From contig CAIJLZ010000004.1 of assembly GCA_903821605.1 (NCBI GenBank), forward strand, positions 248,001 to 312,000: a stretch of DNA of 64,000 nucleotides. Direction: 5' to 3'. This DNA comes from an uncultured Sphingomonadales bacterium. GTDB lineage: Bacteria; Pseudomonadota; Alphaproteobacteria; Sphingomonadales; Sphingomonadaceae. The notes under the pieces are model-generated. The model saw only the letters and a program-made list of their open reading frames with translations, was not told the origin of the DNA and made no database searches. Each line of letters begins with the position of its first letter. The stretch's first letter is position 1. Position numbers and translations under genes: made by a program. This document shows, piece after piece, positions 1 to 64,000 of this stretch.

Positions 1-2
1 GC

Positions 3-962
3 GACACCTGCACGCCCGATCACTGGCGCAAGATGATGGAAGCGGGCACCGCCTTCGATCCGGATCGCTGGGCGCAGATCGTGGAAAACGGCTTTACCCT
101 GTTGATGCTGCCCGAAAGCGCCGGCGGCTTGGGGCTGACGGAACTGGACTTCGCCCTGATCGCGCAGGCCGCCGGCTATGTCGCCTTGCCCGAACCACTG
201 GTAGAAAGCGCCGGCATCGCCGTGCCGATGCTGGCGGCGCTGGCCCCTGATCACGCGTTGCTGGCCGATCCGTCGGCGATCATCGCCATTGCGCCTTCCG
301 CAAATCCGGTGGTGGCCAGTGCCGATGTGGCCAGCGCGATTTTGCTGGAAAAGGACGGTCACGCCTTTCTCGCCACGCCTGACAAGGTCACGCTGACCCC
401 TGTCGCAACCATTGACCCATTGCGCCGGGTGTTTCGCGTGGACTGGAACCCAGCGAACGCCCAAGACCTTGGCCCTGCCGACTGGACATTGGCAACCGAT
501 CGCGCCGCCGTGTTCGCTGCGGCGCAAGGCTTGGGCTTGGCTCAACGCTCGGTCGATCTCGCGGTGACCTATGCCAAGGATCGCCAGCAGTTCGGCAAGC
601 CGATTGGCAGTTATCAGGCGGTCAAGCACCACCTTGCCAGCGCGCAAGTCGCCATTGAATTTGCGCGGCCGGTGGTGCTGGCCGCTGCCGCCAGCGTGGG
701 GCAGCAGGACGTCTATTCCCGCGCCCGCGCCAGCCATGCCCGCACCGCGGCGTTGGAGGCGGCAGACAAGGCCGCCCGCGCCTCGATCCAAGTGCATGGC
801 GCGATGGGCTATTCGTGGGAGGTGGATGTCCACCTGTTCCTCAAGCGCGCATTAGCCTTGACCGGAAGCTGGGGTACGCCAGCCTTCCACCGCGCCCGTG
901 TCGCCACCCGCCTGTTCAACCGACCCGCTGGGCCGGACCAGACTTTTGCCAGAGAGGCCTGA
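3..962 (+). CDS. Acyl-CoA dehydrogenase, 5' truncated by the window edge
   Basis: FAD-dependent acyl-CoA dehydrogenase that would introduce an alpha,beta double bond into a CoA thioester in the cytoplasm. The frame is open to the first base (D-T-C-T-P-D-H-W before the first Met at 33), so the true start lies outside. The N-terminal part carries LPESAGGLGLTELDFA, typical of the family's helical domain, and the C-terminal part has YAKDRQQFGKPIGSYQAVKHH and HGAMGYSWEVDVHLFLKRA, which match the FAD/C-terminal domain of the short subunit type found in steroid clusters. This type often works as one half of a heteromeric enzyme. The next gene starts one base after its stop, so they are co-transcribed. 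Exact substrate unknown. Confidence 0.88.
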   Translation, partial: DTCTPDHWRKMMEAGTAFDPDRWAQIVENGFTLLMLPESAGGLGLTELDFALIAQAAGYVALPEPLVESAGIAVPMLAALAPDHALLADPSAIIAIAPSANPVVASADVASAILLEKDGHAFLATPDKVTLTPVATIDPLRRVFRVDWNPANAQDLGPADWTLATDRAAVFAAAQGLGLAQRSVDLAVTYAKDRQQFGKPIGSYQAVKHHLASAQVAIEFARPVVLAAAASVGQQDVYSRARASHARTAALEAADKAARASIQVHGAMGYSWEVDVHLFLKRALALTGSWGTPAFHRARVATRLFNRPAGPDQTFAREA

Positions 963-963
963 G

Positions 964-2115
964 ATGCCCGAAGCCTATATCGTTGATGCAATCCGTTCAC
1001 CTGTCGGCCGCAAAAAGGGCAGCCTTGCCCATTTGCACCCGGCAGACTTGGCCGCCCACCCGATCAAGGTGCTGATGGAGCGCAACACGTTCGATCCCTC
1101 GCTGGTCGAGGATGTGGTGTGGGGTTGCACCGAAACCATTGGCGCGCAGGCGGGCGACATTGGTCGTACCGCATGGCTGGTGGCGGGCTTGCCCGAAGAC
1201 GTGCCCGGCGTGACCATCGATCGCCAGTGCGGTAGCGCACAGCAGGCGATCCACTTCGCCGCGCAGGGCGTGATGAGCGGGACGCAGGACATTGTCGTGG
1301 CCGGTGGCAGCCAAGCGATGAACCGTATTCCGATCATGGCGGCGATGACCGCGGGGCAGGCCTATGGCTTCGACAGCCCGTTCATCGGTGCGACCGGGTG
1401 GGACGCGCGCTATGCTGGCGAGGAAGTGAACCAGATCCGCTCTGCCGAGATGATCGCAGAAAAGTGGGGGATCAGCCGCGAGGAACTCGACGCCTTTTCC
1501 TATGCCAGCCACATGCGTGCGCAGGCGGCAACCGAAGCGGGCTGGTTTAAGAACGAGATCGCGCCGCTCGCGGGGCTGGATCACGATGAAACCATCCGCC
1601 CCGGTACAACGATTGAAGGGCTCGCCGCGCTCAACCCTGTACGCGAAGGCGGCCGGGTGACGGCGGGCAATGCCAGCCAGAATTCCGATTGCGCGGCGGC
1701 CTTGCTCATCGCCAGCGAACGCGCGGTGAAGGAACATGGCTTTAAGCCGCGTGCGCGCATCCATCACATGTCCGTGCGCGCAGACAATCCGGTGTGGATG
1801 CTCACCGGCCCGATCACCGCCACGCAATATGCCCTGAAAAAATCAGGCATGAAGCTGGAAGATATCGATCTGTTTGAATGCAACGAAGCATTTGCCTCGG
1901 TCACGATGGCGTGGATGAAAGAGCTGTCCATTCCGCATGAAAAGGTGAATGTGCAGGGCGGTGCGATTGCGCTGGGTCACCCGATCGGATCGACCGGTGC
2001 CAAGCTGATGACAACGCTGCTCAACTCGCTCGAACGCACCGGCGGCCGCTATGGCCTGCAGACGATGTGCGAAGGTGGCGGGCAGGCCAACGTTACCATC
2101 ATCGAACGGCTGTAA
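964..2115 (+). CDS. Thiolase (acetyl-CoA acyltransferase), 383 aa
   Basis: Cleaves a 3-ketoacyl-CoA with free CoA to release acetyl- or propionyl-CoA, the last step of a beta-oxidation round. The family residues are all present: nucleophile Cys89 in DRQCGSAQQA, His339 in GGAIALGHPIGSTG and the acid/base Cys369 in MCEGGGQAN. The ATG at 964 was chosen over an in-frame upstream start because it follows the previous stop by one base and gives the standard N-terminus MPEAYIVDAIRSP. Length fits the FadA family. It sits in the same operon as the acyl-CoA dehydrogenases and a second thiolase at 9071, which points to two different chain or ring substrates. Confidence 0.93.
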   Translation: MPEAYIVDAIRSPVGRKKGSLAHLHPADLAAHPIKVLMERNTFDPSLVEDVVWGCTETIGAQAGDIGRTAWLVAGLPEDVPGVTIDRQCGSAQQAIHFAAQGVMSGTQDIVVAGGSQAMNRIPIMAAMTAGQAYGFDSPFIGATGWDARYAGEEVNQIRSAEMIAEKWGISREELDAFSYASHMRAQAATEAGWFKNEIAPLAGLDHDETIRPGTTIEGLAALNPVREGGRVTAGNASQNSDCAAALLIASERAVKEHGFKPRARIHHMSVRADNPVWMLTGPITATQYALKKSGMKLEDIDLFECNEAFASVTMAWMKELSIPHEKVNVQGGAIALGHPIGSTGAKLMTTLLNSLERTGGRYGLQTMCEGGGQANVTIIERL

Positions 2116-2131
2116 CGGACGCGCGCCCGGC

Positions 2132-2782
2132 ATGCCGTGCTACGCCTATCAGGGGATTGTCCCGGTCGTTGACCCGACCAGCTACGTGCATCCGCTCGCG
2201 TCGCTGATCGGCGATGTGATCGTGGGGCCGGGTTGCTTTATCGCCCCCGGCGCATCGCTGCGTGGCGATTTCGGGCGGATCGTGGTGGAAGGCGATAGCT
2301 CGATACAAGACAGCGTGACCGTGCACGCCAACCAGCTGCGCGATACGGTGATCGGACGAGGAGCGACCATTGCGCATGGCGCCATTATTCACGGCTGCGA
2401 AATTGGCGAAAATGCGCTGGTTGGCATGAATGCCGTGGTGCTGGATAATGCGGTGATCGGCGCGGAAAGCCTTGTCGCCGCGCTGGCGCTGGTCAAGTCG
2501 GATATGGTGGTGCCGCCGCGTAGTCTGGTGGTGGGCAATCCAGCCAAGATTGTCCGCACGTTTGAACCACAGCAGGTGACCTGGCGCAACGACGGTCATG
2601 GTGAATATCAGCGCCTTGCGCATGCAGCACTGACCGGGCTGGTCGAAACTGCACCGCTCCGCGCTGTCGAGCCGGATCGGCCGCGGGTGTGCTCGGATGC
2701 CGTAGCCTTGCGCCTTTCGGGCAAGACGGCGGCATATCGCGAACAAAAATTGGCCGCAGAGGAGCGTGCGCATGGGTCCTGA
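2132..2782 (+). CDS. Left-handed beta-helix hexapeptide protein, gamma-carbonic anhydrase/PaaY-like
   Basis: A 216-aa protein built from hexapeptide repeats (residues about 10-140; for example IGDVIVGPGCFIAPG and IGRGATIAHGAIIHG), the fold of gamma-carbonic anhydrases and of PaaY, a thioesterase of phenylacetate catabolism. His65, His82 and His87 have the spacing of the three metal ligands of that family. The ATG at 2132 follows the thiolase stop by 16 bases; an upstream in-frame start would overlap the thiolase. In a CoA-based operon a PaaY-like role, removing dead-end CoA thioesters, is a reasonable inference; carbonic anhydrase activity cannot be excluded. The C-terminal 60 residues are less conserved. 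Confidence 0.78.
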   Translation: MPCYAYQGIVPVVDPTSYVHPLASLIGDVIVGPGCFIAPGASLRGDFGRIVVEGDSSIQDSVTVHANQLRDTVIGRGATIAHGAIIHGCEIGENALVGMNAVVLDNAVIGAESLVAALALVKSDMVVPPRSLVVGNPAKIVRTFEPQQVTWRNDGHGEYQRLAHAALTGLVETAPLRAVEPDRPRVCSDAVALRLSGKTAAYREQKLAAEERAHGS

Positions 2783-3212
2783 AACCCACATCACCAACCT
2801 GCTCTATCGCTATGCCGAACTGATGGATGCGGGTGAGCTTGAGGCCGTGGCGGCGCTGTTTGAAAAGGCGCGCGTGAAAATGGCTGGCGGGCGCGAAGTT
2901 GAAGGCAGTGCGCCGATGCTGGACCAGTGGCGCGCCTTTGTGCGCATCCATCCGTGCGGCACCCCGCGCACCAAGCACGTGATTACCAACGCCATCGTCG
3001 AAGTCGACGAGGCGGCCGGCACCGCCACCTGCCGGTCCTATTACACCGTGATCCAGCAAACCCCGGACCTGCCGTTGCAGGCGATCTGCGCGGGCCGCTA
3101 TCATGACAGTTTCGTGTGCGAAGGCGGCGCATGGCGTTTTGCCACGCGTGATTATTCGCTGCTCGATTGTATCGGTGACCTGTCGCAGCATTTGCTGCTG
3201 CCGGTCAGCTAA
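2772..3212 (+). CDS. NTF2-like (SnoaL-type) protein, 146 aa
   Basis: Small alpha+beta barrel protein of the NTF2/SnoaL superfamily, which includes ketosteroid isomerases and steroid dehydratases. The N-terminal helix carries LLYRYAELMDAGE, with Tyr14 and Asp19 five residues apart, the arrangement seen in BaiE-like dehydratases, and a later His lies in TKHVITN. The ATG at 2772 overlaps the end of the preceding gene by 11 bases, so translation is likely coupled; an in-frame GTG lies six bases upstream. A dehydratase or isomerase role on a cyclic CoA intermediate is inferred from fold and context only. It is not an obvious duplicate of the other NTF2-like genes in the window. Confidence 0.75.
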   Translation: MGPETHITNLLYRYAELMDAGELEAVAALFEKARVKMAGGREVEGSAPMLDQWRAFVRIHPCGTPRTKHVITNAIVEVDEAAGTATCRSYYTVIQQTPDLPLQAICAGRYHDSFVCEGGAWRFATRDYSLLDCIGDLSQHLLLPVS

Positions 3213-3233
3213 TAGACTTCCAAGGAGACCAAC

Positions 3234-4139
3234 GTGGGTATCTGCGACAACCGTACCGTGATCATCACCGGCGCCGCCGGGGGCCTTGGCCGCGCCTATG
3301 CGCTGGCCTTTGCGGCCGAAGGCGCAAATGTGGTGGTCAATGACATCGGCACCTCGCTGGGCGGTGAGGGGCGCGACACCAGCGCCGCCGATGCCGTGGT
3401 GGCAGAAATCAACGCCAGCGGCGGGCGTGCGGTCGCCAATTACGAAGACATCACCGACTGGGATGCGGCCAAGCGCATCGTGGACGCGGCACTGGAGGCC
3501 TTTGGCGATTTGCACGTCGTGGTCAACAACGCCGGGATCGTGCGTGATCGCATGTTCGTTTCCGCTACGGTCGACGAATGGGATGCGACGATGCATGTCC
3601 ACTTGCGCGGCCACTTCTGCATTGCGCGCCATGCGGTGAATTATTGGCGTTCCAAGCAGAAGGAAGGGCGCGATCCCGAGGCGCGGATCATCAACACCTC
3701 GTCGGGCGCGGGCCTGCAAGGCTCGGTCGCGCAGGCGGCCTATTCCACCGCTAAAGGCGGCATCGCCGCACTCACGCTGGTGCAGGCGGCTGAACTGGCA
3801 CGCTATGGCATTACCGCCAACGCACTCGCCCCGTCGGCCCGCACGCGCATGACCGAACAGGCCTTTGCCGATAAGATGGCGACGCAGGAAGCCGCATTCG
3901 ATGTGATGGATCCGGCCAATGTCGCGCCCACGGTGGTCTGGCTGGGCAGTGCGGACAGCGGGCATGTGACGGGCTGTGTGTTCGAACTGGAAGGCGGCAA
4001 GATCATGCTTGAGGACGGATGGCGCGAAGGCCCGTTTGTCGATCAGCAGGCGCGCTGGGAGCCTGCTCAGGTTGGCGGCGTGGTCGAACGCTTGCTGGCG
4101 CAGCGCGTCGCCCCCCGCAAGGTTTGGGGCACCGCCTGA
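3234..4139 (+). CDS. SDR oxidoreductase, HSD17B4-like 3-hydroxyacyl-CoA dehydrogenase type, 301 aa
   Basis: Classical short-chain dehydrogenase with an NAD(P)-binding TGAAGGLGRAYA motif near residue 13, NNAGIVRD in the middle and the catalytic pair in YSTAK. The extended sequence ANVVVNDIGTSLGGEG after the first beta-alpha-beta unit is typical of the dehydrogenase domain of peroxisomal multifunctional enzyme type 2, which oxidises 3-hydroxyacyl-CoA. It starts at GTG with a strong AAGGAG site a few bases upstream. Located between the NTF2-like gene and an acyl-CoA dehydrogenase pair, it probably performs the hydroxyl-to-ketone step of a beta-oxidation cycle. The substrate cannot be read from the sequence. 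Confidence 0.87.
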   Translation: MGICDNRTVIITGAAGGLGRAYALAFAAEGANVVVNDIGTSLGGEGRDTSAADAVVAEINASGGRAVANYEDITDWDAAKRIVDAALEAFGDLHVVVNNAGIVRDRMFVSATVDEWDATMHVHLRGHFCIARHAVNYWRSKQKEGRDPEARIINTSSGAGLQGSVAQAAYSTAKGGIAALTLVQAAELARYGITANALAPSARTRMTEQAFADKMATQEAAFDVMDPANVAPTVVWLGSADSGHVTGCVFELEGGKIMLEDGWREGPFVDQQARWEPAQVGGVVERLLAQRVAPRKVWGTA

Positions 4140-4141
4140 CC

Positions 4142-5209
4142 ATGGAATTTGCCTTCACCGACGAACAGGTCATGATCGCGGACACGGTGCGCGGGTTCTT
4201 TGCCGAACACGCGTCGAGCGAACGCACCCGCGCCGCGATGGCGGCCAGCGGGACGGCAGCGGGTATTGACCGCGCGCTGTGGTCGTCCTTTGCCAGCGAG
4301 CTTGGCCTCGCCGGGGTTGGTCTGCCTGAAGACCATGGCGGCGCTGGCCTCGGCATGGTGGAATTTGCCTTGGTGGCCGAAGCGGCCGGTTCCAAAGTCG
4401 CAGCCATCCCCTTGCTGGGCCTGGCTATGGTGGGCCGGGGCATCGCGGCTGGCGGATCGGACGCCCAGAAATCCCAATGGCTACCGCGCTTGGCCGGGGG
4501 AGAGGTCATGGCGGCGGCGGCATGGGCAGATGGGTTGCGGGCCAATGATGGGCGGCTTTCAACCACGCTGAACTTTGTCCCCCATGGCGGTGCCGCAGAC
4601 CTATTGCTGGTCTATGGTGGCGATGATGCATGGCTGGTCGACCTGAAGGGTGATGGCGTTGCCGTCACCACCCATGTCACGATGGACCAGACCCGTCCCC
4701 TCGCCACGATCGTGCTGGATGGCGCGGCAGTTGAACCGCTGGCCGATGGCAGGGCCGCGACCATGGCGGCGCTTGCCGCTGGATGGATCTGCCTGTCTGC
4801 CGAGGCGCTCGGCGGCGCGCAGGAAACGCTTGACCGCACGGTTGCCTACTCCCGCGAGCGGGTGCAGTTCGGGCGCGCCATCGGCTCGTTTCAGGCCTAT
4901 AAGCATCGCTTGGCCGACATGATGGTGGAAATCGAACAGGCCCGCTCCGCTGTCTACTGGGCCGCTTGTGCACTTGATGAAGGGAGCGAGGAAGCAACGC
5001 TCGCGCTTCACGCGGCGAAGTCTTTCTGTGCCGATACCTACCATATGTGCGCGGGCAACATGATCCAACTGCACGGCGGCATCGGCTTTACATGGGAGCA
5101 TGACGCCCATTTGTTCTTTAAGCGCGCGCGTTCGATCCTGACCTTGCTGGGCGATGGACAATGGCACCGCGAACAGGTGGCGCGCCTCATCATGGGAGCG
5201 GCGGCATGA
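4142..5209 (+). CDS. Acyl-CoA dehydrogenase, small subunit of a probable heteromeric pair, 355 aa
   Basis: FAD-dependent acyl-CoA dehydrogenase family member with N-terminal EFAFTDEQVMIADTVRGFF, a central beta domain and C-terminal YSRERVQFGRAIGSFQAYKHRLADM and HGGIGFTWEHDAHLFFKRA. The start is the ATG at 4142, two bases after the preceding stop. It overlaps the next acyl-CoA dehydrogenase gene by four bases (ATGA). Two adjacent, divergent members of different length are the hallmark of alpha2beta2 enzymes of steroid degradation such as the FadE26-FadE27 and ChsE1-ChsE2 types. A close paralogue of this gene lies at 41404-42462 on the other strand, also coupled to its partner. Confidence 0.88.
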   Translation: MEFAFTDEQVMIADTVRGFFAEHASSERTRAAMAASGTAAGIDRALWSSFASELGLAGVGLPEDHGGAGLGMVEFALVAEAAGSKVAAIPLLGLAMVGRGIAAGGSDAQKSQWLPRLAGGEVMAAAAWADGLRANDGRLSTTLNFVPHGGAADLLLVYGGDDAWLVDLKGDGVAVTTHVTMDQTRPLATIVLDGAAVEPLADGRAATMAALAAGWICLSAEALGGAQETLDRTVAYSRERVQFGRAIGSFQAYKHRLADMMVEIEQARSAVYWAACALDEGSEEATLALHAAKSFCADTYHMCAGNMIQLHGGIGFTWEHDAHLFFKRARSILTLLGDGQWHREQVARLIMGAAA

Positions 5210-6384
5210 AGCTCGGTTTTTCCCCTGCGGACGAAGCCTTCCGCGCTGAATGCGCGGCGTGGCTAACGGCACAGATGAATGGTCCCTTTGCCGATATTCG
5301 TGGCATTCCCAATTTGTGCGATGCGATCCCGCGCCGCAAGGAATGGGAACAGCAACTGGCGGCGCACCAATGGTCGTGCATTGGCTGGCCGGAACAATGG
5401 GGCGGCCGCAACGCCACGCTGGCGCAGCAGGTGATCTTTGCCGAAGAATATGCCCGTGCCGGTGCGCCGAACCGCATCAACCATATCGGCGTCGAGCTTG
5501 CCGGGCCGACGATCCTTGCGTTTGGCACCGAGCAGCAGAAGGCGCAATATTTGCCGGGCATTGCGGCGGGAACGGCGATCTGGTGCCAAGGCTATTCCGA
5601 GCCGGGTGCGGGATCGGACCTTGCCAATGTGAAGACCAAGGCGCGCCTCGAAAGTGGCGAATGGGTGGTCAACGGACAGAAGGTCTGGACCAGCCTTGCC
5701 CATTATTCCGATATGATCTTCGTCGTCGCCCGCAGCGAGGAGGGATCGAAAGGCCCCAAGGGCATTTCGTTCCTGCTGATGGACATCGACCAGCCCGGCA
5801 TCGAGGTCCGTCCGATCCGCCAGATGAATGGCGAGGCAGAGTTCAATGAAACATTTCTGACCGATGCGCGCTGCGCCGGCGATGCCATGCTCGGCGCGCG
5901 GGGCGATGGCTGGAAAGTCGCGATGGCGCTGCTCGCGTTCGAACGCGGGGTTTCCACGCTGGGCCAGCAGATGCAGTTCCGCAATGAACTGGACGCAGTG
6001 ATCGATGCCGCTCGCACCCATGGCAAGGCTGCCGATCCGGTCATCCGCCAGCGTATTGCCAAGGCAGAAATCGGCCTGCGCCTGATGCGCTATGGCGCGC
6101 TGCGCATGCTGTCGGGAACCGATCCTGCCGCCATTGATGGCGCGGCGCTGACCTATAAGATCCAGTGGGCGACATGGCGTCGCGATCTGGGCGAACTGGC
6201 GATGGATGTGCTGGGACAAGCCGGGGAAATCGCGGACGGCGACCATGATGGGTGGGGGCCGCTCCCGAACATGTATCTCTTCAGCCGCTCCGACACGATC
6301 TACGGCGGCACCAACCAGATCCAGCGTAACCTGATCGCCGAGCGCGGCCTTGGCCTGCCCCGCGAACCGCGAGGCGAGCTGTGA
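5206..6384 (+). CDS. Acyl-CoA dehydrogenase, large subunit of a probable heteromeric pair, 392 aa
   Basis: Full-length acyl-CoA dehydrogenase: N-terminal MKLGFSPADEAFRAE, the FAD-contact segment CQGYSEPGAGSDLA (residues 127-140), and the C-terminal IYGGTNQIQRNLIAERGLGLPRE. In medium-chain enzymes the general base is the Glu of a YEGT motif; here that place is Gly (YGGT). Glu246 in AFERGVS lies where isovaleryl- and long-chain enzymes carry their base, so it is the likely catalytic residue. Its start overlaps the stop of the small subunit (ATGA), which supports a stoichiometric complex. Its paralogue at 40235-41407 shares the same N-terminus and the same YGGT motif. Confidence 0.9.
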   Translation: MKLGFSPADEAFRAECAAWLTAQMNGPFADIRGIPNLCDAIPRRKEWEQQLAAHQWSCIGWPEQWGGRNATLAQQVIFAEEYARAGAPNRINHIGVELAGPTILAFGTEQQKAQYLPGIAAGTAIWCQGYSEPGAGSDLANVKTKARLESGEWVVNGQKVWTSLAHYSDMIFVVARSEEGSKGPKGISFLLMDIDQPGIEVRPIRQMNGEAEFNETFLTDARCAGDAMLGARGDGWKVAMALLAFERGVSTLGQQMQFRNELDAVIDAARTHGKAADPVIRQRIAKAEIGLRLMRYGALRMLSGTDPAAIDGAALTYKIQWATWRRDLGELAMDVLGQAGEIADGDHDGWGPLPNMYLFSRSDTIYGGTNQIQRNLIAERGLGLPREPRGEL

Positions 6385-7433
6385 GCAGCGCGCTCGCCAT
6401 GCCAGCACAGATGCGCGCCGTGGCGATCACGCGCTTCGGCCAGCCGGGCGATGCGGCTTGCCATCACATAGTCACCCCGCAGCCTGCCCCCGGTGAAATT
6501 CTGGTGCGCGTGGCGGCTGTGGGCGTGAATCCGGCGGACTGGAAAGCATTGATGGGCTGGCTACCCTTTGTCGGTGACACCATGCCGCTGGTGACCGGCT
6601 TTGACGGCGCAGGCACCGTCGTGGCGCTGGGCGCAGGCGTAGACGGCGTGAAGCTTGGCGACCGCGTTGGCTTCATGTCTTCGATCGCGATGGGTCGCGG
6701 CGGCAGTTTTGCCGAATTTGCCCTCTGCCTTGCCAATCATGCCGTGCGCTTGCCTGACACCATCAGCTTTGCCGAAGCAGCGACCGTACCTGTCGCTGGC
6801 ATTTCCGCACGCGAAGCGCTGGTTTCGCAGGGCGATCTTGCTGCGGGCGAAACCGTGTTCATCAACGGTGGCGCAGGCGGCACCGGGCTGTGGGGTGTGC
6901 AGATTGCGCGCGCCGCCGGTGCTCGCATTGCCGCCACTGCCGGTCCCGCAAACCAATCCCTGCTCACCGCCTTCGGCGTGGAATGCGCCATTGATTATCG
7001 CAGCGAGGATATCGCGGCGCGTCTCGCGCAATGGGCACCGGGCGGCGTGGATGTGGTGCTCGACACGGTCGGGCAGGGCAGTCTGCCCGATCCCACGGCA
7101 CTGTTGCGCAAGGGCGGCCGCTATCTCGCCATCGAAACGATGCTACCCGAGGAAGCCTTGCCCGATGCCGCGCGAATGGCAGAATATGGGGTCGCCGCCT
7201 TGCGCGTGTCGGCTAGTTGGGACCGGCTGCACCTTCACCTATCTGCCCTATATCAGGCAATGGCGGAAGGCCGCATGCGCGCCCTGCCGTTTACCCAACT
7301 CCCCGCCGCCCGCGCGGGCGAAGCCCTAGAGCGGGTTCGCGCCGGCCATGTTAGCGGCAAGCTCGTGCTTTCTCTTGCCGATGAAAGCGACTGGGCAGCG
7401 CCATCCACTCCAACCAAGGAACTCACCGCATGA
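6381..7433 (+). CDS. Zinc-independent MDR oxidoreductase, quinone reductase-like, 350 aa
   Basis: Medium-chain dehydrogenase/reductase of the NADPH:quinone reductase/enoyl reductase type. It has a GroES-like N-terminal domain (AAVGVNPADWKAL) and a nucleotide-binding domain with the family motif INGGAGGTGLWGVQIARAAGA; the Cys and His zinc ligands of alcohol dehydrogenases are absent. GTG at 6381 overlaps the preceding stop by four bases; ATG at 6399 is an alternative start. Members of this group reduce double bonds conjugated to a carbonyl. In this operon it could reduce an unsaturated ketone or enoyl-CoA intermediate; that is inference from position. Confidence 0.82.
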   Translation: MSSALAMPAQMRAVAITRFGQPGDAACHHIVTPQPAPGEILVRVAAVGVNPADWKALMGWLPFVGDTMPLVTGFDGAGTVVALGAGVDGVKLGDRVGFMSSIAMGRGGSFAEFALCLANHAVRLPDTISFAEAATVPVAGISAREALVSQGDLAAGETVFINGGAGGTGLWGVQIARAAGARIAATAGPANQSLLTAFGVECAIDYRSEDIAARLAQWAPGGVDVVLDTVGQGSLPDPTALLRKGGRYLAIETMLPEEALPDAARMAEYGVAALRVSASWDRLHLHLSALYQAMAEGRMRALPFTQLPAARAGEALERVRAGHVSGKLVLSLADESDWAAPSTPTKELTA

Positions 7434-8215
7434 CCGTGCCCGTCCCCGCTTATCCCACTCCGCTTGGCATGTTGAAGGGCAAGACCGTGGTGGTCACCGC
7501 CGCCGCTGGCACGGGCATCGGCTATGCAGTCGCCAAACGTGCAGCCGAAGAAGGCGCGAAAGTGCTGATTAGCGATTTCCACGAGCGCCGCCTGAGCGAA
7601 GCGGCGGATCGTATCGCTGCCGAAGTCGGCTGCGAACGGCCCGCGACCTTCGTATGCGACGTGACCAGCGAAGATCAGGTGCAGGCGTTGCGCGATGCGT
7701 CGCTGGCGGCGCTGGGCCGGATCGATGTGCTCATCAACAACGCCGGGCTGGGCGGCGAAGTCAGCGTGGTCGATATGACTGACGATCAGTGGAGCCGCGT
7801 GCTTGATGTGACGCTGACCAGCCTGTTCCGCATGACGCGCGCGTTTCTGCCTGTGATGTATGCGGCCAAATCGGGCGTGATGGTCAACAACGCCTCGGTG
7901 CTGGGCTGGCGCGCGCAAAAGGGGCAGGCGCATTATGCCGCATCCAAGGCGGGCGTGATGGCCTTCACCCGCTGCGCCGCGCTGGAAGCCGCCGATCACG
8001 GCGTGCGGATCAACGCGGTCGCGCCGAGCCTTGCGATGCACCCGTTTCTTGCCAAGGTGACAACCGAGGAGCGCCTTGCCGAACTGGTCAAGACCGAGGC
8101 CTATGGCCGCCCTGCCGAAGTGTGGGAAGTGGCCAATGTCATGCTCTTTCTTGCCAGCGACCTGTCCTCCTATATGACCGGCGAAATTGTCGCCGTTTCC
8201 AGCCAGAGGGCCTGA
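7430..8215 (+). CDS. SDR oxidoreductase, IpdF-like, 261 aa
   Basis: Short-chain dehydrogenase with the atypical cofactor motif VTAAAGTGIGYAVAKRAAEEGA followed by ISDFHERRL, then NNAGLGGEV, and the active-site pair in YAASK. From memory, this alanine-rich TAAAGTGIG plus HERRL pattern resembles the mycobacterial SDR IpdF of the HIP-CoA (steroid C/D ring) pathway, which sits in the same gene set as FadD3 and several FadE proteins. That fits the FadD3-like ligase and paired acyl-CoA dehydrogenases of this operon. It overlaps the preceding gene by four bases. A protein alignment would be needed to confirm the assignment, so no symbol is given. Confidence 0.82.
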   Translation: MTVPVPAYPTPLGMLKGKTVVVTAAAGTGIGYAVAKRAAEEGAKVLISDFHERRLSEAADRIAAEVGCERPATFVCDVTSEDQVQALRDASLAALGRIDVLINNAGLGGEVSVVDMTDDQWSRVLDVTLTSLFRMTRAFLPVMYAAKSGVMVNNASVLGWRAQKGQAHYAASKAGVMAFTRCAALEAADHGVRINAVAPSLAMHPFLAKVTTEERLAELVKTEAYGRPAEVWEVANVMLFLASDLSSYMTGEIVAVSSQRA

Positions 8216-8217
8216 GC

Positions 8218-8676
8218 ATGACGCAAGTTTTTGCGCATCCCACCGACCTGATCGGGCAGGAAGGCACGAAGCTTGGGCCCACCGCATGGCTCGCCATCGA
8301 ACAAGACCGCGTCGACGGTTTTGCCGAGGTAACTGGCGATCACCAGTGGATCCATGTTGATGTGGCCCGCGCGAAGGATGGCCCTTTCGGGGGCACCATC
8401 GCCCATGGCTATCTGACGATGAGCCTCGTCAACTATTTCCTGCCCCAGCTAATCGAGGTGCGCGGCTTTGCCCATGCGGTGAACGTCGGTGCCGATCGCC
8501 TGCGCTTCCTCAACCCGGTCAAGGTCGGCAGCCGCATTCGCGGGGTCGGTGAAATCGTCTCGGTTGAAGAGATGAAGGGCGGGATCCAGTCGGTCGTGCG
8601 CGTCACCATTGAGATCGAGGGACAAGAGAAGCCCGCTTGCGTTCTCGACACTATCAGCCGTTATTTCCCGGAGTAA
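8218..8676 (+). CDS. MaoC-like hot-dog hydratase, 152 aa
   Basis: Single hot-dog domain protein of the MaoC/hydratase-2 family, which adds water to enoyl-CoA. The hydratase signature is visible as FAEVTGDHQWIHVD, with catalytic Asp41 and His46 five residues apart, followed by PFGGTIAHGYLTMSL. The ATG at 8218 starts two bases after the previous stop. Length matches stand-alone (R)-specific hydratases and NodN-type proteins. In context it would supply the hydration step between the acyl-CoA dehydrogenases and the SDR/thiolase steps. No conventional crotonase is seen in this operon, so it may be the only enoyl-CoA hydratase encoded here. Confidence 0.87.
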   Translation: MTQVFAHPTDLIGQEGTKLGPTAWLAIEQDRVDGFAEVTGDHQWIHVDVARAKDGPFGGTIAHGYLTMSLVNYFLPQLIEVRGFAHAVNVGADRLRFLNPVKVGSRIRGVGEIVSVEEMKGGIQSVVRVTIEIEGQEKPACVLDTISRYFPE

Positions 8677-8681
8677 AGACC

Positions 8682-9059
8682 ATGCCAGACCCGAAGAAAA
8701 TGGAAGCCGCAGTTCACGAATATGTCGCCGCGTTCGATGCCGGTTCGCCCGCCCGCGTGGGTGCGCTATTTGCGGCGAATGCCACCGTGGAAGACCCGAT
8801 CGGCACGCCGCCACATGTCGGTCGTGATGCCATTCTGGCGTTCTACACCGCCTCGATGCAGACCGGCGCCAAGCTCCAACTGGAAGGCCCCGTGCGCATC
8901 GCCGGCGATTTCGCTGCTTTTGCGTTTTCCGTCCAGCTCCACTTGGATGACAAGGGCATGCGCGTCGATGTGATCGATACGTTCCGCTTCAACGAAGCGA
9001 ATGAAGTCATCGAAATGAAGGCCTATTTTGGCCCCAGCAACATGCACGGTTTTGCCTGA
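8682..9059 (+). CDS. ksi: Ketosteroid isomerase (steroid delta-isomerase), 125 aa
   Basis: Shifts the delta-5 double bond of 3-ketosteroids to the conjugated delta-4 position through a dienolate intermediate. The protein has the length of the Comamonas testosteroni enzyme and its three key residues fall at identical numbers: Tyr14 (HEYVAAF), Asp38 (ATVEDPIG) and Asp99 ([10 protein letters not shown]). Tyr14 and Asp99 form the oxyanion hole and Asp38 is the proton-shuttling base in the characterised enzymes. The C-terminal [11 protein letters not shown] also fits the family. It starts five bases after the MaoC stop, in a GGAG-preceded context. This is the best direct sequence evidence that the cluster handles steroids, though other NTF2-like isomerases remain possible. 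Confidence 0.85.
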
Positions 9060-9070
9060 GAGGATTTGAC

Positions 9071-10273
9071 ATGCGCGAAGCAGCCATCGTTTCCACCGCC
9101 CGTACCGGCGTCGGCAAAGCCTATCGCGGCGCCTTCAATGATACCGAGGCGCCTGCCCTTTCCGCTCATGTGGTCAATGCCGCGCTGGACCGCGCTGGCA
9201 TCGACCCGGCCCGGGTGGACGACGTCTATCTCGGCGTCGGCAATCACTGGAATACCCAAAGCTACAATCTGGGGCGTCTGACTGTCCATGCTTCGAACCT
9301 GCCGGATACCACCGGCGGATTTACGCTGGACCGCAAATGCTCCTCGGGTCTCAACGCCATTGCGCTCGCCGCGCGCGGCATTATGTGCAACGAGATCGAT
9401 GTGGCCGTGGCGGGTGGCATGGAAAGCATCTCGCTGACCCTCAACAAGCACGCCCCGCAGTTCCGCAACCGCTCGGAATTCGTCAAGGCGCAAGATCCCT
9501 ACGCCTATATGGCGATGATCGAGACGGCCGAGATCGTCGCCGAACGTTATGGCGTCAGCCGTGAAGCGCAGGACCACTTCGCCGCGCTGTCGCAGCAACG
9601 CGCTGCCGCCGCACAGGCAGCGGGCAAATTCGACGACGAGATCGTGCCGATCACTGTCACCAAGGCGCTGTTCGACAAGGAAGGCAACGAAACCGGTAAG
9701 GAACAGGTCACGCTGGCCAAGGACGAAGGCATTCGCGCGGGTACGACTTATGAAGCGCTGGCAAGCCTGAAGCCGGTGTTCAAGAGCGGGCAGGTGATCG
9801 CCGAAGGCAAGCATGTCACCGCCGGCAACGCCAGCCAGCTTTCCGACGGCGCATCGGCCCAAGTGTTGATGGACCTGTCCACCGCGCGCAGCGAAGGCCG
9901 TCCCGTGCTGGGCATTTATCGCGGCTTTCAGGTGGCGGGCTGTGGCGCGGACGAAATGGGCATTGGCCCGGTCTTCGCGATCCCGAAGTTGCTCGACCGC
10001 GCGGGGCTGAAGCTCGACGATATCGGCCTGTTCGAGATCAATGAGGCGTTCGCCAGCCAAGCGGTGTATTGCCAGCAGAAGCTCGGCATTGATCCCGACA
10101 AGCTCAACGTCAACGGCGGCGGCATCGCCATCGGCCATCCCTTTGGCATGACTGGTTCGCGGCTTGTTGGCCACGCGCTGATCGAGGGGAAGCGGCGCGG
10201 CGTGAAGTATGTGATCGTGTCGATGTGTGTGGCAGGCGGCATGGGTGCCGCCGGCCTGTTTGAAGTGGCCTGA
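9071..10273 (+). CDS. Thiolase (acetyl-CoA acyltransferase), FadA6-like, 400 aa
   Basis: Second thiolase of the operon, with nucleophile Cys90 in [17 protein letters not shown], His356 in [14 protein letters not shown] and acid/base Cys386 in [14 protein letters not shown]. The FSNEAFA-type segment is present as [13 protein letters not shown]. It is closer to degradative thiolases of the FadA type than the first thiolase at 964, and lies directly before the FadD3-like ligase, recalling the pairing of FadA6 with FadD3 in actinobacterial C/D-ring degradation regions (established gene neighbourhood, recalled and not checked). GAGAGGA precedes the ATG. Cytoplasmic. Confidence 0.93.
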
Positions 10274-10290
10274 AAGCGGAAAGACCAGCC

Positions 10291-11838
10291 ATGACCGAGG
10301 CGATGGGCAATTGGCCCAAGACCATTCCCGGCGCGGCAAAGGCCGCCGCCGAAAATTGGCCGGACCAACCCGGTCTGATTGTGGGCGAACGGACCTGGAC
10401 CTTTGCCGAACTATGGGCCGATGCCCGTGCCGCAGCCTCGGCCATGTTGGCCAGCGGGATCGGTCATGGCGACCGCATCGCGATCTGGGCCCCCAACACG
10501 CGCGAATGGATTCTCGCTGCATTGGGCGCACAGGCCGTGGGCGCCACGATCGTGCCGATGAATACCCGTTTCAAGGGCGGGGAGGCTGCTGATATTCTCC
10601 GCCGCGCGCGGGTGAGCATTCTGTTCGCGCCAGCCTCTTTCTTGGGGCAGGACTATGCGGCACTGATCGTGGGCGAGGACCTGCCAGACCTGCGCGAAGT
10701 CGTCCATATCGACCGCGATTTCGAGGCGTTCGTGGCGCGCGGCAAGGGTGCCGGTGATCCGGCGGTGGACGTTGCCTTTGCGCGTGTCTCACCCGATGAC
10801 ATCTGCGATATCCTCTTTACGTCGGGCACGACCGGCCGACCCAAGGGTGCGCTGACCGCGCATTCTCAGGCCACGCAGATTTTTGGCGACTGGGCGGTGC
10901 GGGTCGATCTGCGGCCCGGCGACCGCTATCTGATCGTGAACCCGTTCTTCCATACTTTTGGCTATAAAGCGGGCTGGTCGGCTTGCCTCGTGCGCGGGGC
11001 AACGATCGTGCCGATGGCGACGTTCGACGTAGCCGAAATGGTGCGCCAGATCGAAGTGAACCGCATCACCTTCATCCCCGGCCCACCCACCATTTACCAG
11101 TCGCTGTTGCAGGAGTTGGCAGGCGATAAGCCGCGCGACTTCTCCTCGCTGCGCGTCGCGGTGACCGGCGCCGCGCCAGTGCCCCCTGTATTGGTTGCAC
11201 GGATGCGCGCTGAACTGGGGATGCAGAATGTCGTCAACGGCTATGGCATGACCGAATGCGGCTGCATCGCGATGACGCGGCAGGGCGACGATGCAGAAAC
11301 CATCGCCAATACTTGCGGCTATCCGCTGCCCGGGGTGGAAGTGCGCTGCGTGGGTGATGATGGACAAGATCAGCCCAGTGGCGAGCCCGGCGAATTGTGG
11401 GTGCGCGGCTATGGGGTGACGCGCGGCTATCTCGACGATCCGGTTGCCACCGCCGAGGCGATTGATGCGCAGGGCTGGCTGCACACCGGTGATATCGGGA
11501 CGATCAATGCGCGCGGCTATTTGAAGATCACCGACCGAAAGAAGGATCTGATCATTTCCGGCGGCTTTAATGTCTATCCGGCCGAGGTCGAGGCCCAGCT
11601 TTCAGCCCATCCGGACGTGGCGATGTGTGCGGTGGTCGGCGTAGTGGACGACCGCATGGGCGAGGTTGGCCGCGCCTTCGTGGTTCCCCGCCCCGGCCGG
11701 ACGCCCGACGAAGCCTCGCTCATCGCTTGGTCGCGTGAAAACATGGCCAATTACAAGGTGCCGCGCTACTTCGTCATCGTACCCGACCTGCCTAGAAACG
11801 CCGCGGGCAAAGTGCTTAAGACCGAGCTGCGGGGTTAG
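10291..11838 (+). CDS. fadD3: FadD3-like AMP-forming acyl-CoA ligase, 515 aa
   Basis: ANL-superfamily ligase that activates a carboxylate with ATP and CoA. The P-loop-like motif LFTSGTTGRPKG occupies residues 175-186, GYGMTECG is the A5 motif, WLHTGDIG the A7 motif, and Lys507 in NAAGKVLKTE is the C-terminal catalytic lysine. The stretch VNPFFHTFGYKAGW followed by PGPPTIYQSL strongly resembles actinobacterial FadD3, which activates the indanedione-propionate HIP left after steroid A/B-ring removal. The gene is last in the long plus-strand operon and its stop overlaps by three bases the stop codon of the convergent AraC gene. Substrate assignment is from recalled similarity. Confidence 0.85.
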   Translation: MTEAMGNWPKTIPGAAKAAAENWPDQPGLIVGERTWTFAELWADARAAASAMLASGIGHGDRIAIWAPNTREWILAALGAQAVGATIVPMNTRFKGGEAADILRRARVSILFAPASFLGQDYAALIVGEDLPDLREVVHIDRDFEAFVARGKGAGDPAVDVAFARVSPDDICDILFTSGTTGRPKGALTAHSQATQIFGDWAVRVDLRPGDRYLIVNPFFHTFGYKAGWSACLVRGATIVPMATFDVAEMVRQIEVNRITFIPGPPTIYQSLLQELAGDKPRDFSSLRVAVTGAAPVPPVLVARMRAELGMQNVVNGYGMTECGCIAMTRQGDDAETIANTCGYPLPGVEVRCVGDDGQDQPSGEPGELWVRGYGVTRGYLDDPVATAEAIDAQGWLHTGDIGTINARGYLKITDRKKDLIISGGFNVYPAEVEAQLSAHPDVAMCAVVGVVDDRMGEVGRAFVVPRPGRTPDEASLIAWSRENMANYKVPRYFVIVPDLPRNAAGKVLKTELRG

Positions 11839-12884
11839 GCGGCGCTTTCACGCAAACGGCTGGGCGTTGTGCCGGTCCAACGGCGGAACGCGTTGCGGAA
11901 ACTGTCGACGTCGCGAAAACCCAGTCGCTGGGCCAAGTCCTCAACCTTGGGCGCATCGTGTTGCATTAGGCCGAGCGCCACATCGCGTCGGGCTTCGTCC
12001 CGCAGGGCGCGCACCGATGCCCCTTCGGCGGCGAGTTGGCGACGTATGGTGCTGATGCTCTGCCCCGCTGCGGCGGCAATCGCATCGAGTGTGGGAAGCG
12101 GCTCGCCCCGGCTCAGACTGCGCACGTAAAGGCTGCGCACGCGGTCGCGCAGGGCCATCGCGCCCAGCCGCCGGGACAGGAAATCGAACGGGAATTGCAG
12201 CAGTAACTGCTCTAGTTCCGCGGGTGAGCGCATCAGTGGCCGGTCCAGCAGGTGCGCGGGAAACGTGATGGCATTGACCGGCCGGTCGAAACGGATGCCG
12301 CCTGCGGAAATCTCGTTCAGCGCATCATGGGCATGGCGCGCGCTGTGCGCCAGTTCCACCGCAAATGCCTCTTCGCCAATGCCCAGTAACCAGGCATAAA
12401 GTCGGCTGAACGCGGCCACGCCGACAAGGTCCGACAGGAACGCGCCAAAGCTGCGGCGGCGGCGCAGCGTATCGACTTCCACCATCGCATGATTGCCCTG
12501 CTCGATGAGGCGCATCGCGCTCAGCCGCTCGACGCGCGTTTCGAAGAACACGATTTGGCGTTCGATCACCTCGCGCAAGCTGGGGCTGGTGATCACGCAA
12601 TGGCACATCAGGCGAAATTCGCGCGGGTGCATTTGTGGTTTGCCGTCCTGTCGGCTGGACTGCCAGCCGACGCCGATCACGCATTCGCGATAGATCGCCA
12701 CCAGATGGCGCGGCGCGATCAGCACCGGGCGCTCGCCCGAAAGGTCGTCCATCGTATGCGGCACGCGCGCGCGGCGCAGAATCTGCAAAGGATCGGCGCC
12801 TGCGCGTTCAGCCCGTCGCAACAGGTCGAGCACTTCGCCCAGCGTGATGGCAGCCCGACCTGCAAGGGCGGCGATATTGCGCAT
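11835..12884 (-). CDS. AraC-family transcriptional regulator, 349 aa
   Basis: Transcription factor with an N-terminal ligand-sensing domain of the arabinose-binding-like type (residues about 10-200; LGEVLDLLRRAERAGADP and ALLLEQGNHA-like segments) and a C-terminal AraC double helix-turn-helix from about residue 245, including DAIAAAAGQSISTIRRQLAAEG and EDLAQRLGFRDVDSFRNAFRRWTG. The ATG at 12884 is preferred; a TTG two codons upstream is also in frame. It faces away from the sulfotransferase at 12990 across about 100 bases, so it is a candidate regulator of that operon, and its stop overlaps the ligase gene end. The effector is unknown but may be a pathway intermediate. Confidence 0.88.
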   Translation of the reverse strand: MRNIAALAGRAAITLGEVLDLLRRAERAGADPLQILRRARVPHTMDDLSGERPVLIAPRHLVAIYRECVIGVGWQSSRQDGKPQMHPREFRLMCHCVITSPSLREVIERQIVFFETRVERLSAMRLIEQGNHAMVEVDTLRRRRSFGAFLSDLVGVAAFSRLYAWLLGIGEEAFAVELAHSARHAHDALNEISAGGIRFDRPVNAITFPAHLLDRPLMRSPAELEQLLLQFPFDFLSRRLGAMALRDRVRSLYVRSLSRGEPLPTLDAIAAAAGQSISTIRRQLAAEGASVRALRDEARRDVALGLMQHDAPKVEDLAQRLGFRDVDSFRNAFRRWTGTTPSRLRESAA

Positions 12885-12989
12885 GAACAATTATCCCGGT
12901 CTTGTTGAACGATAAACTCTGTATGGGTTGCGGGGCTGCGGGTCTAGTCTTTCGGTAACGGCGCAAGAAAGCGACGAGAGGATGACAGC

Positions 12990-14246
12990 ATGACCGAAAC
13001 CGGTGACGCTGCCGCAACTGGCTGGCAGCCCCCTGTACGCCCCGAATGGCTGGCGCGCTTTCTAGAAGAAACAAAGTCATGGGACGCGCGCGGCGTGGCC
13101 CCGCTGCAATTCGATGAACTGGTCGAAACCGCGCGCCGGAACACGGGACTCGACGATTTCGGCACAGAGGACTGGCAGGAAGCGCTGCAGATCCTCCTCC
13201 ATTCGATCGAGACCGAGGCCGAACTGCACATCTTTGGCCGCATCTGGACCCGCAACGACATATTGTCGTTCCTCGAAGCGCGGCTGCGGATCGAACAAGC
13301 CTATAAGGCGCATCCCGAGATTGACGATGAAGTGATCGACCGCCCGGTCTTCGTCACGGGCCTGCCGCGTTCGGGCACATCGATCCTGTTCGAACTGTTG
13401 GCCCAAGACCAGCAACTGATGGCCCCGGCCAATTGGGAATTCGTGCTGCCCTGCCCCCCGCCAGAGGCGGCGACCTATCGCACCGATCCGCGCGTGCCGC
13501 GCGCGCATGATCTCATCACCCAGCTTGGCCGCGTGGCCCCCAGTCTGAACGCGATGCACGAACTGGGTGCGTGGATTCCCAACGAATGCTTCGTCGCGCT
13601 GCGCATGAGTTTTCGGTCGGGCCATCTTTCCGCCGCCTGTCAGGTGCCAAGCTATAACAACTGGCTGTTCGGCGCGGACATGGAACCGGCCTATCGCCAC
13701 TACAAACGACTGCTCAAGCTGCTGCAATGGCGCAACCCGCGCGATCACTGGCTGCTCAAATCGCCCGAACATGAAACCTTCCTGCCCACGCTATTCAACG
13801 TTTTTCCCGATGCACGCGTGGTGTTGACCCACCGTGATCCGGTGCGCGCGCAAGGTTCGGTCACCAGCCTGCTCGGCACGTTTTTTTCCATGCGCAGCGA
13901 CAAGCCGTTCGATGCCGCCGCGTTTGAGGAACTGTTGACGCCCGAAGGCACGGCGGGCCGCCTGAACCAGACGATCGCTTGGATCGAAAGCGGTGCGGTC
14001 CCGTCGGGCCAGATCACCCATTCGCGATATGCCGATCTGATTGAAGACCCGCAGGCCGCGCTGGCGCGGATTTACACCGGCTTGGGCCTGCCTTTTACCG
14101 ATCAGGCGCGCTCGGCGGTCACCGCCTATCTCGCGGCCAAGCCCAAGGGCAAATTTGGCTCGCATCGCTATGCGGTCAGTCAGGATGATGCCACCCGCGC
14201 GCTGTTCGCGCCCTATCAGGCCTATTTCGAGGTGCCGACCGAATGA
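12990..14246 (+). CDS. PAPS-dependent sulfotransferase family protein, 418 aa
   Basis: Predicted to transfer sulfuryl groups from PAPS to an acceptor hydroxyl. The 5'-phosphosulfate loop is clear: PVFVTGLPRSGTSILFELL with LPRSGTS at residues 125-131, and a later LTHRDPVRAQGSVTSLL supplies the Arg/Ser that bind the 3'-phosphate in the family. WLLKSPEHETFLPTLFNVFPDARVV is another family segment. No signal peptide is seen. It opens an operon with two SDRs and a DUF1214-like gene, and overlaps the next gene by ATGA. A related protein lies at 25051-26328, also followed by a DUF1214-like gene. The acceptor is unknown; a polycyclic alcohol is inferred from the neighbourhood. Confidence 0.85.
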   Translation: MTETGDAAATGWQPPVRPEWLARFLEETKSWDARGVAPLQFDELVETARRNTGLDDFGTEDWQEALQILLHSIETEAELHIFGRIWTRNDILSFLEARLRIEQAYKAHPEIDDEVIDRPVFVTGLPRSGTSILFELLAQDQQLMAPANWEFVLPCPPPEAATYRTDPRVPRAHDLITQLGRVAPSLNAMHELGAWIPNECFVALRMSFRSGHLSAACQVPSYNNWLFGADMEPAYRHYKRLLKLLQWRNPRDHWLLKSPEHETFLPTLFNVFPDARVVLTHRDPVRAQGSVTSLLGTFFSMRSDKPFDAAAFEELLTPEGTAGRLNQTIAWIESGAVPSGQITHSRYADLIEDPQAALARIYTGLGLPFTDQARSAVTAYLAAKPKGKFGSHRYAVSQDDATRALFAPYQAYFEVPTE

Positions 14247-15028
14247 GCAAGAGATTGAACGGCAAGATCGCGCTGATCACCGGCGCGGGCAGTGGCATCG
14301 GTCGTGCGAGCGCCTTGCGCTTCGCACAGGACGGCGCGGTGGTATATGTCAATGATTACGACGCAGGATCTGCCGCGTCGGTGGTCGCGCTGATCAGAGA
14401 AGAGGGCGGCGCGGCAGAGCTGGCCGTTGCCGATGTGACCGATCCCGCCGCGGTGCAGGCCTTGGTCGACCGGGTGGTGGCCGAACGCGGCCGGCTCGAT
14501 GTGCTCTTCAACAACGCGGGTGGACAACAGCCCCGGCCAACCCACGAGATCGGCATTGAAGACTATCACCGGATCGTGGCCCTGAATCTCCACTCGGCAT
14601 TTTATGGCGTCCACGCCGTGCTGCCGGTGATGATGCGGCAGGGTGGCGGCGTGATCCTGTCTACCAGTTCAGGCGCGGGGATCGGCGCGGTCGAAGGGTT
14701 GGCAATCTATGGTGCCGCCAAGGCCGGCATGGCCAGCCTGATGGGCAGCATCGCTGCCGAATATGGCCGCCATGGTATCCGCGCCAACACGATCTCGCCC
14801 GGGCCGATGGATACCCCGGCGCTCCGCACCTATTTGAACACCGTGCCGGATGGCGCGGCCATTTTCGCAAGTCAGGTGCCTGTCGGGCGGCTTGGCACCG
14901 CACAGGACATCGCGGCGGCGGCGGCCTTCCTCGCGTCGGATGACGCTGCCTTCATCAGCGGTGTGGTGCTGCCGGTTGATGGCGCGATTCACGCCCGGCT
15001 GGCCTCGCCGCAATTGCCTACTCGATAA
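14243..15028 (+). CDS. SDR oxidoreductase, 261 aa
   Basis: Classical short-chain dehydrogenase: cofactor motif TGAGSGIGRASALRF, an Asp at the end of the second strand (VNDYDAG) that favours NAD(H), NNAGGQQPRP, and the active site Ser/Tyr/Lys in STSSGAG and YGAAK. The C-terminus has ASDDAAFISGVVLPVDGA. It overlaps the sulfotransferase by four bases, so the two are translated together and may act on the same alcohol or ketone. Hydroxysteroid dehydrogenase activity is plausible but not shown by sequence. Confidence 0.88.
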   Translation: MSKRLNGKIALITGAGSGIGRASALRFAQDGAVVYVNDYDAGSAASVVALIREEGGAAELAVADVTDPAAVQALVDRVVAERGRLDVLFNNAGGQQPRPTHEIGIEDYHRIVALNLHSAFYGVHAVLPVMMRQGGGVILSTSSGAGIGAVEGLAIYGAAKAGMASLMGSIAAEYGRHGIRANTISPGPMDTPALRTYLNTVPDGAAIFASQVPVGRLGTAQDIAAAAAFLASDDAAFISGVVLPVDGAIHARLASPQLPTR

Positions 15029-15039
15029 GGAGAAAACGC

Positions 15040-15864
15040 ATGGATCTAGGACTGAACGGCAAGACGGTGATCATCACCGGCGGTAGCGGCGGCATTGGCC
15101 ACGGCCTGCTGATCGAATTCGCGCGCGAAGGGGCAAATGTCATCTCCGCCTCCCGCGATGTTGCAACCGGGGAGAAGATCGCGGCGCGCGCACGCGAATT
15201 CGGCTGTGCGGGTACCATCGTTCCGGTGGCGACCGATGTCACCGACCGGGCCAGCGTCGATGCGATGGTGGCTGTTGCCCATGAGCGGTTCGGACCGGTG
15301 GACGTGCTGGTCAACAATGCTGGCGGGGTCGCCGCGATCGGCCCGTTCGAAGACATGGAGCAATCCGCCCGCGATTGGGAAATTGCGCTCAACATCAACG
15401 GCGTGGTCAATTGCACCCAGGCCGTTGCCAAGGACATGCTCTCACGCGAGACCGGCAGCGTGATCAACATCTCGTCGAATTCGTCGCTGGTGGGGGAATC
15501 CGGGCAGGGCATTGTCCATTATGGTGCGGTCAAGGGCTTCGTGAACAGCTTCACCAAAATGCTGGCCTATGAATGGGGGCCAAAGGGCGCGCGGGTGAAC
15601 TGCATCGCACCGGGCTGGATCGTGCCCTATTCGAACGAAGATATTGCGGCGGGCAGCTTCTGGAACCGCCTGTCGATGGGCAAACCGGAGGACATGGATG
15701 CCGCGCTGGCCGATGGTACGCTGTTCAACATGGACAACATGCCGATCCGCAAGCTCGGCCGGCCAGAGGACATTGCCTATTACGCGCTCTATCTGGCGTC
15801 AGACGTCTCCCGCTATGTCACCGGGCAGATGATCTCGATCAGCGGTGGCCACGCCATGCCCTGA
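15040..15864 (+). CDS. SDR oxidoreductase, 274 aa
   Basis: Short-chain dehydrogenase with ITGGSGGIGHGLLIEFAREGA at the N-terminus, NNAGGVAAIG, NISSNSSLVGESGQGIVHYGAVK as the Ser/Tyr/Lys region and a C-terminal SDVSRYVTGQMISISGGHAMP. A long insertion (ANSEDIAAGSFWNRLSMGKPEDMDAAL region, about residues 190-230) lies in the substrate-binding loop and probably shapes a large pocket. AAGGAG precedes the ATG. It is the second of two SDRs between the sulfotransferase and the DUF1214-like gene. Two SDRs in tandem may oxidise and re-reduce a hydroxyl to invert it; that is speculation. Confidence 0.87.
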   Translation: MDLGLNGKTVIITGGSGGIGHGLLIEFAREGANVISASRDVATGEKIAARAREFGCAGTIVPVATDVTDRASVDAMVAVAHERFGPVDVLVNNAGGVAAIGPFEDMEQSARDWEIALNINGVVNCTQAVAKDMLSRETGSVINISSNSSLVGESGQGIVHYGAVKGFVNSFTKMLAYEWGPKGARVNCIAPGWIVPYSNEDIAAGSFWNRLSMGKPEDMDAALADGTLFNMDNMPIRKLGRPEDIAYYALYLASDVSRYVTGQMISISGGHAMP

Positions 15865-15901
15865 CGGCATGTTGCGCCTTTCTGCCATAGGAGTTCCCCC
15901 G

Positions 15902-17095
15902 ATGACCGATCACCAAACCCGGCTGCGCGATGCTTGGCACAGCTTCTGCGATGAATTGAAAAAGGCTGGCGACATTCCGCTGCGCCCGACGGCGCCCGGC
16001 AATCCGGTTGAAAAGGCGACCGCCTATCGCCTGTTGGCGCGCAATATCGGCTTGGCCTTGCAGTTCGAGATGGACAATGTCGATCCGCTGAATCCGGAAT
16101 TGCTGCATTACTTCGATCCGATCCGCAAGCAAGGCGGTGACAACACCGACGCGCTCTATGTCGGCGGTCCGATCAACGGGATCGATACCTATCGCGTGAG
16201 CGGCAAACGCGGCACCGCGCGCTATTTCAGCATCACCGTGGTGGAACAAGGCGATACCCCATGGGGCGGGGGCGTGGCCAACATGCTGTTCGGGGACCAG
16301 ATCCATGTGGAAGAAGACGGCACTTTTGAACTGATCGTCAGCCCGGATCCAAAACCTGCAGACCAGCCTGATGTGAACTGGATACAGACCACGCCCAATA
16401 GCTATCGCCTCACCTTCCGCCAGTTTTTCGCGGATTGGGAACGGGAAGATTCGATGGAGGCGCGGATCGACCGGCTGACCGGCGATGGCGCGCCGCCGCA
16501 ACTGACGCCCGAAGGCGTGGCCGAGGGACTGGCTGCGGCTGCGCATTGGGTCAACTGGTCGGTGACCTATTGGGCCGACATGATCGACAAGTGGAAAGTC
16601 CAGCCCAATTGCTTCCTGTCCTATCGCCAGTTGGAAGACCGCAAAATCGACGCGACGCCGGGTGGGCAGCCGATCATCGCCTATTGGATTCTGCCCCCGG
16701 ACGAGGCGCTGATCGTGCGCGTCCGCCCGCCAAAGGCGGAATATTGGGCGCTGGAATTCGGCAATTACTGGTGGGAGACGATGGATTATCGCTATCGCCT
16801 GTCGAGCACCAACTGCCACCATGCGGTGCTGCAAGATGATGGTGAGCTGATCGTGGTGATTTCCCATGATGATCCCGGCGTGCCCAATTGGCTCGATACC
16901 GCTGGCCATTCAGAAGGCTATATGACCTTCCGCTGGATGTTGGCCGAAAGCTGCCCCATTCCCGTGGCGCAGCAGGTCAAGCGGGCGGAATTGTTCGATC
17001 ACCTGCCCAGTGATATGCGGCGGATCACGGCTGACGAACGCCGCGAACAGATCGCCGCACGCCGCCGGGGGATTGTGCATCGCTTCAAATGGTAA
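15902..17095 (+). CDS. DUF1214-like protein of unknown function, 397 aa
   Basis: I do not recognise a biochemical function. The C-terminal third has the pattern of the DUF1214 family: WALEFGNYWWETMDYRYR, then DDGELIVVISHDDPGVPNWLDTAG and a closing FRWMLAES segment. There is no signal peptide, unlike many DUF1254/DUF1214 proteins, so it is probably cytoplasmic. The ATG at 15902 follows a TAGGAG site. It ends the operon begun by a sulfotransferase, and a distant relative (26331-27596) directly follows the second sulfotransferase, so the two families appear functionally tied. It meets the MFS transporter gene end to end, with only four bases between stops. Confidence 0.7.
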   Translation: MTDHQTRLRDAWHSFCDELKKAGDIPLRPTAPGNPVEKATAYRLLARNIGLALQFEMDNVDPLNPELLHYFDPIRKQGGDNTDALYVGGPINGIDTYRVSGKRGTARYFSITVVEQGDTPWGGGVANMLFGDQIHVEEDGTFELIVSPDPKPADQPDVNWIQTTPNSYRLTFRQFFADWEREDSMEARIDRLTGDGAPPQLTPEGVAEGLAAAAHWVNWSVTYWADMIDKWKVQPNCFLSYRQLEDRKIDATPGGQPIIAYWILPPDEALIVRVRPPKAEYWALEFGNYWWETMDYRYRLSSTNCHHAVLQDDGELIVVISHDDPGVPNWLDTAGHSEGYMTFRWMLAESCPIPVAQQVKRAELFDHLPSDMRRITADERREQIAARRRGIVHRFKW

Positions 17096-17099
17096 CGGC

Positions 17100-18335
17100 T
17101 CAGGCTGCCGGGAATTTTCGCGTTTCTCCGCGTGTTTCCGGTAGCAGCCACAATATGGGAAGCGCGGCATAGGCGGCAAGGCTACACCAGAACGCCGCCG
17201 CGCCCACGCCGCCCAGCCTTGCGCCCATCTCCCCAACCACGGCGGGCGCGATCACCATGCCCCAGCGCCCGATCAGGTTGTTACAGGCGCCATTGGCCGC
17301 GCCGCGCAGATGTGGGGGGAATAGTTCCGATGTCAGCGTGAAGCTGGCCGCCCAAATGCCATAGGTGGACTGGATGACGATCCAGCACGCACCGATCAGC
17401 CATTTGTCGTGGCTGGCATAGCCCAGTTGTGCGGCCAGGCCGAGCACGACAAGGAACAGGCCGATGGTGAAGCGCCGCCCCACGCGATCAACCATATATC
17501 CGGAAAGCAGGTTGCCCAGTGCGGCTGCCGCGAGAATGGCAGGCCCCAGCAACGCCAAGTCGCCCGCATTCCACCCCCGTTCCTTCACGGCATAGGTCGT
17601 GAAGAACACGCTGGTCGAAACCGAGGCGAAGTTGATCAACACCCATAGCAGGCTGACGAGCAAGAATTGCCGCCGCAGATCAAGGCTCCACAACTGGCGA
17701 ACTTGCGTGATCAGCGAAAGGCCAGCCATGCCCCGCTGGCGCGAGGCGACAAATGCCGGTGTTTCAGGCAGCAGGAAAAACAGCAACGGCAGGATGAGCA
17801 AGGGCGCCCCGCCGATCAGGAACAATCCGCGCCATCCGAGCGAGGTTGCCAGCATTTTTTCCAGCAGCATGAACGGCAGCGCGGCACCCAGACTGCCCAG
17901 CGCGCCCAACAGCCCGTTGATACGCCCCCGCCATTGGGGCGGCAGGGTCTCGGTCACGATCAGATAGGCGACCGAGACTTGGGTGACCGCCAACATCCGC
18001 GTGAAAAACTGGAAGGCGGCGTAATGCCAAAGGTCGGTGGCCAGCATGGTCGCCAGCGACCCCGTGGCAAATCCGCCCGTGGCGATCAGCAGCAGCGGGC
18101 GACGACCGAACCGGTCGGCCAGCCGCAAGAGCAGCGCCGCCGCGATCGCGCCCATGCCGACGGCAGCCACGGCTTGACCGATCGCTTGCGGCCCCACATG
18201 GAATTCACCGCTGACATAGGGCAGCACGATGCTGGTGACGCTGATGTCGAACCCTTCGAATAGCACGACCAGCGCCATCATGGCGATTAGGGCCATGGTT
18301 CGCCATCCGCGATGTGCTGTCTGACTTTTGGCCAT
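17100..18335 (-). CDS. MFS transporter, 411 aa
   Basis: Major facilitator superfamily permease with about 12 predicted hydrophobic segments. The N-terminal FEGFDISVTSIVLPYVSGEF and the loop-2/3 motif LADRFGRRPLLL place it near the aromatic-acid/organic-acid proton symporters, and a second GRR motif (DRVGRRFTIGLF) opens the second half. Predicted inner-membrane protein; could import a carboxylated substrate or export a product. It is on the same strand as cysQ-cysNC-cysD but about 100 bases downstream of cysQ, so co-transcription is possible. Substrate unknown. Confidence 0.88.
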   Translation of the reverse strand: MAKSQTAHRGWRTMALIAMMALVVLFEGFDISVTSIVLPYVSGEFHVGPQAIGQAVAAVGMGAIAAALLLRLADRFGRRPLLLIATGGFATGSLATMLATDLWHYAAFQFFTRMLAVTQVSVAYLIVTETLPPQWRGRINGLLGALGSLGAALPFMLLEKMLATSLGWRGLFLIGGAPLLILPLLFFLLPETPAFVASRQRGMAGLSLITQVRQLWSLDLRRQFLLVSLLWVLINFASVSTSVFFTTYAVKERGWNAGDLALLGPAILAAAALGNLLSGYMVDRVGRRFTIGLFLVVLGLAAQLGYASHDKWLIGACWIVIQSTYGIWAASFTLTSELFPPHLRGAANGACNNLIGRWGMVIAPAVVGEMGARLGGVGAAAFWCSLAAYAALPILWLLPETRGETRKFPAA

Positions 18336-18436
18336 GTTACGCGGCTGTCAGTCCGGCTTCGGCATGCCGTGCCTGATCCAGAACCATGGCTTTGGGTCTC
18401 GCCCCCGCTCTGCGCTTGCGCTTCATCACGGGTTTC

Positions 18437-19201
18437 CTAGGCTGGCTGGGTCGAGTTCCGGTGCGTCTGTGCGATCAAATCCAGCACGGTGCTGGCGTGT
18501 TCCTTCCGGCAGATCAACAGGTCGGGCAAATAGACGTCGCTGGCATTGTAGATCAGTGGACTGCCATCGATCCGGCTGCAATGCAGCCCATGTGCCTGTG
18601 CCACCGCCACCGGCGCGCAACTGTCCCATTCATACTGGCCGCCGGAATGCAGGTAGATATCGGCTTGCCCTAGGATCACGGCCATCGCCTTGGCACCGGC
18701 GGACCCCATCGGCACCAGCTCCGCGCCGAGCGTTTCCGCGACCTGCACCGCTTCTGCAGCAGGGCGGGTGCGGCTGACGACCATGCGCAGCCGATCCGGC
18801 GCGGGTGGTACGGCGCGCGGTTGATCGCTGCGCAGCACCACGCCGCCATCAAATCCCGGAAGTGCGACCGCGCCCAGTGTTGCCACGCCGTCCACCGCCA
18901 GCCCGACATGCACCGCCCAATCGGCGCGCTCCTCGCCATATTCGCGGGTGCCGTCAACGGGATCGACAATCCACACGCGCGATTTTGCAAGCCGGTCGAC
19001 GCTGTCTTTTTCTTCCTCCGACAGCAAGCCGTCATCAGGCCGCTGTTGGCGCAGGGCGTGGCATAGGAACTGGTTGGCAGTGGCATCCCCCGCCTTGCCC
19101 AGTGCCTTGGCCGGCAGCAGCCCCGCCGCGCGCACTTCGATCAACAGGCGTCCGGCCACGGCGGCGAGATGCGCAGCGAGATCCCCGTCATGCAGGCTCA
19201 T
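18437..19201 (-). CDS. cysQ: 3'(2'),5'-bisphosphate nucleotidase CysQ, 254 aa
   Basis: Inositol-monophosphatase-fold enzyme that hydrolyses 3'-phosphoadenosine 5'-phosphate (PAP), the by-product of PAPS-using sulfotransferases and PAPS reductase, and may also lower PAPS. The metal site is visible as LLSEEEKD (residues 59-66) and the signature [14 protein letters not shown] (77-90), with a second motif [16 protein letters not shown] near residue 200. Length is typical. Its start overlaps the cysNC stop by four bases, so the three genes form one minus-strand operon. Position beside two sulfotransferase genes fits removal of inhibitory PAP, although this is also a normal part of sulfate assimilation. 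Confidence 0.92.
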
Positions 19202-21105
19202 TTCAGCAGCTCCGTCACAATGCGTTCGGCTGCGTGCTGAGGCGTTTCCGCCGTGGTATCGACGCGCACTTCAGGGCTTTCGGGCGCTTCATAAGGGCTG
19301 TCGATGCCGGTGAAGTTCTTGAGCTGCCCGCTGCGGGCCTTTTTGTAGAGGCCCTTGACGTCGCGGCGCTCGGCTTCCTCCAGCGGGGTGTCGATGAACA
19401 CCTCGATGAAATCGCCTTCGGGCAGCATCGCCCGCACCATTTCGCGTTCGGCGCGGAAGGGGCTGATAAAGGCGGTCAGCACGATCAGACCGGCATCGGT
19501 CATCAGCTTGGCCACTTCGCCTACACGGCGGATGTTCTCGATACGGTCGGCTTCTGTAAAGCCCAGATCTTTGTTCAGCCCATGGCGCACATTGTCGCCG
19601 TCGAGCAGGAAGGTGTGCTTGCCCAAGGCATGCAGCTTCTTCTCGACCAGATTGGCTATCGTTGACTTGCCCGAGCCGGACAGGCCGGTGAACCACAGCA
19701 CCGCCGGGCGCTGGTGTTTCAGCGCGGCATGAGCGTCGCGGCTCACATCGACGGCTTGCCAGTGGACGTTCTGCGAACGGCGCAGGCTGAAGTGCAGCAT
19801 GCCCGCCGCAACGGTCGCGTTGGTGATCTTGTCGATCAGGATGAACCCGCCCAGTGTGCGGCTTTCGGCATAGGGCTCGAACACCACAGGGCGGTCGGTG
19901 ATGATTTCGACGACCCCGATGGCGTTGAGATCCAGCGTCTTGGCCGCCAGATGCTCCATGGTGTTCACATTCACCACATATTTGGGTTGCTGCACGGTGA
20001 CCGAGACGGTTTGCGTGCCCAGCTTGAGCCAATAGGCGCGGCCGACGTGCAGGGCTTCATCGTTGAGCCAGACCAGCGTGGTCTCGAACTGGTCGGCGGC
20101 CTGCGGCGGATTGTCGGCCGTGGCGATCACATCGCCACGCGAACAGTCGATCTCGTCCGCAAAGCACAAGGTGACGGATTGGCCGGCCACGGCCTCGTCC
20201 AAGTCACCATCGAGCGTGACGACGCGGGTTACCGTGCTGGTCTTGCCCGACGGCAGCACGCGCACGGCATCGCCCGGCTTGACGGAGCCGGTGGCGACGA
20301 GGCCAGAGAAGCCTCTGAAGTCGAGATTGGGGCGGTTGACCCACTGCACCGGCATGCGGAATGACTTGCTCGCATCAAGCGAGGACAGCACTTCCACCGT
20401 TTCGAGATGCTCGATCAGCGTCGGGCCTTTGTACCACGGCGTGTTGGGCGACGAAGTTGTGATATTGTCACCCTTGAAGCCGGAAATCGGTATCGCGGTG
20501 AAATTGTCGATCCCGATCGAGCGGGCGAACGCGGTATAGTCCTTGACGATGGTGTCGAAGACGGCCGGATCATAGCCGACCAGGTCCATTTTGTTCACCG
20601 CCAGCACGATGTTCTTGATGCCGATCAGGTGGCACAAATAGCTGTGGCGGCGCGTTTGTACCAGCACGCCCTTGCGCGCATCGATCAGGATCACCGCAAG
20701 GTCGGCGGTCGAGGCGCCGGTCACCATGTTGCGGGTATATTGTTCGTGGCCGGGACAATCGGCGACGATGAACTTGCGCTTTTCAGTGTTGAAGAAGCGA
20801 TAGGCCACGTCGATGGTGATGCCCTGTTCCCGTTCGGCGGCAAGCCCGTCGACCAGTAGCGCGAAGTCGATTTCCTGCCCTTGCGTACCGACCTTCTTGC
20901 TATCCGTTTCCAGCGCGGCGAGTTGGTCCTCGAAAATCATCTTCGAATCGTAGAGCATGCGCCCGATCAGCGTGGACTTGCCATCATCCACCGACCCGCA
21001 GGTGATGAAACGCAGCATGGTCTTGTGCTGGTGGCTATCGAGATATGCGTCGATGTCCTCGGCGATGAGCGCGTCGGTTTTGTAGATTACCTGCTGGTCC
21101 GACAT
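19198..21105 (-). CDS. cysNC: Bifunctional sulfate adenylyltransferase large subunit/APS kinase CysNC, 635 aa
   Basis: Fusion of a GTPase subunit of ATP sulfurylase with APS kinase; with CysD it makes APS, and the kinase part phosphorylates it to PAPS. The CysN part shows GSVDDGKST (residues 37-45), DCPGH (116-120) and NKMD (171-174) as GTP-binding motifs. The CysC part has [11 protein letters not shown] from about 472 and [17 protein letters not shown] near 500. The ATG at 21105 overlaps the stop of cysD (ATGA), and a longer in-frame reading upstream is rejected for that reason. Cytoplasmic. Gene order cysD-cysNC-cysQ delivers and disposes of the sulfuryl donor as a unit. Confidence 0.95.
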
Positions 21106-22013
21106 CAGAAATACCCCTGCTGCTTCTTCACTTCCATGCCAGCACCGCCGGCGTCCTTGTCGATGGCGCGGCCCTGGCGCTCGCTGGTGGTGGTCAGCAG
21201 CGTCTCCTGAATAATCTCGGGCAACGTCTTGGCTGTGCTCTCCACCGCACCGGTTAGCGGGTAGCAACCCAGCGTGCGGAAGCGAACCGAGCGCATCACC
21301 GGCTCTTCGCCGGGCTTGAGCGGAAAGCGATCGTCATCGACCATCAATAGCATGCCATCGCGCTCCACGGTTGGACGCTCGTCCGCGAAATAAAGTGGCA
21401 CGATCGGCACGTTATTGAGATGGATATACTGCCAGATGTCCAATTCGGTCCAATTCGAGATCGGGAACACGCGGATGGACTCACCCTTGTTCTTGCGGGC
21501 GTTGTAGAGGTTCCACAGTTCGGGGCGCTGATTCTTGGGGTCCCAGCCGTGGCTGGCGGTGCGGAAGGAGAAGATGCGCTCCTTGGCTCGGCTCTTTTCC
21601 TCGTCGCGCCGCGCGCCGCCAAAGGCCGCGTCGAAGCCGTATTTGTCGAGCGCCTGCTTCAGCCCTTCGGTCTTCCACATGTCGGTGTGAAGCGCGCCGT
21701 GATCGAACGGATTGATCCCCCGGTCCATCGCTTCCTGATTGTGATAGACCAGCAGGTCCATGCCGCTTTCGGCGGCCATGCGGTCGCGCAGCTTGTACAT
21801 CTCTTGAAACTTCCACGTCGTGTCGACGTGCAGCAGCGGGAAAGGCGGCGGCGAGGGATAGAACGCCTTGCGCGCCAGATGCAGCATCACCGCCGAATCC
21901 TTGCCCACCGAATAGAGCATCACGGGGTTCTCGGCCTCGGCCACAACCTCCCGCATGATGTGGATCGCCTCGGCCTCTAGCCGCGCAAGATGGGTAAGGG
22001 TCTTTTGGGTCAT
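21105..22013 (-). CDS. cysD: Sulfate adenylyltransferase subunit 2 CysD, 302 aa
   Basis: Catalytic ATP-pyrophosphatase-type subunit of heteromeric ATP sulfurylase; forms APS from ATP and sulfate together with the GTPase subunit. The PP-loop is [20 protein letters not shown] near residue 35, and [21 protein letters not shown] and [16 protein letters not shown] are CysD hallmarks; the C-terminus KKQQGYF is also family-typical. The ATG at 22013 lies about 10 bases after a GGAGAGAG site. First gene of the minus-strand operon, divergent from a LuxR-type regulator that begins 73 bases away, so both may share a promoter region. Confidence 0.96.
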
Positions 22014-22085
22014 GCTCTTTCTCTCTCTCCGCATGGGCGGTGTGTGCTTCAGATCGCCCCGAACCCTTGACAGCGAAGCTCCCAT

Positions 22086-23225
22086 ATGGGAGCAATCGAC
22101 ATGGCATTTCTATCCAGCGATCAACGCGAGCTTTTCCTGCCGCTTGTCGAGGGCATTCACGAAAGTCCGCCATGGGGCGCATTTCTGCGCAATCTCGTGG
22201 CGCGCACCTATTCCCGACGGGCGTTTCTGTGCGTCACCATGGCCAATTCCATGGCCAGCCAGCCCCCCCTCATCATCCATGTCGCCGCGCCGCGCGCCGC
22301 GCAGGAACCGCCGCTTGATGCCAGTCGGATGGACGCGCTCCAGCTCCACCCGATCGGGACGCTGCGGCCGGGCCGGGTCTATATGCTCGACGAATTGCTG
22401 GATTTCGATAACCCGGCCCAGTTGGCGATGCAGCGCGCCGCGCTGGATGAAATGGGCATCCGCTTTGTGCGTTGCCTGCGCGTGAGCGCGGGGGGCGCTG
22501 CTGATGCCTGGCTCGTGCTCGTGCGCGAGCGTGAGGATTTCTCCGCATCTGCCGGCGCCACCCTGTCCAGCATCGGGCCGCATCTTGCCGCCGCGTTGCG
22601 CACGCTCGTTGCACTTAGTGAAACGCGCCTACAGGCGGCGATGGCGCAAGCTGCATTGGCGCGGCTCGGTGTCGGCGAACTGGCCTTCGACGCGAGCGGC
22701 CGCATTTTGGCTGCTGATCCGCAGGCTGAGCGCCTGCTCGCGTTCCATACCGATCCCGGCGCGCCCCAGATGCGCCGCCTGCTGCTCCTGCCCGAAGCCG
22801 CGCGCCAACTCGAAGCCGCCTGTGCCGCGCTGGCGGCTGGCCCGGCAGAGGCGCGGCAAGTGCTGCGTATCGATGAAAGTCGCGCGCTCGATCTGCTACT
22901 GCGCCCGTCTGATCTCAATTTGTCCCAGCCCGCAGTCTTGCCTGCGGTCATCGGCACGATAAGGCAAATGGGCGAGCCATCCGGTTATGATGACACGGCC
23001 CGCGCCGCCCGTATCATTGCCGCGCTGCACGGCCTGTCGGAGCGCGAAGCCGCGCTCGCTCACGGTCTGACGTTAGGCGAAACCCTGATGGAAGCCGGTG
23101 CGCGTCTCCATCTTACACCCGAAACCGCGCGGAATTATTCCAAGCGCATCTATGCCAAAACCGGCACCAGTGGTCAGGCAGACCTCGTCCGTCTGCTCTT
23201 GACTGGCCTGGCCCCTTTCATCTGA
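22086..23225 (+). CDS. LuxR-type HTH regulator without receiver domain, 379 aa
   Basis: Predicted DNA-binding regulator. The C-terminal 65 residues form a LuxR-type helix-turn-helix: [47 protein letters not shown]. The N-terminal 300 residues are a sensory region without a recognisable phosphorylation site, with a PAS-like stretch near [20 protein letters not shown]. The same architecture is seen in the regulator at 55907-57055. ATG 22086 is used; ATG 22101 is an alternative. It faces cysD across 72 bases and is convergent with the TetR gene. Targets are unknown; cysDNCQ or the nearby catabolic operons are candidates. Confidence 0.8.
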
Positions 23226-23265
23226 TCGTCACGCGCATGCGATTGCGCTGTGAACGATGCCTAAA

Positions 23266-23895
23266 TTAGGCCGGGCCAAGAAAAATCTCCACGCACCGCG
23301 CCGCATGGGCGCGCACCTGTTCTGGCGAAGGGAGCGGCAGTCCCACCAGCATGGTGTTGTGCAGCGGTGACAGCGCCATCGCCACGAACAGCATGGCCCG
23401 TTCGACCGAGCCTTCTTCTTCCAAGCCATGGCGTCGCAGGAACGCCGCGAGCGGCGCGATCAGATAATCCAAATGGCCCCGCTCGATTGCTTCGCGCATT
23501 TCGGGAAAATCGCGCGCCTCGCCGAGTGAAAGCAGGCCCATGCCATAGCTGTCGGCCTGCGACAGTTCGCCGTGTAAATCGATCACATAGCGCTCCAGCG
23601 CGGCGCGCAAGTCTTGGTCCGCATCCGGCTCCAGCCGGGGGAAGCGTTCCGCCCCGGCGATGACGCAGGCGCTGAACAAGGCCTGCTTGTCATGATGCCA
23701 GGCATAGAGTGTACGTTTGGTGATCCCGGCAGCGGCGGCGACTTCGTCCATCGTGGTGGCGCGATAGCCCTGCCGCACAAAAATACTGCGCGCCACTTCG
23801 AGCAAGTGCGCCCTGCGCCGTTGCGTGGTTTCCGCCGAAGGCCGTCCCCGCTGGCCACTTGGGCCTGTGCCCTTCTGAAGTTTTTTCCCCGCCAC
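23266..23895 (-). CDS. TetR-family transcriptional regulator, 209 aa
   Basis: One-component repressor: N-terminal HTH at about residues 28-72 (HLLEVARSIFVRQGYRATTMDEVAAAAGITKRTLYAWHHDK) and a variable ligand-binding helical domain. The start is GTG at 23895; no ATG lies upstream of the HTH. It is divergent from the alcohol dehydrogenase/sulfotransferase operon at 24014, and the space between holds an inverted repeat at 23945-23960, the usual layout for a TetR repressor controlling itself and the neighbour. The ligand is probably a substrate of that operon. Confidence 0.9.
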   Translation of the reverse strand: MAGKKLQKGTGPSGQRGRPSAETTQRRRAHLLEVARSIFVRQGYRATTMDEVAAAAGITKRTLYAWHHDKQALFSACVIAGAERFPRLEPDADQDLRAALERYVIDLHGELSQADSYGMGLLSLGEARDFPEMREAIERGHLDYLIAPLAAFLRRHGLEEEGSVERAMLFVAMALSPLHNTMLVGLPLPSPEQVRAHAARCVEIFLGPA

Positions 23896-23944
23896 TCACC
23901 CTCCCTGCCGCGTTCCGCGCCCGTCGTAAATGGTCATTGATTAA

Positions 23945-23966
23945 TATACCATAGGGTATACCATAG
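23945..23966. promoter_or_regulatory. Probable TetR operator: palindrome overlapping a direct repeat
   Basis: TATACC (23945-23950), four-base spacer ATAG, then GGTATA (23955-23960) is a perfect inverted repeat. The ten bases TATACCATAG also occur twice directly, 12 bases apart (23945 and 23957), about one helical turn. It lies in the 118-base divergent region between the TetR gene and the operon at 24014, in AT-rich DNA that could include the promoter. Confidence 0.65.
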
Positions 23967-24013
23967 CAACGGACCAGCGAATCCAACCGCTGGCAAATAG
24001 AGAGGAACCGGCC

Positions 24014-25054
24014 ATGGAGTCCGACACGATGCCGCTCGCCCGCGTTCATGGGCCGGGTGATGTCCGCCTCGACGATGTGCCCGTGCCAGCCTGCGGGCTG
24101 GGAGAAGCAGTGGTGCGTGTGGCCGCTTGCGGCGTGTGCGGCAGTGATCTGAGCTATATTGCGCAAGGCGGGCTGGGCGGGGTTGAACCGCTCAGACAGC
24201 CGCTTGCCATCGGCCACGAATTTGCTGGCACGGTTATCGCGGTGGGCAGCGGCGTGGCCGGCGTTCAGCCGGGCCTGCGCGTGGCGGTGAACCCGGACCG
24301 CGCCTATATCGGTGGCGGCGGGCCGGATGGCGCCATGGCCCCGTTTATTCGGGTATCCGGCGCGGAAATTGGCGAAACGCTATTTCCCCTTCCTGCGCGG
24401 CTGCCCTTTGCCGAAGCTTCGCTGGCGGAGCCGCTGTCGGTCGGCCTGCACGGGTTGCGTGTGGCCAAGGTGACTGCGGCCGATAAAGTCGCGATTCTGG
24501 GGGCGGGGCCAATCGGGCTTTGCACGCTCGTCATGCTGCGCCATCTTGGCGTGACCGATGTGGCCATTTTTGATCGGGTGGATGAACGGCTAGACCGCGC
24601 CCGCGCACTGGGCGCAGGGCTTGCCGTCAACGTGTCATCTGAAAGCCTGCCGACCGCACTTGGCCGCTTCCACGGTAGCGGCGACCGTTTTGGCGCGCCC
24701 TTCGTCGGCACCGATGTGTTCGTCGACTGTGCCGGGTCCACCGCCGCCTTGGCAGAGGTGCTGTCGGTGGCGAAATATCGCGCCCGTATCGCGGTGATTG
24801 CGCTGCACCACAAACCCTTGCCACTCGATTTATGGCGGATGATGGCCAATGAGATCACGGTGTCTGGCTCCATCGCCGATGCCCGCGCCGCTGAATTTGG
24901 CGAGGCCGTCGCCATGCTGGGGCAGACCGAGCAGGACCTTTCCCCCCTGATCAGCCATCGTTTCGAATTCACCCGCTTCCATGAAGCGCTCGCCACCGCC
25001 GCCGATGCCGCCCGCGCGGCGAAGGTGGTGCTGACTTTCCCAGAGGCCGCATGA
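24014..25054 (+). CDS. Zinc-dependent alcohol dehydrogenase (MDR), 346 aa
   Basis: Medium-chain dehydrogenase that oxidises a secondary alcohol with NAD(P). Catalytic zinc ligands are visible: Cys39 in AACGVCGSDLS, His68-Glu69 in IGHEFAG and Glu139 in LAEPLSVGLHG. The structural-zinc loop with four cysteines is missing; residues 92-108 read NPDRAYIGGGGPDGAMA instead, so it is a short-lobe member. The Rossmann motif is GAGPIGLC (163-170). The ATG at 24014 follows AGAGAGGAAC. It opens an operon with a sulfotransferase, DUF1214-like protein, TIM-barrel protein and Gfo/Idh/MocA enzyme. Substrate could be a sugar or a sterol hydroxyl. Confidence 0.87.
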   Translation: MESDTMPLARVHGPGDVRLDDVPVPACGLGEAVVRVAACGVCGSDLSYIAQGGLGGVEPLRQPLAIGHEFAGTVIAVGSGVAGVQPGLRVAVNPDRAYIGGGGPDGAMAPFIRVSGAEIGETLFPLPARLPFAEASLAEPLSVGLHGLRVAKVTAADKVAILGAGPIGLCTLVMLRHLGVTDVAIFDRVDERLDRARALGAGLAVNVSSESLPTALGRFHGSGDRFGAPFVGTDVFVDCAGSTAALAEVLSVAKYRARIAVIALHHKPLPLDLWRMMANEITVSGSIADARAAEFGEAVAMLGQTEQDLSPLISHRFEFTRFHEALATAADAARAAKVVLTFPEAA

Positions 25055-26328
25055 CCACGAACACCCCCCTGATCCACATTGACGACATGGCCGATCCGGC
25101 GCTGACGCCCGAACTGCGCGCATGGCGCGAAGGTCCCGCCGATTTCCCCTGCCCATTGACGGCGGACGACGTGCTTGCCCGCGCCGTGGCCGAAACCGGC
25201 CTATCGGATTTCGGGCCGGACACCGGCTTTCGTGTCCGCCTCGCGGTGATCCTCCAGGCGCTTTACGAGGATTTGGGGCTGACCCGTGGCGGCCGCGTGT
25301 TCGTCCTTCAACAGGCGGTGCGCGCAATGGCCAACCGCCTGCGCATCGAAGACCTGGTCAAACGCCATCCCGAAATCCTGAACGTGCCGATCGACCGACC
25401 AATCTTTATCGCCGGGTTGCCGCGCTCAGGCACCACGCATCTCGTCAACTGGTTGTCGCGCGATGACCGGCTCAACGCGCTCACGCTGTGGGAATCGGAA
25501 GAGCCAGTGCCCGCTGCCCCGCTTGCGCCCGGCGAGACCGATCCGCGTCTGGCGCGCTCTGCCGCCTATTGGGGCGCGTTCGGCGCGCTGGTGCCGCATA
25601 TGGCTGCGATGCATGAAATGGCGGCGAATGATATTCATGAAGACAATGAACTGCTGTTCATGGACATGAATTGCTACAATTGGGAGTTTTCCGCTCGTCT
25701 GCCGCGCTGGACCGATCATTATTTGTCGCATGATCGCACGATCTCCTACGCCTATGAGAAAAAGGTGCTTCAGGTCATTGCGTGGCAGCGCGGGCTAAGG
25801 CCCGGCGAGCCGGGTCGCCGCCGCTGGCTGCTGAAATCACCGCAACACATGGAAAACCTGTCCGCGATCAAGGCGACGTTCCCCGATGCAACGATGGTGA
25901 TCACCCATCGTGATCCGGTGGACGTGCTGCGATCACTGACAACGATGCTCGGCTATTCTGACCGCACCCGGCGCGACCCGGTCGATCCGCCCGCGCTTGC
26001 CCGCCTCTGGGCCAGCCGTATCGAACGCCTGTTGCGCGAATGCGTAGCCCAGCGCGATGCCTTCGGTCCCGATCAGTCGCTGGATGTGTTGTTCCACCAA
26101 TATATGGCCGATCAGGAAAACACCGCGCGCCGCGTCTATCAGCTCGCCGGGCTGGACCTGCCGCCCGAGACTGAGGCGAAGCTGCTCGGCTATTTGGCTG
26201 AAAACCCGCGCCACGCGCACGGCAAGGTCGTCTACGATCTCGAAGGCGTGTTCGGGATGAGCGTGGCCGATCTGCGCCGTCGCTTTGCCTTTTATTACGA
26301 CCGCTTTCCCGTGAAGCAGGAGAACTGA
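25051..26328 (+). CDS. PAPS-dependent sulfotransferase family protein, 425 aa
   Basis: Second sulfotransferase. The phosphosulfate loop is PIFIAGLPRSGTTHLVNWL with LPRSGTT at residues 123-129, WLLKSPQHMENLSAIKATFPDATMVITHRDPVDVLRSL supplies the second PAPS segment. N-terminal region LTADDVLARAVAETGLSDFG parallels LQFDELVETARRNTGLDDFG of the 12990 gene, so they are paralogues. No signal peptide. It overlaps the alcohol dehydrogenase by ATGA and is followed after two bases by a DUF1214-like gene. Known relatives sulfate diverse hydroxyl groups; here the acceptor is unknown. Confidence 0.86.
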   Translation: MTTNTPLIHIDDMADPALTPELRAWREGPADFPCPLTADDVLARAVAETGLSDFGPDTGFRVRLAVILQALYEDLGLTRGGRVFVLQQAVRAMANRLRIEDLVKRHPEILNVPIDRPIFIAGLPRSGTTHLVNWLSRDDRLNALTLWESEEPVPAAPLAPGETDPRLARSAAYWGAFGALVPHMAAMHEMAANDIHEDNELLFMDMNCYNWEFSARLPRWTDHYLSHDRTISYAYEKKVLQVIAWQRGLRPGEPGRRRWLLKSPQHMENLSAIKATFPDATMVITHRDPVDVLRSLTTMLGYSDRTRRDPVDPPALARLWASRIERLLRECVAQRDAFGPDQSLDVLFHQYMADQENTARRVYQLAGLDLPPETEAKLLGYLAENPRHAHGKVVYDLEGVFGMSVADLRRRFAFYYDRFPVKQEN

Positions 26329-26330
26329 CC

Positions 26331-27596
26331 ATGTCCGCCCCGTCCGACACCGATCGCGCTGATACTGACCGCGCCGAGACCGCTCGTGAACGCCTGCTTT
26401 CCGGCCGCGCTTGGGATGATTTTTGCGACACGCTGAAAGTGGCAGGCCGACATATCAATGCGATCGATGGTCCTTTGTCCGATCTCGACCGCGCCGAATG
26501 GTATCGCTTCATGACCCGGCTTGCGCGGTCCAGCATGGAGCGGCTGATCGAAAATGCCGAACCTACCCGACCGCGCTTGCGGGACATGGTCTGGCGCCAA
26601 TCGATCAACGTGCAGACGGTCGATCAGGATCACCTGATGTGCCAGTTCGATGAAGCACGCGATTACCGCATCACCGGTACACGCGGCACCATCCCCTATT
26701 TTGTGATGGCCGTGCTGACCTGCCCCGCCCCCGATACGCCCGGTGCGCAGGACTGGGCGGCGCAGGGCGTCGAAGGGCTGAAGCAGTTCGATCCTTCCAA
26801 CCTCAAGACCACCGGTTTCCTAGCCAGCCAGCAAATGCATATCGAAGCCGATGGCACGTTCGAGTTGATCCTTTCGCAGAACGATCCCGGCGCGGGCAAA
26901 AACTGGCTCCGGCTGACGCCTGACACCAACTGCATCATGATCCGGCTCGTGTTTGGCGACCGCGGCTGTGAAGTCGCGCCCGCGATGACCATCGAACGGA
27001 TGGACCATGCCGCGCCCGAACCGGTCACGCCTGCCTTGATCGCCGATGGCTTGGCGTGGACCGGGCAGGCCGTGCTTGGTTATGCCGAACTGGTGCGCAA
27101 CTGGTGGCAGGGCACGCAGGGCAACTTCTCCGCACGCCTCAACCGGCTCGATTATAGCCGCGCGCAATATCTTTCCAATGGCGGCGTGCCGGATCGCCAT
27201 GTCGCTTTTGGGGGTTGGGAAAAACCGAAAGACATGGCGCTGGTCTTGGAATTCACGCCCCCGCCTTGCGAATATTGGAACTTCCAATTGTGCAACGTCT
27301 GGCAGGAAAATCTTGATACGTTCGAGGACGGCAATGGCTGGATCAACAATATCCGCCACGTTGCCGAAGCCAATGGTGTCGTGCGGGTGATCATTGCGGA
27401 AACCGACCCTGAAATCGGCGGCAACTGGATCAACAGCTATGGCCATGAGCGCGGCATCTGGGGCCTGCGCTTTGTGCAGACACAGGCCACCGCGCCGGTC
27501 ACCTTGTGGCGCGTGCCGCTCGCTAGCCTTCGGGCGCAAGGCCTCGCCTTGCTTGATCCCGCCACCGCCGTCGCCACCGGCCAGTTCGTAGATTAA
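26331..27596 (+). CDS. DUF1214-like protein of unknown function, 421 aa
   Basis: Function not recognised. N-terminal WDDFCDTLKVAGRHINAIDGPLSD parallels WHSFCDELKKAGD of the 15902 gene, and the C-terminal part has YWNFQLCNVWQENLDTF, then VVRVIIAETDPEIGGNWINSYG and RFVQTQ, the DUF1214-like pattern of a D-P-x4-NW core. No signal peptide or membrane segment. It starts two bases after the sulfotransferase stop. Repeated pairing with a sulfotransferase suggests either a partner protein or an enzyme acting on the sulfated product. Confidence is for a real gene and distant family, not function. Confidence 0.7.
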   Translation: MSAPSDTDRADTDRAETARERLLSGRAWDDFCDTLKVAGRHINAIDGPLSDLDRAEWYRFMTRLARSSMERLIENAEPTRPRLRDMVWRQSINVQTVDQDHLMCQFDEARDYRITGTRGTIPYFVMAVLTCPAPDTPGAQDWAAQGVEGLKQFDPSNLKTTGFLASQQMHIEADGTFELILSQNDPGAGKNWLRLTPDTNCIMIRLVFGDRGCEVAPAMTIERMDHAAPEPVTPALIADGLAWTGQAVLGYAELVRNWWQGTQGNFSARLNRLDYSRAQYLSNGGVPDRHVAFGGWEKPKDMALVLEFTPPPCEYWNFQLCNVWQENLDTFEDGNGWINNIRHVAEANGVVRVIIAETDPEIGGNWINSYGHERGIWGLRFVQTQATAPVTLWRVPLASLRAQGLALLDPATAVATGQFVD

Positions 27597-27601
27597 GCGC
27601 C

Positions 27602-28459
27602 ATGTCCCTTTCAGCCGATCTTATATTCTGTTCGCCCGCCATGCCCGGCGTGCCGCTGCTTGATCGGCTGGGTCCGGTGGCGGCAGCCGGGTTCACGGCG
27701 CTTTCGCTCATGCCCAGTGATGTCTGGGCGCTTGAAGATGCTGGCATGACCGCATCGGAAATCGCCGCGCGCATTGCCGATGCAGGATTGAAAGTCGCGG
27801 AAATGGACTGCACTGCGTGCTGGATGCCGCGTCAACAGATGCAGGGTGATGGCGGTGCCCTGTCGCTGTTGCTGCGCGGGCTGACCACCGAAAAGGTGGT
27901 GGACACCGCCGCACGCATCGGCGCCGCATCGGTGGTTGCGGTGGACATCGCCGATATGGTGTGCCCGCTCGACGAAGCGGCGGCCGGCTTTGCGCAACTA
28001 TGCGACGTTGCTGCGCAGCATGGATTGCCCGTGCAGATCGAATTTCTGCCCGTCGGCGGTATCCGTACGCTGACGCAGGCATGGGCGATCGTCTCTGCCG
28101 CTGGCCGCGCCAATGGCGGCTTGACGATTGATGCCTGGCATTTTTACCGCAGCGGATCGACGCTGGAACAACTCGCGCAGATTCCCGGGGACCGGATCCA
28201 CACCGTGCAGTTGTGCGATGCCCCGGCCACGCCGCAAGCGGACCTGTGGAATGAATTGATGACGGCGCGCCTACTGCCGGGCGAAGGCGATCTCGATTTA
28301 GTCGGGCTTGTCCGCACGCTTGATGCCATCGGTTCCACGGCCCCCTTCGGCGTCGAAGTGTTCAATACCCGCCAGCATGATCAAGCACTGACGCAAGTGG
28401 CCCGCGATTGGGTCACTGCCGCGCGCACCACACTCGCACTAGCAAGAGGCAACGCATGA
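27602..28459 (+). CDS. Sugar isomerase/epimerase-like TIM-barrel protein, 285 aa
   Basis: Member of the AP-endonuclease-2/xylose-isomerase-like TIM-barrel family, whose metal-dependent members isomerise, epimerise or eliminate sugars. Candidate metal ligands are Glu147 (VQIEFLP), Asp177 and His180 (LTIDAWHFYRSG), Gln203 (HTVQLCD) and Glu252 (FGVEVFN); LLPGEGDLDL is a further family segment. Five bases separate it from the DUF1214-like gene, and it overlaps the Gfo/Idh/MocA gene by ATGA. The pairing recalls systems that oxidise a sugar to its 3-keto form and then cleave the glycosidic bond by beta-elimination. That role is inference. Confidence 0.8.
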   Translation: MSLSADLIFCSPAMPGVPLLDRLGPVAAAGFTALSLMPSDVWALEDAGMTASEIAARIADAGLKVAEMDCTACWMPRQQMQGDGGALSLLLRGLTTEKVVDTAARIGAASVVAVDIADMVCPLDEAAAGFAQLCDVAAQHGLPVQIEFLPVGGIRTLTQAWAIVSAAGRANGGLTIDAWHFYRSGSTLEQLAQIPGDRIHTVQLCDAPATPQADLWNELMTARLLPGEGDLDLVGLVRTLDAIGSTAPFGVEVFNTRQHDQALTQVARDWVTAARTTLALARGNA

Positions 28460-29583
28460 CCAGCCCATCTATCCCCATTGGCGCCGTCGTCGTCGGTACC
28501 GGCTTCGGTTTGTTCACCCATGTCCGTGCCCTGCGGGATGCAGGGTTCGAGGTGCGCGCCATCGTCGGGCGCGATCTGGAAAAGACGCGCGCGCGATCAG
28601 CCCCGCTCGGCATTCCGTTGGCGTCGAATGATCTGGCAAAAGTGCTGGCCGATGACCCCGCGATCCGCCTTGTCACCGTCGCCACCCCGCCCCATGCGCA
28701 TTATACCCCGGTGATGCAGGCGATTGCCGCAGGCCGCGCCGTCGTCTGTGAAAAGCCGTTCGCCAAGGATCTCCCCCAAGCGCGCGAAATGCTGGCCGCC
28801 GCGCAAGCCGCTGGCGTGATCCATGCGCTTGGCGCCGAATTCCGTTTCGACAGCGCGCAGGCGCTGCTGACCCGCGTGGTGCAATCGGGCGCGATCGGCG
28901 AGCCGCTGATGTTCCATCGCATTTACCAGCAACCGGGCGGCGACCAGAATGAGCCGCTGGCTGATTGGTGGCTCGATGCCGCGCAAGGCGGCGGTTTCCT
29001 TGGCGCATTTGGCACGCACATGATCGATCAGGCGCGCTGCACGGTGGGCGAATTCACCCGCGTCAGCGCGGTGCTGCGCAAGCTTGCCACCACCCGTCCG
29101 ACGCAGACCTCGGATGATTATTACACCATCCAGTTCGAAACCGCATCGGGATGCCTGGGTTTGGTCGAAGCGGCGCTGTGCTTCCCCGGCCCGTTCGTCA
29201 TGTCGACCAAGGTGGCGGGGAGCAAGGGGGCGGCGTGGATCCAGTCGGGTGCGGCATTTGGTGAGCCCGAACAGGTCTGGGTGCAGGATGCCGATGGCGC
29301 CCGGCAAGTCCCAATGCCCGCCGAACTCGCCAATCCCGCGCCGGAACCCTTCCCCATCGCCGAACTGGTGCAGACGGAGATGGACCGCTGGCACAGCCAA
29401 GGCTTTGACGTTGCCCCTTATGCCAAGCTGTTTGCCCAAGTGAAGGCGCGCATCGAAGGCCGCGATCCCCCGCTGCCCGATCCAGCAGGCGATTTCCGTG
29501 ATGCCGCCGCCAATCAGGCGATCCTCGATGCGGCGCGGCGTTCCAATGCGGTTCGCGGCTGGGTTGAAGTGGAGGCGATCTGA
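28456..29583 (+). CDS. Gfo/Idh/MocA-family oxidoreductase, 375 aa
   Basis: NAD(P)-dependent oxidoreductase acting on sugars or cyclitols. The Rossmann motif is VVVGTGFGLFTH (11-22) and the signature CEKPFAKDL contains the usual catalytic Lys100. The C-terminal alpha/beta domain has LADWWLDAAQGGGFLGAFGTHMIDQARCTVGEFTRVSA, including the conserved G-x3-D-x3-H pattern (HMIDQA). Its start overlaps the TIM-barrel gene and its stop overlaps the next SDR start (TGATG). Such an enzyme next to a sugar isomerase-like protein suggests processing of a glycosylated or polyol-bearing substrate. Confidence 0.88.
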   Translation: MTSPSIPIGAVVVGTGFGLFTHVRALRDAGFEVRAIVGRDLEKTRARSAPLGIPLASNDLAKVLADDPAIRLVTVATPPHAHYTPVMQAIAAGRAVVCEKPFAKDLPQAREMLAAAQAAGVIHALGAEFRFDSAQALLTRVVQSGAIGEPLMFHRIYQQPGGDQNEPLADWWLDAAQGGGFLGAFGTHMIDQARCTVGEFTRVSAVLRKLATTRPTQTSDDYYTIQFETASGCLGLVEAALCFPGPFVMSTKVAGSKGAAWIQSGAAFGEPEQVWVQDADGARQVPMPAELANPAPEPFPIAELVQTEMDRWHSQGFDVAPYAKLFAQVKARIEGRDPPLPDPAGDFRDAAANQAILDAARRSNAVRGWVEVEAI

Positions 29584-30332
29584 TGGGACCGAACCATGAT
29601 TTCACGGGCGCGCATGTGCTTGTCACCGGCGGCACCAGCGGCATCGGTGCGGCGAGCGCCGCCCTGTTCCGCAATGCCGGGGCGCAAGTGACGATTACCG
29701 GCACGCGCGGCAGCGCGGCTGATTATGACGCAGACCTGTCTGGCTATCGCTACATGCAGCTTGATATTGAAGACAAAGACAGCATCGACGCGGTCGCAGC
29801 CGCTCAGTCGCGGCTAGACGTGCTGGTCAACAATGCGGGCTTTGCCCTGCCCTCGATCGGGCTAGACGAATGGGAGCCGGATGTATTCGACCGCGCCGTT
29901 ACCATGCTGCTCAACGGCGCATTCCGTATGGCCCGACGTAGCGTTGACCTGCTGGCGCAAAGCGTGATCCCGGGCGGCGGATCGGTGATCGGGGTGGCGT
30001 CAATGAGCAGCTTCTTCGGCATCCCCATCGTGCCCGGTTATGGCGCGGCCAAGACCGGGCTGGTTGGCCTTACCCGCACCATGGCGGCGCATTGGGGCGC
30101 GCGCGGTGTGCGCGCCAATGCCGTGGCGGCGGGCCTGACGCGCAGCGGCATGACCGCAGGCACTTTTGCGCAAGAGGCATGGACCGCCCCCACGCTCGCC
30201 CGGACCCCGCTCGGCCGTCTGGGTGAACCCGACGATATCGCGCAGGCCATTGCCTTTCTCGCCAGCCCGGCTGCCAGTTGGATCACCGGGCAGACGCTGG
30301 CGGTGGACGGCGGCTACACCATTTCAGGCTGA
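29583..30332 (+). CDS. SDR oxidoreductase, 249 aa
   Basis: Short-chain dehydrogenase: HVLVTGGTSGIGAASAALFRNAGA, GTRGSAADYD at the cofactor specificity position (Arg suggests NADP), NNAGFALPS, ASMSSFFGIPIVPGYGAAK as the catalytic region and ITGQTLAVDGG at the C-terminus. Start and previous stop share a base. Last of the tightly coupled run from 24014. A 209-base gap with no coding potential follows. Substrate unknown. Confidence 0.88.
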   Translation: MGPNHDFTGAHVLVTGGTSGIGAASAALFRNAGAQVTITGTRGSAADYDADLSGYRYMQLDIEDKDSIDAVAAAQSRLDVLVNNAGFALPSIGLDEWEPDVFDRAVTMLLNGAFRMARRSVDLLAQSVIPGGGSVIGVASMSSFFGIPIVPGYGAAKTGLVGLTRTMAAHWGARGVRANAVAAGLTRSGMTAGTFAQEAWTAPTLARTPLGRLGEPDDIAQAIAFLASPAASWITGQTLAVDGGYTISG

Positions 30333-30480
30333 ACGCACGGGTCGCGGCCCGGCGAGGCAAGCCGCACATTCCTATGCGCCGCATGGGGGAGACGGCGCGC
30401 GCGCCCGGCAGTGCGCCAATGCAGAATAATATTCGACTTGAAATGACCAGTTGCGCAGAAACATCGCGCGTACTATCCTG

Positions 30481-30517
30481 ATTTGCATAATTACAGCGGT
30501 TTTTAATTCCGCATTTC
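30481..30517. promoter_or_regulatory. AT-rich sites resembling the recurrent TGAAAT-CGCAAA motif
   Basis: Within the 209-base gap before the SDR at 30542, ATTTGCATAATTA (30481-30493; reverse complement TAATTATGCAAAT) and TTTTAATTCCGCATTT (30501-30516) resemble the motif seen at 32756, 47662, 59602 and elsewhere in the right half. Spacing to the start codon is about 25 to 60 bases, so they would overlap or flank the promoter. Match is weaker than at the other places. Confidence 0.4.
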
Positions 30518-30541
30518 CAACATCTGGATGGGAGATTCGAG

Positions 30542-31300
30542 ATGAAAGGCCTCAAGGGCAAGGTCGGTATTGTTGCGGGCGGCGGTCGTGGCATTGGCGC
30601 AGCCACCGCGCGGCGGCTCGCCGCAGAAGGTGCGCATGTCGTGATCGGAGACTTGCAGGGCGATTGGGCGCGCGAGGTCGCCGAAGATATCCGCAGCACG
30701 GGCGGTATTGCCACGGGCATCGATCTTGACGGCACCAGCGCGGAATCACAGGCGGCCATCGTGGCCTGCGCGGTGGAAACCTATGGCGGGCTAGATTTCT
30801 ACCATTCGAACCTCGCCGGCGGCACCAACGGGGATGTCGACATCCTCGATTGCCCGGTTGAAGTGCTCGACGCCAGCTTTGCCATTAATACCAAGAGCCA
30901 CTTCCTTGCCAGCCAGGCCGCCTTGCCCAAAATCATCGAACGCGGCGGTGGCGCGATGATCTACACTTCGTCCGGCGCGGCGGCGGGTGGCGCGGCGTGG
31001 CAGGTCGCCTATCCCATGACCAAGAACGCCATTCACGCGCTTGCTCGCCATGTCGCCTCGCGCTTCGGCAAACAGGGCGTGCGTGCCAATGTGATCTGCC
31101 CCGGCCTTGTCCTGACCGAAGCGGTCAAGCAATATCTTACCGATGAATATGTCGAACGCGGGTTGAAGGGCATACCCCACACCCGTCTGGGGCAACCTGA
31201 AGATATCGCCGCCGCCGTCACGTTCCTTGCCTCCGATGATGGCGCTTGGGTCAATGGCCAGGTCTGGCACGTGAACGGCGGGGCGCAGATGCGGGATTGA
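30542..31300 (+). CDS. SDR oxidoreductase with altered NNAG motif, 252 aa
   Basis: Short-chain dehydrogenase fold with VGIVAGGGRGIGAATARRLAAEGAHVVIGD at the N-terminus and the catalytic region IYTSSGAAAGGAAWQVAYPMTK. The usual NNAG after strand 4 is replaced by HSNLAGG, so the Asn that helps the proton relay is shifted or lost. C-terminal DDGAWVNGQVWHVNGGAQM is nearly the same as in the SDR at 51388 (DGRWINGQVFHINGGA), so the two are paralogues. It starts a new transcript after an AT-rich gap and is followed after four bases by an MFS gene. Confidence 0.86.
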   Translation: MKGLKGKVGIVAGGGRGIGAATARRLAAEGAHVVIGDLQGDWAREVAEDIRSTGGIATGIDLDGTSAESQAAIVACAVETYGGLDFYHSNLAGGTNGDVDILDCPVEVLDASFAINTKSHFLASQAALPKIIERGGGAMIYTSSGAAAGGAAWQVAYPMTKNAIHALARHVASRFGKQGVRANVICPGLVLTEAVKQYLTDEYVERGLKGIPHTRLGQPEDIAAAVTFLASDDGAWVNGQVWHVNGGAQMRD

Positions 31301-31304
31301 TCGC

Positions 31305-32606
31305 ATGGCCGCGCCCAGCATCAGCTCCGCCCCCGCCGCCCTGCACAGCGCCAGTGGTCGCCCCCTGACGAACCGTTGGGTGGCGCTCGCCCTGCTCTTG
31401 CTTGTCGCCATCCTCAACTATGCCGACCGCTTTTTGATGTCGGGATTGGCGCAACCGGTCAAGGCGCACTTCGGTGTCAGCGATGCCTTGATGGGCGCGC
31501 TGATGGGGCCGGCGTTCGCTTTGCTCTACGCCATCTTCTCCCTGCCCCTCGCCCGATTGGCAGATCGCCATTCGCGCGTGATGATCGTGGCGATCGGGTG
31601 CGGGGTGTGGAGCTTTTTCACCATGTTGTCCGGCATGGCGACCACGCCCGCGATGCTCGCTGTCGCGCGGGTCGGCGTCGGCATTGGGGAAGCCGCCTAT
31701 CAGGCCCCCGCCGCCGCACTGATTGCGGCCTATTTCCCGCTTGAACAGCGCGGCCGCGCCTTTGCCTTGCTCGGCACTGCAATCTATTTTGGCCAGATGA
31801 TGGGGTTTGCGGGTGGCCCTGCCATCGCCGCTGCCTATGATTGGCGCACCGCGTTCCACGCGCTTGGGATTGCCGGCATCGTGATCGCCATCGCCACGAT
31901 GCTCGTGGTGCGCGAACCGGCGCGTGAGGCTGCTACATTAGGATCTCCGCCCCTCCGTCTTGGGGCGACGATCCGTTTGCTGATGGCTACGCCTACGGTG
32001 CGCCATCTGGCCGCATTGCTGACCTTCGGAACGCTGTCCGGCGTGACCTTCGCCATGTGGGGCACTGCCCTGTTCGAACGCGCCTATGGCCTTTCGACCG
32101 AGGACGCAGGCGCCATCTTCGCGCTCAGCTTCGGCTTGCCGGGCCTGTTTGGCACGCTGGGGTTCGGGTTTATTGCGGACCGCATCGGGCGCAAGGACCC
32201 GGCTGCGATCATGCGACTTGCCGCCATCGCTTTGGGGTCTTGCACCGCGCTGGTGTTGGCCGTGGTATGGGCCAATAGCCTTGTGCTGGCGCGGACCTTG
32301 GCCGTGCCAGCCGGGTTGCTCGGCGGGGGCTGGTCAGTGGCGGTCATGGCCGGGATGCAATATCTGCTGCCAAGCGCCCACCGCGCTACCGGCACCGCGT
32401 TGGTGCTGCTGATCGCCGGGCTATTCGCCACCGTGATCGGCCCGGTTGTGGCGGGTCAGTTGAGCGACTGGATCGCGGGCGCGGGTGCCACCGGCCTGCG
32501 CGTCGGCCTCACCGTCGCCGTTCCCACCGCCTATTTCGGTGTGTGGGGCGCGATCGCCGCCACGCGCACGTTGGAACGAGATCGGGCGCAGCTCCACGCT
32601 GGCTGA
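31305..32606 (+). CDS. MFS transporter, spinster-like, 433 aa
   Basis: Twelve-segment major facilitator. The first segments read VALALLLLVAILNYADRFLMSGLAQPVKAHFGVSDALMG, typical of spinster-like permeases of sphingomonads; the loop motif LADRHSRVMIVAIG and the fourth-helix ARVGVGIGEAAYQAPA also fit. Predicted inner-membrane transporter for a lipophilic or organic-acid substrate. It follows the SDR by four bases and ends the operon before a 224-base regulatory gap. It is unrelated in subfamily to the MFS gene at 17100. Confidence 0.88.
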   Translation: MAAPSISSAPAALHSASGRPLTNRWVALALLLLVAILNYADRFLMSGLAQPVKAHFGVSDALMGALMGPAFALLYAIFSLPLARLADRHSRVMIVAIGCGVWSFFTMLSGMATTPAMLAVARVGVGIGEAAYQAPAAALIAAYFPLEQRGRAFALLGTAIYFGQMMGFAGGPAIAAAYDWRTAFHALGIAGIVIAIATMLVVREPAREAATLGSPPLRLGATIRLLMATPTVRHLAALLTFGTLSGVTFAMWGTALFERAYGLSTEDAGAIFALSFGLPGLFGTLGFGFIADRIGRKDPAAIMRLAAIALGSCTALVLAVVWANSLVLARTLAVPAGLLGGGWSVAVMAGMQYLLPSAHRATGTALVLLIAGLFATVIGPVVAGQLSDWIAGAGATGLRVGLTVAVPTAYFGVWGAIAATRTLERDRAQLHAG

Positions 32607-32733
32607 TCATTTTCTTCCGCTTGCCTCGTCATCGGCCAGCAGTGCGCCAGGTTTTCGTTGCTGGCGATATCGGCCTGATTGAGCTGTGACATTTTGCGGG
32701 AATGCGCAAATGCCATCGAGGCCCATCGAAAAA

Positions 32734-32777
32734 ATGGATAATGCGCAAAATAAATATCTTTGAAATCCGCAAAAGAT
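32734..32777. promoter_or_regulatory. Probable AsnC-type operator upstream of the ligase operon
   Basis: The gap 32607-32830 has no gene. It holds ATCTTTGAAATCCGCAAAAG at 32756-32775, which with the following AT forms ATCTTT-N10-AAAGAT as an inverted repeat, and an extra ATGCGCAAAATAAATATC just upstream (32741-32758), plus ATGCGCAAAT at 32702. The same core recurs at 47662 and 59602. The site is about 55 bases before the ligase ATG, a position suited to promoter control. Confidence 0.55.
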
Positions 32778-32830
32778 AACATAATTCTCCTCGAAAGGAT
32801 GCACTGCATCGATTCGTGGGGAGAGCGAGC

Positions 32831-34543
32831 ATGACAACAGGGGTAGCCCCTGCTGCGGATTCTGGTGTCGTGGCGGGCGCTGCGGCCGATCCGGTATTCG
32901 TTGCGGTGACCGGTCCGGGCAGCGCGTTCGAGATCGGACTGCGCGATGGGATGCGCCAGTTTGTCAATGCACGTTCGGATCTCAACCTGATGATCGAGAC
33001 GGCGCGCCGCTATGGTGAGCGGACTTGCGTGGTCGACTTCGATTCCGCCGGGCTGGAACGTCGGTTGAACTATGAACAGATGTTTGCCTGGCGCGATCAA
33101 TTGGTGCCGATGCTGCATATCCAACGCGGCGATCGGGTGGCGATCTGCATGCGCAACCGTTCCGAATGGCTGGTGGGTTTTCTCGCCACGATGAAAGCCG
33201 GTGGGGTGGCGGTGCTGCTGAACAGCCGCGGCTCCGAGCCTGAACTGCTGGCGATGATTGAGGATGCCGATCCGGCGGTGGTGCTGGCCGATGATAGCCG
33301 CGCGGCGGCGATCCGAGCGGCAGGCTATACCGGACGGATGCTGGACCTGACCCACCCGTTTGATGCGGACGAACTCGCGCGGCGGGCAGCGGAGCCGGTG
33401 GCGGACGCGGGCGTGGCGCAGGCCGATGATCCATGCGCGATCCTGTTCACCTCGGGCACCACGGGCCGGGTAAAAGGCGCGGTGCTGAGCCATCGCAACC
33501 TGATCACCGGGCTGATGGCCACGCAGCTTTCCGGCATGATGGTGGTGCACACGATGGCGCGCCAACTGGGCGTGCCGGTCGACGTGATGCTGGCACAGAT
33601 GCCACAGCAGGCAGCGTTGTTGGTCTCTCCGCTGTTTCACGTTTCCGGTCTGGGATCGGGGTTTCTTTCGCCATTTATGGCGGGATCGAAAGTGGTGATT
33701 ATGCGTCGCTGGGATGCGCAGGAAGCGGTACGGCTGATTGCGCGCGAAGGCGTGACCATGTTCACCGGCGTGCCGACGATGTTGTGGGATATTCTGCACC
33801 GTGCGCGGGCAGAGCAACTGGACCTCGAATCCTTGCGCAATATCGGGAGCGGTGGGCAGGCCTTGCCGGTGAACCTGGTGGATGAGATCCACGCGGTGGC
33901 TCCGCATGCCCAGATCGGCACGGGGTACGGTATGACCGAATGTTCGGGCGCGATTGCGCAAGCGGTGGGGGCCGACTTCATGCGCCGCCCTGCCGCAGCG
34001 GGGCGCGTGCTGCCGCTGGTCGATGTGCGGATCGAAGGGCCGGGAGGGGTTGTGCTGCCAGCCGGCGAGGCGGGCGAGATCGTGGTGCGCGGCGCGCAAG
34101 TGATGCTGGGCTATTGGAACCGGCCCGAGGAAACCGCGGCGGTGCTTTCGCCCGATGGCTGGTTGCGGACTGGCGACGTCGGGATGGTGGATGCCGAGGG
34201 CTATATCTTCATCATTGATCGTAAGAAGGACATGGTCATCTCGGGCGGCGAGAACATCTATTGCGCCGAAGTGGAGCGCGCGCTGGGCGAGATCGCCCAA
34301 GTGCGCGAATGTGCCGCTTTTGGCGTGCCGGATGAGCGTCTGGGTGAACGGCTGGTCGCCGTGGTGGTGGCCGATGGCGTGACCGAAGCGGAAATCATCG
34401 ACCGTGTCGGCCAAAGCCTTGCCCGATACAAGGCGCCGACGCGCGTGATCTTCAGTCGCGAGACGTTGCCGCGCAATCCGATCGGTAAAGTGGACAAAGT
34501 GGACCTGCGCAAGGCGTGGTCCCGACTTTCAGGAGAACAATGA
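32831..34543 (+). CDS. AMP-forming acyl-CoA ligase, 570 aa
   Basis: ANL-superfamily ligase activating a carboxylic acid as its CoA ester. ILFTSGTTGRVKG lies at residues 204-216, GYGMTECSG is motif A5, WLRTGDVG motif A7, DRKKDMVISGGENIYCAEVE follows, and Lys553 in NPIGKVDKVDL is the catalytic lysine. The ATG at 32831 is preferred to an in-frame GTG at 32816 because GGGGAGAG lies at the right distance before it. An insertion around residues 225-250 (MVVHTMARQLGVPVDVMLAQMP) is longer than in FadD3-like ligases. Opens an operon with amidohydrolase-like and SDR genes. Substrate unknown. Confidence 0.9.
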   Translation: MTTGVAPAADSGVVAGAAADPVFVAVTGPGSAFEIGLRDGMRQFVNARSDLNLMIETARRYGERTCVVDFDSAGLERRLNYEQMFAWRDQLVPMLHIQRGDRVAICMRNRSEWLVGFLATMKAGGVAVLLNSRGSEPELLAMIEDADPAVVLADDSRAAAIRAAGYTGRMLDLTHPFDADELARRAAEPVADAGVAQADDPCAILFTSGTTGRVKGAVLSHRNLITGLMATQLSGMMVVHTMARQLGVPVDVMLAQMPQQAALLVSPLFHVSGLGSGFLSPFMAGSKVVIMRRWDAQEAVRLIAREGVTMFTGVPTMLWDILHRARAEQLDLESLRNIGSGGQALPVNLVDEIHAVAPHAQIGTGYGMTECSGAIAQAVGADFMRRPAAAGRVLPLVDVRIEGPGGVVLPAGEAGEIVVRGAQVMLGYWNRPEETAAVLSPDGWLRTGDVGMVDAEGYIFIIDRKKDMVISGGENIYCAEVERALGEIAQVRECAAFGVPDERLGERLVAVVVADGVTEAEIIDRVGQSLARYKAPTRVIFSRETLPRNPIGKVDKVDLRKAWSRLSGEQ

Positions 34544-34544
34544 C

Positions 34545-35411
34545 ATGGCTATGCCCAAGGATATCGGGATCATCGACTGCATGCTGGGCATTCCCGATGC
34601 AGAAGATCGTGGTGAGTGGTTCGCTCCGTTCCGCCCGCTGATCAAGGATGCGCAGACGCTGCAGCAATTCGCCATGCCGGCGCAGTACATGTTCAAGGAC
34701 ATCCCGCAATCGGGCCTGCAGGACGATTATCTGCGCTGGACCGTGGAGCAGATGGACAAGCACCATGTCGAACGTGCGCTGGTCGGGTGGAACGATAACG
34801 ACACATCGCGCCGGGCCAAGGAGCTTTACGGCAATCGCTTCTTCTTCGACCTGCCGATCGATCCGAACCGGGGCATGGAGGAAGTGCGCCGGATCAAGCG
34901 CGTTCATGCCGAAGTGGGCCTGTCGGCTGTCAGCTGCTTTCCCGCAGGAACACTGCCGCAAGTGGCGATCAACCACAAATATATGTTCCCAATCTATGCC
35001 GCGTGCGAGGAACTGGGTCTGCCGATCCTGCTGAACGTGGGCATTCCGGGTCCGCGCATTCCGATGGAGACGCAGAAGGTCGAACATCTGGACGAAGTGT
35101 GCTGGTTCTTCCCCGAACTGAAAGTGGTGATGCGCCACGGCGCCGAGCCGTGGGAAGCGCTGGCGGTGAAGCTGATGCTGAAGTGGCCGAACCTATATTA
35201 TTCGACCAGCGCCTTTGCGCCCAAGCATTACCCCAAGGCCATCATCGATTATGCCAACACGCGTGGCGCAGATAAGGTCATCTATGCCGGTTATTTCCCA
35301 ATGGGTCTGAGCCTGGATCGCATCATGAGCGACATGGAGAAGGTGCCGTTCAAGGACGACGTCTGGCCAAAGTTCCTGCGGGAAAACGCGATACGGGTGT
35401 TCGGCCTTTAA
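34545..35411 (+). CDS. Amidohydrolase-2-like protein lacking metal ligands, 288 aa
   Basis: TIM-barrel protein of the amidohydrolase-2/decarboxylase family by overall pattern (start IIDCMLGIP, central LPILLNVGIPG, MRHGAEPWEALAVKLMLKWPNLYYSTSAFAPKHYP, and the C-terminal ENAIRVFGL). The usual ligands are altered: the strand-1 HxH is DCM (11-13), the strand-5 His is Asn164, and the C-terminal Asp of the GSDxP motif is replaced in YAGYFPMG (Tyr250). Only His198 remains. It may be metal-free, bind CoA esters without classic catalysis, or be a pseudoenzyme. AGGAGAAC precedes the ATG, directly after the ligase stop. Confidence 0.82.
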   Translation: MAMPKDIGIIDCMLGIPDAEDRGEWFAPFRPLIKDAQTLQQFAMPAQYMFKDIPQSGLQDDYLRWTVEQMDKHHVERALVGWNDNDTSRRAKELYGNRFFFDLPIDPNRGMEEVRRIKRVHAEVGLSAVSCFPAGTLPQVAINHKYMFPIYAACEELGLPILLNVGIPGPRIPMETQKVEHLDEVCWFFPELKVVMRHGAEPWEALAVKLMLKWPNLYYSTSAFAPKHYPKAIIDYANTRGADKVIYAGYFPMGLSLDRIMSDMEKVPFKDDVWPKFLRENAIRVFGL

Positions 35412-35457
35412 CGCGATAAGCCTGTAAGGCGTCAAGCAGCGGCGGGAAGGAGTCGAC

Positions 35458-36306
35458 ATGTCGGGCATTCTCAGCGGTCGCGTCGCCATCGTGACCGGCG
35501 CAAGCCGGGGCATCGGTGCGGCCATTGCACGCCGTTTTGCGGCCGAAGGCGCTCGCGTTGCCCTCGTGGCGCGAACCATTGAATCCGGCGGCCCCTTGGC
35601 GGGTTCGTTGGCAGAGACGCTGTCAGTGATCGAGGCGGCGGGCGGCCAAGCCCACGCCATCCGCGCCGATCTTGCCGACCCGGCAGATCGCGCGCGGATT
35701 GTGCCGGAAACGCTGGCCCGGTTCGGCCAGATTGATATCTTGGTCAATAATGCGGCGTGGGCGCGCTTCATCCCGATCTGGGAGGCGTCGCCGCGCCATG
35801 TCGAACTGGCTTTGCAGATGAATGTGCGCGCACCGCAGGAGTTGTCACAACACGCCCTGCCACATATGCGCAAGGCCGGGGCGGGCTGGATACTCAACAT
35901 TTCAAGCGCGACGGCCGATCTTCCTCCGCCGGCGCCCTATGATCCCGCGGACCGCTATGTTGCATTCAACCGGGATGGTCACGCGACACTGTACGGCGTG
36001 ACCAAATCCGCGTTGGACCGACTGAGCGCAGGGTGGGCAGTTGAGCTTTCGCGTGAGAATATCGCGATCAATGCGCTTGCGCCGGTGGGCGCGGTGGCCA
36101 GTGCGGGCGCCTTGGCCGTGGGCAACTGGGACGAGCGCGACCATCTCGAACCGGTCGAGGCCATGGCCGAAGCGGCGTTGCAATTGTGCCACCGACCGGC
36201 GCAGGAGATAAGCGGTCATGTGGTGCGTAGCCTTGCGCTGCTTGATCGGCTCGGCGTGGCAGTGCGCGACCTTGATGGTCGCGTCGTGACGCCGGTTTCA
36301 GCGTGA
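35458..36306 (+). CDS. SDR oxidoreductase, 282 aa
   Basis: Short-chain dehydrogenase with VAIVTGASRGIGAAIARRFAAEGARVALVART (NADP-type Arg), NNAAWARFIPIWE in place of NNAG, ISSATADLPPPAPYDPADRYVAFNRDGHATLYGVTK, and a C-terminal extension VRSLALLDRLGVAVRDLDGRVV. The insertion between the catalytic Ser and Tyr (about 20 residues more than usual) is distinctive and also known in a subgroup of SDRs from steroid-type clusters (from memory). AAGGAG precedes the ATG. Follows the amidohydrolase-like gene after 46 bases. Confidence 0.87.
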   Translation: MSGILSGRVAIVTGASRGIGAAIARRFAAEGARVALVARTIESGGPLAGSLAETLSVIEAAGGQAHAIRADLADPADRARIVPETLARFGQIDILVNNAAWARFIPIWEASPRHVELALQMNVRAPQELSQHALPHMRKAGAGWILNISSATADLPPPAPYDPADRYVAFNRDGHATLYGVTKSALDRLSAGWAVELSRENIAINALAPVGAVASAGALAVGNWDERDHLEPVEAMAEAALQLCHRPAQEISGHVVRSLALLDRLGVAVRDLDGRVVTPVSA

Positions 36307-36417
36307 CGGGCGAAGCGTGATGATGTGCGCGATGTGTTCTTCTATCATTGGAGCCGGGAAGTCTGCTCCATTCACAATGCCATTCAGGGCGGGTGAGACA
36401 ACCCGATCCGCCCAGAA

Positions 36418-36439
36418 ACTTCCCTGTTTTGAGGGAAGT
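36418..36439. promoter_or_regulatory. Hairpin/palindrome before the Rieske gene
   Basis: ACTTCCCT (36418-36425), loop GTTTTG, AGGGAAGT (36432-36439): a perfect eight-base inverted repeat 19 bases before the Rieske oxygenase ATG. It lacks a following T-run, so it is more likely an operator or mRNA leader hairpin than a terminator. The rest of the 152-base gap shows no motif I recognise. Confidence 0.45.
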
Positions 36440-36458
36440 CTATTTCGGGAGTTTGACC

Positions 36459-37538
36459 ATGTCAGCCAATGACCACGACGCCGCTACCGATGCCCGCACG
36501 CCGCCTGTGGCGGTATGGCAGATTCTTGGCAATCTGAAGGGGCAGGATCTGCTTGATTGGCGGCTCGCCGAGGCCACCGGCCGTGCTTCGGTCGAGGAGC
36601 GCAATCTCGACATCGGCTTTCCGTTCGGCTGGTATCCACTGCTCCTGTCGTCCGACCTTGCCGTGGGCGAGGTTAAGCCGTTGCGCTATTTTGCGAAGGA
36701 CTTGGCGATCTGGCGCGGCGAGGACGGGCAGGTGCGCATGGTCGATGCCTATTGCAAGCATCTGGGCGCGCACATGGGCCATGGCGGCAAAGTGCATGGC
36801 AACCTGTTGGAATGCCCGTTCCACGCTTGGCGCTATGACGGCGATGAAGGCGCGGTCAAGGATATCCCCTATGCCCGCGTGATTCCGCCGCAGGTGAAGC
36901 GTAAGTGCACGCGCACCTGGCATGTGACCGAAGCCAACCGCTGGATCTGGGCGTGGTATCATCCCGAAGATGTGGCCCCGCTGTTTGAAGTCGCCCGCCT
37001 GCCGGAATGTTCGGACCCTGATTGGACCGACTTTGACGTTTACGAATGGAACGTCTGGGGTTCGATTCAGAACATGGCCGAAAATGGCGTGGACGTGGCG
37101 CACTTCCGCTATATCCACGGCACCGCCAACGTGCCGCTGGGCGAATTGCGCTGGGGCGATTGGGGCCGTGGCGCGGATGTGAAGGCCAAGATGGGCACGC
37201 CTTGGGGCGAGGTCGATGGTTGCATCAGCTATGACACAATGGGTCCGGGGCAAAGCTGGACGCGCTTTACCGGGATTTCGGAAACGCTGTTGGTAGCCTG
37301 CATCACGCCGGTCGAACTGGATCATGTCCATGCCCGCTTCTGCTTCACCCAGCCGCGCGCGCAGGCCGAGGGCGAACGGGCTGGCGTGGCCCGCGCGATC
37401 ATCCGCGATATCTGCAAGCAGTTCGATCAGGACAAGGTGGTGTGGGACCGCCAGAAATATGAACCGAATCCGGTGATCTGCGACGGCGACGGCCCGATCC
37501 CGCAATTCCGCAAATTCTATTCGCGGTACTATGTATGA
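36459..37538 (+). CDS. KshA-like Rieske oxygenase alpha subunit, 359 aa
   Basis: Terminal oxygenase with an N-terminal Rieske [2Fe-2S] domain (Cys99, His101, Cys119, His122 in AYCKHLGAHMGHGGK and CPFHAW) and a C-terminal mononuclear iron domain whose ligands include His215 and His220 within ENGVDVAHFRYIHG, bridged by Asp212. The ENxxDxAHFxxIH pattern matches 3-ketosteroid 9-alpha-hydroxylase KshA and related sterol oxygenases. The ATG at 36459 is preferred to an upstream in-frame start because the family N-terminus begins here. Its stop overlaps the amidase start by ATGA. A paralogue lies at 44744-45835. No reductase is in the window. Confidence 0.87.
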   Translation: MSANDHDAATDARTPPVAVWQILGNLKGQDLLDWRLAEATGRASVEERNLDIGFPFGWYPLLLSSDLAVGEVKPLRYFAKDLAIWRGEDGQVRMVDAYCKHLGAHMGHGGKVHGNLLECPFHAWRYDGDEGAVKDIPYARVIPPQVKRKCTRTWHVTEANRWIWAWYHPEDVAPLFEVARLPECSDPDWTDFDVYEWNVWGSIQNMAENGVDVAHFRYIHGTANVPLGELRWGDWGRGADVKAKMGTPWGEVDGCISYDTMGPGQSWTRFTGISETLLVACITPVELDHVHARFCFTQPRAQAEGERAGVARAIIRDICKQFDQDKVVWDRQKYEPNPVICDGDGPIPQFRKFYSRYYV

Positions 37539-39082
37539 GTGAGCCCATCATGACCGAGCCGCTGCACACGACGAGGCGGGAAGCCTTGGCCGGGGGGGTG
37601 GCGCTGATCGCCCTCGCCGGTCTTTCCGGCACGGCCGGGGCGAAGGCGCGCGGCGTGGAAGAGGTGCTGGATACCCACGATTCTCTGGGGCTGGCCGCGC
37701 TGGTTAAGGCGCGCAAGGTTTCGCCCGCAGAACTACTGGAAGCAGCGATCGGACGGGCGGAAGCGCTTGACCCGAAGCTGAATTTCATGGCGCAGAAGCA
37801 CTATGACCGCGCCCGCAAGGCCGTGGCGGCGGGTCTACCCGAGGGGCCGTTCCGCGGCGTGCCGTGGTTGCTGAAGGACCTGAACACCTATATCGCGGGC
37901 GAAGTGACCGAAAATGGCAGCCGGCTTTACAAGGGCCAGCGTGCAGCGGTGACTTCGGAACTGGTGCGGCGGATCGAAAAGGCCGGCTTTGTCATTTTCG
38001 GCAAGACCACCACCCCGGAATTCGGCTTGACCGGCACGACTGAAAGCGCACTGAAAGGCGCGACGCGCAATCCGTGGAACGATGAGCGCATTGCCGGGGG
38101 ATCATCCGGCGGCGCAGCGGCGGCCGTGGCGGCGGGCGTGATCCCGGCGGCACATGCTACCGATGGCGGCGGATCGATCCGCATTCCGGCATCATGCTGT
38201 GGGCTGTTTGGCTTGAAGCCTTCGCGTGGGCGCGTGCCAATGGGGCCGCTGCGCACCGAAGGCTGGGGCGGCATGTCCGTCCACCATGCGGTGACGCGCA
38301 CGGTACGCGATTCCGCCGCGATCCTGGATGCCACGCACGGTATTGAACCGGGATCACGCTATGGGGCGCCGACGCCCGTGCGGCCATTTCTTGACGAAGT
38401 GGGTCGCGATCCGGGCAAATTGCGCGTTGCGTTGATGGTGAAGCCATTTTCCGGCGCACCGGTTGACCCCGAAGTGATCGCGGCGACCATGGCGGCAGCC
38501 AAATTGCTGGAAGGCCTAGGCCATCATGTGGAGGAAGCCGCGCCAAAGATCGACATGGGCGCAATCGCCGCCAGCAGCTTTGCGTTGATGGCGTCCTCGG
38601 TTGCCGCCGATTGCGAGGATCGTGCCAAGGCGCTGGGCGTCACATTAGGGCCGGATTTGCTCGAACTGACTACGCTCGACATTGTCGCTTATGGCAAGGC
38701 ATGCACCGGCATGGACTTTGCGCGTGGGAACAATGCCTATCAGGCGGCAGCCATGGCGATTGCGCAGTTCATGGAACGGTATGACGTGATCCTGTCGCCC
38801 ACGCTGTCGGCGCCGCCGCTGCCACTGGGGCGCATCGGGTTGAACACCGGGCGCAGCATGGCCGAATGGGGACGCGAAGTGGGTGGTTTCACCGCCTTCC
38901 CGGGGATCTTCAACGGCACTGGGCAGCCGAGCATGTCGCTGCCGCTGGCCATGTCGAAAGACGGGTTGCCGATGGGTGTGATGGTGACCGGCCGCTATGG
39001 CGAGGAAGCGCTGCTGTTCCGGCTGGCTGGGCAGCTTGAAAAGGCCGCGCCATGGAATGCGCGTAGGCCGAAGCTGGGATAA
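37535..39082 (+). CDS. Amidase-signature hydrolase with Tat signal peptide, 515 aa
   Basis: Amidase-signature family hydrolase. The Ser-cisSer-Lys triad is readable as Lys114 (PWLLKDLN), Ser190 (AGGSSGGAAAAV) and Ser214 (DGGGSIRIPAS). The N-terminus has a twin-arginine motif TTRREALAGG (12-21) followed by a hydrophobic stretch and an AGA-KA cleavage region, so the mature enzyme is probably periplasmic. It is translationally coupled to a cytoplasmic Rieske oxygenase, which is unusual. Substrate could be an amide or ester conjugate (for example amino-acid conjugated bile acids); that is inference. Confidence 0.88.
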   Translation: MSEPIMTEPLHTTRREALAGGVALIALAGLSGTAGAKARGVEEVLDTHDSLGLAALVKARKVSPAELLEAAIGRAEALDPKLNFMAQKHYDRARKAVAAGLPEGPFRGVPWLLKDLNTYIAGEVTENGSRLYKGQRAAVTSELVRRIEKAGFVIFGKTTTPEFGLTGTTESALKGATRNPWNDERIAGGSSGGAAAAVAAGVIPAAHATDGGGSIRIPASCCGLFGLKPSRGRVPMGPLRTEGWGGMSVHHAVTRTVRDSAAILDATHGIEPGSRYGAPTPVRPFLDEVGRDPGKLRVALMVKPFSGAPVDPEVIAATMAAAKLLEGLGHHVEEAAPKIDMGAIAASSFALMASSVAADCEDRAKALGVTLGPDLLELTTLDIVAYGKACTGMDFARGNNAYQAAAMAIAQFMERYDVILSPTLSAPPLPLGRIGLNTGRSMAEWGREVGGFTAFPGIFNGTGQPSMSLPLAMSKDGLPMGVMVTGRYGEEALLFRLAGQLEKAAPWNARRPKLG

Positions 39083-39112
39083 CAGGCATGGGCGAAGGCG
39101 GTGGCGAAGTGG

Positions 39113-39676
39113 TCAGGCGGCCCCTTCGTCACGCCCTTCGTGGCCAACATCCCCCGTCGTGGCGGGGGCAAGGTCTTCGAGTGTTGCAACCGGGCCGATG
39201 GTGGCGTTATGTTTCACCGTTTGCAGCACAAGTTCGGTTTCAGCTTCTCGGATACCGTCTAGCGCAAGCACCTGATTGGTGACTTCGGCTGCTTCTTCAA
39301 GGCTGGAGAGCAGGCAAATCGCAATCAGCCGGTGCGCGGCGTTCGCATCATAGAGCGCGCGGATCATCGGCATCGCGAACAATGCTTCGCGGACCTGATC
39401 AATCTTGCCGCGCGCGCACCTGATCGTGATGAACAACATCTGCTGGCCCGGATTGCCCCCCATGCCAGTCCCGCCGCTCCCGATGTCGACGATCGGCACC
39501 AGCTTCAGCAATCCGTTGGCTTGTAGCCGGCGGACGCGGCCACGCACGGTGCCTTCGGTGACGCCAAGATCGGCGGCGATCTTACGGAAGCTAAGCCGCG
39601 CATCATCGGCCAGCATGATTGCGATCTGGCGATCGAGCGCATCGGTGGCGGGATATTCAGGCGTTTCGATTGGCAT
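39113..39676 (-). CDS. Lrp/AsnC-family regulator, 187 aa
   Basis: AsnC-type regulator: N-terminal winged HTH (LDRQIAIMLADDARLSFRKIAADLGVTEGTVRGRVRRLQANGLLKLVPIVD, residues 13-63) and a C-terminal RAM ligand/oligomerisation domain. Family length is about 150-165; this one carries about 25 extra C-terminal residues (ATLEDLAPATTGDVGHEG). Its start shares one base with the stop of the AsnC gene at 39676-40167, so the two are made together and probably form mixed assemblies. The same arrangement is repeated at 47756-48737, whose TEGTVRGR recognition helix is identical over eight residues. Confidence 0.9.
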   Translation of the reverse strand: MPIETPEYPATDALDRQIAIMLADDARLSFRKIAADLGVTEGTVRGRVRRLQANGLLKLVPIVDIGSGGTGMGGNPGQQMLFITIRCARGKIDQVREALFAMPMIRALYDANAAHRLIAICLLSSLEEAAEVTNQVLALDGIREAETELVLQTVKHNATIGPVATLEDLAPATTGDVGHEGRDEGAA

Positions 39677-40167
39677 CAGGCCCCCAATGGACCCAGAGTC
39701 GGGTTATAGCGGTAGACGGTATTGATCAGTTCAACGTCGACATCTTCTACCCCGGCGATGTCGGATGCGACCGCGCGTGCCACCTCGATTAGCCCGCGCG
39801 CGTTGCGGAAGGCGTAGAGGCAACTGACCGGATAGCGGCCGGAGGTGAGGTGGACCGAGAGGACGTCTTCACGCTCTGCCAGTTCGCGCGCCATATCGAG
39901 CGGGGCGCGGCCACTGACCTTCACACGCAGACGCGCGAGCATCTTGTAACCGTGCACACGGAAATCAGCGAGCGCGACAACGCGCATTTGTCCACCCGCA
40001 TCCATCGCGCGGATGCGATTGGCGACGAGGTTGCCGGACAGGCCGAGTTCTTCGCCGATGGTGGTGCTTTGCGCGCGGCCGTCGCGCGTCAGCGCTTCGA
40101 CGATGCGGCGATCAATCTCGTCGAGCGAGGCGCCGCGCGGGCGGCGTGGCGGTTTTTCGTCGCTCAA
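39676..40167 (-). CDS. Lrp/AsnC-family regulator, 163 aa
   Basis: AsnC-type regulator with HTH SLDEIDRRIVEALTRDGRAQSTTIGEELGLSGNLVANRIRAMDAGGQMRVVALADF and a C-terminal effector domain (LAEREDVLSVHLTSGRYPVSCLYAFRN). The start is TTG at 40167, with GGGGAA six bases before it; no ATG fits. It is the first gene of a two-gene regulator operon, about 67 bases from the end of the acyl-CoA dehydrogenase gene on the same strand. Its HTH differs clearly from its partner, so the pair may read asymmetric operators. Confidence 0.88.
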   Translation of the reverse strand: MSDEKPPRRPRGASLDEIDRRIVEALTRDGRAQSTTIGEELGLSGNLVANRIRAMDAGGQMRVVALADFRVHGYKMLARLRVKVSGRAPLDMARELAEREDVLSVHLTSGRYPVSCLYAFRNARGLIEVARAVASDIAGVEDVDVELINTVYRYNPTLGPLGA

Positions 40168-40234
40168 GATGTTCCCCAGGAAAGCGTTGTCCTTCGTTTC
40201 AGCTCTTAAGTTATTGAATGGGAGCGTGCAAGCA

Positions 40235-41407
40235 TCACCCGCGCGGCTCCCGCGGCAGGCCGAGGCCGCGTTCGGCGATCAGGTTGCGCTGGATTTGGTT
40301 GGTGCCGCCATAGATCGTGTCGGCGCGGCTGAAGAGATAGAGGTTGGGCAGGGTGTCCCACTCATAGGCCTCGCCATCCGCAATCTCGCCCGCCTGACCC
40401 AGCACGTCCATCGCCAGTTCGCCCAGCGCGCGGCGCCATGTCGCCCACTGGATCTTGTAGGTGAGGCCAGCACCGTCGATGGTGGAATGATCGGTGTTCG
40501 ACAGCATACGCAGCGCGCCATAGCGCATCAGGCGCAGGCCGATCTCTGCCTTGGCTAGACGCTGGCGGATCAGCGGATCGCTGGCCGCGCCATTGGCGCG
40601 TGCCGCTGCGATGAGTTCGTCCAGTTCGTTGCGGAAGCCCATCTGCTGGCCCAGCGTGGAAACGCCGCGTTCAAAGGCGAGCAGCCCCATCGCGATCTTC
40701 CACCCATCGCCGACCGCGCCAATCAGGCTGTCTTCGGCGCAGCGGGCATCGGTAAAGAAGGTCTCGTTGAATTCGGCATCGCCATTGATCTGGCGGATCG
40801 GGCGCACATCGATGCCGGGTTGATCCAGCGGCATCATGAGGAACGACAGGCCCTTTGGCCCCTGCGATCCTTCTTGCGTGCGGGTGACGACGAAGATCCA
40901 GTCCGAAATATGGGCCAGGCTGGTCCAGATCTTCTGACCGTTGACCACCCACTCCCCATTTTCAAGCTGCCCCTTGGTGCGCACACTGGCAAGGTCGGAC
41001 CCGGCATTAGGTTCGGAAAAGCCCTGGCAGAAGATGGTGCGACCGGCGGCGATATCGGGCAGGAAGCGACGTTTCTGTTCCTCGGTGCCAAAGGTCAGGA
41101 TCGTCGGCCCGGCCAGTTCGATGCCGATGTGATTGATGCGGCCGGGCACGCCAGCACGGGCATATTCCTCGGCAAAGATCACCTGTTGCGCTAACGTGGC
41201 GTTGCGACCGCCCCATTGTTCGGGCCAGCCAATACAGGACCAGCGATGCTGCCCCAGTTGCTGTTCCCATTCCTTGCGCCGTTCGGGCATGGCGGTGAGC
41301 TGAGTCACGCCTTTGATATCGCTGAATTCACCCGACATCTGGCCGTTCAGCCAATCGGCGCATTCAGCACGGAACAGTTCTTCTTCGCGCGAAAAGCCTA
41401 GCTTCAT
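40235..41407 (-). CDS. Acyl-CoA dehydrogenase, large subunit of a probable heteromeric pair, 390 aa
   Basis: Paralogue of the 5206 gene: N-terminal MKLGFSREEELFRAECADWL, CQGFSEPNAGSDLASV, AFERGVSTLGQQM and C-terminal IYGGTNQIQRNLIAERGLGLPREPRG. As there, the medium-chain-type base Glu is Gly (YGGT) and the Glu in AFERG is the likely general base. The ATG at 41407 overlaps the stop of the upstream small subunit by ATGA. The order small-large is conserved with the first pair, so the two-gene unit was duplicated as a block. Cytoplasmic, FAD-binding. Confidence 0.9.
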   Translation of the reverse strand: MKLGFSREEELFRAECADWLNGQMSGEFSDIKGVTQLTAMPERRKEWEQQLGQHRWSCIGWPEQWGGRNATLAQQVIFAEEYARAGVPGRINHIGIELAGPTILTFGTEEQKRRFLPDIAAGRTIFCQGFSEPNAGSDLASVRTKGQLENGEWVVNGQKIWTSLAHISDWIFVVTRTQEGSQGPKGLSFLMMPLDQPGIDVRPIRQINGDAEFNETFFTDARCAEDSLIGAVGDGWKIAMGLLAFERGVSTLGQQMGFRNELDELIAAARANGAASDPLIRQRLAKAEIGLRLMRYGALRMLSNTDHSTIDGAGLTYKIQWATWRRALGELAMDVLGQAGEIADGEAYEWDTLPNLYLFSRADTIYGGTNQIQRNLIAERGLGLPREPRG

Positions 41408-42462
41408 GCCGCGTCTCCCAGAATACGCATGGCGACCTGTTCGCGATGCCACGCGCCATTGCCCAGCGCAGAAAGGATCGCGCGGGCGCGTTTGAAATAA
41501 AGGTGGGCGTCGTGCTCCCAAGTGAAGCCGATGCCGCCGTGTAGCTGGATCATATTGCCCGCGCACATGTGAAAGGTTTCGGCGCAGAATGATTTGGCCG
41601 CATGGACCGCCAGATCGGCTTCGTCGCTGCCCTCGTCTACCGCACAGGCGGCCCACCATACGGCGGACCGGGCCTGTTCGATTTCGATCATCATATCGGC
41701 CAGCCGGTGCTTATAGGCTTGGAACGATCCGATCTGGCGGCCGAACTGTACGCGCTCTTTCGCATAGCTCACCGTGCGGTCGAGCGTGGCCTGCGCCCCG
41801 CCCAAGGCTTCCGCCGCGAGCGTCACATAGCCCGCGGTGTGGGCGCGCGCGATGGCAGCAGCGGGATTGGCCAGCGGATCACCCGTCGCACCATCCAGCG
41901 TCACACAGGCCAGCGGACGGGTCTGGTCCATGCTGGTCTGGGCCGTGATGGTGACGCCCGGCGCATCAGCGCGCACGATCCATGCCCCGGTGTTGCTGGT
42001 GACCACCAGCAACGACGCGGACGCACCGTGGAACACGAAACGGCTTTGGCCAGTCAACACATTGCCATTGGCGGTGAGTTGGTGATCGTGGACATAGGCC
42101 GCGATGGTTTCGCCTGAAAGCAGGCACGGCAGGTGCGCGGCCTGTTGGTTCGGGCTGCCGCCAGCGGCAATCGCCTGCGCCGACAGCGCAAGGCTGCCGA
42201 GCAGGGGCAGGGCGGCAACGGTCGCGCCCGCGCTTTCGGCCACCAGAGCGAGTTCGACAAGGCCAAGCCCGGCACCGCCTGCGGCTTCGTCAATGCCGAT
42301 GCCTGACAGGCCAAGATCGCGGCAGAAGCCCTGCCACAAATCATGGTCGACGCCATCACGCGCCATCGCCTTTCGCGTGCGCTCGCTTGTCGCGTTTTCC
42401 GTAAAGAAGCCGCGCGCCGTTTCGGCGATCATCTGTTGTTCGTTTGAAAGTGCGAATTCCAT
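41404..42462 (-). CDS. Acyl-CoA dehydrogenase, small subunit of a probable heteromeric pair, 352 aa
   Basis: Paralogue of the 4142 gene: EFALSNEQQMIAETARGFF, LSGIGIDEAAGGAGLGLVELALVAE, YAKERVQFGRQIGSFQAYKHRLADMMIEIEQARSAV and HGGIGFTWEHDAHLYFKRARAIL. Its own active-site base is not obvious, in keeping with one functional FAD/substrate site being formed across subunits in known alpha2beta2 enzymes. It is second in the minus-strand run SDR-small-large, six bases after the SDR stop. Substrate is likely a different ring or side-chain CoA ester from that of the first pair. Confidence 0.88.
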   Translation of the reverse strand: MEFALSNEQQMIAETARGFFTENATSERTRKAMARDGVDHDLWQGFCRDLGLSGIGIDEAAGGAGLGLVELALVAESAGATVAALPLLGSLALSAQAIAAGGSPNQQAAHLPCLLSGETIAAYVHDHQLTANGNVLTGQSRFVFHGASASLLVVTSNTGAWIVRADAPGVTITAQTSMDQTRPLACVTLDGATGDPLANPAAAIARAHTAGYVTLAAEALGGAQATLDRTVSYAKERVQFGRQIGSFQAYKHRLADMMIEIEQARSAVWWAACAVDEGSDEADLAVHAAKSFCAETFHMCAGNMIQLHGGIGFTWEHDAHLYFKRARAILSALGNGAWHREQVAMRILGDAA

Positions 42463-42468
42463 CGTGGG

Positions 42469-43254
42469 TCAGCCCGGCATATAGAGTTGTGCAGCCTTGC
42501 CACCATCGACCGGCAGTGCGGTGCCGGTGATGTAGCTGGCGGCGTTGGACAACATGAACACGATTGCTTCAGCCAGTTCTTCAGGCTCGCCCCCGCGCTC
42601 CATCGGAATGGCTTGCGCGGTGCGCGCGGCGATTTCGGGCGCACGGGTGGCAAAATCGGCAGTGGCGGCCGTCTGCACCTGACCCGGCACGATGGCATTG
42701 ACACGAATGCCAAGCGGGGCACCTTCCATCGCGGCGGCGGCCGTGAAGTGGATCAGTGCCGCCTTGGATGCCGAATAGCTGGCCATATTGGGCGCGGCGC
42801 GAATGCCGCAGGTGGATGAGATATTGACGATGGCGCCGCGCTGGCGACCGTTCATGTCTTGCGCCGCCATGACCTTCATCGCCGCCTTGGTGCCGACGAA
42901 CACGGCATCGGCATTGACGGCAAAGTCCTTGCGCCAATGTTCCAGCGTCAGCTTGCGGATCGGCGCATAGTGCACCGACATGGCGTTATTGACCAGCATG
43001 TCGAGCCGACCATAACGCGCGGCGACATCTTCGACCAGCGCCGTGAACGCGGCTTCGTCCGACACGTCGAGTTGGCAGGCTTCAACCTTGCCGACTTGCG
43101 CGATGTCGGCGCGAGCGCTTTCCAGCTTGTCCGCGCGGCGGGCGCAGATCACCACACTGGCGCCGCGTGAGGCCAGCAGCCGTGCGGTGGCGAGGCCGAT
43201 GCCGTCGCTACCACCAGTGATGATGGCCACTTGGCCGGTGAAATTCTGGGACAT
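42469..43254 (-). CDS. SDR oxidoreductase, 261 aa
   Basis: Short-chain dehydrogenase: VAIITGGSDGIGLATARLLASRGASVVICARR (NADP-type Arg), NNAMSVHYAPI instead of NNAG, ISSTCGIRAAPNMASYSASK as the catalytic region and YITGTALPVDGG at the end. The ATG at 43254 was chosen because MSQNFTGQ is the usual N-terminus; a longer in-frame reading upstream runs into the AT-rich regulatory gap. First gene of the minus-strand acyl-CoA dehydrogenase operon, divergent from the HsaA-like monooxygenase. Probably 3-hydroxyacyl-CoA or hydroxysteroid oxidation. Confidence 0.87.
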   Translation of the reverse strand: MSQNFTGQVAIITGGSDGIGLATARLLASRGASVVICARRADKLESARADIAQVGKVEACQLDVSDEAAFTALVEDVAARYGRLDMLVNNAMSVHYAPIRKLTLEHWRKDFAVNADAVFVGTKAAMKVMAAQDMNGRQRGAIVNISSTCGIRAAPNMASYSASKAALIHFTAAAAMEGAPLGIRVNAIVPGQVQTAATADFATRAPEIAARTAQAIPMERGGEPEELAEAIVFMLSNAASYITGTALPVDGGKAAQLYMPG

Positions 43255-43565
43255 GGTCTGGTCTCTCCCCAACGTCGCGCGTGTTTCACGCAGTTGCGCC
43301 GAATCATTGCTAAATGTCAACTTGATGCGTAAAAGCGATATATCTAAAATACGAATAAATGCAAATTACGCCCTTTTTCAGATGGGTTTGCGTGGATGTG
43401 CGCCGAAGCTGGGGCGGCGGGGGGCGAGATGCACCCTGTCATTTTGGGTAATGCGTTGAAATATGGCTTTATGGCCACGCAAGGCGGGCTATAGGTTGCC
43501 AATGATAATTGGATGCGTACAAATCGAATCAATGATGTACGCAAAACTTGGTGGGGAGAATACCA
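43255..43565. promoter_or_regulatory. 311-base divergent control region with motif copies and an inverted repeat
   Basis: No gene is seen. The region separates the SDR operon (minus) from the HsaA-like gene (plus) and is AT-rich relative to its surroundings. It holds GATGCGTAAAAGCGAT (43324-43339), ATCTAAAATACGAA (43342-43355), GCAAATTACGC (43361-43371), and TGCGTAC (43514-43520) repeated inversely as GTACGCA (43537-43543) 16 bases later. The last pair ends 22 bases before the monooxygenase ATG. These resemble the sites at 45875, 47662 and 32756 and fit a two-dimer AsnC-type operator array. Confidence 0.55.
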
Positions 43566-44678
43566 ATGGCGATTTCCGCGTCCACGCTTGAACTGGTGGC
43601 CGTGCGGGCAGGCGAGGGTCGCAAGGCGCGCCGCATCTCGGACGATGTGGTTGCCGCGCTGACCGCGGAGGGGTTTTTCCGCCACTTCACCCCCAAGGCT
43701 TATGGCGGGCGCGAAGGGCGGCCGCAGGACTTTTTTCTGGATCAGATCGCGATTGCAGAACGTGACATGAGCACGGCCTGGGCGATGGGGATCGTGGCGG
43801 TGCATAACTATCAGATCGCCTTGATGGACCCGCGCGCACAGAGCACGTTGTTTGCCGATGGGCCGGACGCGATGGTTTCCAGCTCCTACAATCCTGTGGG
43901 GGCCAAGGCCGAGAAGGTTGATGGCGGGGTCATGCTGTCGGGCCGTTGGGGCTGGTCAAGCGGGTGTCTGCATTGCAATTGGGTGCTCTTGGGCGGGGTC
44001 ATCCCGCAAGAGGGATATCGCACGTTCTTGGTGCCGGCGAAGGATTACCGCATTGAAGATACGTGGAAAACCATGGGGCTTCAGGGCACCGGGTCGAACG
44101 ACATTGTCATCGATACGCCGGTGTTCGTGCCCGATCACATGAGCCACAAGCAGATGGACGGTTTCAATGCGGTGCATAGCCAGCCGCCGGGTGTCTACGA
44201 CCTGCCGTGGGCGCAGGTGTTCATCCGTGTGGTCAACACCAGTGCGATCGGGGCGGTCCGCCACGCGCTGGCGCTGATGCGGGAGCGTGTGGGGCTGGGC
44301 ACCACTGACATGGCTAAGAATCCGGCCGATCCCGATGTGCTTGATCGCATCGCCCGCGCATCCAACCTTGCCGAAGAGGCGGCGGCGGTCATGGTGCGCG
44401 CCTATGACGAGATGGAGGCGGCCAATTGGAAGCCGACGCTGCTTCAGCGCGCCCGCTTCCGGTATCAGGCAAGCTTGGTAGGCGACCGCTGCATCGAGGC
44501 GATGGACCTGTTGATGGACATTGCCGGGGGCCGTTCGGTTTTCGTCGGCAATGCGTTTCAGGATCTGTGGCACGATGTGCGCATGGCGCGCGCGCATGTG
44601 GCGAACAACCCGGTCAGCTTTGCGCGCAATTACGCCAATATGCTGATGGGCGCGGAAAACGCGGACCTGTTTATCTAG
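43566..44678 (+). CDS. HsaA-like flavin-dependent monooxygenase (acyl-CoA dehydrogenase fold), 370 aa
   Basis: Group D flavin monooxygenase with the acyl-CoA dehydrogenase fold, the type of HsaA, which hydroxylates the phenolic A ring of secosteroids with reduced flavin from a partner reductase. Visible family segments are LSGRWGWSSGCLHCNWVLLGG (125-144), WKTMGLQGTGSNDIVIDTPVFVP (167-189) and the C-terminal GGRSVFVGNAFQDLWHDVRMARAHV. The ATG at 43566 with GGGGAGAA upstream is used. No HsaB-like reductase lies nearby. It is transcribed alone from the divergent control region and followed by a strong terminator hairpin. Other hydroxylases of this family are possible. Confidence 0.8.
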   Translation: MAISASTLELVAVRAGEGRKARRISDDVVAALTAEGFFRHFTPKAYGGREGRPQDFFLDQIAIAERDMSTAWAMGIVAVHNYQIALMDPRAQSTLFADGPDAMVSSSYNPVGAKAEKVDGGVMLSGRWGWSSGCLHCNWVLLGGVIPQEGYRTFLVPAKDYRIEDTWKTMGLQGTGSNDIVIDTPVFVPDHMSHKQMDGFNAVHSQPPGVYDLPWAQVFIRVVNTSAIGAVRHALALMRERVGLGTTDMAKNPADPDVLDRIARASNLAEEAAAVMVRAYDEMEAANWKPTLLQRARFRYQASLVGDRCIEAMDLLMDIAGGRSVFVGNAFQDLWHDVRMARAHVANNPVSFARNYANMLMGAENADLFI

Positions 44679-44700
44679 GGTTTGATGCTGCTAAAGGTTG

Positions 44701-44746
44701 GGCAGGCGTCCGAGGGGTTTTGCCTCGGGCGCCTGCCTTTCTTTTA
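44701..44746. terminator. Bidirectional intrinsic terminator
   Basis: GGCAGGCGTCCGAGG (44701-44715), loop GGTTTTG, CCTCGGGCGCCTGCC (44723-44737) forms a 15-base stem with a single G-T wobble, followed by TTTCTTTTA on the plus strand. It sits between the convergent HsaA-like gene and the Rieske gene, whose stop codon lies in the T-run. Confidence 0.88.
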
Positions 44747-45835
44747 TTCCGCCTTGGCGTAATAGCGCGAATACCACTGGCGGAAGTGCGGGATCGGGCC
44801 ATCGCCGTCGCAGATGACCGGGTTGGCTTCAAAACGCATACGGTCCCAGATCACCTTGTCTTGATCAAGCTGCTTGCAAATATCGCGGATGATCGCGCGG
44901 GCAAGGCCAGCAGACGGGCCTTCGGCCTGTGTGCGCGGCTGGCAGAAGCCATAGCGCACCCGCAGCACGTCTTCTTCTACCGGGACGAGGCTGGCGACCA
45001 GCAAGGTATCGCTGATGCCCGAAAAGCGCACCCAGCTTTGCCCCGGACCCATGGTGTCATAGCTGATCAGGCCGTCGACCAAGCCATTGGGGGTGCCCAT
45101 CTGTGCCCGCACATCGGCGCCTCGGCCCCATTCGCCCCAGCGCAGTTCGGCCGCAGGCACATCGGCAGTGCCGTGGATATATTTGAAGTGGGCCACGTCC
45201 ACGCCGTTTTCAGCCATGTTCTGGATCGAGCCATAGACGGTCCATTCGTGCACTTCATAGGGCGTCCAATCCGGATCGCCGACCTCGGCATGAACGGTCA
45301 CGTCCCAAAGCGGGGCGACGCCCTGTGGGTGATACCAAGTCCAAATCCAGCCATTGGCTTCAACGACGTTCCAGGTTTCCAGACATTTGCGCTTTACCTG
45401 CGGCGGGATGGTGCGGGCATAGGGTATCTCCTTCACCACGCCCTCGTCGCCATCATAGCGCCACGCGTGGAAAGGACATTCCAGCAGATTGCCATGCACT
45501 TTGCCGCCATGGCCCATATGTGCGCCAAGGTGTTTGCACCAGGCGTCGGTCACGCGCACGCGATTGTCATCCATCCCGCGCCAGATCACCAGATCCTTGC
45601 CGAAATAGCGCAGCGGCTTGACTTGCCCCGGCGCGACAAAATCGGAAAATTCGATGGCATACCAGCCAAATGGAAAGCCGATGTCGAGTCCGCGTTCGGC
45701 CGGCGTGGGCCTGCCATCAAGCGGGGCGACGCGCCAATCGAAAAGGTCTTGTCCACGCAGCTTTTCAAGCAACTGCCATACCGCCACTGGCGGTGTGCGG
45801 GCGTCTGTCGATATTGGGGCGGGGTTGTTCATCAT
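44744..45835 (-). CDS. KshA-like Rieske oxygenase alpha subunit, 363 aa
   Basis: Paralogue of the 36459 gene along its whole length (both begin TDARTPPVAVWQ-L-x-LRGQD style and share DIGFPFGWY, KPLRYFxKDL, and HMGHGGKVHGNLLECPFHAWRYDGDEG). Rieske ligands are Cys100, His102, Cys120 and His123; the iron site shows ENGVDVAHFKYIHG with Asp213, His216 and His221. Hydroxylation of a steroid-like substrate is expected, needing an external reductase. It is the only gene of its transcript, under an AT-rich region (45836-45990) with motif copies, and ends in the shared terminator. Confidence 0.87.
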   Translation of the reverse strand: MMNNPAPISTDARTPPVAVWQLLEKLRGQDLFDWRVAPLDGRPTPAERGLDIGFPFGWYAIEFSDFVAPGQVKPLRYFGKDLVIWRGMDDNRVRVTDAWCKHLGAHMGHGGKVHGNLLECPFHAWRYDGDEGVVKEIPYARTIPPQVKRKCLETWNVVEANGWIWTWYHPQGVAPLWDVTVHAEVGDPDWTPYEVHEWTVYGSIQNMAENGVDVAHFKYIHGTADVPAAELRWGEWGRGADVRAQMGTPNGLVDGLISYDTMGPGQSWVRFSGISDTLLVASLVPVEEDVLRVRYGFCQPRTQAEGPSAGLARAIIRDICKQLDQDKVIWDRMRFEANPVICDGDGPIPHFRQWYSRYYAKAE

Positions 45836-45990
45836 TGCAGCCTTTCACAAACAATCTGTTGCATAAAGGCTAAGATCTAAAATTGCGGATGCAATTGATC
45901 TTCGTCAAATTGAAGCGACATATGCATAAAAATATGAAGGCAAAAATATGCAAATGGTGTTTTCGTGCTTGCCCCGCCCGGGGTGGTCAA
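45836..45990. promoter_or_regulatory. Control region of the Rieske gene with motif copies
   Basis: AT-rich 155-base gap between the Rieske gene start and the end of the SDR at 45991, both on the minus strand. It contains ATCTAAAATTGCGGAT (45875-45890), TTGCATAAAGGC (45859-45870), ATGCATAAAAATATG (45923-45937) and AAAATATGCAAATGG (45943-45957), variants of the recurrent motif, over about 100 bases upstream of the Rieske ATG at 45835. Likely regulator-binding array plus promoter. Confidence 0.5.
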
Positions 45991-46800
45991 TCAGCTAAAA
46001 TATGCGCCCCCGTTGACGGTGACGGTGCTGCCGGTGGCATAGCTGGCATCGCTGCTCGCCAAGAAGGCGACGGCCCCGGCCACTTCATCCGGACTCGCCA
46101 GCCGCTTGAGCAGGCTGCTGGCGGCGACGGCATCCTTCACCTCTTGCGGCAGAGGGGCGTAGATCGGGGTTTCAGTCGCGCCCGGGTTGACTGCGTTCAC
46201 CCGGATGCCACGCGGTGCCAGTTCGACCGCCATGGCGCGTGTCATGCCGAGAATGGCGGCCTTGGCGGTGCAATAAGGTACCGGCCCGTTGCCAGCGATC
46301 GCGGCGGTGGAGCCGATGTTGATGATCGAACCGCCGGAGTTCTGTTCGGCCATCTGGCGCACGGCGGCACGGCTGCACCGGAACGCGCCGTTCAGCGTGA
46401 CATCCAGCACGCGCGCCCAGCCTGCATCCTCGCAATGGATGGTCTGGTCTACCTGGGTTGACGGATCGGCGGCTTGCGCGGCCTGTGCGGCATAATATTT
46501 GTCCATGCCATCGCCCGGCGCGCTGCCGATGCCTGCGTTATTGACCAGCACGTCAATCCCCCCAAGGGCGGCGGCGACTTGCGCAAAGGCGGCATCGACC
46601 GACGCGCTGCTGGAAACATCACAGGCGACGCCGATGTGCGGCGCATCCAGCACGGCGCCCGCGCGCGCGGCATCGAGATCGAGCACCGCGACGATCGCGC
46701 CTTCGGCGGCGAGGCGGCGGGCGATGGCGGCACCGATCCCCTGTGCGCCGCCGGTGACGACGGCACGCTTGCCCTGCAAGCGGTTGGTCAAAGTGGTCAT
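45991..46800 (-). CDS. SDR oxidoreductase, 269 aa
   Basis: Short-chain dehydrogenase: AVVTGGAQGIGAAIARRLAAEGAIVAVLDLDAARAG (Asp, NAD-type), NNAGIGSAPGDGM followed by an insertion (KYYAAQAAQAADPSTQVDQTIHCEDAG) that is longer than usual, INIGSTAAIAGNGPVPYCTAK and a C-terminal SYATGSTVTVNGGAYFS. The ATG at 46800 lies five bases after the upstream SDR stop, so these two form one operon. The insertion before helix 5 would enlarge the substrate pocket. Specific substrate unknown. Confidence 0.87.
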   Translation of the reverse strand: MTTLTNRLQGKRAVVTGGAQGIGAAIARRLAAEGAIVAVLDLDAARAGAVLDAPHIGVACDVSSSASVDAAFAQVAAALGGIDVLVNNAGIGSAPGDGMDKYYAAQAAQAADPSTQVDQTIHCEDAGWARVLDVTLNGAFRCSRAAVRQMAEQNSGGSIINIGSTAAIAGNGPVPYCTAKAAILGMTRAMAVELAPRGIRVNAVNPGATETPIYAPLPQEVKDAVAASSLLKRLASPDEVAGAVAFLASSDASYATGSTVTVNGGAYFS

Positions 46801-46805
46801 GGCGA

Positions 46806-47597
46806 TTAATCCTCTACTTCGGGGCGCCAAGCGACGCCGTTGATGTGCCCGCCGCCATCGACGTAAAGCGTGTTGCCGGTCATATAGCTGCTGCCTTCGC
46901 TGGCCAAGAATAGCGCGACCGGGCCAACATCTTGCGTCGCATCGCCAAAGCGGCCGACGGGGACCTGGCTGAGAATGGCGTTGGCCATTTCAGGGTTGGC
47001 GTCGAAATAGTCCTTGGCCTGCGGGCTGAGCGCCGACGGGCAGATCACGTTGCAGGTGATGCCGTACGGACCCCATTCGACGGCAGCAGTACGGGTGAGG
47101 GCGCGGATTGCTTCTTTGCTGGCGTTATAGGCCACGGTGAACATATGGGCGTTGACGCCATTGAGTGAGCCGAGATTGATGATGCGGCCATATTTCTGCG
47201 CCTTCATTACCGGGAAAGCGGCGCGCATGGCGCGGAAGGCCGACCAATAGTTGACATCAAGTGACCCGGCCATGTCGGCATCGCTGTGGTTTTCTAGCCG
47301 CTTGGGGAAGCTGCCACCGGCGTTGTTGACGAGAATGTCGAGTCGCCCGAGTTGCTCGACCGCGCGCGCCACCATCGCATCGACGGCGGCGGCGTTCGTC
47401 ACATCGACCCCTTGCGCAAAGGCGCGCACGCCAAAGGTATCCCGCAAATAGGCCGCTTCGCGTTCGGCTTCGTCAAGCCGCCGCTGCGCGATGACTACAT
47501 CGGCTCCGGCGCTGGCAAAAGCGCGTGCGATGCCCTGACCGACGCCTTGACCACCGCCGGTGACAAGTGCGGTGCGACCTTCAAGCTGGCGTTTCAT
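46806..47597 (-). CDS. SDR oxidoreductase, 263 aa
   Basis: Short-chain dehydrogenase: ALVTGGGQGVGQGIARAFASAGADVVIAQRR (NADP-type), NNAGGSFPKRLENHSDADMAGSLDVNYWSAF, INLGSLNGVNAHMFTVAYNASK with Ser/Tyr/Lys, and YMTGNTLYVDGGGHINGVAW. First gene of a two-SDR operon. Its promoter region (47598-47755) carries the clearest copy of the recurrent TGAAAT-CGCAAA motif, 65 bases upstream of the ATG. Both SDRs would supply alcohol/ketone interconversion for the oxygenase products. Confidence 0.88.
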   Translation of the reverse strand: MKRQLEGRTALVTGGGQGVGQGIARAFASAGADVVIAQRRLDEAEREAAYLRDTFGVRAFAQGVDVTNAAAVDAMVARAVEQLGRLDILVNNAGGSFPKRLENHSDADMAGSLDVNYWSAFRAMRAAFPVMKAQKYGRIINLGSLNGVNAHMFTVAYNASKEAIRALTRTAAVEWGPYGITCNVICPSALSPQAKDYFDANPEMANAILSQVPVGRFGDATQDVGPVALFLASEGSSYMTGNTLYVDGGGHINGVAWRPEVED

Positions 47598-47661
47598 CGA
47601 TTGCCCTTCCTCTCCCGTGGCCAGCCATGGGCTGGCGCACCATTGATTTGCGTTGAATTAT

Positions 47662-47681
47662 ATCTTTGAAATTACGCAAAT
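47662..47681. promoter_or_regulatory. Probable AsnC-type operator in front of the two-SDR operon
   Basis: ATCTTTGAAATTACGCAAAT at 47662-47681 is nearly the same as the site at 32756-32775, with one extra base in the middle; TTTGCGTTGAATTA lies just beside it (47647-47660) and could be a second half in inverse orientation. It lies in the 158-base gap between the SDR start (47597) and the AsnC gene end (47756). The remaining part of the gap shows nothing I recognise. Confidence 0.6.
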
Positions 47682-47755
47682 GCAAATGGGAGAGCGGGTT
47701 TATGTGTCGAATCCTGCGTCGGAATCGGCGTTGCACAGCATGGGTGCAAAAATAC

Positions 47756-48244
47756 TCAGTCCTCGTCGGGCACCGCGTCGTACGGGGTGATCTTGGCCAT
47801 GCGGGCATTGTACTTCATCGTCTTGACCGCGATCGAGGTTTCGACATGGTGCACACCGTCGATACTGAGGATCTGGTCCGAGGCGATGTCCACCAGCGTG
47901 TCCAGTTCCTCGATCAGGCACATCGCGGTGATGTTGAACTGGCCCATGGTGATCAGGACGGCGTTGATCTGCGGCAGTTCGCTGATCATGTTGGCGATAT
48001 CGCGCACCTTGTCGACATCGGCCTGCACGTTGATGAACGACAGGCGCGACTTGCGCGCCATTTCAAAGCCGGTGACGGCGGTGAAGACGATCAGGCCATC
48101 TTGCTGCAACCGCTTGATGCGGCCGCGAACGGTGCCTTCGGTCACGCCGAGTTCGGCTGCGATCTTGCGGTTGGAAACCCGCGCATCGCGCGACAGCAGG
48201 TCAATCAACTGGTGGTCCAGCGCATCGAGTGTGGGGGCAGGCAT
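47756..48244 (-). CDS. Lrp/AsnC-family regulator, 162 aa
   Basis: AsnC-type regulator: LDALDHQLIDLLSRDARVSNRKIAAELGVTEGTVRGRIKRLQQDGLIVFTAVTGF (residues 5-60) then a RAM domain (LSFINVQADVDKVRDIANMISELPQINAVLITMGQFNITAMCLIEELDTLVDIAS). The recognition helix matches that of the 39113 regulator, so these two are the same type in the two regulator pairs. The ATG at 48244 starts four bases after the stop of the next AsnC gene. Typical family length. Candidate binder of the AT-rich motif found in the neighbouring gaps. Confidence 0.92.
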   Translation of the reverse strand: MPAPTLDALDHQLIDLLSRDARVSNRKIAAELGVTEGTVRGRIKRLQQDGLIVFTAVTGFEMARKSRLSFINVQADVDKVRDIANMISELPQINAVLITMGQFNITAMCLIEELDTLVDIASDQILSIDGVHHVETSIAVKTMKYNARMAKITPYDAVPDED

Positions 48245-48248
48245 GGGT

Positions 48249-48737
48249 TCAGTTCCTACCTTCGATCGGTGCGACGTTAAACTTGTACTTGATGATATCG
48301 ACGACGATGGCCGGCGTGAGCGCGCGGATGCCGCGCACGGTCGATAGCTTGTCGAGCAGCAGGACCGACAGGTCGTCGAAATCATGAAGCGCGACCAGCA
48401 TGTCGATATCATAGCGTCCGGTCACGAGATGGACCGCAAAAACTTGCGGCAATTCAGCCAATTCCAACGCCACTTCGGATGCTGGACGACCATCGACTTC
48501 CACCGCCACGCGCAGCAGGAAGTTGAAACCATGCGCAGCAAAATCGGAAACGGCGACCACGCGCAGCTGGTTGGCATCCTCCAACCGCTTGATCCGGGTG
48601 GATACAGTCGTGGCTGTTAATCCAAGTTTTTCAGCAATTTGCTGATTATTGGCCCGACCATTAAGCCGGAGCTGTTGGACAATATTCAAGTCTGTAGCAT
48701 CGAAGTTGAACGATTGCGTCATATCACTCGCTGGCAT
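48249..48737 (-). CDS. Lrp/AsnC-family regulator, 162 aa
   Basis: AsnC-type regulator, second type of the pair: FDATDLNIVQQLRLNGRANNQQIAEKLGLTATTVSTRIKRLEDANQLRVVAVSDFAAHGF followed by a RAM domain with LAELPQVFAVHLVTGRYDIDMLVALHDFDDL. It corresponds in position and sequence to the 39676 regulator (both have RVVAxxDF and a VHLxxGRY segment). The ATG at 48737 is used; ATG 48722 is an alternative start. First gene of the regulator operon. The AsnC family senses amino acids or small carboxylates; here perhaps a pathway acid or CoA ester. Confidence 0.9.
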   Translation of the reverse strand: MPASDMTQSFNFDATDLNIVQQLRLNGRANNQQIAEKLGLTATTVSTRIKRLEDANQLRVVAVSDFAAHGFNFLLRVAVEVDGRPASEVALELAELPQVFAVHLVTGRYDIDMLVALHDFDDLSVLLLDKLSTVRGIRALTPAIVVDIIKYKFNVAPIEGRN

Positions 48738-48843
48738 GGAATTGGAATTCCGCCGTAGTTTGCGCATGGAGTGGTCTGGCGTCAACCTCATTGTTTTTGC
48801 CGTTCCGCGCCGCGATAGGCCTGCGCCTGCCGGTGGATGGCAT

Positions 48844-48901
48844 CAGCTATGGGGAGCGTGACCTTGCCCAAATCGATCACGCTCCCTTGATCCCATAGCT
48901 G
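48844..48901. repeat. Long interrupted inverted repeat between OYE and AsnC genes
   Basis: CAGCTATGGGGAGCGTGA (48844-48861) pairs with TCACGCTCC (48877-48885) and, after a six-base bulge, CCATAGCTG (48893-48901). Two nine-base perfect arms separated by a bulge form an extended hairpin in the 215-base gap downstream of the 48953-51091 gene. No T-run follows on the minus strand, so it may be a rho-associated or attenuating structure; function unknown. Confidence 0.5.
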
Positions 48902-48952
48902 CCCATTTTCCTGATTTCCCCGAATATTCTGCTGATTGCCGGGTCAGTATCG

Positions 48953-51091
48953 TCAGGCGGCCGTGGGCGAGGCGATTGTGCGCACCGCTTCGGAGGCGCC
49001 GCGCATGGCGCCTTCGATGTAGCTGACGCCGCCGGCATCCCCCACGCTGTGGACGGTAAAGCCGGCCGCAGTCAGTGCCTCGGCCAGCGACAGGTCGCCC
49101 TCCGCCCCCCGCGCGACGATCACATGATCGGCGGGGATTGACTGGGCGGCGCCGCTGGCATCGTTGAAGGTCACGGCGTCCTTGCCGATGACAATGTCGG
49201 AAACGCCCGCATGAAGGCCAAGTCCATGTTCGGCCAGTTCCGACAACAGACGCATCCGGCGAACCAGCAGCAGTCCCTTGCCAAGCCGCGGCGCTTCATC
49301 AATCACGCTGATCTTGCGGCCGCGCTCGGCCAGGAATTCAGCGAGTTCGAGGCCGACCAGTTCGCCGCCGATGATCACGATTTGATCACCCAGCGGCATC
49401 CATGTGTGGGTCGCCTTACGCACCAGCGCGAGGTTGGAGGTGGCACCGGTGGCGGCGCCGACCTTGGTGGCGATACGGGTAAATAGGCCGGTCTTGCGCT
49501 TCAGGTCATCGGAACTTTCGCCCAGCATCATGCTGCGCATGTCATCGCCCGAAAATACATGGTCCTGATCATTGCCGGGGATCGAGGGCATCCCGCGAAT
49601 GGCACCGGTGGCGACGATCACTTCGTCCACATTCAAGCTGCGCAACAGGTCTGGCGTGGCGAGCGTCGATAGGCGCACGTCGATGTTCGCTTCCTTCACT
49701 TCGCGACGCAGCCAGTTGAGCAGGCGTTCATTGGGTTCATAGGCCAGGCTGGCAAAGCGCAGCGTGCCGCCAAGCCTGTCGGACTTTTCGATCAGCGTGA
49801 CCTTGTGGCCCAGCGCGGCAAGGCGTCGCGCGGATTCCATGCCGCCGGGGCCGCCGCCGATCACGGCGATGTGCTTGGGCGCGCTGCCGGCCTGCGGCGG
49901 CTCGCCCTTGAATTCGAAACTGAAAGAGGGATTGACCGCACAGCGCGAAGGCTGGCCAAGGTAGATCGCGCTGACGCAGGTGTAGCAATAGATGCAGGGG
50001 CGGACCGTCTCCGGCTCGCCTGCCAGCAGCTTGTTCGGCAGGGCCGGATCGGCCAGCAGCTTGCGCCCCATGGCGATGAAATCGACTTCGCCCTTGCCGA
50101 TCGCGCGGTCGCCCGTGTCCACTTCGACGCGGCCCGACCCGATCACCGGGATCGAGACGGCGGCGCGAATGTCCGCCGTGGCGGGCAGGTTGAAGTTATC
50201 AAGATGCGGAATGTTCGATTCCGAATGGAGCTTGCCCACGCCGGTATCGTGATAGGCGGTGACCGTGATGGCATCGACGCCTGCCGCTTCGACCATTTTC
50301 GCATTGGCCACCGCGTCTTCGATGGTGATGCCGCCGACCTTACCGACTTCGCGCGAATCCAGCTTGATCCACACCGGGTAATCGGGGCCGACCGCCTTGC
50401 GGATTGCGGCGATCACTTCCAGCGTCAGGCGCAGGCGGTTTTCGCGGCTGCCGCCATAGCCATCGGTGCGCGTATTGGTGACGGGCGAGGTGAATGAGGA
50501 GAGCAGATAACCATGGCCTGCGTGGATCTCGATCCCGTCAAACCCGGCTTCCTTGGCGCGGCGAGCGCCTTCACCGAATTGCTGCACGGCCAGATCAATA
50601 TCTGCCTGTTCGAGCAACTTGAGTTCAGGGGCGGCTACGCCGCCGACGCCGCCCATTTCCTCGGGCAGGAAATAGTTCATGAAATCGCCCTTATAGGGCG
50701 GCGGCACGGCCGGACCCCAGAGCGGATGGCCCCAGCGTGCTGCCGAATATCCAGCCACGAAACCGCCATGGTGGAGCTGCACCGCGATCTTGGCACCAAG
50801 TGCGTGAACGCGGTCGGTCATTATTTTGAGGCCGGGGATGAACTTGTCGTCCGAAATCGCGGTTTGCCCAGTGGCTACGGCACCCACTGGCCACGCCACA
50901 CCCGCCACGCCCGAGATGATCAGCGCGACGCCGCCCTTTGCCTGTTCTTCATGATAGGCGATCAACTGTTCGCCAACGGTGCCGTCATCTTCAGACAGGC
51001 TGACCCCCATCGCGGTGACGGCGATGCGGTTCTTCAGCTCCATTGAACCGATGCGGCCGGGGGAAAGTAGGTGCGGGTAAAGGTTCGACAT
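48953..51091 (-). CDS. FadH/BaiCD-like FMN/FAD/4Fe-4S reductase, 712 aa
   Basis: Two-part reductase of the 2,4-dienoyl-CoA reductase type. The N-terminal OYE TIM barrel (1-350) has FMN-site IEIHAGHGYLLSSFTSPVTNTRTDGYGGS; cysteines 366, 369, 372 and 384 (CIYCYTC then CAVNP) bind the 4Fe-4S cluster; the C-terminal part (405-712) binds FAD and NAD(P) with IGGGPGGMESARRLA and IIGGELVGLELAEFLAERG. The C-x2-C-x2-C spacing is one residue shorter than the C-x2-C-x3-C of E. coli FadH. It would reduce a conjugated enone or dienoyl-CoA, including 3-keto-4-ene steroids as BaiCD-like proteins do. Divergent from the 51388 operon. Confidence 0.88.
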   Translation of the reverse strand: MSNLYPHLLSPGRIGSMELKNRIAVTAMGVSLSEDDGTVGEQLIAYHEEQAKGGVALIISGVAGVAWPVGAVATGQTAISDDKFIPGLKIMTDRVHALGAKIAVQLHHGGFVAGYSAARWGHPLWGPAVPPPYKGDFMNYFLPEEMGGVGGVAAPELKLLEQADIDLAVQQFGEGARRAKEAGFDGIEIHAGHGYLLSSFTSPVTNTRTDGYGGSRENRLRLTLEVIAAIRKAVGPDYPVWIKLDSREVGKVGGITIEDAVANAKMVEAAGVDAITVTAYHDTGVGKLHSESNIPHLDNFNLPATADIRAAVSIPVIGSGRVEVDTGDRAIGKGEVDFIAMGRKLLADPALPNKLLAGEPETVRPCIYCYTCVSAIYLGQPSRCAVNPSFSFEFKGEPPQAGSAPKHIAVIGGGPGGMESARRLAALGHKVTLIEKSDRLGGTLRFASLAYEPNERLLNWLRREVKEANIDVRLSTLATPDLLRSLNVDEVIVATGAIRGMPSIPGNDQDHVFSGDDMRSMMLGESSDDLKRKTGLFTRIATKVGAATGATSNLALVRKATHTWMPLGDQIVIIGGELVGLELAEFLAERGRKISVIDEAPRLGKGLLLVRRMRLLSELAEHGLGLHAGVSDIVIGKDAVTFNDASGAAQSIPADHVIVARGAEGDLSLAEALTAAGFTVHSVGDAGGVSYIEGAMRGASEAVRTIASPTAA

Positions 51092-51265
51092 TCGAATATT
51101 TCCTGTGTTGGCGCGCGGATCAGGCGGCGGTCTGCAATCTGGCGTGCTGCATCAAACAACGCACGACGCGACCATCATGGCTTTCCCAAGCCAGTGGCGG
51201 CGTGTCGTCTAACATCATGCTGATGTCGCCATGGAGGCGTCAAAAAACCGCATTTATCCTCTCAC

Positions 51266-51314
51266 ACAAGCCTTAAAGCTTGTCATTGCGTAGCGTATCA
51301 TCGAAGATACTACG
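51266..51314. promoter_or_regulatory. Two palindromes in a divergent promoter region
   Basis: The 296-base gap 51092-51387 has no gene. ACAAGC (51266-51271), six bases, GCTTGT (51278-51283) is a perfect inverted repeat. Directly after it CGTAG-CG-TATC (51289-51299) pairs with GATA-CTACG (51306-51314). They lie 75 to 120 bases before the SDR start and about 200 bases from the OYE start, as expected for a control region of the divergent genes. Confidence 0.45.
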
Positions 51315-51387
51315 ATAATCAATGGCTTTAAGCCAAGCCCATTTTTCCGGCCAATGGAAGATGGAGCGCATGGGAAGGAAGCGGGCA

Positions 51388-52167
51388 ATGGGGATCCACA
51401 ATACACGACTGGTCGGCAAGGCTGTGATGGTCGTGGGCGCTGGTTCGGGCATCGGGGCGGCAACCGTAGAACGGCTGTGTGCCGAGGGTGCGCGGGTCTG
51501 TGTGGCGGATATCAACTTTGCTGCCGCTGAAGCTGTCGCTGCCCGCATGACGGAGGCGGGCTATGAAGCCTTTGCCGTGGCGGTAGACATTGTCGAGGAA
51601 GCATCGGTCAACGCGGCCTTTGCCGCGGCGGTGGCCCGGCTCGGGCGGTTGGACGGCGTGCATGTCAATGCAGCAGATTTGCGCACGATTTTTGCCGATA
51701 GCGATGCGCTGTCGGTGGAACTGGGTGTGTTCGACCGGACGATTACGGTCAACTTGCGCGGCCATCTGCTGTGTACGCGCGCGGCCCTGCCGCACTTGCT
51801 GGCCGCAGGCGGCGGCGCGCTGGTGTATACGTCATCGGGCGCGTGCGATGGCGGCGAACCGGAGCGGCCATCTTATGCAATGTCGAAAAGCGGGCTGAAC
51901 GCGCTGATGCGCCATGTGGCAAGCCGCTGGGGTAAGGACATGATCACGGCCAATGCCGTTGCGCCCGGCTTTGTGATGACGCCCGAATTGATCGCGGGAG
52001 GACAGGTGCCGGCCGACTGGATCGACTATAGCATCGCCAAGACGCGCAGCACCCGGCTCGGCAAGGCCGAGGATATTGCAGGCGTGGTTGCCATGCTGCT
52101 GTCCGAAGACGGACGCTGGATCAATGGGCAAGTGTTCCATATTAACGGCGGTGCGTTGTTAACGTAA
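51388..52167 (+). CDS. SDR oxidoreductase with altered NNAG motif, 259 aa
   Basis: Short-chain dehydrogenase: VMVVGAGSGIGAATVERLCAEGARVCVADIN (Asp, NAD-type), VHVNAADLRTIF where NNAG is expected, VYTSSGACDGGEPERPSYAMSK and a C-terminal DGRWINGQVFHINGGALL. Paralogue of the SDR at 30542, sharing the unusual central motif and C-terminus. The ATG at 51388 is chosen because GGGAAGGAAG lies just before it and palindromes occupy the DNA upstream; ATGs at 51322, 51361 and 51370 are also in frame. Opens an operon with an OYE and a Baeyer-Villiger enzyme. Confidence 0.84.
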   Translation: MGIHNTRLVGKAVMVVGAGSGIGAATVERLCAEGARVCVADINFAAAEAVAARMTEAGYEAFAVAVDIVEEASVNAAFAAAVARLGRLDGVHVNAADLRTIFADSDALSVELGVFDRTITVNLRGHLLCTRAALPHLLAAGGGALVYTSSGACDGGEPERPSYAMSKSGLNALMRHVASRWGKDMITANAVAPGFVMTPELIAGGQVPADWIDYSIAKTRSTRLGKAEDIAGVVAMLLSEDGRWINGQVFHINGGALLT

Positions 52168-52207
52168 CGGCGCTGCGCGGGCGGCTAAGACCCGCAGGGG
52201 GGATATC

Positions 52208-53509
52208 ATGACCGACACGATACCGATTGCGCGACCGCTGGTGCTGCCATGCGGCGTCGTCATTTCCAATCGGCTCGCCAAAGGCGCCATGACCGAAGGT
52301 CTTGCCTCTCCGCAGGGTGTGCCGACGGCCGAACTGGCCCGCCTGTACCGTGTGTGGTCGCATGGGGGTGCGGGTTTGCTGTTGACTGGCAATGTGGTGA
52401 TCGACCGCCATCACCTAGAGCGGCCGGGCAATGTGATCATCGATCGGCCACCGTCCGATGAAATGATGACGGCGTTGAAGGACTGGGCCGCCAACGGAAC
52501 CGAGGGTGGCAACCAACTTTGGATGCAGATCAGCCACGCCGGACGGCAGACGCAGACCAATGTGAACCCAGCGCCCAAGGCGCCATCGGCGGTAAGTGTG
52601 CGCTTGCCGGGTGGTCGTTTCGGTACGCCGGTGCCGCTGATGCATGAGGAAATTCTGGACCTGATCAACCGCTTCGTGATCGCGGCGGTCGCGGCGAAGG
52701 AGGCGGGCTTTACCGGCGTGCAGGTGCACGCCGCCCATGGTTATCTCATCTCGCAGTTCCTCAGCCCGTTGACCAATCTGCGTGATGATGAGTGGGGCGG
52801 CAGCCTAGGCAACCGCGCACGGTTCCTGCTCGAAACGGTGCGGCAGATCCGCAGCGCTGTCGGTCCGGCCTTTCCGGTTTCGGTGAAGCTGAACTCCGCC
52901 GATTTCCAGCGCGGCGGCTTTGCCTTTGAAGAAAGCCTGCAAGTTGCCCGTTGGCTGGAACAGGCCGGCCTTGACCTGCTCGAAATTTCTGGCGGTTCCT
53001 ATGAACAGCCCGCGATGATGGACATGGACGGAATAGACGGCCCGGCAGAACCGACGGCAGTCCGGGCCTCCACCGCCGCGCGCGAGGCCTATTTCGTCGA
53101 TTTTGCCAAGGCGATGAAGGCCGAGTTGACGGTGATGCCGTTGATGGTGACCGGTGGTTTCCGCAGCCGCATCGCCATGGACCATGCACTCTCCACCGGT
53201 GCGGCAGACCTGATCGGCATCGGTCGGCCGCTGTGCGGCGCGCCGGATGCATGCCATGATCTGCTGTCCGGTAGCGCCGGCCTGCCTTGCTTCGAGAAAC
53301 AGTTATCGCTGCTACCTGGCTGGTTGCGCTGGGCCGAGCGGATCAAGGTTGTGGGCGCGATCGCCGGTTTTGCGGTGCAGTTCTGGTATTATGCCCAGAT
53401 CGACAGCATCGGGCGCACGGGCAAGCCGCGCCTGTCGCAATCGCCGCTGTCGGGCATGTTGCAGGTGGAGCGGCAAAGCCGGGCATGGCTCGCGGCCCGT
53501 GGCGCCTAA
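52208..53509 (+). CDS. OYE-family NADH:flavin oxidoreductase, 433 aa
   Basis: Old yellow enzyme family FMN protein reducing activated C=C bonds. The barrel shows WMQISHAGRQTQTNVNPAPKAPSAV (the H-A-G-R-Q substrate/FMN segment), VQVHAAHGYLISQFLSPLTNLRDDEWGGS and the C-terminal phosphate site MVTGGFRSR and DLIGIGRPL. About 60 C-terminal residues beyond the barrel (LSLLPGWLRWAERIKVVGAIAGFAVQFWYYAQ) are hydrophobic and could attach to the membrane. No Fe-S or FAD part, in contrast to the 48953 gene. Lies 40 bases after the SDR. Confidence 0.9.
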   Translation: MTDTIPIARPLVLPCGVVISNRLAKGAMTEGLASPQGVPTAELARLYRVWSHGGAGLLLTGNVVIDRHHLERPGNVIIDRPPSDEMMTALKDWAANGTEGGNQLWMQISHAGRQTQTNVNPAPKAPSAVSVRLPGGRFGTPVPLMHEEILDLINRFVIAAVAAKEAGFTGVQVHAAHGYLISQFLSPLTNLRDDEWGGSLGNRARFLLETVRQIRSAVGPAFPVSVKLNSADFQRGGFAFEESLQVARWLEQAGLDLLEISGGSYEQPAMMDMDGIDGPAEPTAVRASTAAREAYFVDFAKAMKAELTVMPLMVTGGFRSRIAMDHALSTGAADLIGIGRPLCGAPDACHDLLSGSAGLPCFEKQLSLLPGWLRWAERIKVVGAIAGFAVQFWYYAQIDSIGRTGKPRLSQSPLSGMLQVERQSRAWLAARGA

Positions 53510-53619
53510 GTAAGGTATGTGCGCTATTCTTCGCCCATAGCCCCAGCGGGTGATGTGCGGCATCATGGTGTGCGGGCATGACGGCTGCATCAAGAACACT
53601 TTTGGGATGAGGGTTGATG

Positions 53620-55101
53620 ATGACTGAGACGAATGGCGCCGCTGCGCGCAAACTGAAAACCGTGATTGTGGGCGCTGGCATGGCCGGCATTCTGGCGGCG
53701 ATCAAGCTGAAGCAACGCGGCGAAGATTTCGTGGTACTGGAAAAGGCGGCGAAGATCGGCGGCACTTGGCGCGAGAACCGCTATCCGGGGCTGACCTGCG
53801 ACGTACCCGCGCATGCCTATACCTACACGTTTGAGCCTTATGCCGAATGGCTGGCCTATTACGCCACGGGTGCGGAAATTCAGGCCTATTTCGAGATGGT
53901 GACCGACAAATACGGCATCCGGCCCCACATCCGCTTCAACACCGAAGTGACCGCGCTCACTTGGGACGAGGCGGCGCACCAGTGGACGGTGAGCGTGGCC
54001 AATGGCGAGACGCTGGTGGCCGATGCGGTGGTTGCCGCGTCAGGTGTGCTGCATCACCCCAAGATGCCCGATATTCCTGGGCTGGACAGCTTTGCCGGCA
54101 CCAAGGTGCACTCGGCGCAGTGGAACGAGAACACCCCCATCGACGGTAAGCGCGTGGGCCTGATCGGCAATGGTTCCACCGGCATCCAGATCGTGACGGC
54201 GATCAACAAGCGGGTGGAAAAGCTGGTGCACTTCCAGCGCAGCCCCCAGTGGGTGATGCCGGTCCCCTATTTCGCGTACAGCGATGAAGATCGTGCGGCT
54301 TTCCGCGCCGATCCGAAATTGATCGACGCGATCCGTTTCAGCGACGAATATCTTGGCAATGTGCGCCGCTTTACCGATGCGATTACCGATATCGACGGGC
54401 CAGAGATCAAGATGATCGAGGACCTGTGCCGCGATTATTTCGAGGCGTCCATCCGCGATCCCGAACTGAAGGAAAAGCTGCGCCCGAACTATCGTGCGGC
54501 GTGCAAGCGGCTGATCTATTCGTGGTGCTATTACGAAGAGGTGCAGCATCCTGCCGTCTATGTCGAAACCGGCAAGATCGAACGGATAGAACCGAATGGC
54601 GTGCGGATGGCCGATGGCACGTTCCATGAACTCGATACGCTGATTTTGGCGACCGGCTTCCATGCCGACCGCTTTATCCGCCCTGCCAGCGTGACAGGCG
54701 AAGGCGGGCAGACGCTCGATGCCGCATGGGCCACCCGACCGACCGCCTATTATGCGGTGGCGGTGCCGGGCTTCCCCAACTTTTTCATGCTCAACGGGCC
54801 GACCGGGCCGGTCGGCAACTTTTCGCTGATCGACATTGCCGAGCATCAGTGGGGCTATATCGAACAGCTAATGGATGTGTTGCGCCGGGGTAATGCGGCG
54901 GCGGTGCGGCCGACGGCCGAGGCCCATGCCGGTTATGAGGAGCGGCGGATCGCGGCGGCGAAGAAGACCATCTTCGGATCGGGTTGCCAAAGCTGGTATC
55001 TTGACGCGACCGGCGTGCCCGCCAGCTGGCCGTGGAGCTATGACGCCTTTGTCGAGGCGATGAAGACGCCGAAGCTGGAGGATTACCGCATCACCGCCTA
55101 A
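53620..55101 (+). CDS. Baeyer-Villiger-type FAD monooxygenase, 493 aa
   Basis: Class B flavin monooxygenase inserting oxygen next to a ketone. FAD motif VIVGAGMAGILAAIKL (GAGMAG 18-23), the Baeyer-Villiger fingerprint as F158-A-G-T-K-V-H164-S-A-Q-W168-N, with Asn in the usual Pro/Asp place, and the NADPH motif IGNGSTGIQ (182-190). The ATG at 53620 has GAGGG at the best distance; ATG 53617 and TTG 53614 precede it. It follows the OYE after about 110 bases and is convergent with a TetR gene. A ketosteroid or cyclic ketone is a reasonable substrate class. Confidence 0.9.
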   Translation: MTETNGAAARKLKTVIVGAGMAGILAAIKLKQRGEDFVVLEKAAKIGGTWRENRYPGLTCDVPAHAYTYTFEPYAEWLAYYATGAEIQAYFEMVTDKYGIRPHIRFNTEVTALTWDEAAHQWTVSVANGETLVADAVVAASGVLHHPKMPDIPGLDSFAGTKVHSAQWNENTPIDGKRVGLIGNGSTGIQIVTAINKRVEKLVHFQRSPQWVMPVPYFAYSDEDRAAFRADPKLIDAIRFSDEYLGNVRRFTDAITDIDGPEIKMIEDLCRDYFEASIRDPELKEKLRPNYRAACKRLIYSWCYYEEVQHPAVYVETGKIERIEPNGVRMADGTFHELDTLILATGFHADRFIRPASVTGEGGQTLDAAWATRPTAYYAVAVPGFPNFFMLNGPTGPVGNFSLIDIAEHQWGYIEQLMDVLRRGNAAAVRPTAEAHAGYEERRIAAAKKTIFGSGCQSWYLDATGVPASWPWSYDAFVEAMKTPKLEDYRITA

Positions 55102-55120
55102 ATGGGTGGTGACGCCACAA

Positions 55121-55807
55121 TCAAGGCGCGGAGAAGATCCCCGGCGCCTTGGCTTGGCCGATATGCAGGGCGATCACCTCGTCGGCGATGCCCATCCCGC
55201 GGCAGCAAAACCATGTTGCTTGACGGGCCAGTTCCTCGTCCGCCACGCCATAGGGGCGGGCGGCGGGGGGCAGGGCGCTGATGGCGCTGATCATCGTGCC
55301 GACGTGCTCGGCAAACATCGAGGTTGTGTTCACATCCAACGGCTCACCGATAATATCGCCCGCATCGCGCGCTTGGGCGATGGCGGTCTGCACGGTCTTC
55401 TGGTTGCGCCGCAGCGACCGGCGATAGATGAGCGCGGCATAGCTGCCATCGCCAGCCAGACTGCCCAACGTCATGCGATGGCGATCAAGTGATTCAAGCT
55501 TGTCCGTTTCGAGCACACAGGCGCGGAAAAAGGCGTTGAGCGCCTTGACGATTCCGGCTGCACCTACATCGCGGACGCCGATTTCTTCCCAGTTCTGATC
55601 CTGCTCGATGAACACCTGGCGCAGCACGGCGCGATAGAGTGCGAGCTTGGACGTGAAGTGGCGATAGACCAGCGCTTCGGAAATATTCGCTTCATGCGCG
55701 ATCTGCAGCGTCTTCGCGCCATCATAGCCATGCCGCGAGAACACGCGTCGCGCGGCGGCCACAATCTGGGCGCGGCGTTCGGTGCCGGGGATGCGCTTCT
55801 TGGCCAT
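55121..55807 (-). CDS. TetR-family transcriptional regulator, 228 aa
   Basis: TetR-type repressor: RRAQIVAAARRVFSRHGYDGAKTLQIAHEANISEALVYRHFTSKLALYRAVL at residues 12-63 is the HTH, followed by an all-helical ligand domain. The ATG at 55807 is five bases from a near-palindrome (55813-55832), its probable own operator. It lies downstream of the LLM-LuxR genes on the same strand, but the intergenic operator suggests its own promoter. Candidate repressor of the Baeyer-Villiger and LLM genes. Confidence 0.92.
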   Translation of the reverse strand: MAKKRIPGTERRAQIVAAARRVFSRHGYDGAKTLQIAHEANISEALVYRHFTSKLALYRAVLRQVFIEQDQNWEEIGVRDVGAAGIVKALNAFFRACVLETDKLESLDRHRMTLGSLAGDGSYAALIYRRSLRRNQKTVQTAIAQARDAGDIIGEPLDVNTTSMFAEHVGTMISAISALPPAARPYGVADEELARQATWFCCRGMGIADEVIALHIGQAKAPGIFSAP

Positions 55808-55812
55808 GGGTA

Positions 55813-55832
55813 CTCACTTACGTTTAAGCGAG
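55813..55832. promoter_or_regulatory. Probable TetR autoregulatory operator
   Basis: CTCACTTA (55813-55820), CGTT, TAAGCGAG (55825-55832): eight-base arms with a single mismatch, directly in front of the TetR ATG. A related half site ACTTACTAAAGC lies at 55888-55899, and the octamer GTAAGTGA (reverse complement TCACTTAC) recurs at 58394-58401 in the control region of the LLM and SDR genes. Confidence 0.55.
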
Positions 55833-55906
55833 GCGCTGTCAATCCCGGTTTAGCTAGGCTTTGCGATACGAGATTGTGTCTGGCATACTTACTAAAGCCA
55901 GTTGGC

Positions 55907-57055
55907 TCAGCCCGAAAGGGTGGAGAGTAGCGCGACGAGTTGGGTCTGCCTATGCACGCCGGTCTTGGCGAAGACCGAGCGCAATTGCACTTTGGCGGTA
56001 TTGTGCGCGATGCCCAACTGCTTGGCGGCATCGACCAGCGATAGCCCCCGGTTGAGCACGCTGGCCAGCCGCGCCTCGGCCATGGTCAGCCCCAGCACAT
56101 CGCGCAGCACTTGCGGGTCGGGTGCTGCTTCCCCCGCCGGCCGGGCCAGAAACAGGGCCAGCGCGCCGGTGCCCGAATGGATCGCTGGCAAATCCAGCGG
56201 TCGCGCGGTGGCGACCAGATCGCCATGGACCGGGCGATCAATGCGAAATCGGGTGACGCCGGGCGCGATTTTATCCGCGCTGGGGTCTTCATTGGGCGTT
56301 AGCAGCGATTCCACGATACGGCGGTTGGCGGTGGTCGAAAATGCGATCTCGTCGCTGCGCCGGTATACACCTTCGCCTTCATGCAGGAAGCGCTCGGCCA
56401 GCGCATTGGTGCTGACGATGCGCCGCGCGCGATCAAGCACCACCAGCGCCAGCCCTAGCCCTTGTGCGGTGGCATGGAACATGCCGTGCTGCGCGCCCGC
56501 GAATTGCAGCCGTTCAAACAGGCTTACCGCGATGCGCAGATGTGGCACCAGCGCCTGCAAGCCCATGCGATCGGCAGCGGTGAAATCGGCTAAGCTCTGA
56601 TCCCGGCTGATGCGCAAGCGCGCTTCGAACCGGCCCAGCTTTTCCGTGCCGAAGCGCAAGTCCACCCCCAGCACTTGTTCGCCGCCTGACAGGTGCAGAT
56701 ATTCGCGATAGGCTGGCAATAGCGCGTCGGGATTCGCCGCCAGAAATTGGGCCAGCGACGTGACTTGTCCCTCGGGCAGGTCGCGAAACGCGTCGTCGGC
56801 AAAGAAGCTGGTGACGTAATCGGCGCTAAATTGCGGGTCGGCCCCCGGCGTCACAAAGGTGCCCGGCTGGCGTTGGCCCGGCGTGGTGATGATCAGCGTG
56901 GCATAGGAGGAATCCATCCATCGGGCCAGCGCCTCCAGAAACGCCTGCCACGGTTCCGGCTCATCAACCCCGGCATAAAGCCGGGCGAGGAGATCAGAAA
57001 TGACGGGATCGATCATGTTGCCCATGTCGGCGTGATTATAGGTGATGACCGACAT
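55907..57055 (-). CDS. LuxR-type HTH regulator without receiver domain, 382 aa
   Basis: Regulator with a C-terminal LuxR HTH (VLGLTMAEARLASVLNRGLSLVDAAKQLGIAHNTAKVQLRSVFAKTGVHRQTQLVALLS) and a 300-residue N-terminal sensory part with a PAS-like section LALVVLDRARRIVSTNALAERFL. No phosphoacceptor domain. Same architecture as the 22086 regulator, from which it is divergent in sequence. The ATG at 57055 is chosen; ATGs at 57025 and 57016 are possible. It follows the LLM gene by about 20 bases on the same strand and so is probably co-transcribed with it. Confidence 0.82.
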   Translation of the reverse strand: MSVITYNHADMGNMIDPVISDLLARLYAGVDEPEPWQAFLEALARWMDSSYATLIITTPGQRQPGTFVTPGADPQFSADYVTSFFADDAFRDLPEGQVTSLAQFLAANPDALLPAYREYLHLSGGEQVLGVDLRFGTEKLGRFEARLRISRDQSLADFTAADRMGLQALVPHLRIAVSLFERLQFAGAQHGMFHATAQGLGLALVVLDRARRIVSTNALAERFLHEGEGVYRRSDEIAFSTTANRRIVESLLTPNEDPSADKIAPGVTRFRIDRPVHGDLVATARPLDLPAIHSGTGALALFLARPAGEAAPDPQVLRDVLGLTMAEARLASVLNRGLSLVDAAKQLGIAHNTAKVQLRSVFAKTGVHRQTQLVALLSTLSG

Positions 57056-57075
57056 AGGCAAACGCTGCGTTCAAT

Positions 57076-58236
57076 TTAGGCAGGGGCGGCTTCCCGCTGC
57101 CCGGCATCGGCCTGAGCGCGGAAGTGCGGGATCACTTTTTCGCCGATGTTGCGGATCGTTTCCATGATGGTTTCGTGCGGAATGCCGCCCATCTGGAACA
57201 TGAACAGGATTTCGTCTGCACCCGCATCGATCAGCCGCTGGACATAGCGGATGCAATCATCTGGCGTCCCATAGGCATCCTGCGCGATGGTGAAGTTCGA
57301 AAGGTGTTCATCACCGATGGGGATCGCCTCTTCGGACAGATAGGCCACGGTGGCCTGCTTGCCCTGTTCCAGCACCCTCGCATGATCTTCAGCGGTGAGG
57401 TCCTCATCCACGGTCGGCTTCGGCCCGCCCTGATACCAATATGAGATGGATTCGGCGAAGAAGCGCTGGCCACGCAGGCCAATTTTGCGCGCTTCTTCAC
57501 GGTTTTCGAGCACGGTCGCGGCGCATAGCGCGGCAAGGTGTTCAGTCGGTCGGAAGCCCACCTGTTCCTCCGCCTTGCGATTGCGGAAAGCCTCACGATA
57601 AATCGCGTTCTTCTTCGCGATTTCTTCTGGCCCGGAAAAGCCCAGTACCAGCGCGCCGATGCCGCGCGATCCTGCCATGGTCAGCGTCGCTTCGCGGGTG
57701 CAGGCCATGTACATTGGCGGGTGCGGGTCTTGAAAGGGCTTGGGATGGATGGGCCGCTTGGGGATCTGGATATATTCGCCGTCGTGCTCGATTTCGTCTT
57801 GCACCATGATCTTGGGGATCAGGTACATTGCTTCGTCGATCATCGGCTGCAACATGTTCAGGTCGTAGCCGAAGGTGCCCGATTCCTGCTGCGTGCCGCC
57901 TTTGCCCACGCCGAAGTGGAGCCGCCCCTGCGACAGGATATCAAGCGTTGCAATGCGTTCGGCCACCTTGACCGGGTGGTTCATGGCGGGCGGCAGGCAG
58001 ACCACGCCGTGGCCCACATGGATGCGGCTGGTCGCCCCGGCGATGAAGGCCAACACGGTTTCCGGTGCTGACATATGGGCATATTGCGTCAGTGCGGTGT
58101 GTTCTACGCACCAGATGCAATCAAAGCCCATCTCTTCAGCGTATTTCGATTGTTCGACGATCTGGAGGAACACCGCCTGTTCGTTGCCGCGACTGGTGTC
58201 TACCATCTGGGCTTCATAGATGATCGAGAATTTCAT
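57076..58236 (-). CDS. Luciferase-like (LLM) flavin-dependent monooxygenase, 386 aa
   Basis: Bacterial luciferase-like TIM barrel using FMNH2 or F420H2. Family segments: MKFSIIYEAQMVDTSRGNEQ, YAEEMGFDCIWCVEHTAL, ATLDILSQGRLHFGVGKGGTQQESGTFGYD and DAYGTPDDCIRYVQRLIDAGADEILFMFQMGG. Members carry out monooxygenation including type II Baeyer-Villiger oxidation or desulfonation. No flavin reductase is adjacent. The ATG at 58236 has GGGAGAGG before it. Divergent from the SDR at 58547. In a cluster with two FAD-type Baeyer-Villiger enzymes, ring-opening oxidation is likely but unproven. Confidence 0.88.
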   Translation of the reverse strand: MKFSIIYEAQMVDTSRGNEQAVFLQIVEQSKYAEEMGFDCIWCVEHTALTQYAHMSAPETVLAFIAGATSRIHVGHGVVCLPPAMNHPVKVAERIATLDILSQGRLHFGVGKGGTQQESGTFGYDLNMLQPMIDEAMYLIPKIMVQDEIEHDGEYIQIPKRPIHPKPFQDPHPPMYMACTREATLTMAGSRGIGALVLGFSGPEEIAKKNAIYREAFRNRKAEEQVGFRPTEHLAALCAATVLENREEARKIGLRGQRFFAESISYWYQGGPKPTVDEDLTAEDHARVLEQGKQATVAYLSEEAIPIGDEHLSNFTIAQDAYGTPDDCIRYVQRLIDAGADEILFMFQMGGIPHETIMETIRNIGEKVIPHFRAQADAGQREAAPA

Positions 58237-58546
58237 TGCTCTGCCTCTCCCGCACGGGCCTTTTTGGTGGCCCTTGCCTGAAATTTTAGATCCGCTTGAC
58301 CGCAGCGGCATGACCCGAACGGGTTATGGGCTGCGCCACATTCGCGCGCCGTTTGTGCAGCCGATTGACTCGGCTTTGCTGCTGTTGATAGAAGTAAGTG
58401 AATACTCAATATGGCGTTCGAAAGAGCGCCATGCACAAGAGCCTGAACGAGAGGTTTGAGTTTTTGGCACGTCACGCGACCTTGCCGGGCGGTGATCTTG
58501 CTGAAATCGCACCTCTCCTCATGATTGAAACGAAGGATTTTTGACG
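58237..58546. promoter_or_regulatory. 310-base divergent control region
   Basis: No gene is supported in this gap between the LLM gene (minus) and the SDR (plus). It holds GGGCC-N8-GGCCC (58256-58273) close to the LLM start, the octamer GTAAGTGA (58394-58401) shared with the TetR operator at 55813, and ATGGCG (58411-58416) inversely repeated as CGCCAT (58427-58432) with an inner TC/GA pair. An AAGGA site lies just before the SDR ATG. The promoter is probably in the AT-rich stretch near 58385-58415. Confidence 0.45.
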
Positions 58547-59413
58547 ATGACCCAGGATGCGGACGTTTTCGGCGGCGGCGTGGCGGTGATCACCGGCGCG
58601 GGTTCAGGCATTGGCGCTGGTCTTGCCCGCCGGGCTGGTGCGCTTGGCATGACCGTCGTGGTAGCTGATGTGAACGAGGACTCGGCGCGGGCCACCGTCG
58701 ATCAGATCGTGGCGGCGGGCGGCAAGGCCGAGGCAGTGCGGGTCGATGTGTCGAAGCCCGAGGAACTGGACCGGCTAGCCGATCATGTGTTCGCCACGCA
58801 TCACGAAGTGCGCCTGCTGATCAACAACGCCGGAATCGAGACGGTTGGCTATACTTGGGAAGTGCCGACGGCGCGCTGGGAAGCCACGTTGAACATCAAC
58901 ATCCATGGCGTGATCCACGGCGTGCGCGCCTTTGCGCCGCGCATGATCGAATGCGGCAAGGAAGCGTGGATCGGCAATCTGTCGTCGGTTGGCGCGTTCG
59001 GCATGATGCCCGCGCAGACGGCCTATACCGTGACCAAACACGCGGTGCAGTCGTTCAGCGAATGCCTTTACCTCGAAATGGGCCTGAGGGCGCCGCACAT
59101 CCATGTTGCATCGATCATCCCCGGCATGATGAAAACCAACATTTTCAATGCAGGGGCGGGTGATGATGTGGCCGGAGGCGAGCCGGATAACGCACAGGCC
59201 CATCGCCGCCGCATGTTCGAGATGATGCGCGATCACGGCATGGACCTGGATGAAGGGTGCAAGCTGTTCCTTGAACAGATGGCGGCCAACAAATTCTGGG
59301 TCCACAGCGACCCCGAAATGAGCAAGCAGATCATCGATGGTCGCATCGCCTTTTTCCAAGGGCAGCAAGCGCCCGTGCTGGCCGAAATGGCCCGTCACAT
59401 CGTTGAGGATTGA
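58547..59413 (+). CDS. SDR oxidoreductase, 288 aa
   Basis: Classical short-chain dehydrogenase: VAVITGAGSGIGAGLARRAGALGMTVVVADVN (Asp, NAD-type), NNAGIETVGYTWEVPTARWEATLNINIHGVIHGVRAF, NLSSVGAFGMMPAQTAYTVTK, then a C-terminal region without the common DGG ending but with an EGCKLFLEQMAANKFWVHSDPEMSKQII segment, as in the subgroup acting on bulky substrates. ATG 58547 is two codons inside an in-frame TTG and has AAGGA at a good distance. First gene of the operon that may run to the Baeyer-Villiger gene at 61992, with gaps before 59675 and 61440. Confidence 0.87.
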   Translation: MTQDADVFGGGVAVITGAGSGIGAGLARRAGALGMTVVVADVNEDSARATVDQIVAAGGKAEAVRVDVSKPEELDRLADHVFATHHEVRLLINNAGIETVGYTWEVPTARWEATLNINIHGVIHGVRAFAPRMIECGKEAWIGNLSSVGAFGMMPAQTAYTVTKHAVQSFSECLYLEMGLRAPHIHVASIIPGMMKTNIFNAGAGDDVAGGEPDNAQAHRRRMFEMMRDHGMDLDEGCKLFLEQMAANKFWVHSDPEMSKQIIDGRIAFFQGQQAPVLAEMARHIVED

Positions 59414-59601
59414 GACACGCCGGAACCGGCGAGCAGGTTGATGGGTCGCATTTGATGCGATGGAATCAGGCGGTTTCACTTGCCGTCAGCGTGACTATTT
59501 CGGCCGCATCCCACCACCGCATCGGGTCGTCAACGCGCTGGCGCTAATCCGCAAAAATGGGTTTTAACACCTGGTTGAAACGTTGAATGCGGAGCATGGT
59601 A

Positions 59602-59621
59602 ATTCTTGAATTTCGCAAAAG
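59602..59621. promoter_or_regulatory. Copy of the recurrent motif before the SDR at 59675
   Basis: ATTCTTGAATTTCGCAAAAG at 59602-59621 matches the site at 32756-32775 at 16 of 20 positions by hand. It lies in the 261-base gap 59414-59674, about 55 bases upstream of the SDR ATG, the same distance as in front of the ligase at 32831. Nothing else was recognised in the gap. Confidence 0.5.
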
Positions 59622-59674
59622 GCGTAGTAACGCTGATGCGAACGGCGCGATGCGTCGAATCGATGGGGGTTGGC

Positions 59675-60571
59675 ATGGCAGAGCAAGGCGCGGGTCTGAG
59701 TGGCAAGGGCAAGGTGGCATTGGTCACCGGGGCCAGTCGTGGGGCGGGGCGCGGTATTGCGCGCGGCTTTGGCGAGCTTGGCTATACCGTCTATGTCACC
59801 GGGCGCACCGTGGCGCCGGGCGATGCCAAGGGGTGGGACGGATCGGTCCTGCCCGGCACGGTAAGCGAAACAGCCGCCGAAGTGACTGCCGCTGGGGGTA
59901 AGGGCATTGCCGTTTTGTGCGACCATGCCGATGATGCGCAAGTTGCCGCGTTGTTTGACCGGATTGCGCGCGAACAGGGCCATCTTGATGTGCTGGTCAA
60001 CAATGCCACCTATATCCACCCGCAATTGATCGAGAAGAAGGCGTTCTGGGAAAAGGATCTGGACGCGGTCGATATTCTGAATGTTGGCTTGCGCTCGGCC
60101 TATGTCGCGAGCTGGCACGCCGCGCGGATGATGGTGGCGCAAGGCCATGGTACGATCGCGTTCGGATCATCGTTCGGCGGATCATGCTATATGCACGGCC
60201 CCGCCTATGGCGCGCAGAAGGCGGGTATCGACAAGTTCGCGCACGATATGGAGCATGATTTGCGCGGTACGGGCGTGATCGCGGTGTCGATCTGGATGGG
60301 GCCGCTGGTGACCGAACGATCGGCCATCGCGCGCGAAACCAATCCCGAACAATATGAAGGCTTTATCGAGACAGCGGAGAATCCCGAATTCACCGCGCAT
60401 GTGATCGACGCTATCGCCCGCGCGGCCAATCGTGATGACCTGTCGGGCCAGACGCTGATCGGCGCGGAAATCGCGCGCGAACTCGGCGTGACCGATCGCG
60501 GTAAGGTCCGCCCCTCCTATCGTGAAATGCTCGGCAGCCCGCGTCCCAAGAACCCTGCTGCCGTCTACTAA
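59675..60571 (+). CDS. SDR oxidoreductase, 298 aa
   Basis: Short-chain dehydrogenase of a DHRS1-like subgroup: VALVTGASRGAGRGIARGFGELGYTVYVTGRTVAPGD (Arg, NADP-type), NNATYIHPQLIEKKAFWEKDLDAVDILNVGLRSAYVASWHAARMM, FGSSFGGSCYMHGPAYGAQK, then a long C-terminus GQTLIGAEIARELGVTDRGKVRPSYREML that differs from the DGG ending. ATG 59675 is used; the frame is open back to 59606, where it would start inside the regulatory motif, so the longer form is unlikely. Followed after 17 bases by a SnoaL-like gene. Confidence 0.85.
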   Translation: MAEQGAGLSGKGKVALVTGASRGAGRGIARGFGELGYTVYVTGRTVAPGDAKGWDGSVLPGTVSETAAEVTAAGGKGIAVLCDHADDAQVAALFDRIAREQGHLDVLVNNATYIHPQLIEKKAFWEKDLDAVDILNVGLRSAYVASWHAARMMVAQGHGTIAFGSSFGGSCYMHGPAYGAQKAGIDKFAHDMEHDLRGTGVIAVSIWMGPLVTERSAIARETNPEQYEGFIETAENPEFTAHVIDAIARAANRDDLSGQTLIGAEIARELGVTDRGKVRPSYREMLGSPRPKNPAAVY

Positions 60572-60588
60572 GTAAGAAGGACTTTCCG

Positions 60589-61236
60589 ATGACCGATGCC
60601 GAGCTTTTGCGGCGGATCGACCGGCTTGAATCGCTTGACGCCATTCGTCAGCTTCCCGCCAAATATGCGCTCTCGCTCGACATGCGCGACATGGAGGCGA
60701 TGGTCTCGCTGTTTGAACCCGATGTGCGTGTGGGCAAGGGCGCGTCGGGCCGTCAGGCCTTGCGCGCCTATATGGATCAGACCCTGCGTGCGCCGTTTAC
60801 CGGCACGTCACATCATATTGGCGGGCATGTGATTGAATTCGACGATGCCGATCATGCGCACGGCGTCGTTTACTCCAAGAACGAGCATGAAACCCCGGTG
60901 CCGGGCGGCGCCGACGAATGGGTGATCATGCAGATGATGTATGTGGACAATTACGTCCGCGTCGACGGGCGCTGGTATTTCGCGCGTCGGCTGCCGCTCT
61001 ATTGGTACGCTACCGATCTCAACGCCCCACCGGTGGGGCCGAACAAGATGCGCTGGCCCGGCACCGAATGGGTGGAAGGTAATTTCCACAAGCTGTTCCC
61101 CAGCTTTGATGAATTCTGGGCGCGTGATGGCGATCCGGGCGGACCGGTGGCTGATCCGGCACCGCTCGAAAAGTTCCTCGAAACCATGCGCCGAGGGCAG
61201 TCAGTGCCCAAGGTTAAGGTGCGGGCCACCGAATAG
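60589..61236 (+). CDS. SnoaL-like (NTF2-fold) protein, 215 aa
   Basis: NTF2-fold protein of the SnoaL_4 type, a group that contains steroid and polyketide dehydratases/cyclases. The N-terminal helix RLESLDAIRQLPAKYALSLDMRD places Tyr26 and Asp31 five residues apart, as in BaiE-type 7-alpha-dehydratases, TSHHIGGHVIEF gives the His, and RWYFARRLPLYWY an Arg near the end of the barrel. It has about 50 extra C-terminal residues compared with BaiE. A hydratase/dehydratase role on a steroid-like molecule is inferred from fold and neighbours. Confidence 0.8.
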   Translation: MTDAELLRRIDRLESLDAIRQLPAKYALSLDMRDMEAMVSLFEPDVRVGKGASGRQALRAYMDQTLRAPFTGTSHHIGGHVIEFDDADHAHGVVYSKNEHETPVPGGADEWVIMQMMYVDNYVRVDGRWYFARRLPLYWYATDLNAPPVGPNKMRWPGTEWVEGNFHKLFPSFDEFWARDGDPGGPVADPAPLEKFLETMRRGQSVPKVKVRATE

Positions 61237-61370
61237 GCGGCGAGTTCAGCGAAGGGCTGGATACGGGCGTGGGACGCGCGCGGCGCTGACGCTGTTTCCC
61301 ACCTTAGTGTTTGTGAAATGCTTTCCTGCTCACCTGACGCATTTATGAAGATGCTGGGGGGTTTAGTCTT

Positions 61371-61390
61371 GCTTTGCGTAAAAATTAAGG
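61371..61390. promoter_or_regulatory. Copy of the recurrent motif, inverse orientation
   Basis: GCTTTGCGTAAAAATTAAGG (61371-61390) reads CCTTAATTTTTACGCAAAGC on the other strand, a variant of the motif at 47662. It lies 50 bases before the SnoaL-like start at 61440 in a 203-base gap (61237-61439) otherwise without recognised content, apart from GGCGCAAAGGGC at 61400-61411. Confidence 0.45.
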
Positions 61391-61439
61391 GGTATTCATG
61401 GCGCAAAGGGCTGCGCAATAGCCCAATGGGAGACATGCC

Positions 61440-61943
61440 ATGACTGCTAGCCTTGAACAGATCGCCGCCCGCCTTGCTGCACTGGAGGATAAGGAAGCGA
61501 TCCGCGCGCTCAAGGCCCGCTATCTGCGCGCGTGCGATCTGAAACAGCCCGATGTGGTGCGTGATTGCTTTGCGCCCGGCGCGATCCGCATCGCCTATCA
61601 GAACTTCCCCGAATTCACCGACCGCGACGCCTTTGTCGATATTTTCCAGGCGATGGGTTGCCAGCCCGGCGTTTATGACATCCACCATGCCACCAATTGG
61701 GAGATCGAACTGACCGGTGCCGATAGCGCCACGGGCAAATGGTCGCTCAATTTCCGCACGATCCTGACCGGACCGCGCCAGGTGGTTCGACTCGCGGTGG
61801 AATATGAGGATGTCTATCGCCGTCAGCATGGCCGCTGGTGGGTCGTCGAGACGGTCAGCTATGTTACCTCGATGCTGACCGAGCAAGTGGGCGAAGATGG
61901 TAGCGTGACCGTGGTCGCTCTCGCGGCGCCGCCTGCGGCCTGA
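61440..61943 (+). CDS. SnoaL-like (NTF2-fold) protein, BaiE-like, 167 aa
   Basis: NTF2-fold protein of the length of the bile-acid 7-alpha-dehydratase BaiE (166 aa). LEDKEAIRALKARYLRACD contains Tyr28 and Asp33 with BaiE spacing (Tyr30, Asp35), and DIHHATNWEIE gives His82/His83 at the level of BaiE His83. The later BaiE residues Asp106 and Arg146 are not conserved (TGKWSLNF and VETVSYVTS), so the chemistry may differ. GGGAGA precedes the ATG. The next gene is a Baeyer-Villiger monooxygenase 48 bases later. Confidence 0.78.
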   Translation: MTASLEQIAARLAALEDKEAIRALKARYLRACDLKQPDVVRDCFAPGAIRIAYQNFPEFTDRDAFVDIFQAMGCQPGVYDIHHATNWEIELTGADSATGKWSLNFRTILTGPRQVVRLAVEYEDVYRRQHGRWWVVETVSYVTSMLTEQVGEDGSVTVVALAAPPAA

Positions 61944-61991
61944 GTTACACGCCATCGGCACAAATGATCAGAATATGAATTGGGACGGGAT

Positions 61992-63596
61992 ATGAACAAG
62001 GCAGCAATGGAAGAAGCCGATATTGTCGTGATCGGCGCGGGGTTTTCCGGCCTCTACGCGATCTGGCGGTTGCGCAATGATCACAAGGTGGTGTGCTTTG
62101 AAGCCGGTGATGGTGTCGGCGGCACATGGTATTGGAACCGCTACCCCGGCGCGCGGGTGGATATCCAGAGCGTCGAATATTCCTATGGCTTTGATGATGC
62201 CCTTCAGCAGGAATGGCACTGGCCCGAGCATTTTTCCGCCCAGCCCGATCTGGAGCGCTATGCCAATCACGTCGCCGACCGCTTTGGCCTGCGCGATTTC
62301 ATCCGCCTTTCCAACGCGGTGCAAAGCCTGCATTTCGACGCGGAGACGGACCGCTGGCACGTGCGCACCGCCAAGGGCGATGTGGTGTCGTGCCGCTATG
62401 TGATCGCGGCAACGGGCGCACTTTCGGTGCCGAACTCGCCGCCCTGGCCGGGGCGCGAGCTGTTCAAAGGACCGATCTATCACACCGCCGACTGGCCGCG
62501 CGAAGGCGTGGACTTTACCGGAAAGCGCGTGGGTTTCATCGGCACCGGCTCCACCGGCATTCAGGCAATGCCGATCATTGCGCAGCAGGCGGCGCACCTC
62601 ACCGTGTTCCAACGCACCCCCGCGTTCTGCATGCCATCGGGCAACAAACCGCTTGATCCGGCGTTCGAACGGGACTGGAAGGCCAATTATCCGCAACGGC
62701 GCAAGCAGTTGCTTGAAACCTACGGCGTTTCGACGATCCAATATCCCGAATTTTCCGCGCACGATTGCACGCCCGAACAGCGCGAGGAAATCCTCGAAAA
62801 TGCGTGGAATTCGCAAAGTGCGTTCCAGTTGCTGGTCTGTTTCAGTGATGTGATGACGGACCGCGCCGCAAATGAGATCGTCTGCGAATTCGTGCGGGGC
62901 AAGATCCGCCAGATCGTGAAGGACCCTGCCACGGCAGAAATGCTGTGCCCCAGGACCTACCCCATCGGGGGCAAGCGTCTGTGCATCGGCAACGGCTATT
63001 TCGAGATGTTCAACCGCGACAATGTGACGCTCGTGGATGTGAAGGCTGACCCGATCCTGGCCTATACCGCCAAGGGCTTGTGCACCGCCGGGGTGGAATA
63101 TGAACTCGACGCGATCGTCACCGCCACAGGTTTCGACGCGCTGACCGGATCGATGAACAAGATCGATATTACCGGGCTAAACGGGCGCAAGATGGTGGAC
63201 AAGTGGGCCAATGGGCCAACCACCTATCTTGGCGCGATGGTGGCGGGCTTCCCCAACCTGTTCATGATCCACGGACCGATGACGCCGGGGGCGCAGGCGC
63301 AGATGATCACCAGCGGCGAATGGCAGGTGAACTGGACCGCCGGGGTGATCTCCGACATGGAGCGCGACGGCTACACCCGCATCGACACAACCGAAGTGGC
63401 CGAGAAATCATGGGCGGACGAGGTTGATATGGTGTCCGAGGCGACCGTGCACAAGCTTGCCGATTCCTGGTACAATGCTAAGAATATCGAAGGCAAAAAG
63501 GGTGGCTTCATGATCTATATCGGCGGCTTCCCGCGATATAGCAGCTTGTGTGCGGCGGCTGTGAAGGAAGGCTATAAGGGCTTCGTGCGCCGCTAA
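61992..63596 (+). CDS. Baeyer-Villiger-type FAD monooxygenase (cyclohexanone monooxygenase-like), 534 aa
   Basis: Class B flavin monooxygenase. FAD motif IVVIGAGFSGLYAIWRLR (GAGFSG 15-20), GGTWYWNRYPGARVDIQSVEYSY, the exact fingerprint F158-K-G-P-I-Y-H164-T-A-D-W168-P169, the NADPH motif IGTGSTGIQ (183-191), and the late MIHGPMTPGAQAQM segment. Length matches cyclohexanone and steroid/cyclopentadecanone monooxygenases. ATG 61992 has GGGACGGGA upstream; a TTG at 61980 is in frame. Converts a cyclic ketone to a lactone; substrate unknown. Last gene of the operon, followed by a GC-rich hairpin. Confidence 0.93.
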   Translation: MNKAAMEEADIVVIGAGFSGLYAIWRLRNDHKVVCFEAGDGVGGTWYWNRYPGARVDIQSVEYSYGFDDALQQEWHWPEHFSAQPDLERYANHVADRFGLRDFIRLSNAVQSLHFDAETDRWHVRTAKGDVVSCRYVIAATGALSVPNSPPWPGRELFKGPIYHTADWPREGVDFTGKRVGFIGTGSTGIQAMPIIAQQAAHLTVFQRTPAFCMPSGNKPLDPAFERDWKANYPQRRKQLLETYGVSTIQYPEFSAHDCTPEQREEILENAWNSQSAFQLLVCFSDVMTDRAANEIVCEFVRGKIRQIVKDPATAEMLCPRTYPIGGKRLCIGNGYFEMFNRDNVTLVDVKADPILAYTAKGLCTAGVEYELDAIVTATGFDALTGSMNKIDITGLNGRKMVDKWANGPTTYLGAMVAGFPNLFMIHGPMTPGAQAQMITSGEWQVNWTAGVISDMERDGYTRIDTTEVAEKSWADEVDMVSEATVHKLADSWYNAKNIEGKKGGFMIYIGGFPRYSSLCAAAVKEGYKGFVRR

Positions 63597-63604
63597 ACAT
63601 GCTG

Positions 63605-63630
63605 CCGGCCCCCGTCAACGCGGGGGCCGG
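63605..63630. terminator. GC-rich hairpin between convergent genes
   Basis: CCGGCCCCCG (63605-63614), loop TCAACG, CGGGGGCCGG (63621-63630) is a perfect ten-base stem between two convergent genes. No T-run is present, so it is a weaker intrinsic terminator or a rho-linked one. Confidence 0.6.
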
Positions 63631-63639
63631 TCAGGTGGA

Positions 63640-64000
63640 TCAGGCCGTCAGGGTTTCCGCCGGGGCCGCTTGGCTCCCGCGGACCACGCGGCCCGGCCTT
63701 GCCCCGGTGGGCTGGTCGCCCCGACGGATCACCGTGCCGTTGCAGATCGTGGCGGCATAGCCCGTGGCGCCTTGATCCAACCGTCGCCCGCCACCGGGCA
63801 GGTCATGCCGGATGACCGGGGCGTGCAGCGTGAGCGCCGCGATGTCGATCACATTGACGTCCGCCTTGTAGCCGGGGGCCAGCAGTCCGCGATCTTGCAA
63901 TCCCATAACGCGGGCGGGCTTGGCCGACAGCGCGCGGACGGCTTCGGCCAAGCTCAACCGCTCGCCCGCGCGATCACGCACCCAATATGTCAGCAAAAAG
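63640..64000 (-). CDS. D-aminoacylase/N-acyl-D-amino-acid deacylase-like amidohydrolase, C-terminal part
   Basis: The C-terminal 120 residues of a larger amidohydrolase whose start lies beyond the window. YWVRDRAGERLSLAEAVRALSAKPARVMGLQDRGLLAPGYKADVNVIDIAAL and DLPGGGRRLDQGATGYAATICNGTVIRRGD are typical of the end of D-aminoacylase-family enzymes, where the polypeptide returns to the small beta-sandwich domain. Metal ligands are in the missing part. On the opposite strand to the Baeyer-Villiger gene, so it belongs to another transcript. Whether it serves the same pathway is unknown. Confidence 0.82.
   Translation of the reverse strand, partial: FLLTYWVRDRAGERLSLAEAVRALSAKPARVMGLQDRGLLAPGYKADVNVIDIAALTLHAPVIRHDLPGGGRRLDQGATGYAATICNGTVIRRGDQPTGARPGRVVRGSQAAPAETLTA

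What the first reader, a model, noticed from the sequence alone, without database searches (positions are those of the whole stretch)
12990..27596. Repeated sulfotransferase plus DUF1214-like pair in a steroid-type catabolic locus
Two paralogous PAPS-type sulfotransferases (12990 and 25051, loops LPRSGTS and LPRSGTT) each share an operon with a distant DUF1214-like protein (15902 and 26331), once directly adjacent and once separated by two SDRs. Sulfation is not a textbook step of steroid degradation. A possible role is temporary sulfation of a hydroxyl to protect it, to make it a leaving group for elimination, or to trap the substrate in the cell, with the DUF1214-like protein acting on the sulfated product. 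This is the best candidate for an undescribed module here.
Basis: partly seen in the sequence, partly recalled or inferred. Interest (0 to 1): 0.8.

Follow-up and report, generated by a model that had tools for sequence, protein, structure and literature searches.

The report
Conserved sulfation module for steroid breakdown
Steroid-eating bacteria from many unrelated groups carry the same small gene set, a sulfate-attaching enzyme, a dehydrogenase and an uncharacterised two-domain protein, which suggests an undescribed step in which an intermediate is briefly sulfated.

Summary
Both sulfotransferases (ST, PF13469) and both DUF1214-like proteins are real and tightly packed; the genome has four of each type. 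Between the pairs lies cysD-cysNC-cysQ with the genome's only APS kinase; same-genus genomes lacking DUF1214 keep that operon, so here it is housekeeping.

Of the 80 best DUF1214-like loci from many phyla, 71 carry an ST, 58 directly beside it; in 25 checked genomes 22 were adjacent against 0.18 expected. An SDR lies beside 45 of 70 pairs. In the window's own family and in Actinomycetota the gene tracks KshA. In four Actinomycetota genomes DUF1214-SDR-ST runs convergently onto kshA, the order recalled for Rv3531c-Rv3529c of the KstR cholesterol regulon. A FadD3-family (HIP-CoA) ligase sits beside pair 1.

Most likely this is a catabolic sulfation module: SDR and ST make a sulfate ester that the tandem-DUF1214 protein consumes, perhaps by elimination. 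The module and its steroid link are well supported; substrate, DUF1214 chemistry and a physical complex are not shown (fused model pTM 0.53). Pairing is not universal (own family: 19 of 35 within 10 kb). My searches found no paper describing the pair.

The parts
12990..14246 (+). PAPS-type sulfotransferase of pair 1 (PF13469)
   Evidence: Pfam 120.6 bits; LPRSGTS loop; nearest solved chain 2zq5_A E 2.7e-48
14243..15028 (+). SDR 1 between ST and DUF1214
   Evidence: adh_short_C2 203.6 bits
15040..15864 (+). SDR 2; homologs above 270 bits beside the pair in 10 of 80 loci
   Evidence: (12 of 80 loci at 100 bits or more, 10 of them above 270)
15899..17095 (+). DUF1214-like protein of pair 1: two tandem DUF1214 beta-sandwich domains (ORF opens at 15845)
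   Evidence: AlphaFold2 model pLDDT 91.2 pTM 0.87; 6ans Z 42.7
17103..18335 (-). MFS transporter, neighbour, role unknown
18440..19201 (-). CysQ-type 3'-phosphoadenosine phosphatase (Inositol_P family)
   Evidence: 422 and 420 bits to genes annotated CysQ in plasmid records
19201..21267 (-). CysNC: sulfate adenylyltransferase subunit 1 / APS kinase; the only APS kinase found in the genome
   Evidence: NF004035 1069 bits, cut-off 715
21108..22085 (-). CysD (frame overlaps CysNC, so true ends may differ slightly)
   Evidence: NF009214 528 bits, cut-off 413
22086..23225 (+). LuxR-type regulator; homologs beside cysQ in two Novosphingobium plasmids
   Evidence: 487 and 443 bits; no Pfam hit at 1e-5
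24014..25054 (+). zinc alcohol dehydrogenase upstream of pair 2
25051..26328 (+). PAPS-type sulfotransferase of pair 2 (PF13469)
   Evidence: Pfam 124.6 bits; LPRSGTT loop
26331..27596 (+). DUF1214-like protein of pair 2
   Evidence: PF06742 30.3 bits, cut-off 25; paralogue of pair 1 protein
11838..12890 (-). AraC-type regulator divergent from pair 1; homologs at 336-368 bits beside the pair in L014-L016 and at 377 bits in L160
10291..11838 (+). FadD3-family acyl-CoA ligase (steroid ring C/D catabolism), context
   Evidence: NF005801 679 bits, cut-off 657

Best explanation
A conserved catabolic sulfation module. An SDR (or ADH) sets the oxidation state of a ring hydroxyl, the PF13469 sulfotransferase transfers sulfate to it from PAPS (made by CysD/CysNC; PAP removed by CysQ), and the tandem-DUF1214 protein consumes the sulfated intermediate, most likely by eliminating sulfate to leave an alkene (a two-enzyme dehydroxylation of an unactivated alcohol), less likely by hydrolysis. 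Several pairs per genome would serve different positions or substrates. SHOWN by computation: the genes, their pairing across phyla, the SDR, the link to PAPS genes, the link to steroid catabolism. INFERRED: that the ST is active with PAPS on a steroid-pathway metabolite; that DUF1214 acts after it; elimination.
For: 71 of the 80 best-scoring loci hold an ST above 100 bits, 58 of 80 directly adjacent, 53 of these on one strand. 22 of 25 genomes adjacent against 0.18 expected from their ST density; in 5 of the 25 the only PF13469 match of the genome is the neighbour. SDR within 1.3 kb in 45 of 70 pairs. CysD homologs in 6 and CysNC/APS-kinase homologs in 10 of 80 loci; one plasmid operon DUF1214-ST-VOC-CysQ-CysD-CysN (Paraburkholderia) and cysC/cysD divergent from DUF1214-SDR-ST (Tsukamurella plasmid; G223). 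64 of 70 paired STs keep a permissive 5'-PSB loop pattern. KshA link: 5 of 5 strict-KshA Actinomycetota genomes carry DUF1214 (12 of 198 do; Fisher 3e-7) and 12 of 15 in the own family (18 of 149 do; 5e-11). Four genomes have DUF1214-SDR-ST convergent on kshA. FadD3 ligase in the window. PMC6429209 (passages; [quoted passage not shown] KstR site with binding before Rv3531c (PMC1995591, passages). Paralogue numbers of the two families rise together (Spearman 0.83, 18 genomes).
Against: No enzyme activity is known for any DUF1214 fold and the fold searches gave no enzyme relative. No known step of the 9,10-seco pathway needs a sulfate leaving group (recall). 9 of 80 loci show no ST above 100 bits. 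STs of this type also occur without DUF1214 (64 of 131 DUF1214-negative genomes). The cysDNCQ operon beside the window pairs is the genus housekeeping copy. Two DUF1214 families of genomes in the draws lack strict KshA (6 of 18 own family, 7 of 12 Actinomycetota), so the module is not confined to steroid degraders with KshA. Redundant STs would explain the mycobacterial phenotype pattern as well. That Rv3531c and Rv3529c belong to these families rests on gene order and recall; no sequence of theirs was compared by name here.
Confidence: 0.42

Rival explanations
1. The pair sulfates a non-catabolised molecule (surface lipid, surfactant or signal) that helps take up or tolerate steroids; the DUF1214 protein binds or delivers the lipid.
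For: DUF1214 domains are beta-sandwiches without a known catalytic role; TonB-dependent receptors lie near DUF1214 genes in several loci; sulfated lipids are common ST products (recall).
Against: No glycosyltransferase or lipid-assembly genes were seen among the window neighbours examined by Pfam; neighbours are SDRs, acyl-CoA dehydrogenases, thiolases, FadD3; several diverged pairs per genome fit substrate range better than one surface product.
Confidence: 0.22
2. Sulfation traps, solubilises or detoxifies a steroid intermediate; the DUF1214 protein is a steroid-sulfate binding protein, an ST partner or a sulfatase rather than a lyase.
For: Same gene linkage evidence; invariant aromatic and polar residues (W161, R174, W283, N289, W291, E293, D296, N305, N330, R345) suit a binding site as well as an active site.
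Against: A fused ST-DUF1214 model gave no confident interface (pTM 0.53; inconclusive); detoxification alone does not explain why the DUF1214 gene rather than the ST is the one predicted to be needed on cholesterol.
Confidence: 0.25
3. The genes are neighbours only because steroid islands collect genes; the ST family here has lost PAPS chemistry or acts in an unrelated process such as the host-directed effect reported for mycobacterial Stf1.
For: PMC8882603 (passage) cites Rv3529c (Stf1) as dampening TLR2 signalling; STs of this type occur without DUF1214.
Against: Adjacency 22 of 25 against 0.18 expected; recurring PAPS genes in the same loci; most holders are free-living or MAGs without an animal host (titles); 5'-PSB loop kept in 64 of 70.
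Confidence: 0.07

Closest known systems
Mycobacterial Rv3531c-Rv3530c-Rv3529c (KstR cholesterol regulon)
   Same: Gene order DUF1214-like, SDR, ST, convergent on kshA, found in four Actinomycetota genomes here; listed among cholesterol genes in PMC6429209; KstR site upstream of Rv3531c (PMC1995591).
   Different: Annotated there as hypothetical; no sulfation step is assigned in the passages seen. Named sequences were not compared here; identity of these genes with the family is inferred from order and recall (2zq5 = Stf1 is recall).
6ANS, Burkholderia cenocepacia putative uncharacterized protein
   Same: Same tandem-DUF1214 fold over the whole chain: Z 42.7, rmsd 2.1, 355 residues, 32% identity; E 2.3e-52 by sequence.
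   Different: Uncharacterised; no paper found.
DUF1254-DUF1214 proteins VPA0735 / VPA0106
   Same: Share the DUF1214 fold partly (Z 14.5 and 14.0).
   Different: Weak sequence match (E 0.26); the window proteins show no DUF1254 hit and carry two DUF1214-type domains.
CurM sulfotransferase-thioesterase (curacin), sulfate as leaving group
   Same: Would share the chemical logic: sulfonate an alcohol, then eliminate sulfate (recall).
   Different: ST relation is remote (4gbm E 0.0057); partner is a thioesterase there (recall), not DUF1214; decarboxylative.
Hydroxysteroid dehydratases Hsh2/Hsh3 of Sphingomonadaceae
   Same: Remove a steroid hydroxyl (PMC12175502, passages).
   Different: Direct elimination; no sulfation or DUF1214 mentioned in the passages found.

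Membership tests
PF13469 PAPS sulfotransferase | score over Pfam gathering cut-off | tested here: met
   120.6 and 124.6 bits, cut-off 27
PF13469 PAPS sulfotransferase | 5'-PSB P-loop kept across the paired STs | tested here: met
   64 of 70 by a permissive pattern; 36 of 70 by a stricter one
PF13469 PAPS sulfotransferase | PAPS-dependent sulfate transfer | not testable with these tools
   no assay; linked PAPS genes only
PF06742 DUF1214 | score over Pfam gathering cut-off | tested here: met
   56.3 and 30.3 bits, cut-off 25; two actinobacterial relatives score no Pfam family
DUF1254-DUF1214 proteins | N-terminal DUF1254 domain | tested here: not met
   only DUF1214 found in both proteins at E 0.001
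Steroid 9,10-seco catabolic locus | steroid-specific enzymes in the neighbourhood | tested here: met
   FadD3-family ligase over cut-off; KshA_C 190 bits 77 kb from pair 1; the two window Rieske proteins are only KshA-like, 92 bits
Rv3531c-Rv3529c module | DUF1214-like, SDR and ST in one operon convergent on kshA | tested here: inconclusive
   layout found in four unnamed Actinomycetota genomes; the named genes were not compared; the window order differs (ST-SDR-SDR-DUF1214)
CurM-like sulfonation-elimination | sulfate ester made and then eliminated | not testable with these tools
   needs assay
Dedicated PAPS cassette | extra cysDNC copy besides the housekeeping one | tested here: not met
   single CysNC in this genome, orthologous operon in two same-genus genomes; plasmid cases (L115, L117) not tested for a second copy

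The most novel reading that the evidence does not exclude
Tandem-DUF1214 proteins are a new class of sulfate-eliminating lyases: together with a PAPS sulfotransferase and an SDR they remove unactivated hydroxyl groups from steroids and other polycyclic substrates by sulfonation and elimination, a general dehydroxylation route of bacterial catabolism that also operates in mycobacterial cholesterol breakdown.
Probability: 0.22. Interest if true: 0.9.

Novelty: new variant of a known kind. Interest (0 to 1): 0.74.

Why it matters
It gives a concrete, testable role to a protein domain of unknown function (DUF1214) and to three unassigned genes that sit in the best studied steroid catabolic regulon. 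If right, bacteria spend PAPS (costly) inside a catabolic pathway, which would add a chemical step missing from steroid-degradation schemes, help find hydroxysteroid degraders in metagenomes, and offer a new biocatalyst for removing hydroxyl groups.

Tried and rejected
Chance neighbourhood: rejected by base rate. Dedicated PAPS cassette in this genome: first thought, then dropped, because two same-genus genomes without DUF1214 keep an orthologous cysD-cysNC-cysQ operon. That CysH of this genome carries a CC..CxxC pattern (APS-reductase type by recall) means assimilation need not use PAPS, but does not prove a dedicated supply. ST-DUF1214 gene fusion: none among the loci screened (long frames checked). 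ST-DUF1214 complex: read-through fused model, pTM 0.53, linker pLDDT under 50; only 3 of 57 rows were paired and the first 95 or so ST residues were cut from the unpaired rows, so inconclusive. Fold relatives of DUF1214 beyond 6ans and the DUF1254/1214 proteins: only Z 5.6 or less among Foldseek's candidates, not interpretable. Mirror-tree correlation 0.86 over 70 loci has no species-tree control and is not used as evidence of interaction. KshA threshold (150 bits) and DUF1214 threshold (E below 1e-20) were set after seeing the lists; weaker hits were dropped (2 genomes in each DUF1214 draw; 10 of 15 and 19 of 34 genomes in the KshA draws), and the genomes are related, so the Fisher values are only indicative. 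The Actinomycetota draw was centred on G160, itself a DUF1214 holder. Of the loci, an ST of 93 bits (L047) was counted as absent; L032 is 3.1 kb and L081 ends 30 bp after the gene. Some flank proteins of L059 were taken in wrong frames and gave no Pfam hit.

Literature: no paper with DUF1214 and sulfotransferase or DUF1214 and steroid in the open-access library; in the 20 listed of 25 papers neither 'sulfotransferase' nor 'DUF1214' occurs. PMC3182942 main text has no mention of these Rv genes; its supplement was not seen. The paper on Rv3529c (doi 10.1189/jlb.4A0217-042R) is not held and was seen only as a citation. Subscription journals are mostly missing from the library.
Full report
What is there. 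The two sulfotransferases and two DUF1214-like proteins are real. ST1 12990-14246 and ST2 25051-26328 score 120.6 and 124.6 bits to PF13469, keep LPRSGTS/LPRSGTT loops and are 31% identical. The DUF1214-like proteins score 56.3 and 30.3 bits to PF06742 (cut-off 25) and are 28% identical. Pair 1 is ST-SDR-SDR-DUF1214, pair 2 ADH-ST-DUF1214 followed by a TIM-barrel protein, a Gfo/Idh/MocA oxidoreductase and SDRs. The genome (2.67 Mb, 19 contigs) has 7 PF13469 matches, of which 4 are of this type at E below 1e-30, and 4 DUF1214-like genes: the two window pairs, one pair about 6 kb apart on contig C12, and an ST and a DUF1214 gene about 20 kb apart on the window's contig. The three other STs score only 24-39 bits to the ST profile and have no DUF1214 in the stretches of about 10 kb fetched around them.

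Between the pairs. On the minus strand lie an MFS transporter, a CysQ-type phosphatase, CysNC and CysD; CysD and CysNC pass curated NCBIfam cut-offs, and the phosphatase is 420-422 bits from genes annotated CysQ. CysNC holds the only APS kinase found in the genome, and no other CysN-like gene scores above about 90 bits. A second CysD-like gene lies on C12 without a CysN hit in the 9 kb fetched. However, two same-genus genomes without the DUF1214 family and without this ST type at E 1e-30 carry an orthologous cysD-cysNC-cysQ operon. So in this genome the operon is best seen as housekeeping that now lies inside the island.

Pairing across bacteria. With a profile of four STs, 71 of 80 loci have an ST above 100 bits; in 58 of 80 it is directly adjacent (43 downstream and 10 upstream on the same strand, 5 on the other strand); 9 of 80 have none. 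In 25 of these genomes I counted 251 PF13469 matches in 126.8 Mb; chance adjacency would be 0.18 of 25, observed 22 of 25. In five of them (L052, L053, L059, L070, L086) the neighbour is the only PF13469 match of the genome. An SDR lies within 1.3 kb in 45 of 70 close pairs; a frequent order in the divergent group is DUF1214-ST-SDR-SDR. In 35 strong DUF1214 genes from other genomes of the window's family, 14 have a listed ST within 3 kb and 19 within 10 kb, so pairing is common but not universal; five of the looser cases repeat a spacing of 6-8 kb like the C12 locus. All 18 DUF1214-positive genomes of that draw have an ST of this type against 64 of 131 negatives.

PAPS genes. CysD homologs occur in 6 and CysNC or APS-kinase homologs in 10 of 80 loci. 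Annotated plasmids show the whole set: Paraburkholderia sprentiae, ADH-DUF1214-sulfotransferase-VOC-CysQ-CysD-CysN in one run of genes; Tsukamurella tyrosinosolvens, cysC and cysD beside a regulator and DUF1214-SDR-sulfotransferase. The unnamed Actinomycetota genome G223 repeats this layout. Whether these are extra copies was not tested.

Link to steroids. In the window, 10291-11835 is a FadD3-family ligase over its cut-off, and 4019-5206 resembles IpdE2 below its cut-off. The window's Rieske proteins are only KshA-like (92 bits); stronger KshA_C proteins lie elsewhere on the contig (190 bits; two places). In a draw of 198 Actinomycetota genomes, 12 have the DUF1214 family at E below 1e-20 and all 5 genomes with KshA_C of 150 bits or more are among them; in 149 genomes of the own family 18 have it, including 12 of 15 with such a KshA_C (Fisher values; thresholds set after seeing the lists, genomes related). 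Conversely 7 of 12 and 6 of 18 holders lack a strict KshA. In G211, G247, G269 and G323 the operon DUF1214-SDR-ST runs convergently toward kshA.

The mycobacterial connection. From recall, M. tuberculosis has kshA (Rv3526) convergent with Rv3531c-Rv3530c-Rv3529c. PMC6429209 (passages; [quoted passage not shown] PMC1995591 (passages) reports a KstR motif with positive binding between Rv3531c and Rv3532. PMC2905415 (passage) lists Rv3530c and Rv3531c with fadD19 and cyp125 in a co-regulated set. PMC8882603 (passage) cites Rv3529c as sulfotransferase Stf1. Named sequences were not compared; the nearest solved ST, 2zq5 (384 residues, E 2.7e-48), is Stf1 by recall only. The phenotype pattern fits a DUF1214 protein that removes a harmful product made by SDR and ST, but ST redundancy would fit as well.

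Structure. The DUF1214-like protein of pair 1 is predicted with pLDDT 91.2 and pTM 0.87 as two beta-sandwich domains with helical ends. It matches 6ans, an uncharacterised B. cenocepacia protein, over 355 residues (Z 42.7, 32% identity), and DUF1254/DUF1214 proteins at Z 14. Twenty-two positions are invariant in 49 sequences, among them D84, R174, N289, E293, D296, N305, N330 and R345. No enzyme relative was found. A fused DUF1214-ST model folds both halves but not their relation (pTM 0.53).

Reading. The evidence supports a sulfation module used in catabolism of steroids and perhaps other polycyclic compounds. I favour a sequence SDR, ST, then DUF1214 acting on the sulfate ester. Elimination is the boldest version and is inferred only. 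The substrate is unknown. Searches of the open-access library found no paper joining DUF1214 with sulfotransferase or steroid, and none of the 20 listed steroid papers contains either word.

Noticed in passing
window 27602-29583: A xylose-isomerase-like TIM barrel and a Gfo/Idh/MocA oxidoreductase (104 bits to levoglucosan dehydrogenase, below cut-off) follow pair 2 directly; this looks like sugar or glycoside chemistry inside a steroid island, perhaps steroid glycosides.
   Followed up: no
window 22086-23225; L114, L119: The LuxR-type regulator has close homologs (487 and 443 bits) beside cysQ in two Novosphingobium plasmids with DUF1214 and steroid genes, so it may control this sulfation system.
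   Followed up: partly
L005:2600-10807 and places in G013, G058, G062, G072, G108: A second conserved arrangement: DUF1214 and ST 6-8 kb apart, with a KstD-like FAD protein between them in L005.
   Followed up: partly
L117:14347-14856; L118:4267-4809; L120: Small VOC-family proteins (Glyoxalase_4; one hit just under its cut-off) sit beside the module in several plasmids.
   Followed up: no
L116 (Prescottella sp. R16 plasmid): DUF1214-like gene beside a KshA-like Rieske protein present twice as an inverted copy, with no ST hit in the 25 kb.
   Followed up: no
G155 (genome of L027, Candidatus Litorirhabdus singularis): 32 PF13469 matches in 4.8 Mb, far above the others examined.
   Followed up: no
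window 48956-51091: OYE-type flavoenzyme with 411 bits to bile acid enzyme BaiCD, below its cut-off of 825.
   Followed up: no
G000:C12:11219-11899: Second CysD-like protein without a CysN hit in the 9 kb fetched around it.
   Followed up: partly

Follow-up and report, generated by a model that had tools for sequence, protein, structure and literature searches.

What reaction does a coupled TIM barrel and Gfo/Idh/MocA oxidoreductase (GFO) carry out in a sphingomonad, and on what kind of substrate? The two genes lie in a 64,000-nucleotide stretch of DNA (the window) from contig C4 of a Sphingomonadaceae genome that totals 2.67 Mb. An earlier note on this DNA proposed that the pair removes sugars by oxidation and elimination in the manner of DgpA/DgpBC, perhaps from a natural steroid or saponin-like glycoside. 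The relevant features of the window are as follows, with the basis for each given in parentheses.

23266–23895, minus strand: TetR-type regulator, divergent, beside the module also in N. aromaticivorans pNL2 and in PP1Y (neighborhood comparison)
24014–25054, plus strand: MDR zinc-type alcohol dehydrogenase (ADH; ADH_N + ADH_zinc_N), the module's first gene (Pfam; conserved in module)
25051–26328, plus strand: sulfotransferase (PF13469), PAPS-site motifs GLPRSGT and THRDP invariant, nearest solved 2z6v and 2zq5 (Pfam, alignment)
26331–27596, plus strand: DUF1214 protein, fold like 6ans of Burkholderia cenocepacia (Pfam, fold comparison)
27602–28459, plus strand: xylose-isomerase-like TIM barrel, QuiC/IolI/Lmo2234-like, predicted metal ligands E147, D177, Q203, and E252 (Pfam, alignment, AlphaFold2 model)
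28456–29583, plus strand: GFO, with K100 (EKP) and H188 invariant, A184 for the usual Asp, and R39 (Pfam, alignment)
29583–30332, plus strand: SDR oxidoreductase, the module's last gene (Pfam; conserved in module)
30542–39082, plus strand: catabolic run of SDR, MFS, acyl-CoA ligase, amidohydrolase, SDR, KshA_C Rieske oxygenase, and amidase (Pfam)
57076–58311, minus strand: LLM flavin oxidoreductase, 74% identical to the copy in the Chol11 island (sequence comparison)

The barrel ORF is intact, begins with ATG, and encodes 285 amino acids; its TGA overlaps the ATG at position 28456 of the 375-amino-acid GFO ORF, forming ATGA. Pfam matches are well above cut-off for both proteins (PF01261 at 4.1e-23 for the barrel; PF01408 at 1.3e-20 and PF22725 at 2.9e-22 for GFO). 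The same-strand gene run begins with the zinc ADH gene, upstream of which the TetR gene diverges, and the sulfotransferase and DUF1214 genes separate ADH from the barrel, with the SDR gene following the pair. ORF coordinates and Pfam thus confirm the families, the ATGA coupling, and the operon start with a zinc ADH that the earlier note had described.

Related loci were found when the barrel alignment was used as the query; the single barrel sequence yielded none. Of 397 Sphingomonadaceae genomes, 25 encode a barrel homologue (E ≤ 1e-40) and 21 encode GFO, the latter always at E ≤ 1e-194, with no match between this value and the limit of 1e-100. Every GFO-bearing genome (21/21) also carries the barrel, adjacent in 20 (the exception being G319), and every one encodes the DUF1214 protein. 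The chance that all 21 would fall inside the 25 barrel-bearing genomes is 3e-31 if genomes are treated as independent, which they are not fully, although the carriers span 13 genera. The barrel–GFO pairing is far from chance. Within 20-kb neighborhoods, the order ADH–sulfotransferase–DUF1214–(VOC)–barrel–GFO–SDR, or a small permutation of it, recurs at 40 to 80% identity, and all six genes of the window (ADH, sulfotransferase, DUF1214, barrel, GFO, and SDR) are kept together in relatives as a set, here called the module. It is annotated in N. aromaticivorans pNL2 as SARO_RS19090 to RS19065, with SARO_RS19075 as the barrel and SARO_RS19070 as GFO, and is found also in Sphingobium herbicidovorans pMSHV, tomato-root Sphingobium, and Novosphingobium PP1Y.

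Many relatives have a separate VOC gene beside the barrel, but we rejected this gene as an essential component because it is absent from the window, N. aromaticivorans, and PP1Y. The DUF1214 gene of S. herbicidovorans MH (L057:15469–16733) is split between two reading frames (B6S01_RS18610 and RS21790), and so the module of this strain may be decaying. At four loci (L048, L049, L053, and L054), a barrel or GFO gene stands beside one for a 712-amino-acid Old Yellow Enzyme-type protein, a homologue of which is encoded at 48953–51091 of the window; no GFO was found nearby in L049, L053, or L054. The papers searched make no mention of the module.

The module is a sphingomonad catabolic set found alongside the genes for 9,10-seco degradation of steroids. 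Of 318 family genomes, 35 carry an HsaA orthologue (HsaA is its best NCBIfam match, at 373 bits versus a cut-off of 450), including all 19 GFO-bearing genomes of this sample (2e-21, again if genomes are independent), and so do both GFO-bearing genomes outside the sample (G354 and G395). Ten genomes carry the barrel and HsaA on one contig, 23 to 62 kb apart, and five of these contigs exceed 1 Mb. In the genome studied here, HsaA and HsaD orthologues (84% and 83%) are located at C4:238–240 kb, approximately 36 kb from the barrel, and KshA-type proteins are encoded at C4 157 and 183 kb, with more distant ones inside the window; the contig of the module therefore holds both HsaA/HsaD orthologues and KshA-type oxygenases, as a 9,10-seco island should. 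Two genomes of the same genus that lack the module lack HsaA and HsaD as well.

Several other features of the island were recorded. An additional AP_endonuc_2 barrel gene, at C4:181.5 kb, has a KshA gene approximately 1 kb away, and there are several Lrp/AsnC regulators, one tandem pair among them (window 39113–40167 and 47756–48412). Window 32816–51091 is largely syntenic with pNL2 221–240 kb of N. aromaticivorans (63–90% identity), where it lies approximately 25 kb from the module; the catabolic run, from the ligase onward, corresponds to pNL2 221–227 kb and is separate from the module there.

Carriers of the module include the estrogen degraders Croceicoccus estronivorus and Sphingobium estronivorans and the bile-salt degrader Sphingobium sp. 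Chol11. In Chol11 (NZ_OBMU01000002.1), the module occupies 45.5–55.1 kb (45517–55136), and three strong KshA genes reside at 42.6, 66.2, and 76.2 kb. Called genes separating one KshA gene from the next number 22 and 8, near the expectation for Nov2c407, 430, and 440, and a SnoaL_4 protein is encoded seven genes before the first KshA, as expected for Nov2c400/Hsh2 (PMC8399759). Because these positions and spacings fit, the module corresponds approximately to Nov2c410–418, inside the bile-salt region, with the Nov2c numbers being derived from gene spacing and not from accessions. S. herbicidovorans and the tomato-root Sphingobium share this block in nearly colinear form. Two further AP_endonuc_2 barrels are present in the Chol11 island (L153:15084–15878 and L154:18035–18895); one lies three genes from a KshA homologue, and an NAD(P)-dependent oxidoreductase gene neighbors the other.

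Note that 16 of the 35 HsaA-bearing genomes lack GFO, so that steroid degradation as such does not require the module. These 16 genomes would also suit a module that travels with steroid genes in catabolic islands yet has another alicyclic compound as its substrate, such as a terpenoid or polyketide; the islands hold many enzymes without an assigned role, and there had been no assessment of whether N. aromaticivorans grows on steroids (PMC12239570). We nevertheless regard a substrate of this kind as unlikely, given the tight linkage and the presence of the module in bile-salt and estrogen degraders that were isolated independently. Of the glycosylated natural steroid or saponin-like substrate envisaged previously, the steroid setting is borne out by HsaA/HsaD, KshA-type Rieske oxygenases, and the known degraders, but the glycoside part is not.

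The active site of the barrel bears on this second part. Among 30 aligned homologues, E147, D177, H180, Q203, R223, and E252 are invariant, such that the metal ligands predicted previously (Glu147, Asp177, Gln203, and Glu252) are placed as claimed, Gln203 being the third ligand in 30/30; position 149 is always L, V, I, or M (L149 here). A profile search of the PDB with the barrel gave Lmo2234 (8.5e-52), QuiC1 (6.4e-31), and IolI (9.2e-29) as its top three matches, and comparison of the AlphaFold2 model (pLDDT 94) with known folds yielded VIA Z values of 34.2 for Lmo2234, 32.5 for IolI, 32.1 for QuiC1, and 28.2 for the next match. The QuiC/QsuB active site comprises Glu134, Leu136, Asp165, His168, Gln191, Arg210, and Glu239 (PMC7442255), and all seven residues align with barrel E147, L149, D177, H180, Q203, R223, and E252. 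QuiC Ser206, which takes part in substrate binding, is not kept, the aligned position 219 being M, T, L, A, or D among the homologues. Because of these active-site residues and closest folds, the best-fitting chemistry would be metal-assisted enolization of a ketone, leading to isomerization or water loss, as judged from family and residues.

In a 3-keto-glycoside lyase pair resembling DgpA/DgpBC or AtOGE, GFO would instead oxidize a glycoside at C3, and elimination of the aglycone would fall to the barrel. The two superfamilies are indeed found side by side, as in known systems, the best solved relatives of GFO include levoglucosan dehydrogenase with DgpA2 lower, and tomato-root saponin degraders carry the module. 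However, the catalytic base of CGD enzymes is a His located two residues after the β5 ligand (His143 in PuCGD and His149 in AgCGD2) and their third metal ligand is His (PMC8563793), whereas AtOGE employs His132/Asp163/His189 as ligands and His134 as the base (PMC10628242). The barrel has Glu147, Asp177, and Gln203 as ligands with L/V/I/M149, and a catalytic His at ligand +2 is found in 0/30 relatives. The PDB profile search with the barrel returned no CGD or OGE structure at E < 1; AtOGE (8BVK) and CGD were also not among the matches listed in the fold comparison, which alone excludes nothing. In addition, the CGD β subunit (CGDB; PF19906) is absent from this genome by a search that was positive in 23 of 397 family genomes. 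The DUF1214 protein was considered as its equivalent and rejected, since it has the fold of 6ans/VPA0735 and the genome search for CGDB was empty.

A genuine sphingomonad CGD α protein (L059) carries the E-V-H motif and matches CGD crystal structures, whereas the barrel does not, and no sequence similarity between the barrel and L059 was detectable. Genomes with CGDB and genomes with the module overlap in 2/25 cases (1.4 expected). Because CGDB is absent here, L059 is dissimilar, and co-occurrence is near expectation, the sugar-removal system is a different one from the module. Sphingobium RC1 strips saponin sugars with ordinary glycoside hydrolases (PMC10653915). Deglycosylation of the DgpA/DgpBC type is therefore not supported and we give it very little credence: judged by sequence alignment and the predicted fold, the catalytic residues of C- and O-glycoside lyases appear to be missing. 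Lacking the residue needed by its sugar-removing relatives, the barrel more likely dehydrates or rearranges a ketone of steroid breakdown.

GFO retains a Rossmann domain, the Lys of the EKP motif (Lys100), a C-terminal domain, and the catalytic His (His188), and both Lys100 and His188 are invariant among homologues. Most Gfo/Idh/MocA members have Asp at the position occupied here by Ala184. Arg39 suggests the use of NADP. Among solved proteins, levoglucosan dehydrogenase and two uncharacterized ones are closest to GFO, with DgpA2 further down; that the nearest is a sugar enzyme would count against a steroid substrate. GFO scores 104 bits against the levoglucosan dehydrogenase NCBIfam equivalog, below its cut-off of 650. 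Given the loss of QuiC Ser206 and the altered Asp of GFO, both substrates probably differ from those of the known enzymes.

A pathway for an inositol-type polyol or sugar, unrelated to steroids, would make GFO an inositol dehydrogenase and the barrel an inosose isomerase. IolI is the second closest fold to the barrel and GFO does match the IolG model, albeit weakly (94 bits versus a cut-off of 355). This assignment is nonetheless decidedly unlikely, considering that IolI has a His where all 30 barrel relatives have Gln, that the neighboring genes encode oxygenases, CoA ligases, and acyl-CoA dehydrogenases, and that the module is linked to steroid genes.

The sulfotransferase keeps its PAPS motifs, and its nearest solved relatives (2z6v and 2zq5, both mycobacterial) were deposited as uncharacterized. 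Its pairing with DUF1214 recurs: a second, diverged sulfotransferase–SDR–SDR–DUF1214 set without barrel or GFO is present at window 12990–17095, with sulfotransferase and DUF1214 proteins approximately 31% and 29% identical to those of the module. Genes for cysD and cysNC, with a further gene (window 18437–22085; read from sequence), are found 2 kb upstream, on the opposite strand. We rejected them as a PAPS supply for the module and take their proximity as coincidence because no homologue is found near the module in any relative. In tomato-root Sphingobium TomTYG65, two arylsulfatase genes (L058:9559–14228) immediately precede the module, which suggests sulfated substrates or intermediates. 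Sulfate that the sulfotransferase places on a hydroxyl of a steroid intermediate might serve as a leaving group: GFO or ADH would oxidize the carbon two positions away, and the metal-bound barrel would enolize the ketone and expel sulfate. If true, this route would spare the sphingomonad steroid pathway a difficult dehydration, but we consider it a very unlikely one.

The analysis shows which genes are present, their conservation and their linkage to steroid genes, the invariance of the active-site residues, and the fold class; the enzyme roles that follow are inferred. GFO (probably NADP+-dependent, acting through Lys100 and His188), ADH, and SDR would interconvert a secondary alcohol and ketone on a steroid-derived intermediate. 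In the barrel, Glu147, Asp177, Gln203, and Glu252 would hold a divalent metal that polarizes the ketone, while His180 would move the α proton and Arg223 would steady the enolate. The product would be an isomerized hydroxyketone, as with IolI, or an enone after water loss, as with 3-dehydroshikimate dehydratase (DSD). We hold this scheme of ketone formation followed by enolization to be reasonably probable. The sphingomonad variant of bile-salt and steroid degradation has been worked out only in part, and the removal of side chains has been called "largely unknown" (PMC12175502). A conserved six-gene set of unassigned enzymes in these islands, sulfotransferase and DUF1214 included, offers a gene-level candidate for missing steps of the steroid pathway, and two of its carriers, Sphingobium sp. 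Chol11 and N. aromaticivorans DSM 12444, are established laboratory strains.

Among known systems, the Chol11 bile-salt cluster holds the module itself, between the SnoaL gene matching Nov2c400/Hsh2 and the KshA homologues matching Nov2c430/440, by gene spacing; in the passages of PMC8399759 covered, the module is absent from the assigned bile-acid genes (Table 1). CGD/DgpBC and AtOGE share with the barrel a TIM fold and divalent metal, and CGD has a GFO partner, but the barrel is without their catalytic His and His ligand and the CGD β subunit is missing. The levoglucosan pathway (LgdA/LgdB1) likewise combines a GFO with an isomerase-like protein for oxidation and then elimination (PMC7676230); GFO here scores below the equivalog cut-off, and the context of the module is steroid rather than sugar. 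IolI (PDB 1i60) is alike in fold, DxxH, and RxxPGxG motif, but has His as the third ligand, aligned with barrel Q203. Lmo2234 (PDB 2g0w) is closest in both fold and sequence and has Gln as the third ligand, although it is a structural-genomics entry from Listeria titled "putative sugar isomerase." QuiC1/QsuB (DSD, PDB 5hmq) has the same fold and E-L/D-H/Q/R/E pattern; in contrast, the barrel has no fused VOC domain, does not keep Ser206, and reaches an NCBIfam score of 66 bits versus a cut-off of 1200. The oxidation plus enolization proposed for the module belongs to a known kind of chemistry.
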